Shown piece after piece: positions 1 to 20,182 of a stretch of 20,182 nucleotides of DNA. The position numbers were made by a program, and so were the translations under genes. The notes beneath the pieces are model-generated. The model ran no database searches. It was not told the DNA's origin and worked only from the letters and a program-made list of their open reading frames with translations. This DNA is from a virus. Each line of letters opens with the position of its first letter. Within the stretch, counting starts at the first letter, position 1. Location of the stretch: the IMG/VR virus record IMGVR_UViG_3300045885_000114, positions 1-20,182 of that record. One strand, written 5' to 3'.

Positions 1-2
1 AC

Positions 3-920
3 TCGTATGAAACACTGAAGGAAGGGTTCGATCGAATTTCAACGCGTGTCGTCGCTGGAGACGCAACGCCTTTAGTTGGTGACAGCTATGTCACGCTACT
101 GGACGAGCTTGAAGCGAATAAGGTTAGTCCGCAGCTTGTTGCAACTGGATGGCCTGGACTTGATTCATTCATTGGTGGCTTCTCGCCCGGTGAGCTTGTT
201 GTTGTCGCTGGCCCAAACGGTGGCGGCAAGTCTGTCTTCGCGTTAAACCTTGCAACGTATGCAGCCAAGCGTAACCGCGGCGTGCTTTATGTGACCCTTG
301 AAATGGGTGAGCGAGATATTCAACGTCGGATGACCGCCAACTTTGCGGATGTAAACCTAACGGCACTTTACAACTCTCGATATACGTCTGATGACAGAAA
401 GAGAATAGTTGAGGTAAGTAGCCAGTTCTCTCAGTTACCGATGGGAATCTGGGATCGATCGAATATCACTGTCGACAGTATCATTGAGCGAGCGGAAGCA
501 TATCGACAGCAAATGGATCTACGGATGATCGTGGTGGATTATCTTGGCTTAGTTAGTGTTCAGGATAAGAAGGCAAGCGAGTACGACAGGATAACATCAG
601 TGGCTCGTCATCTGAAGATTATGGCTCGCGAGTTAAACGTAATCGTTGTGTCACCATGTCAATTGAACAAAGAGGGTTTAAAGAAGCCAACGCCGTCGCT
701 TGACGACCTGAAGTCTTCAGGAGAGATCGCGGCGTCCGCTGATTTTGTATTCTTCCTTCGGATGGATGATGGAGATGGAGTAAAACCATCCGCCCCAATT
801 AAGCTATTCGTGAAAAAGAATCGTCGTGGTCCAGAGGCAATGCTGACGCTGCAGTTCGATAAACCCTTTCAAAGAATCGTAGAGCAAGGGCCAGTCGATT
901 GGGAATACGAAAATGGTTAA
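3..920 (+). CDS. DnaB-family replicative helicase, C-terminal part (5' partial)
   Basis: The reading frame is open from the window edge, so the N-terminus is missing. The visible 305 residues form a RecA-like ATPase core. They show a Walker A motif GPNGGGKS at bases 210-233, the DnaB-type segment VTLEMGERDIQRRM just downstream, and a Walker B strand MIVVDYLGLV near base 525. A glutamine/asparagine sensor-like segment (SPCQLNKEG) and a C-terminal FVKKNRRGPEAMLTLQFD strand follow. These match the helicase domain of DnaB-type proteins, which unwind DNA as hexamers at the replication fork. The TGWPGLDSFIGG start of the core is typical of phage DnaB-like proteins. Its last codons overlap the next gene by 8 nt, suggesting coupled translation. 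The family call is firm. Whether it is the sole replicative helicase of the phage is inferred. Confidence 0.92.
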   Translation, partial: SYETLKEGFDRISTRVVAGDATPLVGDSYVTLLDELEANKVSPQLVATGWPGLDSFIGGFSPGELVVVAGPNGGGKSVFALNLATYAAKRNRGVLYVTLEMGERDIQRRMTANFADVNLTALYNSRYTSDDRKRIVEVSSQFSQLPMGIWDRSNITVDSIIERAEAYRQQMDLRMIVVDYLGLVSVQDKKASEYDRITSVARHLKIMARELNVIVVSPCQLNKEGLKKPTPSLDDLKSSGEIAASADFVFFLRMDDGDGVKPSAPIKLFVKKNRRGPEAMLTLQFDKPFQRIVEQGPVDWEYENG

Positions 921-1536
921 GGCTATTCCGTGGGTGTTTGATGGAATTCCATTTCGATCGAAGTTAGAAGCGAAGTGGTATCACACTCTAAGGCTTATGG
1001 GGTTGATGGTGGAGTCGGAACCTGAAGCGATTGAGGTAGAGACTTGTATCTACGATCATTCGACAGAAGTGTACCTACCAGACTTCTACGTATCTGGTGG
1101 GCAGGAGCACTTTAAGGGATGTTATGTCGAGATTAAACCATGGCTGCCGAGTGATGTTAAATACAAACAACACGACCTTGAGTCTGTACAAAAGGCAGTG
1201 TGTTTAGGTTACGAAGTTCCGACGTTGATTGTCGTAGGTTCTCCGAGGGCGTTCTTTGGTGTGTGCTGCAATGAGCGTCACGAAGGAAGCCCCGAAGGAT
1301 ATCGACTGGGATGGTATTTACAGGCTCTCGGTCCATGGTGTGAGTGTGGATGGTGCCCTGATGAAGGGGATGAACTAAAAGATCCGCGTGAGTTTACGGT
1401 TGATTGTGTTCTTCGTGGAGAAGTCTGGTGTCGCCTAAAGGCATCAGAGGTTCCAGAGCAGATCCCATTTCACGAACAGGTCGAAATCGACGTTCAGTGG
1501 AAAGGCCGAGAGTTGGGTCCTATTTCCGCAGGGTAA
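913..1536 (+). CDS. PD-(D/E)XK-superfamily nuclease candidate
   Basis: The 207-aa protein carries the spaced acidic/lysine residues of the restriction-endonuclease-like fold: Glu19 in SKLEAKWY, Asp57 in YLPDFYV, and Glu73/Lys75 in YVEIKP. The order E, D, ExK, with a hydrophobic strand before each element, is the usual core of phage and transposon nucleases of this superfamily (TnsA-like and resolvase-like). A Cys cluster, PWCECGWC, at residues 141-148 could bind zinc. The ATG lies inside the 3' end of the helicase gene (8 nt overlap), so the two are probably co-translated. The context suggests processing of replication or recombination intermediates. The exact DNA substrate cannot be read from the sequence. 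Base composition is AT-richer than the structural genes downstream. Confidence 0.72.
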   Translation: MVKAIPWVFDGIPFRSKLEAKWYHTLRLMGLMVESEPEAIEVETCIYDHSTEVYLPDFYVSGGQEHFKGCYVEIKPWLPSDVKYKQHDLESVQKAVCLGYEVPTLIVVGSPRAFFGVCCNERHEGSPEGYRLGWYLQALGPWCECGWCPDEGDELKDPREFTVDCVLRGEVWCRLKASEVPEQIPFHEQVEIDVQWKGRELGPISAG

Positions 1537-1547
1537 ATCTTCAAAAT

Positions 1548-1576
1548 TTGACACTCTTTTCAAATTGCCAATTACT
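1548..1576 (+). promoter_or_regulatory. candidate sigma70-type promoter before the HTH gene
   Basis: A perfect -35 hexamer TTGACA lies at 1548-1553. Seventeen bases later comes ATTACT (1571-1576), a poor -10 with 3 of 6 consensus bases. Transcription would start near 1583, inside the palindrome that follows and about 10 nt before the ATG. This is the only clear gap between the replication genes and the accessory genes, which supports a promoter here. The weak -10 keeps confidence low. Confidence 0.4.
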
Positions 1577-1589
1577 TGACACAGTGTCA
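1577..1589. promoter_or_regulatory. 13-bp palindrome, candidate operator
   Basis: TGACAC-A-GTGTCA is a perfect inverted repeat with a single central base. It ends 3 nt before the HTH gene's ATG and covers the predicted transcription start. The heptamer TTGACAC that begins at 1576 is also present at 1548-1554, giving a second half-site 28 bp upstream that coincides with the -35 box. This layout suits autoregulation by the adjacent HTH protein. That link is inference from position only. Confidence 0.5.
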
Positions 1590-1592
1590 GGG

Positions 1593-1847
1593 ATGGAGCT
1601 GCAGGATCAGTTTCGTGAGTTGGTTCGGCAGGTCGGAAACAACCATCAGACGGCACGGAAGGCAGGGATCAGCCGACGGGCATTGCTGAAGTGGCTATCT
1701 GGCGATAGCGACTTTGGTGCTCGAAACCTGCAGCGTCTGGCTTCAGCGTTGAAAATTAAACTCTCTTTCGAGGTGGATGATGATCAAAGCTCTCAAAGCC
1801 CTGCTGATTGTGGCACTGTTGCTGGCTGCGGTTCCGAGTGCTGCTAA
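1593..1847 (+). CDS. small XRE/Cro-like helix-turn-helix protein
   Basis: The 84-aa product contains one HTH domain at about residues 15-55. Its recognition region, NHQTARKAGISRRALLKWL, is followed by NLQRLASALKIKLSF, a typical XRE-type helix and strand. The ATG at 1593 is preferred because longer versions would run far into the nuclease gene. A GTG at 1584 is in frame but lies within the palindrome. There is no strong ribosome site, only CAGGG directly upstream, so the message may be nearly leaderless. The last 24 residues (Ser- and Cys-rich) lie in a 71-nt overlap with the next gene and may be non-essential. The likely role is DNA binding and local repression. Its target is not known. Confidence 0.65.
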   Translation: MELQDQFRELVRQVGNNHQTARKAGISRRALLKWLSGDSDFGARNLQRLASALKIKLSFEVDDDQSSQSPADCGTVAGCGSECC

Positions 1848-2244
1848 CGCCCAGTGCGGACTCGGCGGCTGCCGCGTGGGTTCTCGAGTCGGGAATGTGC
1901 TCCGTCATCGGCCCCGGCTTTTCCGTCCGTTCGGCTACCGCGTTCGACAACGAACCGTTGTGCGTGCTCGTGTCGCTCACACGGGGGATTTTGACCTTTC
2001 GTCCCGTGTGGTGGCAGCAAGGCCGGGCTGCACCTGTGGGCCATCGTGTGCGTGTGGTCCGTCGTGTGATTGTTCTTCTCATGCGGCTGCCGCCTCGCAG
2101 CAGCACACGCTGGCTCCACAGGTCACCCGTGAGATGTTACCGGCCGATGTGATCCCGCTGAGCACGGTCTACGAGCGAACGCGATCGGTGATGGTTCAGC
2201 CGCGTGCGATGGTGTGTGTCGGTGGCCAGTGTTTTCTCCAATAA
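1777..2244 (+). CDS. secreted Cys-rich small protein
   Basis: The 155-aa protein starts with a clear Sec signal peptide: Lys at positions 4 and 7, a Leu/Ala-rich core at 8-20, and probable cleavage after ANA25. The mature part is Arg-rich at first, then has a CxC repeat block (CTCGPSCACGPSCDC) near residues 85-99. This block is encoded by an 18-nt tandem duplication and resembles a metal-binding or disulfide module. A final pair of Cys closes the protein (CVGGQC). The ribosome site AGGTGG directly precedes two successive ATGs (1777 and 1780), and either could start translation. It overlaps the HTH gene by 71 nt in another frame. I do not recognise the family. Small Cys- and Gly-rich exported proteins of this style are common in planctomycetes. 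Confidence 0.7.
   Translation: MMIKALKALLIVALLLAAVPSAANAQCGLGGCRVGSRVGNVLRHRPRLFRPFGYRVRQRTVVRARVAHTGDFDLSSRVVAARPGCTCGPSCACGPSCDCSSHAAAASQQHTLAPQVTREMLPADVIPLSTVYERTRSVMVQPRAMVCVGGQCFLQ
2029..2079 (+). repeat. 18-nt tandem repeat coding CxCGPS units
   Basis: Two full 18-nt units (2029-2046 and 2047-2064) encode CTCGPS and CACGPS. They are followed by a partial unit encoding CDCSS. The units share TGTGG-CC-TCGTGTG and differ mostly at third positions, so the repeat is constrained at protein level. Confidence 0.7.
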
Positions 2245-2259
2245 GGGCAACAAAACCGT

Positions 2260-2625
2260 ATGTCGCATTTCAACATCACGATCACTGGATTGACGGCTGT
2301 TGAAGCGGCTCAGCACCTTGTGCAGCTTGTCTCGCAAGGTCAACTCGGGAGCGAGCTGCAGAACGATCCGCAGTGCATAATCGATTGCGTCTACGTGATC
2401 GAGCGGTTTTTTTTGTTGAAGGGTCCGGGCCCATTTGGGGCTGTCACGGGAACCCCAGTAAACACGGAAGCACAGGTCATTCAAGAGTTCGAAACACTGA
2501 ATCAACAGCTTCAATCGTCGCCGCCTGTGGCGACTGCAGCGGCACCCGGTGCGATTCCGCCATGGTTGATTCAGATTGCGATCCAAGCGTTTCTGGCGTG
2601 GCTAAATTCGCGTAAGACGCCCTGA
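2260..2625 (+). CDS. hypothetical protein with C-terminal amphipathic/hydrophobic helix
   Basis: The 121-aa product is unrecognised. Residues 1-55 (ITGLTAVEAAQHLVQLVSQG and onward) look like a compact alpha/beta unit with a Cys pair (CIIDC). A Pro/Ala-rich linker at about 87-100 leads into PPWLIQIAIQAFLAWLNSRK, a helix that is hydrophobic on most faces and ends in basic residues. The helix could sit at a membrane or pack against a partner. It lies between two exported proteins. AAGGG at 2244-2248 precedes the ATG, with wide spacing. A run of eight T at 2407-2414 lies inside the gene without disturbing the frame. Holin-like function was considered, but one short tail helix does not establish it. 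Confidence 0.55.
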   Translation: MSHFNITITGLTAVEAAQHLVQLVSQGQLGSELQNDPQCIIDCVYVIERFFLLKGPGPFGAVTGTPVNTEAQVIQEFETLNQQLQSSPPVATAAAPGAIPPWLIQIAIQAFLAWLNSRKTP

Positions 2626-2675
2626 AGCATGGCTGCCGGGGCACGGAGTTGATTAATTTCCAACGGAGGATCCTC

Positions 2676-3368
2676 TTGGGAATCGTAGGCACAACAACAA
2701 AATCACTCCGTGCCCTAGTTCTTTTCGCTGTGCTGCCTTGGTCAGCGTTTGGACTCGAAGTATCGCCGAAGAATCCTGTTCCGCCCTACACGCTCGTTCG
2801 AGTTCAAGTCGATCAAGGCGAACGCTGTTGGGTACTGAAACAAGACTTCTCACCGGTTGATCTTGAGTACACGAAATCCGGATTCTGTTTCGTTGGTCCG
2901 CCAGGGCGGTATGTCATCTTGGCGATGACACCTGACGGCCAGAACCAGGCGGTGGTTGAGATCGGCGGCAGTGGTCCAACACCCCCCGGGCCATTGCCGC
3001 CTGGTCCGACCCCACCAACACCAAACGACAAGTACGGTCTGGTTGCAATCTCGTCAGTGTCACGATCGAAGATCGGTAACGACGGTCGCCAGCACATCGG
3101 AGCGATAGCAGCGAACTTCTCAGCTGCAGCTGCGGCGATCAGGGCGGGTGCACTTCGCGATCGAACGACGGCGATGGCATCGTTGCAGGCTGCGAACAAA
3201 ATCACGCTCGTTGATGGAAGCCTTGCATGGGCTTCGTGGAAGGCCTGGTCGAACGATGTTGGTTTTGCTTTTGATCGGTTGAACAGAGCTGGCAGCTTAC
3301 CAACGGTGACCGAGTATGCCGAAGCTTTTGAGGACGTGAGTCGTGGGCTCATGGCAGGGGTTTGGTGA
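2676..3368 (+). CDS. secreted protein with Ig-like domain and Pro-rich linker
   Basis: The start is taken as TTG at 2676. It follows CGGAGGA (2664-2670) by 5 nt, and it places a signal peptide at the N-terminus (TTTKSLRALVLFAVLPWSAFG, cut near residue 26). An upstream in-frame TTG at 2649 has its purine box too close and would spoil the signal. After the signal comes a beta-rich domain (about 27-97) ending in GPPGRYVILAMTPDGQNQAVVEI, then a Pro/Gly linker (about 98-117), then a helical C-terminal domain with SAAAAAIRAGA. This plan of beta domain and Pro-rich linker is one I associate with planctomycete exported proteins. No enzyme motif is visible. It overlaps the protease gene by 1 nt, so the two may act together. 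Confidence 0.68.
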   Translation: MGIVGTTTKSLRALVLFAVLPWSAFGLEVSPKNPVPPYTLVRVQVDQGERCWVLKQDFSPVDLEYTKSGFCFVGPPGRYVILAMTPDGQNQAVVEIGGSGPTPPGPLPPGPTPPTPNDKYGLVAISSVSRSKIGNDGRQHIGAIAANFSAAAAAIRAGALRDRTTAMASLQAANKITLVDGSLAWASWKAWSNDVGFAFDRLNRAGSLPTVTEYAEAFEDVSRGLMAGVW

Positions 3369-4276
3369 TGAGCAGCGTCGCGACTCCACAATTTGGCTGG
3401 GCAGGAGCTTTCGAGGCACAACGTGCTTGGCAACAGATCGGTGATCAGTTCCCTGTCTTTCACATGTTCGGCCCACCGAAGGCACTGCAGAGAACGTGTG
3501 CGTGGGATCAATGGCCGGCTCTAAACTTCGACATCAACAAGACGATCCTCGTCAGACAAGAGACAGGCTGCTGCGTAAGTTTTGGCGCCGCAATTGCTGT
3601 TGTCTCGGTAATGATTGACGAGATAGTTCGACTTGGTGAATCCGAACGACTTCGCATTCCATTCCCACCGTACATGTACGGGACTTCACGACTGATGCCT
3701 GAAGGTGGAAACGGAAGGCTGCGTGGTGCTGGATCACTTGGTTCATGGATGGCGAATGTGATCGTGAAATACGGCGTTCTCGCTGCTGATGAGCCGAATG
3801 TTCCAGCATACTCAGGGCGATTGGCGGATCAGTGGGGCAACAACAAGTCTGGCTTCCAGCAATTCATCAAAGGTGCATCCGACCATACGATCCGCACAGC
3901 GGCACGCATTCGAACCATCGAGCAACTGGCCGATGCAGTAAACAATCACTATTACTGCACGATCGCATCGAATCGCGGCTACAGCATGCGGCTCAAGGAT
4001 GACCGCGGAAAGAGTTGGTTTGTTGGTCGTGATACGTGGCCACACCAGATGTCAATTCTCGCCGTCGATACGCAGCCTGAGCTTTGCTTCTATCGTCGTC
4101 AGCAATGGGGTGAGATGGCCCACGGACCACAGCTTGACGGTCCAAACGGCGGTGGCTGGGTGACAGCTGACGTTTTGCGTCCAGAGCTTGAGAACGAAGA
4201 TTGCGAGTGCTATGCGTTCTCAGGGCTGAACGGATTTCCAACCGACGAACAAAAACCAGAGCACCAGTTTATTTAG
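3368..4276 (+). CDS. papain-like (C1-type) cysteine protease candidate
   Basis: The 302-aa protein has the ordered signature of papain-fold peptidases. Gln64 and Cys69 lie in QETGCCVSF, with Phe three residues after the Cys as in papain. His226 is in WPHQMSILAVD, and Asn260 with Trp264 are in DGPNGGGWV. The Gln-to-Cys spacing is one residue shorter than in papain, and Cys68/Cys69 are adjacent, so the nucleophile needs testing. No signal peptide is evident. The ATG at 3368 is preferred over TTG 3362 and GTG 3365: AGGGG sits 7 nt upstream and the ATG overlaps the preceding stop by one base. It could be a lysis enzyme, a host-directed protease, or a virion maturation factor. The capsid operon carries its own protease, which argues against maturation. 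Confidence 0.65.
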   Translation: MSSVATPQFGWAGAFEAQRAWQQIGDQFPVFHMFGPPKALQRTCAWDQWPALNFDINKTILVRQETGCCVSFGAAIAVVSVMIDEIVRLGESERLRIPFPPYMYGTSRLMPEGGNGRLRGAGSLGSWMANVIVKYGVLAADEPNVPAYSGRLADQWGNNKSGFQQFIKGASDHTIRTAARIRTIEQLADAVNNHYYCTIASNRGYSMRLKDDRGKSWFVGRDTWPHQMSILAVDTQPELCFYRRQQWGEMAHGPQLDGPNGGGWVTADVLRPELENEDCECYAFSGLNGFPTDEQKPEHQFI

Positions 4277-4278
4277 TC

Positions 4279-4662
4279 ATGGCAATCACACACCAGATCA
4301 CCGTCCAATTCACCGCGGGCAATAACCGTATCAGCAAGAGTATCAGCCAGAGCGTTGAAGCTGCATCGTGTCTGGATGTGTCAATCACTGACGGGCAGAC
4401 GAACAAGGAATGTTCGTTCATTGCTGAGTCGACAGGGCTCAAGTCTTTTTTTATCTACTCAGATCAAGACGTCACGGTGAAGACGAACAGTTCTGGAAGT
4501 CCACAAGAAACATTCACGCTCGCTGCTAACAAACCGCAGTATTGGCAGACTGGCATGGGCACGACCCCGATCGCTGGTGATGTGACGAAGGTGTTTATCA
4601 CCAATGCAAGTGGTGCAACAGCACGCGTTGAAATACAAGCAGGCTGGGATGGGACACCATGA
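4279..4662 (+). CDS. beta-rich paralogue family, copy A
   Basis: This 127-aa protein is the first of three homologues in the window; the others start at 16889 and 17290. The shared core is SDQDVTVKTNSSGSP, followed by ET, aromatic, T and NKP. A second conserved block, TNASG-TAR, lies near the C-terminus. Alternating hydrophobic and Ser/Thr residues suggest a beta-sandwich. The ATG at 4279 lies 2 nt after the protease stop with no ribosome site, so translation is probably coupled. The two other copies follow the tail tube-like gene, so a virion surface or tail-associated role is plausible. This copy sits outside the structural cluster, next to the protease. The function is unknown. Confidence 0.72.
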   Translation: MAITHQITVQFTAGNNRISKSISQSVEAASCLDVSITDGQTNKECSFIAESTGLKSFFIYSDQDVTVKTNSSGSPQETFTLAANKPQYWQTGMGTTPIAGDVTKVFITNASGATARVEIQAGWDGTP

Positions 4663-5024
4663 CATTTACCGATTGGCTTTTTGACCCGATTGTCCGCGAG
4701 TTGCGGCGTTTTTCGAAAAGGATGGGACGAATTATGGCTGATAATCTCCAACCACTGCTCGACAGATTGGACACCCAAAACACTGCGATTCGAGCTGCAG
4801 TTGATGGTATTAATGCACTCGACGCAACTCTTGAAGAAGTCCGCGACACTTTGCAGCACCAGCTGGAAACCGGTGGCGTGAACGAAGCGGCGAACGCTGC
4901 ACTGACAGCGAAGCTCGACGAAGGTGACGCTGCGTTGGCTTCGATGGCTCAAGCGTTAATACGTGCTCAGGAAGACGACCCGAACCTTCCGCATCCGCAT
5001 CCTGAACCAGAACCCCAACCGTAG
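4659..5024 (+). CDS. small coiled-coil protein with Pro/His-rich tail
   Basis: The 121-aa product opens with an amphipathic basic segment (DWLFDPIVRELRRFSKRMGRIM). A long predicted coiled coil of heptad-like Leu/Ile/Ala follows (about residues 27-105: LQPLLDRLDTQNTAI, GINALDATLEEVRDTL and so on). It ends in a Pro/His/Glu-rich tail (PHPHPEPEP). It overlaps copy A by 4 nt (ATGA) and is the last gene before a terminator. I do not recognise the family. The N-terminal helix could touch a membrane, and the coiled coil could bring partners together. A spanin or structural accessory role cannot be chosen from sequence alone. Confidence 0.6.
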   Translation: MTFTDWLFDPIVRELRRFSKRMGRIMADNLQPLLDRLDTQNTAIRAAVDGINALDATLEEVRDTLQHQLETGGVNEAANAALTAKLDEGDAALASMAQALIRAQEDDPNLPHPHPEPEPQP

Positions 5025-5045
5025 CTGGCAACTCGTGGTTGTCAG
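5025..5045 (+). other. hairpin directly after the coiled-coil gene
   Basis: CTGGCAAC (5025-5032) can pair with GTTGTCAG (5038-5045) across a 5-nt loop, matching at 7 of 8 positions. It starts on the base after the stop codon and lies 5 nt upstream of the terminator hairpin. It may protect the 3' end or help termination. Confidence 0.4.
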
Positions 5046-5050
5046 TAGGG

Positions 5051-5079
5051 CCGGCCCTTGTTCCCTTAGGGCCGGTTTT
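5051..5079 (+). terminator. Rho-independent terminator
   Basis: An 8-bp GC-only-but-one stem, CCGGCCCT (5051-5058) with AGGGCCGG (5068-5075), has a 9-nt loop and is followed at once by TTTT. It ends the accessory transcript. The next gene starts 19 nt after the T-tract, so it must be reached by read-through or by a promoter not visible here. The T-tract is short, so termination may be partial. Confidence 0.72.
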
Positions 5080-5097
5080 AACCATGGAGTCGATTTG

Positions 5098-5367
5098 ATG
5101 TTCAGTCGACGAGCACTATTGAAAGCGGCAGCGGCAATACCGGCAGTTGCCTTCCTGAGAAATCGCAATGGAAGCTCTGTCGTCAAGCACCCGTCGATGG
5201 GCTCGACGTTCGAGAGCGTTCACGCAATCACAAGCTTAGCTCCACCGATACCGGGCGACGACGCCGTGACAAAGGCGTATGTCGATGGATTGGAGCTTGA
5301 GGACGGAATGTGTTTTTTAGTGTGCGGGCAGTCTGAGTCGAGACTCAATGGAGTTTACAAGGTTTGA
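5098..5367 (+). CDS. Tat-signal protein ending in a tail-fibre-like fragment
   Basis: The 89-aa product begins with a twin-arginine signal, FSRRALLKAAAAIPAVAFL: the SRRxLLK box, then an Ala-rich hydrophobic stretch. The C-terminal half, DDAVTKAYVDGL and then MCFLVCGQSESRLNGVYKV, resembles the module found in many phage tail fibres (KAYVD, then a VLVxGQTxxxxNGVY-like segment). In fibres the module continues for many residues, but here the gene stops right after NGVYKV. It may therefore be a truncated fibre fused to an export signal, or a small exported protein. The ATG has GGAG 8 nt upstream. Upstream in-frame starts would cross the terminator. Export by Tat and the fibre link are both inferred. 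Confidence 0.58.
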   Translation: MFSRRALLKAAAAIPAVAFLRNRNGSSVVKHPSMGSTFESVHAITSLAPPIPGDDAVTKAYVDGLELEDGMCFLVCGQSESRLNGVYKV

Positions 5368-5369
5368 CG

Positions 5370-5627
5370 ATGGTCGGTTCATCAGGGCTTTCTAAGAACC
5401 CTTGGAATTTCGTCGACGACGACCTGAATCAGGTTCGCATGAGCCTGCTATCTCGTCTGGACGATGAAGACGGGGCCGTCGCACTCAAGGCCGCTCAGGA
5501 GATTCGTCTGATCGTTGAATGGATTTTCAAGCGGGACGATGCGGCCAAAGCGGCACAGGAGAAGAGAAGGCCACCACAGGACGGCGTGAAGTTAGTACCG
5601 CTCAAAGGTCTCCGATTTGCCGGATGA
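5370..5627 (+). CDS. small hypothetical protein before the terminase
   Basis: The 85-aa product, counted from ATG 5370, has an acidic helical middle (DDDLNQVRMSLLSRLDDEDGAVALKAAQEIRLI, interrupted only by the helix turn) and a basic C-terminal part (KRRPPQDGVKLVPLK). A TTG at 5364 is an alternative start that overlaps the previous stop; CAAGG upstream could serve either. It overlaps the terminase small subunit gene by 11 nt, so it belongs to the packaging transcript. I do not recognise the family. A role linked to packaging is suggested by position only. Confidence 0.55.
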   Translation: MVGSSGLSKNPWNFVDDDLNQVRMSLLSRLDDEDGAVALKAAQEIRLIVEWIFKRDDAAKAAQEKRRPPQDGVKLVPLKGLRFAG

Positions 5628-6360
5628 TGATTTTACAACAGCCCAAGTATGTGAAGCACTTGGAGTCAAGCCGGCACTCGTGAAGCAGTGGCGTGACCAA
5701 GGCATGCCCGCGGTCCGCATCAAGAATTCCTACCACTACGACCCGTTCGCTGTTGAAAAGTGGCTGATCGATCAGGGGATTGCCACACGGGTCGAAGACG
5801 AAGAGGAGTTAGACGACGATACAAGCCCGATTTTCAAATCAAGAAGCGAGATTGCCGAAGTGTTCGGCGTATCAACTCGCAGTGTGGCAGCATGGCTTGA
5901 GGACCCGTCGTTTCCCGGCCGTGTGGGCGAGCGAGCGACGTCACGCGGCGGCTACTTTCCCGCACGAGCCATTGCACGGTGGCTACGGGCGAACGGGAAG
6001 AGAGCGGTCATCCCGCCCGGCCTGGTGGACGATGAACCGCAGCCGGAAGCCACGGGAGCGTCGATTAACCCACGCGACCGCCTGGCACGTATCCGGGGCG
6101 ACAAGGCCGAACTGGAGCTGAACCGCCTGCAGGGTCAGTTGATCTCGGCCGAAGAAGTCAAAGCTTACTGCCAGCGTTGTTGGGCGTATGCCCAGTCGAC
6201 GCTGAACGAGTTGCCGCATGTGGCACTCGCTGAGCTTCCGCACGATCTCGACGAGCGTGCAAAACGAGTCGTTTTTAACGTATCGCAGCGGGTGGTCAAA
6301 AATACGCTGCTCACAATTTCCGATTTACTGACGAACGATCCTGACGCTGAGAATGGTTAG
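5617..6360 (+). CDS. terminase small subunit, Nu1-like with two HTH modules
   Basis: The small subunit binds the packaging start site on phage DNA and recruits the large subunit. The 247-aa protein has two MerR/Nu1-type winged-helix units. Unit 1, at about residues 6-53, reads TTAQVCEALGVKPALVKQW and then YHYDPFAVEKWL. Unit 2, at about 74-125, reads SRSEIAEVFGVSTRSVAAWL and then GYFPARAIARWL. A helical segment with RLARIRGDKAELELNRLQGQLI follows, the typical Nu1-family link to the oligomerisation region. The start is TTG at 5617, with AAAGG 8 nt upstream. The next in-frame ATG would remove half of the first HTH. It overlaps the upstream gene by 11 nt and the large subunit by 8 nt. Confidence 0.82.
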   Translation: MPDDDFTTAQVCEALGVKPALVKQWRDQGMPAVRIKNSYHYDPFAVEKWLIDQGIATRVEDEEELDDDTSPIFKSRSEIAEVFGVSTRSVAAWLEDPSFPGRVGERATSRGGYFPARAIARWLRANGKRAVIPPGLVDDEPQPEATGASINPRDRLARIRGDKAELELNRLQGQLISAEEVKAYCQRCWAYAQSTLNELPHVALAELPHDLDERAKRVVFNVSQRVVKNTLLTISDLLTNDPDAENG

Positions 6361-8368
6361 TTTCGCACTCAAAGAGATCAGGCACGCTTGCGGTCAAGCA
6401 TGCGTTCCGAGGGCTGAGACGGCTGTCTCGAATTGGTGTGAAAAGAATGTCCGACTTAACCCGCAGTGGGAAGCCGGGGCCGGTCGCTACGATCTTTCAG
6501 CCAACCCGTTTTGGAGACAGATCCTAGACGCCTTCAACGATCCTGAGGTGAGACGAATCACCATCATGAAAAGCACACAGGTAGGTGGAACGCTGACGCT
6601 GATTGCCGGCGTTCTAGCCCTATCGCAGATCGACCCGGCTCCGTCGATGATCGTCGGTCCTGACGAGACCTACACGACGGAAGTTCGTGATCGGACCTAC
6701 GCCAACGGGGAAGAGTCGCCGGCGATCCGGGGCAACGTGCCGCCTGAGCGGATGCGGAACAGCCGGCACATCGACCTGGCAACCGCCCGTTGCTATCTGG
6801 CCTGGTCCGGTTCGCCGCAACGGCTCCGCGGCCGTGCCTGCAAGCGAGTCTTCCGCTCAGAGATCGACGTCTATAAGAAAGACTCAGGTACTCGCGGCGG
6901 CGACCCGCTCAAGGCATCGGCCGAACGCGTCAAGCGGTTTTATAACTCACTGATCTACGACGAGTCGTCCCCAGACGGTGAGCAGTCACCGATTGCGGAA
7001 GGCTACGACGCGGGCCACCGGGCGAAGTGGATTTGCAAATGCCCGGAGTGTGGTGAGCGTCAGGAACTTCGCTTCTTTCAGTTCAAGGACGGAAGGCATG
7101 CCGACTGTGCTGGGATCGGCGGCCTGAAGGACAGCGATGATAACTACGTCACGACGGAGACCGTAGAGAAGACAGCCCATTACATCTGCATCAACGGCTG
7201 CAGGATCGATCAGGACCGCAAGGACGAGCTAGTTGGTTCTGGTATGTGGGTTGCCGAAGGTCAGTCGATCGACAAGGAAGGCAACGTGACGGGCTATCCG
7301 TCGCGTGGTCGACGGCACCTGAGCTATCACATCTGGTCGATCCATTCACCAACAATATCGTTTGCTAAGATCGCAGTGGCGTTCCTTGAAGCACGTCGCG
7401 ACGGCAAGCTTCGCGACTTCTTTCAAAACTGGTTAGGGCTGAGATATGAAACGAGAAAAAGGCTACCTGAGTGGAACATCCTGGGTAATCGACTTGCCGG
7501 CACCTACCGACGTGGTACTGTTCCAGGCCAATGTTGGTTTCTTACCGCTGGAGTCGACGTACAACTTGATGGATGCTACTACATCGTCCGCGGATGGGGC
7601 GACCAGTGCACCAGCTGGCTCGTTGAAGTTGGTTACCTTCAACGATACGAAACCGACGCGATCGACCCGAAAGAACTCTCGGAAGACGAACTTAACGAAT
7701 ACTTCCGGTCTGACCTGAAGCAAGTTTCCGATGCAGTTCTGAACCGTTACTTTCTCATTGCAGATGGCGAGCGAAACCCCTTAGGCAAGGATCGTCTGAA
7801 GCCCCTGTTGACGCTGATCGACACGGGCTATCGCACACGTGAAGTCCATGCGTTCGTGATGCAGCAAGACGAGCGTCGCGTCAAAGCCAGCCGTGGTGAG
7901 CACAAGATCAAGCCGCAAGAGCGATTCAAGGAAACGATCGTGGAGCGGCCGCAACGCGGCGGGCCTGCATACGGTTCACCACGTCGCGTATTGAATGTCT
8001 TCACGCCCCACTTCAAAGAAGCCATCTTTGAGAAGTTCACGCTGCCGGCAGGACAGCCGGGAAGCTGGAACTTCTATCACAACGTGGTTCAGACGTCGGC
8101 GGATTATCTCAGGCAGATCGGCAACGAGCGGCCGACTGAGATCACCGACAAGCAAACAGGACGTAAGCGAACGCTTTGGAAGCCACGACATGAGTCGTGG
8201 GGTAACCACTACGGTGACTGTGAAGTCTATGGCTTTGCAGCGGCTGAGTTTTTATTGACGGAGCTAGAAACGACATGGGACGCGAGCACATGGCAGAAGG
8301 CAACCAACGGCAGACGCCGTCAGAGAGAGCCGATGCCGACAGTGGCCGTAAGGGAATACCAGCTGTGA
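6353..8368 (+). CDS. terminase large subunit, lambda gpA family
   Basis: The packaging motor ATPase and nuclease. The 671 residues are close to lambda gpA (about 640). The adenine/Walker A region is ITIMKSTQVGGTLTL at about 69-83 (Lys73). The Walker B position reads RVFRSEIDVY at 165-174, keeping Glu170 but with Ser where Asp is usual. A zinc-binding pair, CPEC (230-233) with CINGC (279-283), splits the two domains. The nuclease domain begins at FLTAGVDVQLDGCYYIVRGW with Asp402. The family assignment is strong. The gene overlaps its neighbours by 8 nt upstream and 4 nt downstream, as expected in a packaging operon. Confidence 0.93.
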   Translation: MVSFALKEIRHACGQACVPRAETAVSNWCEKNVRLNPQWEAGAGRYDLSANPFWRQILDAFNDPEVRRITIMKSTQVGGTLTLIAGVLALSQIDPAPSMIVGPDETYTTEVRDRTYANGEESPAIRGNVPPERMRNSRHIDLATARCYLAWSGSPQRLRGRACKRVFRSEIDVYKKDSGTRGGDPLKASAERVKRFYNSLIYDESSPDGEQSPIAEGYDAGHRAKWICKCPECGERQELRFFQFKDGRHADCAGIGGLKDSDDNYVTTETVEKTAHYICINGCRIDQDRKDELVGSGMWVAEGQSIDKEGNVTGYPSRGRRHLSYHIWSIHSPTISFAKIAVAFLEARRDGKLRDFFQNWLGLRYETRKRLPEWNILGNRLAGTYRRGTVPGQCWFLTAGVDVQLDGCYYIVRGWGDQCTSWLVEVGYLQRYETDAIDPKELSEDELNEYFRSDLKQVSDAVLNRYFLIADGERNPLGKDRLKPLLTLIDTGYRTREVHAFVMQQDERRVKASRGEHKIKPQERFKETIVERPQRGGPAYGSPRRVLNVFTPHFKEAIFEKFTLPAGQPGSWNFYHNVVQTSADYLRQIGNERPTEITDKQTGRKRTLWKPRHESWGNHYGDCEVYGFAAAEFLLTELETTWDASTWQKATNGRRRQREPMPTVAVREYQL

Positions 8369-8691
8369 GCAAGAGCCAACCAAAGAGTTTTGACGCGGAT
8401 GATCAAGCCCCGCAGACAAACCAGGGTCCGCCGCCTGAAGGTGTCGAAGTCGAATATGGCAGCATCACCTGGGCACCGATCTGTCCCTATTGCAAACGTG
8501 CAGAGCTTCCACCAGAGAAGCGTCAGCACGTTCGTTGTCTACAGACAAGGACAGAGCAGGCGATTGCCTATTACAAGTGCCCCACTGAAGGCTGCGAGTT
8601 TTCGATTGCACTTGCACGTCCATGGCGGCCAAAGCATTGGGGTATGATTCCGCAGCAGATTAACGTTGCAGCAAGGCCAGAGATGAAATGA
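8365..8691 (+). CDS. small zinc-ribbon protein
   Basis: The 108-aa product, counted from GTG 8365, has CPYC and then KCPTEGC (CxxC and CxxxxC-like pairs) about 40 residues apart, a zinc-ribbon layout. It ends with a basic/aromatic tail (RPWRPKHWGMIPQQ). The start is chosen because GTG 8365 overlaps the terminase stop by 4 nt and has AAGGGA 9 nt upstream. An ATG at 8275 would create a 94-nt overlap. The C-terminal ATGA overlaps the next gene. It may bind DNA or a packaging partner. The function is unknown. Confidence 0.62.
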   Translation: MSKSQPKSFDADDQAPQTNQGPPPEGVEVEYGSITWAPICPYCKRAELPPEKRQHVRCLQTRTEQAIAYYKCPTEGCEFSIALARPWRPKHWGMIPQQINVAARPEMK

Positions 8692-9236
8692 AACACTTCA
8701 CAAGCATACAAACAATACGATCGGTTGCTAAAGGAAGTTGGGGAAAGCCGTTTGAAAACGAAGCTGCAGCTGAGAGTGATATCGCCAATGATCCACAAAA
8801 CATGACGGCATTCGCACTTCTATCACTCGTTAATCGAGCTGAGGAGTTTATTGCTACATTCTCTGATCACATACTAAGACAGCATTCGCGAGCAGTGAAC
8901 GAATATTATTGCGAATCGCGTGGTCGTAAGTTGGATGAAATGTTTAAGAAGCATGGCCATGCACCTTGGGAGTTGGTTGAGTATTGGGACGACGATTACC
9001 AACGACGCATTGGTAACGCATTGCTATATCAAAGGACTGGTTGCGGAAGGGAGTATGATTACATCACATCGCGACCACCGCCCGGAACGGAACTACGTCG
9101 CATATACGACCGCTGGAAGAGAAGACGCGTTAAGCCAGTAAAGCCCGTCGAAGCCAACGGGAAACCAAAGCCTGAAGCTGATCTAACTGCCAAGATGAAC
9201 AAGGCCTTTGCCGAAGCTATCCATCGCGGGCCATAA
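8688..9236 (+). CDS. AT-richer accessory gene in the head operon; weak four-helix-bundle resemblance
   Basis: The 182-aa protein is mostly helical. Residues 38-75 (MTAFALLSLVNRAEEFIATF and onward) loosely recall the suffix domain of four-helix-bundle (S23-like) proteins, but the match is by eye and weak. The C-terminal half is basic and Pro-rich (RWKRRRVKPVKPV). Codon use is visibly more AT-rich than in the terminase and portal genes on either side. The gene is followed by its own terminator, the arrangement called a moron (an extra gene inserted in a structural operon). It starts by ATGA overlap with the zinc-ribbon gene, so it still relies on upstream transcription. The function is unknown. 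Confidence 0.6.
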   Translation: MKHFTSIQTIRSVAKGSWGKPFENEAAAESDIANDPQNMTAFALLSLVNRAEEFIATFSDHILRQHSRAVNEYYCESRGRKLDEMFKKHGHAPWELVEYWDDDYQRRIGNALLYQRTGCGREYDYITSRPPPGTELRRIYDRWKRRRVKPVKPVEANGKPKPEADLTAKMNKAFAEAIHRGP

Positions 9237-9240
9237 ACCG

Positions 9241-9283
9241 TGGATCCACGGAATTTCTAAAAATCACCGTGGATCCAATTTTT
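9241..9283 (+). terminator. Rho-independent terminator after the AT-rich gene
   Basis: TGGATCCACGG (9241-9251) pairs perfectly over 11 bp with CCGTGGATCCA (9267-9277). The loop is 15 nt, and ATTTTT follows at 9278-9283. The left arm also belongs to a perfect 14-bp palindrome, CCGTGGATCCACGG (9238-9251), so the DNA itself could be a protein site. The stem starts 4 nt after the stop codon. Confidence 0.72.
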
Positions 9284-9284
9284 C

Positions 9285-9297
9285 GTCACACTGTGAC
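9285..9297. promoter_or_regulatory. 13-bp palindrome before the connector-portal-capsid genes
   Basis: GTCACA-C-TGTGAC is a perfect inverted repeat just after the terminator and 27 nt before the next ATG. An extended -10-like TGTTATCGT lies at 9310-9318, but no good -35 is correctly spaced. The palindrome differs from the one at 1577-1589 (TGTGA rather than TGTCA), so it is probably bound by another protein, such as a host regulator. A promoter must lie near here if the terminator is efficient. Confidence 0.42.
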
Positions 9298-9324
9298 ATT
9301 GCATCGGTCTGTTATCGTCGCACT

Positions 9325-9516
9325 ATGGCGACGCCTGAAGAGACGATCGATGCTGTGATCTTGGATCCATCGACTCGACCTGTCGAGTTCCGCGAGAACG
9401 AAGATCACGCACGCTTCGAATCTCTCAAGGATCTTCTCGCCGCAAAGAAGATTGCGATTGATCTTGCCGAACGGGACGAAGCCAATTGCAAGTTCCGATC
9501 GATGTTCGGTGGCTAA
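9325..9516 (+). CDS. gpW-like head-tail connector
   Basis: The 63-aa product sits between large terminase and portal, exactly where lambda gene W lies, and is near gpW length (68 aa). The segment RPVEFRENEDHARFESLKDLLAAKK recalls the gpW pattern of a short hairpin and a helix containing SLKDLI/L. In gpW this small protein sits at the head-tail junction below the portal. The ATG at 9325 is preferred: an upstream in-frame start would lie inside the previous gene and cross the terminator. There is no clear ribosome site, so leaderless translation is possible. It is followed 3 nt later by the portal gene. Confidence 0.62.
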   Translation: MATPEETIDAVILDPSTRPVEFRENEDHARFESLKDLLAAKKIAIDLAERDEANCKFRSMFGG

Positions 9517-9519
9517 CGG

Positions 9520-11118
9520 ATGCTGAGTTGGCTCGAAAAGCTGTTGAAAAAAAACGCGGTTAAGACCGCGAGCCCGGCCAGTGATATGGCTGGTGAGCAG
9601 GCATCGTCTGGGACATCGACGACCGGTGCTGCGGGTGACATAACCAGCCCGTACCCAGCCGCTCGTGTAACTCGGCTGAACTCTGCCTGGATCCCGCAGA
9701 ACTACTCGGGCAACGAAGCGATCAAGCATTCGCTTAACATGCTCACGGCTCGCATCCGTGATCAGGTCCGCGGCGATAACGTGCTGGTGAAGGCCAAGGA
9801 TGCTTTGACACGTTTGGTCATTGGCACCGGCGTCGCGGCCTACTCCGACGCCAGCTGCATGGAAGAAGACAACGAAGATCTGGTGTCGTTCGAGATCGAA
9901 TCGGATACCTGGTTCAGCCGCTGGGCAACGGACGAGTTTGATGCCGAAGGCGAATTCGGCATGTACGAACAGCAGCGGACGGCGTTCGGCGATGAGGTTG
10001 AAGCCGGCAACGTGCTGTGGCTCAAGGTCATGGACCCGAACCCAACGCGTATCGTACCGCTCTGCTACCAGCTCCTTGAGTGGGAACAGATCGACACCGA
10101 CCGCGACCGTGACGTCACTGTCAGCCGGACCAAGCGTGGCCAGATTTACAACCGGATCAGCAACGGGATTGAGTATGACGAACGGAATCGGAAGGTGGCG
10201 TTTTATGTTTTCGACGCTCACCCGTATGACAGCTCCACCGGATGGACGCCCGCTTCAACACGGATCCCAGCCGATCGAATCATCCACCAGTACACTCCGA
10301 CTAGGCCCAGTGCAAAGCTTGGCGTCACATGGTTTGCGGCCCCGCTACGGACGGCCCACGACCTTGACCGATTCGTGGCAAATGAACTCACAACTCGGGC
10401 CTTGACGGCCCTGATGGGCGTCGCAGTCTTCTCCAGCGATCGCAACGCCAAGGTCTGCTTGGACGCAGAAGACGACGAAACGGGTGTCCCCAACTTCCAG
10501 CTCGGTTACCCATACGTGGGTGCCCTGAAGGCAGAAGACCGCGTCGAGATCATCGAGAGCAAGCACAGCACGGGCGACTCCGAGACGTTCCGGAACCTGC
10601 TAATGACGTTAGCAGCGATGGGCTGCAAGATCAGCGTGTCGACGTTGCTTGGTGACCCAAGCAAATCCAACATGGCGAGCATCAAAGCGGCCCACCATGA
10701 AGATGACGAGACGGTCGCCCCGATCCAGACCTGCTTTGCCAACCGCGTGGTCATCCCCATGCGTCGCGAGTTCACGGCCCAAGCGATTGCCTTAGGCCGG
10801 CTCCGCAGCGTGCGGGCACAAGACTACACCCGCCGTCCGTGGAAATACAACCAGTGTGCCTTGATCGCCAGTAACCGTGCGGACCTGGATAAGGACGACG
10901 GTGAAGCGTCGCTGGATCGACTGCGTTCGGGCCTGGCGACCTACCAGGACGAGTGTGCTCGCCGCGGAAAGCACTGGCGTCACAATCTGCGAAAGATGCA
11001 GGTCGTGAATGAGGAAGCTAAGCGTCTGGGGATCGTGCTTGACTGGTCCAAGGGCCAAGGCAACGCACCGATGCAGGCGACGAGCGTTGCTCAGGGAGCG
11101 ATAGCCACCGATGAGTGA
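9520..11118 (+). CDS. portal protein, lambda gpB family
   Basis: The 532-aa protein is nearly the length of lambda gpB (533). It forms the dodecameric channel at the head vertex. Diagnostic segments are the N-terminal stretch NMLTARIRDQVRGDNVLVK, then ALTRLVIGTGV (the GTG motif of this family). They are followed by WATDEFDAEGEFGMYEQQRT and, past the middle, RIPADRIIHQYTPTRP. The C-terminal half has FANRVVIPMRREFTAQAIALG and a W-rich segment, as in gpB. It overlaps the next gene by 8 nt. The adenine run at 9547-9554 is in frame and harmless. Confidence 0.92.
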   Translation: MLSWLEKLLKKNAVKTASPASDMAGEQASSGTSTTGAAGDITSPYPAARVTRLNSAWIPQNYSGNEAIKHSLNMLTARIRDQVRGDNVLVKAKDALTRLVIGTGVAAYSDASCMEEDNEDLVSFEIESDTWFSRWATDEFDAEGEFGMYEQQRTAFGDEVEAGNVLWLKVMDPNPTRIVPLCYQLLEWEQIDTDRDRDVTVSRTKRGQIYNRISNGIEYDERNRKVAFYVFDAHPYDSSTGWTPASTRIPADRIIHQYTPTRPSAKLGVTWFAAPLRTAHDLDRFVANELTTRALTALMGVAVFSSDRNAKVCLDAEDDETGVPNFQLGYPYVGALKAEDRVEIIESKHSTGDSETFRNLLMTLAAMGCKISVSTLLGDPSKSNMASIKAAHHEDDETVAPIQTCFANRVVIPMRREFTAQAIALGRLRSVRAQDYTRRPWKYNQCALIASNRADLDKDDGEASLDRLRSGLATYQDECARRGKHWRHNLRKMQVVNEEAKRLGIVLDWSKGQGNAPMQATSVAQGAIATDE

Positions 11119-13588
11119 GCAGGTCAAAGACCATCGAATTCGCCACGTCGTGCGGTTCATCCTGAACGACTGCTGGCTGATCCTACCCGAGAAGCTGGAA
11201 GAGATTGTTGCCTTCCTGGAAGCACGGGCGATCGGGATCGACCTATCGGATCGGTTCGCTGACCGCGTTGCGGAATCGAATGAGCCGAAAATGCTGGACG
11301 GCGGTATTCAGCTGATCAACGTCGAGGGGACGTTGGCCCCCAAGATGAACATGATGACGCGTATGAGCGGCGGCACGAGCACTAATGTCCTAGCTCAGCA
11401 ACTACGTGCCGCCGCTTCTAACGACTCGGTGAAGTCGGTCGTCCTGCAAATCGATTCACCCGGTGGTGCGGCGAGCGGAACACCCGAGGCAGCCGCGGCG
11501 GTTCGCGAGCTGGCCCAGCGAAAACGTGTGGTCGCCTCGGCATCCAACATGATGGCCAGCGGGGCTTATTGGCTCGGCTCCGCCGCAAGCGAAGTCTTTG
11601 CCAGTGAATCAACGCAGGTCGGTTCGGTCGGCGTTTACAACGTGCTGACCAACGTCACCGAAGCCGCTGAGAAGGACGGGATTAAATACACCGTCCTGCG
11701 AGCTGGCGACCTGAAGGCGGCTGGCATTCCTTACGAGACATTGACCGCAGAACGGAAGGCGTCGCTGCAAGGACGCGTCGACGCCATCTATCAGCAGTTT
11801 GTTGGCAGTGTTGCTGAGCAACGCAAGACGACGCCACAAGCGGTACTAGAGAAATTCGGTCAAGGAAACGTCTTCCTTGCCGGAGAGGCCAGCAATCGCG
11901 GCATGATCGATGGTGTCGCGACGTTTGAAGAAGTGATAGCTCAAGAGCAGGAACGTCTTGCGTCAAAGAGCACAAAGTTTTCCATCAGAGTGACGGAGAA
12001 TCAGACTATGTCAACGAAGCTCAAAGCGGCACTGTATGCCCGCGGGCTTGTGGCGTCGCTCGATGTCGACGACGCGACTTGCTCCACGGTGCTCAACACC
12101 TACAAGGCGGCGATCGGCATGAGTGCCGATGCCACCGAAGATCAGGTGCTGGAACAGATCCTAACCAAGCAGAACAAGCCATCCACGACCACGGCACTAG
12201 CCGAAGGGTCGATCACGGCTACCAGCTCGATCCCGCTGCGTGACAAGGTGGCGGAAGAGCGGGAGCGTATCACCGACCTGCAGGCTCGCGGAAAGGCTTT
12301 GCGAGTCTCCGAAGAGTCGATTCAGGCTGCGGTCGACGGCGGGTTGACTGTCGGCGATGCCCTGACTGCCTGGACTCGTGACCTATCGAAGGCGAATCAG
12401 CCGGTGGTTGTCGCTGGTGAAGCCCAGCAGGATAAGTTCTACGCTGCCACCAGTGCCCTGCTGTGCGAACAGTACAGCGTTTGGACCGGCCCGCTGACGG
12501 AAGACGAGAGCACGGCGATTCGAAGCTACGGCGGCTCGCTGCGTAACAAGCGGTTCGTCGACTTGATCCGGATGGAGCGAGTGGCCAGCGGCCAACGAGC
12601 GATCGAAGGCGATGACCGTGCGGTCGCGACGGCCTACCTGGAGCAGGGCGGCACGATCCTGACTGCCGATGGTGGCGGGGATATGCACAGCTTGAACCGT
12701 CGCGGTGACCATGCCGACATGCTGTCTGGCCTGGTCAACAAGGCACTGGCTCGTGGTGCGATCGTCGCCGATACGAGCTTCCGTCAGTACTCGCGACGGA
12801 TTGGTGACCTGGCCGACTTCAAGCCGCGTGCTTGGATCGACCATGGGATCTTCAATCGGCTCGACGCAATCCTTGAAGACGAGCAGATGAAGCAGCTCAA
12901 AATGCAATCCGAGCTGCAAACGTGGATCAAGGCCGATCGCTATGCCAACTGCGTTGGCCTGACCGAAGAGATGGTTGTCGACGACGACCTGAACGGGTTC
13001 ACCGAAATGCTCAGCAGCATGAGCGGAGCGGCGGTGTTCACGATTCAGAATGCCGTGATAGGCTTGCTCGTTGCCAACCCATTGACCCTGGATGGCAACG
13101 CGTTCTTCAGCACGGCTCACGGCAACATCGTCACGGTTGGTGGCGTGCCGAGTGCGACCGAGCTTGACAAGATGCGGATTCTGCATCGCTTGAACAAGAG
13201 CTACGGCAGCGACGCTCCGATGGGTGCAACGCTCGACAAGGTGATTGTTCCGGCCACGCTGGAAAATGCAGCGTTGCAGACCTTGGCAACGGGTGTCGAA
13301 GTTAAGACGCCGGCAACCGACGCCACGATCAACACGTTCCGCGGCTCTGTGGGCGTGGTTGTTGACCCGTACTTGGATGCCTTCTCGACAGCGGCATGGT
13401 ACTCAATCATCCCGCTCGAGCAAGGTGCTGGCTTGATCTACGCCTTCCAGCGTGGATTCGGCGAGCGTGGTCGACGCAATGAGTGGTACGACGCTTCCCG
13501 CAAGACTCGATACGTCGGCCTGGAAACTCGATTCGGCGTGGCTCTGGCCAACTGGCGTGCAATCGTGATGAACGACGGCACTCCGTAA
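11111..13588 (+). CDS. prohead protease (S49) - scaffold - major capsid fusion
   Basis: The 825-aa polypeptide joins two functions that are separate genes in lambda. Residues about 60-290 are an SppA/ClpP-like S49 peptidase: DSPGG at 115-119 (oxyanion loop), catalytic Ser150 in MMASGAYW, and Lys202 in AGDLKAAG, followed by YQQFVGSVAEQR. Residues about 300-430 are a helical, charged scaffold-like region. From about 440 to the end is a major capsid protein of the type fused to ClpP-like proteases, with MVVDDDLNGFTEM, GNAFFSTAHGN, and a C-terminal GVALANWRAIV. Met300 (base 12008) has GGAG 9 nt upstream and could start a 526-aa scaffold-capsid product. Processing would be needed to release mature capsid. 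Confidence 0.88.
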   Translation: MSEQVKDHRIRHVVRFILNDCWLILPEKLEEIVAFLEARAIGIDLSDRFADRVAESNEPKMLDGGIQLINVEGTLAPKMNMMTRMSGGTSTNVLAQQLRAAASNDSVKSVVLQIDSPGGAASGTPEAAAAVRELAQRKRVVASASNMMASGAYWLGSAASEVFASESTQVGSVGVYNVLTNVTEAAEKDGIKYTVLRAGDLKAAGIPYETLTAERKASLQGRVDAIYQQFVGSVAEQRKTTPQAVLEKFGQGNVFLAGEASNRGMIDGVATFEEVIAQEQERLASKSTKFSIRVTENQTMSTKLKAALYARGLVASLDVDDATCSTVLNTYKAAIGMSADATEDQVLEQILTKQNKPSTTTALAEGSITATSSIPLRDKVAEERERITDLQARGKALRVSEESIQAAVDGGLTVGDALTAWTRDLSKANQPVVVAGEAQQDKFYAATSALLCEQYSVWTGPLTEDESTAIRSYGGSLRNKRFVDLIRMERVASGQRAIEGDDRAVATAYLEQGGTILTADGGGDMHSLNRRGDHADMLSGLVNKALARGAIVADTSFRQYSRRIGDLADFKPRAWIDHGIFNRLDAILEDEQMKQLKMQSELQTWIKADRYANCVGLTEEMVVDDDLNGFTEMLSSMSGAAVFTIQNAVIGLLVANPLTLDGNAFFSTAHGNIVTVGGVPSATELDKMRILHRLNKSYGSDAPMGATLDKVIVPATLENAALQTLATGVEVKTPATDATINTFRGSVGVVVDPYLDAFSTAAWYSIIPLEQGAGLIYAFQRGFGERGRRNEWYDASRKTRYVGLETRFGVALANWRAIVMNDGTP
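11995..12010 (+). promoter_or_regulatory. internal ribosome site and start for a scaffold-capsid product
   Basis: GGAG at 11995-11998 is 9 nt before an in-frame ATG at 12008, which sits where the peptidase domain ends (residue 300). An independent start would allow capsid protein to exceed protease in amount, as gene C and Nu3 are nested in lambda. No other codon in this part has as good a site nearby. This is a candidate, not proven. Confidence 0.48.
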
Positions 13589-13652
13589 CACGGATTCACA
13601 CACCTAGCTTAACACTTACACCGTAGTCAACTTTTCAGTAAGGATTTACACA

Positions 13653-14345
13653 ATGCCTGGTGGACGTGAAACCATCAAATTCGTTTATGACTTTGCCGCA
13701 ACCACTGAGTTGACCGGCATGTGGACGGATACTGCCGTCGCCACAGGTGCCGCAACGTTCGCTGAGAATTCTGGGCTTGGCGTCAAGCTTGTTGCACCGG
13801 CGGTCAATGACTCGGTTTATCTGCACTGGAACGGCAAGCTGTACTTCGATATCGATCAGCTGCTTGTCGTCGAATACCTATTCTCGTTCGAGAACGTCGC
13901 GGCGGATGCCAACACCGAAGTGATCTTCGGGATGGCATCGGCCTACAACGCCAACCCGGACTCCGTGGCCGCTTCAGCGTGGGCACTGACGAAGGCTGGC
14001 AAGTGGTATGGCGAATCGGACGACGGAACGACTGACGTCAACGACGAACCGGCCGGCATCACCTTCGCCAATGGCAAGTTGATGCGGGTTCGGATCGACT
14101 TCGCGACGGGAGTGCAGACCGTGTCGCCACCGAGCAAATCGAAGGGCGGCAAGGGTTCGATCCAGATGACAATGACCGATTCGCTCGGATGGCAACAGCA
14201 TGCGAAGTTCAGCAAGCACCTTGACATGAGTGCCTACACCGGTGGTCTGCAGCCGTACTTTGGCTTGCGTCAGCCGACCGGCACAGGTACGGCCGTAGTC
14301 TGGGTGCAGAAGATCACGATCATCAGTCGTCCGCAGGAACCGTAA
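13653..14345 (+). CDS. putative capsid decoration or virion protein
   Basis: The 230-aa product directly follows the capsid gene, the usual place for decoration proteins. It is beta-rich with a lectin-like (jelly-roll) look: YDFAATTELTGMW, VYLHWNGKLYFDIDQLLVVE, VEYLFSFENV, LMRVRIDFATGV, and a closing AVVWVQKITIISR strand. There are no Cys. A Lys/Gly-rich loop (PPSKSKGGKGS) near residue 155 may be exposed. AAGGA lies 8 nt before the ATG. The 64-nt gap before the gene (13589-13652) has no clear promoter or hairpin. The fold is a guess from pattern, and the role is inferred from position. Confidence 0.6.
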   Translation: MPGGRETIKFVYDFAATTELTGMWTDTAVATGAATFAENSGLGVKLVAPAVNDSVYLHWNGKLYFDIDQLLVVEYLFSFENVAADANTEVIFGMASAYNANPDSVAASAWALTKAGKWYGESDDGTTDVNDEPAGITFANGKLMRVRIDFATGVQTVSPPSKSKGGKGSIQMTMTDSLGWQQHAKFSKHLDMSAYTGGLQPYFGLRQPTGTGTAVVWVQKITIISRPQEP

Positions 14346-14367
14346 GCATTCGGGAAAGAGTTTAGTT

Positions 14368-14925
14368 GTGGCCAAGACGTTCAGGGAGTTGCTGACCAGC
14401 ACGAAAGAGCTGTTCCACCTGAACGTCACCTACTACGCGGAACCCATCGTCTACGTTCCATTTGGCAGCGTGCCTGACACAGTGGACGAAGTCTTGGTGT
14501 CGAGCGAAGGCGAGATCATCATCTCGCAAGACGGTGAGGAGATTAACTTCGGCCTGGCGACCGATGGGGCCTTCATCCTGGTTGCTCAGGACGGAACGAC
14601 GGTGATCACGCAAGACGAGCTAAACACGATTGGCGTGGGTGATCTGGTCATCAGGACCATCAACGTCCACATCGTCGAGGAAGAGTCACTTGAGTTTGAA
14701 GGGGAAGACACGGAAGACCGAGTCAGGCAGATCAAGGTAAAGACGCTGAAGAATTCTATCAAAGGAATCCTAAGGCCATGCATCGGGGATCAGCTGATTC
14801 GGTTGCCGCAGTACGACGAAGATCAGAACCCGTACACGTACCAAGGCGAGCATTCGCTGGAATCGATTGACAGCTGGCGGTTGACATTTGAACGGAAGCG
14901 ACGTGATGCACAAGGGTTTCGTTGA
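14368..14925 (+). CDS. putative neck/head-completion protein
   Basis: The 185-aa protein starts at GTG 14368 with GGGAAAGAG upstream. It is acidic and beta-rich. Three related strands occur in series: IIISQDGE (50-57), ILVAQDGT (70-77) and VITQDE (79-84). The C-terminal part has RQIKVKTLKNSIKGILRP and ends WRLTFERKRRDAQGFR. The place after the capsid and decoration genes and before the tail genes is where adaptor or head-completion proteins lie. I do not recognise a family. The neck role is inferred. It overlaps the next gene by 1 nt. Confidence 0.52.
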   Translation: MAKTFRELLTSTKELFHLNVTYYAEPIVYVPFGSVPDTVDEVLVSSEGEIIISQDGEEINFGLATDGAFILVAQDGTTVITQDELNTIGVGDLVIRTINVHIVEEESLEFEGEDTEDRVRQIKVKTLKNSIKGILRPCIGDQLIRLPQYDEDQNPYTYQGEHSLESIDSWRLTFERKRRDAQGFR

Positions 14926-15434
14926 TGGCCTTCGAGGGACCGATTTCCGAAGCAATGGAATTGCTAGAAGCGGCCGTCCTTGCGTCCGACACGTTTGTCA
15001 ACCAGTGCAGCTTGGACGGACTCGATCCAACGGAGCAAGTTTTTTTTCATTCGCTGCGGCCTGAGTTTGAATCCAACGTCATTAGGCCAACGCCCATTCA
15101 ACGACCGTTTGTACTGATCAAGGCAGAAGGATTTCGGCTGGTTCGCAACTTTGACAACTGCTTTGATCCGATGTCGACCCCAAGGATCCACATTCAAGAC
15201 AAATACCGCGGCGAGAACTTCAGAGAGAGCACGATTGAGTTTTCAAACTTCATCGGAAAACTGCTAACAGACATTTGGAAGTACGGACAAACGAACACGG
15301 CCCTGGCAATCAAGCAGTTCATTCAGACCACGGACCCGACAGCGACAAGACGAACGGAGCATGGAACTGATTACACGTTTTGGTTTGCGGAGTACGACGT
15401 GCAGTCAGGATATGAAGCACAGACGAGCGAATAG
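14925..15434 (+). CDS. putative neck or tail-terminator-type protein
   Basis: The 169-aa protein starts at ATG 14925, overlapping the previous stop by one base; a TTG at 14922 is less likely. It has an N-terminal helix (SEAMELLEAAVLASDTFV), a strand-rich middle (RPFVLIKAEGFRLVRNFD) and a C-terminal YTFWFAEYDVQ strand. This alpha/beta layout is seen in neck and tail-terminator proteins, but no diagnostic motif is present. A run of eight T at 15039-15046 stays in frame (Phe-Phe). The gene overlaps the next by 1 nt. The function is inferred only from position. Confidence 0.48.
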   Translation: MAFEGPISEAMELLEAAVLASDTFVNQCSLDGLDPTEQVFFHSLRPEFESNVIRPTPIQRPFVLIKAEGFRLVRNFDNCFDPMSTPRIHIQDKYRGENFRESTIEFSNFIGKLLTDIWKYGQTNTALAIKQFIQTTDPTATRRTEHGTDYTFWFAEYDVQSGYEAQTSE

Positions 15435-15967
15435 TGCCGATTTTTTTCCACGTCAATTACGAAGGGGTGAGCCTGCTGGCATTTCAGCAGGGACTGAGCA
15501 GGAGATCCCGAGACGAAGCGATCAAGTACGCCATGTTTCGCGTTGCGATGTTTTGGCATCGGTTCATCCTGCCGAAGCACTTTGAACGTGGGGCGAAGCG
15601 GAGATACAAGCATCAGCAAAGAAAACGAAAGTACTCCCGGATCAAGGAAGACTTCGCCCGCGGCATCCCGTATAAGGGCGAACTTCCAACGGTGGTCAAG
15701 GGCGGTACGGTCGATATTGCGTTTGGCGGATCAACAGAAGGCAAAGCAAGGGCATCCAAGGCGATCAAGGTCACCACAAGCGGATTCAAGATACGAATGC
15801 GGGTGCCGCGTTATATCGTCATGCGGCGACGTGGTAATTACCCCAACATGAAAGCGGAGTTGTCCAGGATCACAAGAGAGGAAGCCAGAGCACTCACCAA
15901 GATATTTGCCAGAGACTACATCCGATACATCAGGTCCCAAAGAATTTCCCAACAGATAGCGGCCTAA
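15434..15967 (+). CDS. basic tail-completion protein, gpZ/HK97-gp10-like
   Basis: The 177-aa protein starts at GTG 15434 within TAGTG, coupled to the gene before. It is strongly basic (RGAKRRYKHQQRKRKYSRIK near residues 52-71; many Arg/Lys throughout). Its ends are helical, around a beta segment (KAIKVTTSGFKIRMRVPRYI). Such basic proteins between neck and tail tube, like lambda gpZ and HK97 gp10, help join tail to head. The call rests on charge, size and order, with no family motif seen. The C-terminal helix EEARALTKIFARDYIRYIRS could contact DNA or the portal. Confidence 0.55.
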   Translation: MPIFFHVNYEGVSLLAFQQGLSRRSRDEAIKYAMFRVAMFWHRFILPKHFERGAKRRYKHQQRKRKYSRIKEDFARGIPYKGELPTVVKGGTVDIAFGGSTEGKARASKAIKVTTSGFKIRMRVPRYIVMRRRGNYPNMKAELSRITREEARALTKIFARDYIRYIRSQRISQQIAA

Positions 15968-15968
15968 C

Positions 15969-16880
15969 ATGGCTCTAGATAACATCCACTATCCGCACGC
16001 GATCCGGTTGCCAAATCCTGAGATTGTGCACTTGACCGCTGTCAACCCGGATCGTGGTTACAACGTGGTCACCGAATCGGCAGCCGGCGAAGCGGTGCCG
16101 TGCTTTGTCGGTGTCGGGTCGATCGCTCCGGTGCTGACCTTCACCAGCCGGCAGCTGAAGTCGATCCTGGATGTGCTGACGGTCCAGAGCCTGTTGCGTG
16201 ATCTCTCGGGTGACACGGTCGATCTCTGGTATCGAGCCGGCCGGCCGATGGACATCCGCGAAGAGAACGGCGTCGCCAAGCACATTGTCGCCCGCTTGGC
16301 TACCAGTGCGATGCTTTACTGGAATCAGATTCGGGTTACCCAAGGCTCGATTGCTGAGATCGATTGCAGCATGCCGACCGCTAAGCGGACGATTGCTGAC
16401 CCGATGGTGTGGCTCGGCAGTCAGACGCTGCCCACAGTCTCAGGCTGCCAGCGGATCTACGGCATGGGCCCTGTGCGGCTCAACGGGACGCTGCTCACTG
16501 GCGTCACGGGATGGACGATGACGAGCAACGTGCAGCTGGAGCAGATTTCAGCGGACGGCGACAAGTTCCTAACCTATCTGGGCGTCAACAACTTCCACCC
16601 GCAAGTACAGCTGAACTCGGCAAACTTGAACGAGATCGTAGCGTCGAGCAATGGCGGCGACGCGTTCAATACGCTCGATCTCTATCTGCAGCGAATGGTT
16701 TCAACCGATGTGTTTGACAGCCCGACTGCAACCACCCACATACGAGTCACGTTGTTCGGCGGGTTGAGAACAGTTCCTGGTGCGACAGGAAGCCCGGCAA
16801 CGGTCTCCCCCATGTTTTACTCAGTCAAGTCGTCAAGCTTCCCGACGCACTCGTTCAATACGGCGATCAATATCAGTTAG
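15969..16880 (+). CDS. putative major tail tube protein
   Basis: The 303-aa product follows the tail-completion gene, where lambda has gene V after Z and U. It is beta-rich with few charged patches. Notable segments are TFTSRQLKSILDVLTVQ, IRVTQGSIAEIDCSM, GPVRLNGTLLTGVTGWTMT, and DLYLQRMVSTDVF. The repeated tube-like strand-loop pattern and the position support a tube subunit. No tail-tube signature was recognised with certainty. The start lies 1 nt after the previous stop with no clear ribosome site, so translation is likely coupled. Confidence 0.58.
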   Translation: MALDNIHYPHAIRLPNPEIVHLTAVNPDRGYNVVTESAAGEAVPCFVGVGSIAPVLTFTSRQLKSILDVLTVQSLLRDLSGDTVDLWYRAGRPMDIREENGVAKHIVARLATSAMLYWNQIRVTQGSIAEIDCSMPTAKRTIADPMVWLGSQTLPTVSGCQRIYGMGPVRLNGTLLTGVTGWTMTSNVQLEQISADGDKFLTYLGVNNFHPQVQLNSANLNEIVASSNGGDAFNTLDLYLQRMVSTDVFDSPTATTHIRVTLFGGLRTVPGATGSPATVSPMFYSVKSSSFPTHSFNTAINIS

Positions 16881-16888
16881 GTGGTCCT

Positions 16889-17278
16889 ATGTCGATGACG
16901 CAATCGGTATCGATCGAAGCCCAGATGGACGGCGTGACCCGGATCTCTGCGGCGTTCACTGAAACGCTGGGCAGTCTGATGGATCTCGACGAGACGGTGG
17001 CGACCGGGCAGACCGACAAGGAACTGGTGTGCCGCGTTGAGACGAGCGGACTACGTATCTTCGCGATCAACTCAGACCAAGACGTCACAGTCAAAACAAA
17101 TTCGTCAGGAAGTCCAAACGAAACCTGGACTCTCAAGAGAAACAAACCGCTGGTCTGGGCCAACAACATGGGACTTGGATTTCCGTTGCTGGCTGATCTC
17201 ACCAGTATCTTCGTGACCAATGCCAGCGGGAGCACGGCACGCATTCAAGTTATGACCGGACGGACACCCACCACGTAA
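16889..17278 (+). CDS. beta-rich paralogue family, copy B
   Basis: The 129-aa homologue of copies A and C. It has the family core SDQDVTVKTNSSGSP identical to copy A, then ETWTL and NKPLVW, and the C-terminal FVTNASGSTARIQ block. The first half is more divergent. AGGTGG lies 4 nt before ATG 16889; a second ATG at 16895 has more usual spacing, so the start is uncertain by two codons. It sits between the tube-like gene and copy C, suggesting a tail-associated structural role. The function is unknown. Confidence 0.74.
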   Translation: MSMTQSVSIEAQMDGVTRISAAFTETLGSLMDLDETVATGQTDKELVCRVETSGLRIFAINSDQDVTVKTNSSGSPNETWTLKRNKPLVWANNMGLGFPLLADLTSIFVTNASGSTARIQVMTGRTPTT

Positions 17279-17289
17279 GCGAATAAGCC

Positions 17290-17682
17290 ATGGCAGTCAC
17301 TTCAAGTATCAATTACCGAATCAGCGACGGCGTCACGTCGATCGTCGTTACAGCCTCTGAGTCTGTGGGGGCGACGGTAACGGTCGATGAATCGGTTGCC
17401 ACGGGCGAAACCAATAAGCAGGTAACGGCTTCGGTCCCAAGCAGCGGACTCAAGACGTTCACCATCACTAGCGACCAGGACGTGACCATTAAGACCAACT
17501 CGTCAGGCAGCCCCCAAGAGACGTTCACGATCAAGGCCAACAAGCCATTGGCGTGGATTACTGGTGGTGGTGGCGGTCAGGCAAGTCCCATTGCAGGGCC
17601 AGTGACGGCTCTGTTTGTTACCAACTCGTCAGGCTCGGCTGCGAGGATCCAGCTGCTTGCTGGTTATGATCCGACACCGTAA
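17290..17682 (+). CDS. beta-rich paralogue family, copy C
   Basis: The 130-aa homologue, tandem to copy B with an 11-nt gap. Its core reads SDQDVTIKTNSSGSP and then QETFTIKANKPLAW, closer to copy A in these residues than copy B is. It has a Gly-rich insert (GGGGGQASP) and the closing FVTNSSGSAARIQ block. The N-terminal half has repeated Val/Thr strands (TASESVGATVTVDESVATGE). It is probably an Ig-like or beta-sandwich protein. The DNA of the three copies has diverged while the core stays fixed, so they are under selection. Confidence 0.74.
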   Translation: MAVTSSINYRISDGVTSIVVTASESVGATVTVDESVATGETNKQVTASVPSSGLKTFTITSDQDVTIKTNSSGSPQETFTIKANKPLAWITGGGGGQASPIAGPVTALFVTNSSGSAARIQLLAGYDPTP

Positions 17683-17699
17683 TCCGAGAAAGGCTACGT

Positions 17700-17981
17700 A
17701 TGACCATTGATCACATTTTACTAACAGCAAGGAACGTCCTTGCACAAGCAGCGAACATCGACCGCAACACAGCCAACGCCTACATCCAGCGTGCCGATAG
17801 GAAACTGCTCGAGAAGATTGCCGCGGCGGCCCCTGAAGAAGCGGCCCGGCTTGCCCTGAAGATCATGCCACCCAACGACCTGGTGGAGGCTCCACCTGAG
17901 GAAGCCCATCCGGTCAAGAAAACGAACAAGCGAGAGGCCAGATTGGAGACGGAAGACTCGCCGGCCTCGAACATGGAGTAA
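17700..17981 (+). CDS. small helical protein before the tail terminator
   Basis: The 93-aa product begins at ATG 17700, behind a purine-rich site (GAGAAAGG). It is helical and Ala/Glu-rich (LLEKIAAAAPEEAARLALKI), then a charged, disordered tail (PVKKTNKREARLETED). It could be a tail assembly factor, since it lies two genes before the tape measure, but nothing shows this. A terminator follows within about 80 nt, so it is the last gene of the tube transcript. Confidence 0.55.
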   Translation: MTIDHILLTARNVLAQAANIDRNTANAYIQRADRKLLEKIAAAAPEEAARLALKIMPPNDLVEAPPEEAHPVKKTNKREARLETEDSPASNME

Positions 17982-18036
17982 CGCGTTGCCAGCCGGCTCT
18001 TTTTCGTTTGCAACGAGCATTTGCTGGTAATCGTGG

Positions 18037-18067
18037 GCGGCTGGCCTCAAAACCAGCCGCTTTTTTT
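18037..18067 (+). terminator. strong Rho-independent terminator inside the tail genes
   Basis: GCGGCTGG (18037-18044) pairs with CCAGCCGC (18053-18060), a perfect 8-bp stem with an 8-nt loop, followed by seven T (18061-18067). The next start codon (GTG 18083) is only 15 nt after the T-tract. Upstream, GCCAGCCG (17989-17996) can pair instead with CGGCTGGC (18038-18045), which would block this hairpin. Confidence 0.85.
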
Positions 18068-18082
18068 ATATGGGAGTGATTT

Positions 18083-18925
18083 GTGAAGGTCGGGTTTTTC
18101 TACTTTCTGCCGTGTGAATTGAAGTTTGCGGTCGATGAGTCAGCCGGCACGATCAACGTCGATGCGATCGACTCCAAGTTTCACCTAGGTTATGCGTTCC
18201 AAGATCGCTCTGGGGTTCCTGATCAGACCTGCTTCCATTACGGCAACGGCCCTAACGGCAGCATGGGAACGTTTCTCTATCCCAAGCCGGACGGGGAATC
18301 GGATATCCCCAATTTCTTCGATGCCTCGCACAGGCAGAAGTGGATCCGACATCGCGGAGCGTATATCGGACGGGACATCGGTCATCCATGTCCAGGACCC
18401 GACGAACTGATCCGGAACGCAAACGAAGCAACCGGGATCCCGGTAATCGACCAGTTCAACAGGAGCTGGATCATTCCCGTGATCAGGGCACGGGATCCAT
18501 CACGCTACTGTCTTCCGATGGAATACTGCTTTGACGAAGATGGGCAGGTTTACACGCGTCGTCGATCCCGCGACGAGAAGATTTGGGACCTGTCCGGAAT
18601 ACTCCAGGACCATCTAAGCAAGAAGCATGTGCTCAGCGATTCCGATCTCACGATCCGCCTGGCACAAGTGCTTGGCATCTATTACCGACTGAGCACGGCT
18701 GAACTGGCGATGATGGTCGAGTCCGATGTTAATCCGATTGTCACCCAGTTTGCCGCCAATGTGATTGCGGTGGTTCTCGACTTCCGCACTTGGAACGAGT
18801 TCATCGAAGAACAGAAGGATGATCCGGAAAAAAAAAGCGAAGAACTAGAAGTTCAAGACTCACCGAATGTCTCGCATGGTGTGCAGGCAGAAGACCACAC
18901 TATGAGCCCAGTCGGTGCGACCTAG
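18083..18925 (+). CDS. putative tail assembly chaperone
   Basis: The 280-aa protein starts at GTG 18083 with GGGAG 6 nt upstream. It directly precedes the tape measure, the standard place for tail chaperones. The N-terminal half has an unusual pattern, PGPDELIR then SWIIPVIRARDPSRYCLPMEY, that I associate with phage proteins located just before the tape measure. The C-terminal half is helical (STAELAMMVESDVNPI, FRTWNEFIEEQKDD) and then acidic. Near the end an A9 run (18828-18836) in the frame gaA-AAA-AAA-A could cause a -1 shift to a frame that ends exactly at the tape-measure start. That pattern is typical of this gene class. The role is inferred. Confidence 0.6.
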   Translation: MKVGFFYFLPCELKFAVDESAGTINVDAIDSKFHLGYAFQDRSGVPDQTCFHYGNGPNGSMGTFLYPKPDGESDIPNFFDASHRQKWIRHRGAYIGRDIGHPCPGPDELIRNANEATGIPVIDQFNRSWIIPVIRARDPSRYCLPMEYCFDEDGQVYTRRRSRDEKIWDLSGILQDHLSKKHVLSDSDLTIRLAQVLGIYYRLSTAELAMMVESDVNPIVTQFAANVIAVVLDFRTWNEFIEEQKDDPEKKSEELEVQDSPNVSHGVQAEDHTMSPVGAT

Positions 18926-18954
18926 AGATCCTGAGAGTAGTTAGCCAGCTATGA
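18828..18954 (+). other. candidate -1 ribosomal frameshift site and extension
   Basis: Nine A at 18828-18836 contain A-AAA-AAA in the correct phase for a -1 slip. The -1 frame is closed by a TGA at 18820-18822 just upstream. It is open from 18823 to a TGA at 18952-18954 that overlaps the tape-measure ATG (18951). A shift would give a 290-aa product instead of 280 aa, with the last 39 residues different. The extension is short and Arg-rich at first, and a 44-codon open stretch could arise by chance. Confidence 0.45.
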
Positions 18955-20182
18955 GCGGCGACGCCAATCTTGTCATCACCGGCATAGGTCGATTTGAAAA
19001 GCTGAATTCGGCATACGATTCAGTGATCAAAGAGAACGTACGCCTACAGGACGCGTTGCGAAAGGTCGAGCAGCAGTCAGGACGTGTTGACAAATCGCAG
19101 GAAGCGATGGCCAACGCCATGACCAAGCGTGTCGCCCAGATGGTCACTGGGTACATGGGGCTATCTAAGGCCATCGAGCTGGCCAATCGGGCATTTGAGA
19201 AGCAGCTGGAGTTGCAACAGCGGGCCGGCAATCTGACGACGAGCTTGGCGGATGCTCAGGCTCAGCTCAATAACCAGATGTCCCCGAACGCCACGCTTGC
19301 CCAATTCCGCCAGATGGCGGCGATGGGGCAAGCTGCCGGTGTTCGTACGGGTCTTGGCGAAGCGATGGGCGTTCAGATGCTCGCCAAGATTGTTGGCTCG
19401 ACGTCTGGGGGATGGACACCTGACCGTATGCAGGCTGCGGTGCAGATGATGGAAGCTGGGGCACCACTGTTTCGTGGGCCGCAGGTGTCGGAACTTGGCC
19501 GGTTCGGCGGTGCGGCTCTTGCAATGCAGCGTGGTATTCCAGGTCTGTCAGCTCAGCAAGCGATCGGAATGCTGGGAGCTGGTCTTGGTCAGTCGGTCGT
19601 GGAATCGATCTCGGAGATTCAGAACTTAGTTCCACCAGCGATTACCGCTCAGCAGCGATTCAAGAAGGTGGATCCACTAACCGCTTCAATTGAAGGCTTG
19701 GCAATTGGTGGTGCGATCAGCCAGCGGCTGTTCGACCCAACTGGGCAACGTTCAGCCTACGCAGCGTCTGCCTTGATCTCAACCATCGCAGAGCAAGCCC
19801 CTGAGCTACTTAACCGCGGCCTTTCGCCGATGCAAGTGCTCGACGAACTGCAGAAGCCAGAGAACAAGGCCCTGCAGCGGCGGGTTCAAGAAAACTTGCA
19901 GGGCTATTTGATCAGCAAGGCATCCCAGTACGAATTTACGACGGGCGATGTCAGCTCGATCATGGCCAAGGAAATGATTCCCCAGATGCGTCCAGGTCCG
20001 CAGGACGTCCAGAACTGGATTGACAGGGCTTCCATCGGGACCCCTGAGATTCAGACCGCAACACAACTGAGACAAGCTGGGGCTAGGCAGGAAGCAGCCA
20101 TCAGGACAATGGGCGGGCCGACTGAAGCGGTTCGTCGATTCCTATTTGGCGGCGAGACGGATGAAGGTCGGTATGCCCCCGG
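18951..20182 (+). CDS. tail tape measure protein (3' partial)
   Basis: The frame is open from ATG 18951 to the window edge (410 codons seen). The protein sets tail length and ends in the tail tip complex. The N-terminal part is a long helical region (RFEKLNSAYDSVIKENVRLQ, then ALRKVEQQSGRVDK, TKRVAQMVTGYMGLSKAIEL), followed by alternating helices rich in Ala, Gln and Gly (QMAAMGQAAGVRTGLGEAMG) typical of tape measures. The size beyond the window is unknown. There is no close ribosome site; the overlap with the candidate frameshift frame suggests translational coupling. The call depends on helical composition, open length and gene order. Confidence 0.72.
   Translation, partial: MSGDANLVITGIGRFEKLNSAYDSVIKENVRLQDALRKVEQQSGRVDKSQEAMANAMTKRVAQMVTGYMGLSKAIELANRAFEKQLELQQRAGNLTTSLADAQAQLNNQMSPNATLAQFRQMAAMGQAAGVRTGLGEAMGVQMLAKIVGSTSGGWTPDRMQAAVQMMEAGAPLFRGPQVSELGRFGGAALAMQRGIPGLSAQQAIGMLGAGLGQSVVESISEIQNLVPPAITAQQRFKKVDPLTASIEGLAIGGAISQRLFDPTGQRSAYAASALISTIAEQAPELLNRGLSPMQVLDELQKPENKALQRRVQENLQGYLISKASQYEFTTGDVSSIMAKEMIPQMRPGPQDVQNWIDRASIGTPEIQTATQLRQAGARQEAAIRTMGGPTEAVRRFLFGGETDEGRYAP

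Follow-up and report, generated by a model that had tools for sequence, protein, structure and literature searches.

Three diverged copies of a small beta-domain protein, candidate accessory virion proteins, in an uncultivated virus record

Organization of the locus

The window analysed here is a stretch of 20,182 bases that makes up the whole of IMG/VR record IMGVR_UViG_3300045885_000114. Its source is an uncultivated phage whose host is probably a planctomycete. Two further IMG/VR records overlap the window at 99.99–100% identity, adding 3.7 kb upstream and ~7.5 kb downstream. The genes relevant to this study are listed in Table 1.

Table 1. Genes of the window discussed in the text
Gene or product	Position	Strand	Basis and remarks
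304-aa gene 5' of copy A, earlier protease candidate	3362..4276	+	No family match
Copy A, 127 aa, remote paralogue	4279..4662	+	Family profile, E 1.3e-47
Terminase large subunit, GpA type	6353..8368	+	Pfam/PHROGs match
Lambda-family portal protein	9520..11118	+	PF05136, E 5.8e-54
S49 head-maturation protease and major capsid protein, fused	11111..13588	+	PHROG 53, E 6.6e-79; PF25209, E 1.6e-20
Family c9, neck/connector-type gene	15434..15967	+	Inferred from position; no family match
Tail-tube protein, 303 aa, two-domain, T5 pb6-like	15969..16880	+	Predicted fold; directly 5' of copies B and C
Copy B, 129 aa, first gene of the tandem pair	16889..17278	+	Family profile, E 1.2e-44
Copy C, 130 aa, second gene of the tandem pair	17290..17682	+	Family profile, E 6.7e-45
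93-aa ORF, next after copy C	17700..17981		
Family c8, possibly tail assembly by position	18083..18925	+	No family match
Probable tape-measure gene, family c13	18951..20182, runs off the window	+	Position, length and coiled-coil character only

Three open reading frames, designated copies A, B and C, lie on the + strand where an earlier sequence-only reading had placed them. They are true paralogues with a full-length identity of 45–53%. With copy B as the query, the record returned copy C at 1.6e-37, copy A at 4.7e-32 and no other match, a likeness far beyond chance. No fourth copy was found in the record, and the two near-identical, longer records contain these three copies only.

Copy A sits between a DnaB-type helicase region and the terminase genes, which bears out its earlier placement outside the head–tail gene cluster. 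Only 2 bases separate its start from the stop codon of the preceding gene. That gene had been put forward as a protease candidate, for which searches of Pfam and PHROGs gave no confirmation. The neighbours of copy A are genes for small proteins, some with secretion-signal-like starts. The starts of copies A, B and C themselves carry no evident signal peptide.

The c13 gene downstream of copies B and C has no tape-measure match in PHROGs. In L006 the gene encodes 517 aa and is followed by tail genes, including one for a Sortilin/Vps10-BNR propeller.

Sequence conservation and history of the three copies

The block SDQDVT[V/I]KTNSSGSP is common to the three copies, with Ile in copy C as previously described, and an NKP block is likewise shared. 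A third block, proposed as TNASG-TAR, holds for copy A (TNASGATAR) and copy B (TNASGSTAR) and fails in copy C, which reads TNSSGSAAR. Pairwise identity reaches 57–66% in the C-terminal part, as against 28–40% in the N-terminal part. A 15-residue core is identical or nearly so in all three, although 8–11 of its 15 codons differ synonymously. The picture of a core kept in otherwise divergent copies is upheld.

In a maximum-likelihood tree, copies A, B and C form one clade with support of 100/98, which sits next to the family genes of loci L013 and L015 with support of 99/91. The tree gives no resolution of the branching order among the three. The dN between copies is ~0.55–0.57, and dS is at or near saturation. 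Because of the 100/98 clade, these dN and dS values and the synonymous change within the core, the copies are concluded to have arisen by old duplications within the lineage of the virus, with the core under purifying selection. Recent gene conversion of the core is ruled out by the synonymous differences at most of its codons, and the 100/98 clade speaks equally against three separate horizontal acquisitions, which are likewise rejected.

Predicted fold of the family domain

An AlphaFold2 model of copy C, built from an alignment with 34 relatives, is all-beta and contains ten strands, with a pLDDT of 87.7 and a pTM of 0.73. The earlier description of a beta-rich protein agrees with this model. 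This one model serves for the whole family, and copies A and B are expected to adopt the same fold as copy C; a different one is very unlikely, given their full-length identity of 45–53%.

The best match among viral predicted proteins (BFVD) is A0A6J5MKP0, an uncharacterised Caudovirales protein that superimposes with a full-length TM of 0.86–0.89 at 28% identity and is evidently a family member. A0A1B1ITA0, an uncharacterised phage protein in the same collection, gives a TM of 0.64–0.72. Proteins of the jumbo phages phiRSL1, Motura and BcepSaruman, also uncharacterised, match at a TM of ~0.5–0.6 with ~10% identity.

Against the PDB, no Foldseek match of the copy C model passes an E-value of 0.001; the best has E 1.1e-3, and query-normalised TM values are 0.40–0.48. 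The borderline matches, all with TM below 0.5, are mainly jelly-roll or double-stranded beta-helix proteins (Bacillus endospore appendage subunits, cupins), carbohydrate-binding modules (CBMs) and the cement protein of Helicobacter phage KHP40. Since these matches are weak, the model is called jelly-roll-like and is not assigned to a fold family. As regards an Ig-like or adhesin fold, the model is all-beta and jelly-roll-like, Pfam gave no Ig match above the cut-off for the family, and the PDB gave no firm match to the copy C model.

The tail-tube gene beside copies B and C

The product of the gene at 15969–16880 has no sequence family match and none in INPHARED phages. Its predicted structure has a pLDDT of 86.4 and a pTM of 0.82. 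The nine PDB matches with E ≤ 0.001 range from 8.7e-8 to 7.4e-6, with TM values of 0.50–0.59, and all are siphophage tail-tube or tail-tip proteins, comprising the tail tube or tail tip of T5 and DT57C and the tube proteins of SH-Ab15497 and P74-26. The proposal that a tail-tube gene precedes the tandem pair is thus confirmed by fold.

According to the model, the product is a two-domain T5-type tube protein, and its 303 residues are taken up by the two tube domains, with no extra decoration domain. T5 pb6, by comparison, carries an extra Ig-like domain (PMC11313276).

Extent and conserved residues of the family

Iterated pattern and tblastn searches enlarged the family from the three copies to ~70 distinct sequences, spread over more than 60 IMG/VR contigs. 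All three copies match the family profile (A4) over their full length with E ≤ 1.2e-44. Whether the query was a single member or a profile of 3 or 35 members, searches of Pfam, PHROGs and PDB sequences gave no consistent family-wide match; the few low E-values link single members to scattered unrelated families and are mostly sub-threshold. Tblastn of INPHARED phages with five divergent members produced nothing credible, and no description of the family was found in the literature on planctomycete phages with related proteins. The family is therefore real, widespread and unnamed in the libraries searched. The protein had been called unrecognised, and it is indeed absent from the named families of Pfam and PHROGs; the profile searches do not split the copies into different known families.

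GTDB genome contigs were scanned with an ETNDGS-type alignment. This gave five genome matches, four labelled Planctomycetota or Phycisphaerales and one Deltaproteobacteria. By profile search, 4 of the 392 Planctomycetota genomes, counting the seed genome, contain the family, and three of these four carry the gene in the first contig, of 7.4–7.8 Mb. Among 284 genomes from the phylum of the Deltaproteobacteria metagenome-assembled genome, only the seed genome is positive. One planctomycete locus, L055, has a homologous domain within an ABC-2 permease.

The family core can be written as T-N-x(4)-P-x-[DE]-T ... DVT-x(4)-TN. Across 35 members, N70, T106 and T111 (copy C numbering) are the most nearly invariant positions, followed by T66, T69, P75, T78, W89, V105 and N112, and residues 1–52 are far more variable than the remainder. 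Such Thr, Asn, Pro and Trp residues are typical of strands and turns, and no conserved set of catalytic type is found among them.

Gene position in relatives

The 65 distinct loci together have 366 near neighbours, of which 351 run in the direction of the family gene; this count leans high since the simple gene-calling script favours the family gene's strand. Capsid or portal families lie upstream in 44 of the 65 loci. Tape-measure families lie downstream in 28 and upstream in only one. A tail-tube family was identified within three genes in 23 loci and is probable in 11 more. These co-occurrence counts are biased, because the family itself was the means of finding the loci.

The window and three Planctomycetota chromosomes share the gene order connector, tube, family gene, c8, tape-measure, the c8 gene being downstream of the family gene in modules of this type. 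The tail-tube (15 rows) and c8 alignments are too divergent for pattern scans. A search with the tail-tube query alone added two new contigs. In one (L120), which the family searches had missed, the family gene lies directly downstream of the tube gene; in the other (L121), no family gene stands beside the tube gene before the contig ends.

The position of the family gene is otherwise variable. It adjoins the portal gene in L069 and L015, lies just past the capsid gene region in L103 and L104, and is near connector or neck genes in L039, L092 and L093. No identified tail gene is nearby in L013 or around copy A. Adjacency to a tube gene thus holds for copies B and C, but not for copy A or about half of the family loci. 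Copies B and C and most of the family are located in the structural module, whereas copy A is outside it, just before the terminase genes. In all 13 loci where the small gene c4 is recognised, it comes directly upstream of the family gene, wherever the pair sits.

The gene is present as a single copy in 41 of 43 larger records. The only other two-copy records are that of L098 and L100, in tandem, and the contig of L108 and L110, with two separate modules. A triplication is unusual within the family.

Comparison with known particle proteins

An accessory beta domain on siphophage particles is a well-known kind of part. One parallel is offered by siphophage tail-tube proteins that carry a fused Ig-like or adhesin domain (T5 pb6, lambda gpV, SPP1 gp17.1*, the 936-phage MTP). 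Like such a domain, the family protein is small, all-beta and probably associated with the tail tube, its gene standing here beside a T5-type tube gene, and both are apparently dispensable in position and fast evolving. Unlike it, the family protein has a separate gene found at several positions in the module instead of being a C-terminal extension, and neither its sequence nor, with any firmness, its fold matches Ig domains.

CBMs decorate the necks and tails of 936 lactococcal phages as BppA-like proteins, TpeX and the neck passage structure (PMC6669499). They are beta-sandwich accessory domains on the neck and tail, and the copy C model weakly matches CBM29, CBM36 and CBM86 in Foldseek. The family differs in being encoded as a single-domain gene, and its 35 members have no match to a CBM family in Pfam.

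The cement protein of Helicobacter phage KHP40 (7dou) is a single small beta-rich virion protein, as the family protein would be. Its fold likeness is weak (TM ~0.41). Genes for head decoration or cement proteins usually adjoin the capsid gene, whereas most family genes stand towards the tail genes of their module.

Subunits of the Bacillus endospore appendage (Ena) have a jelly-roll and give the best PDB match by E-value (1.1e-3), with TM values of 0.40–0.48. However, these lie below the usual threshold of 0.5, and there is no sequence similarity. Pfam gives no match to the Ena family (DUF3992) and the TM is at most 0.48; the likeness is not evidence of kinship.

Probable role and alternatives

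For a small, single-domain, usually single-copy beta protein that is encoded co-directionally at flexible positions within structural modules, the best reading is an accessory virion protein. On balance, the family probably consists of stand-alone accessory proteins of the decoration type, which in this virus would be on the outer side of the tail tube. The tube is the most likely site because a tube gene with no decoration domain precedes two family genes. Of the roles suggested earlier (tail decoration, receptor contact, anti-host factor), tail decoration is the best supported. We infer that the proteins are present in the virion, attach to the tail tube, act at the surface and divide functions among the copies.

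Each protein would form one jelly-roll-like beta domain of ~130 residues. Copies B and C would be made together with the tail-tube protein and sit on the exterior of the tube. As the tube protein here has two tube domains only, they may do in trans the job of the fused Ig-like or adhesin domain in T5 pb6, lambda gpV and SPP1. Phages normally have one such gene, which this lineage duplicated twice, long ago. Strands and loops of the C-terminal part (T-N-x(4)-P-x-[DE]-T and DVT...TN) were kept while the N-terminal half was free to diverge; with this division, the copies probably share a fold and a mode of assembly and differ in their contacts. Counting against tube decoration, the gene's position is not fixed to the tube, as seen in L069, L015, L103/L104, L013 and copy A, and the PDB yields no firm fold match.

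Some of these loci bear on decoration of the head or neck, in which a cement-like protein would be found near the tube gene merely because neck, tube and tape-measure genes are neighbours. The family gene adjoins the portal gene in L069 and L015, follows shortly on the capsid–protease gene in L103 and L104, and is next to connector or neck genes in L039, L092 and L093, and the weak PDB matches include the trimeric KHP40 cement protein (TM 0.41). However, in the module of the window type and in the three chromosomes the gene directly follows the tube gene, about five to seven genes from the capsid gene. Copies B and C lie five to six genes past the capsid gene, and proximity to head genes is limited to a minority (L069, L103, L104). 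A head or neck site is unlikely. We consider it quite improbable that copy A, and perhaps the whole family, is a receptor-contact or host-surface binding module whose duplication led to new specificities. Copy A does lie apart from the assembly cluster, surrounded by genes whose products are probably secreted. Outside this virus it is most closely related to the genes of L013, where the family gene is followed by two genes with signal-peptide-like starts, and of L015, where it adjoins a collagen-like, fibre-like gene. The weak fold likeness to CBM86, CBM29 and CBM36 and the faster divergence of the N-terminal half point the same way. No receptor, fibre or CBM family match was obtained, though, and the same virus has a better tail-tip candidate in the Sortilin/Vps10-BNR propeller gene downstream of the tape-measure gene.

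It is likewise quite improbable that the proteins are non-virion intracellular factors, be they anti-host, regulatory or assembly helpers missing from the finished particle. The location of copy A away from the head–tail cluster and the lack of an evident signal peptide are compatible with such a role. In nearly all relatives, however, the gene is a single co-directional member of the structural module, and conservation is strongest at Thr, Asn, Pro and Trp residues, among which there is no catalytic-type set. For the anti-host function in particular no positive evidence was obtained, and the co-directional structural setting of almost all relatives speaks against it.

Significance of the family

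Although common in uncultivated viruses, the family is not represented in Pfam, PHROGs, the PDB or more than 50,000 phage records, and annotation pipelines therefore leave its members blank. The structural modules to which it is tied occur in chromosomes of Planctomycetota as well, a phylum of which very few phages appear to have been described. The family profile can serve as a marker for such virion modules, and the chromosomal copies offer a practical route to testing function. The triplication serves as a natural experiment that separates the fixed parts of the domain from the free ones.

A more far-reaching idea, to which we give a low probability, is that the family represents a self-standing, exchangeable tail-surface protein, mainly of planctomycete phages, that meets an unusual cell surface. 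The virus would then have a mixed tail coat of three diverged subunits, with copy A used or expressed separately, and the ABC-2 permease domain in L055 would be a cellular use of the same domain.

A family-like domain in a planctomycete permease and a possible gene cassette

A domain resembling the small beta-rich phage family lies within an ABC-2-permease-like membrane protein of a planctomycete (locus L055). The insert scores 42.7 bits against the family profile, from which the permease sequence itself is absent. The related permeases L126-L129 contain no match to this profile.

The family gene is directly preceded by a small gene, c4, at every locus where c4 was recognised (13/13). The c4 product is 78-133 residues long. 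The position of the pair within the module varies between loci, and the two genes possibly constitute a two-gene cassette. On the 66-kb contig IMGVR_UViG_3300036781_000806, a pair of related structural modules (L108 and L110) run in opposite directions, each with its own family gene.

Features in the window and compared loci
Feature	Location	Details
ABC-2-permease-like membrane protein, planctomycete	L055:2262-3749	insert at residues 84-196
c4 genes, examples	L056:7760-8017; L037:7588-7965; L092:7495-7893	
S49 head-maturation protease fused to the major capsid protein	window 11111-13588	single ORF, 825 aa
Sortilin/Vps10-BNR beta-propeller, 717 aa	L006:14136-16289	PF15902, E 2.1e-21
Small cysteine-motif protein genes	window 1777-2244; L013:15561-15854	
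Small ORF, twin-arginine-like start	window 5098-5367	PF10518, E 0.015, below cut-off

Chromosomal modules and other genes

Syntenic structural modules reside within three Planctomycetota chromosomes of 7.4-7.8 Mb each (L115, L116, and L117) and represent either prophages or domesticated elements. All three contain a thioredoxin-like gene between the capsid and neck genes (PF13098, E 0.0019 in L117), whose product is probably secreted.

The distal tail region of the window virus, beyond the downstream end of the window, encodes a Sortilin/Vps10-BNR propeller, a candidate receptor or glycan-contact protein.

The small cysteine-motif proteins of the window virus and of L013, another virus, share signal-peptide-like starts, an N-terminal QCxxGxC-like motif, and a C-terminal GGQC/NGQC motif. 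In the small window ORF, the twin-arginine-like start is followed by a fibre-like stretch, DAVTKAYVDGL, and the terminase genes lie a short way downstream.
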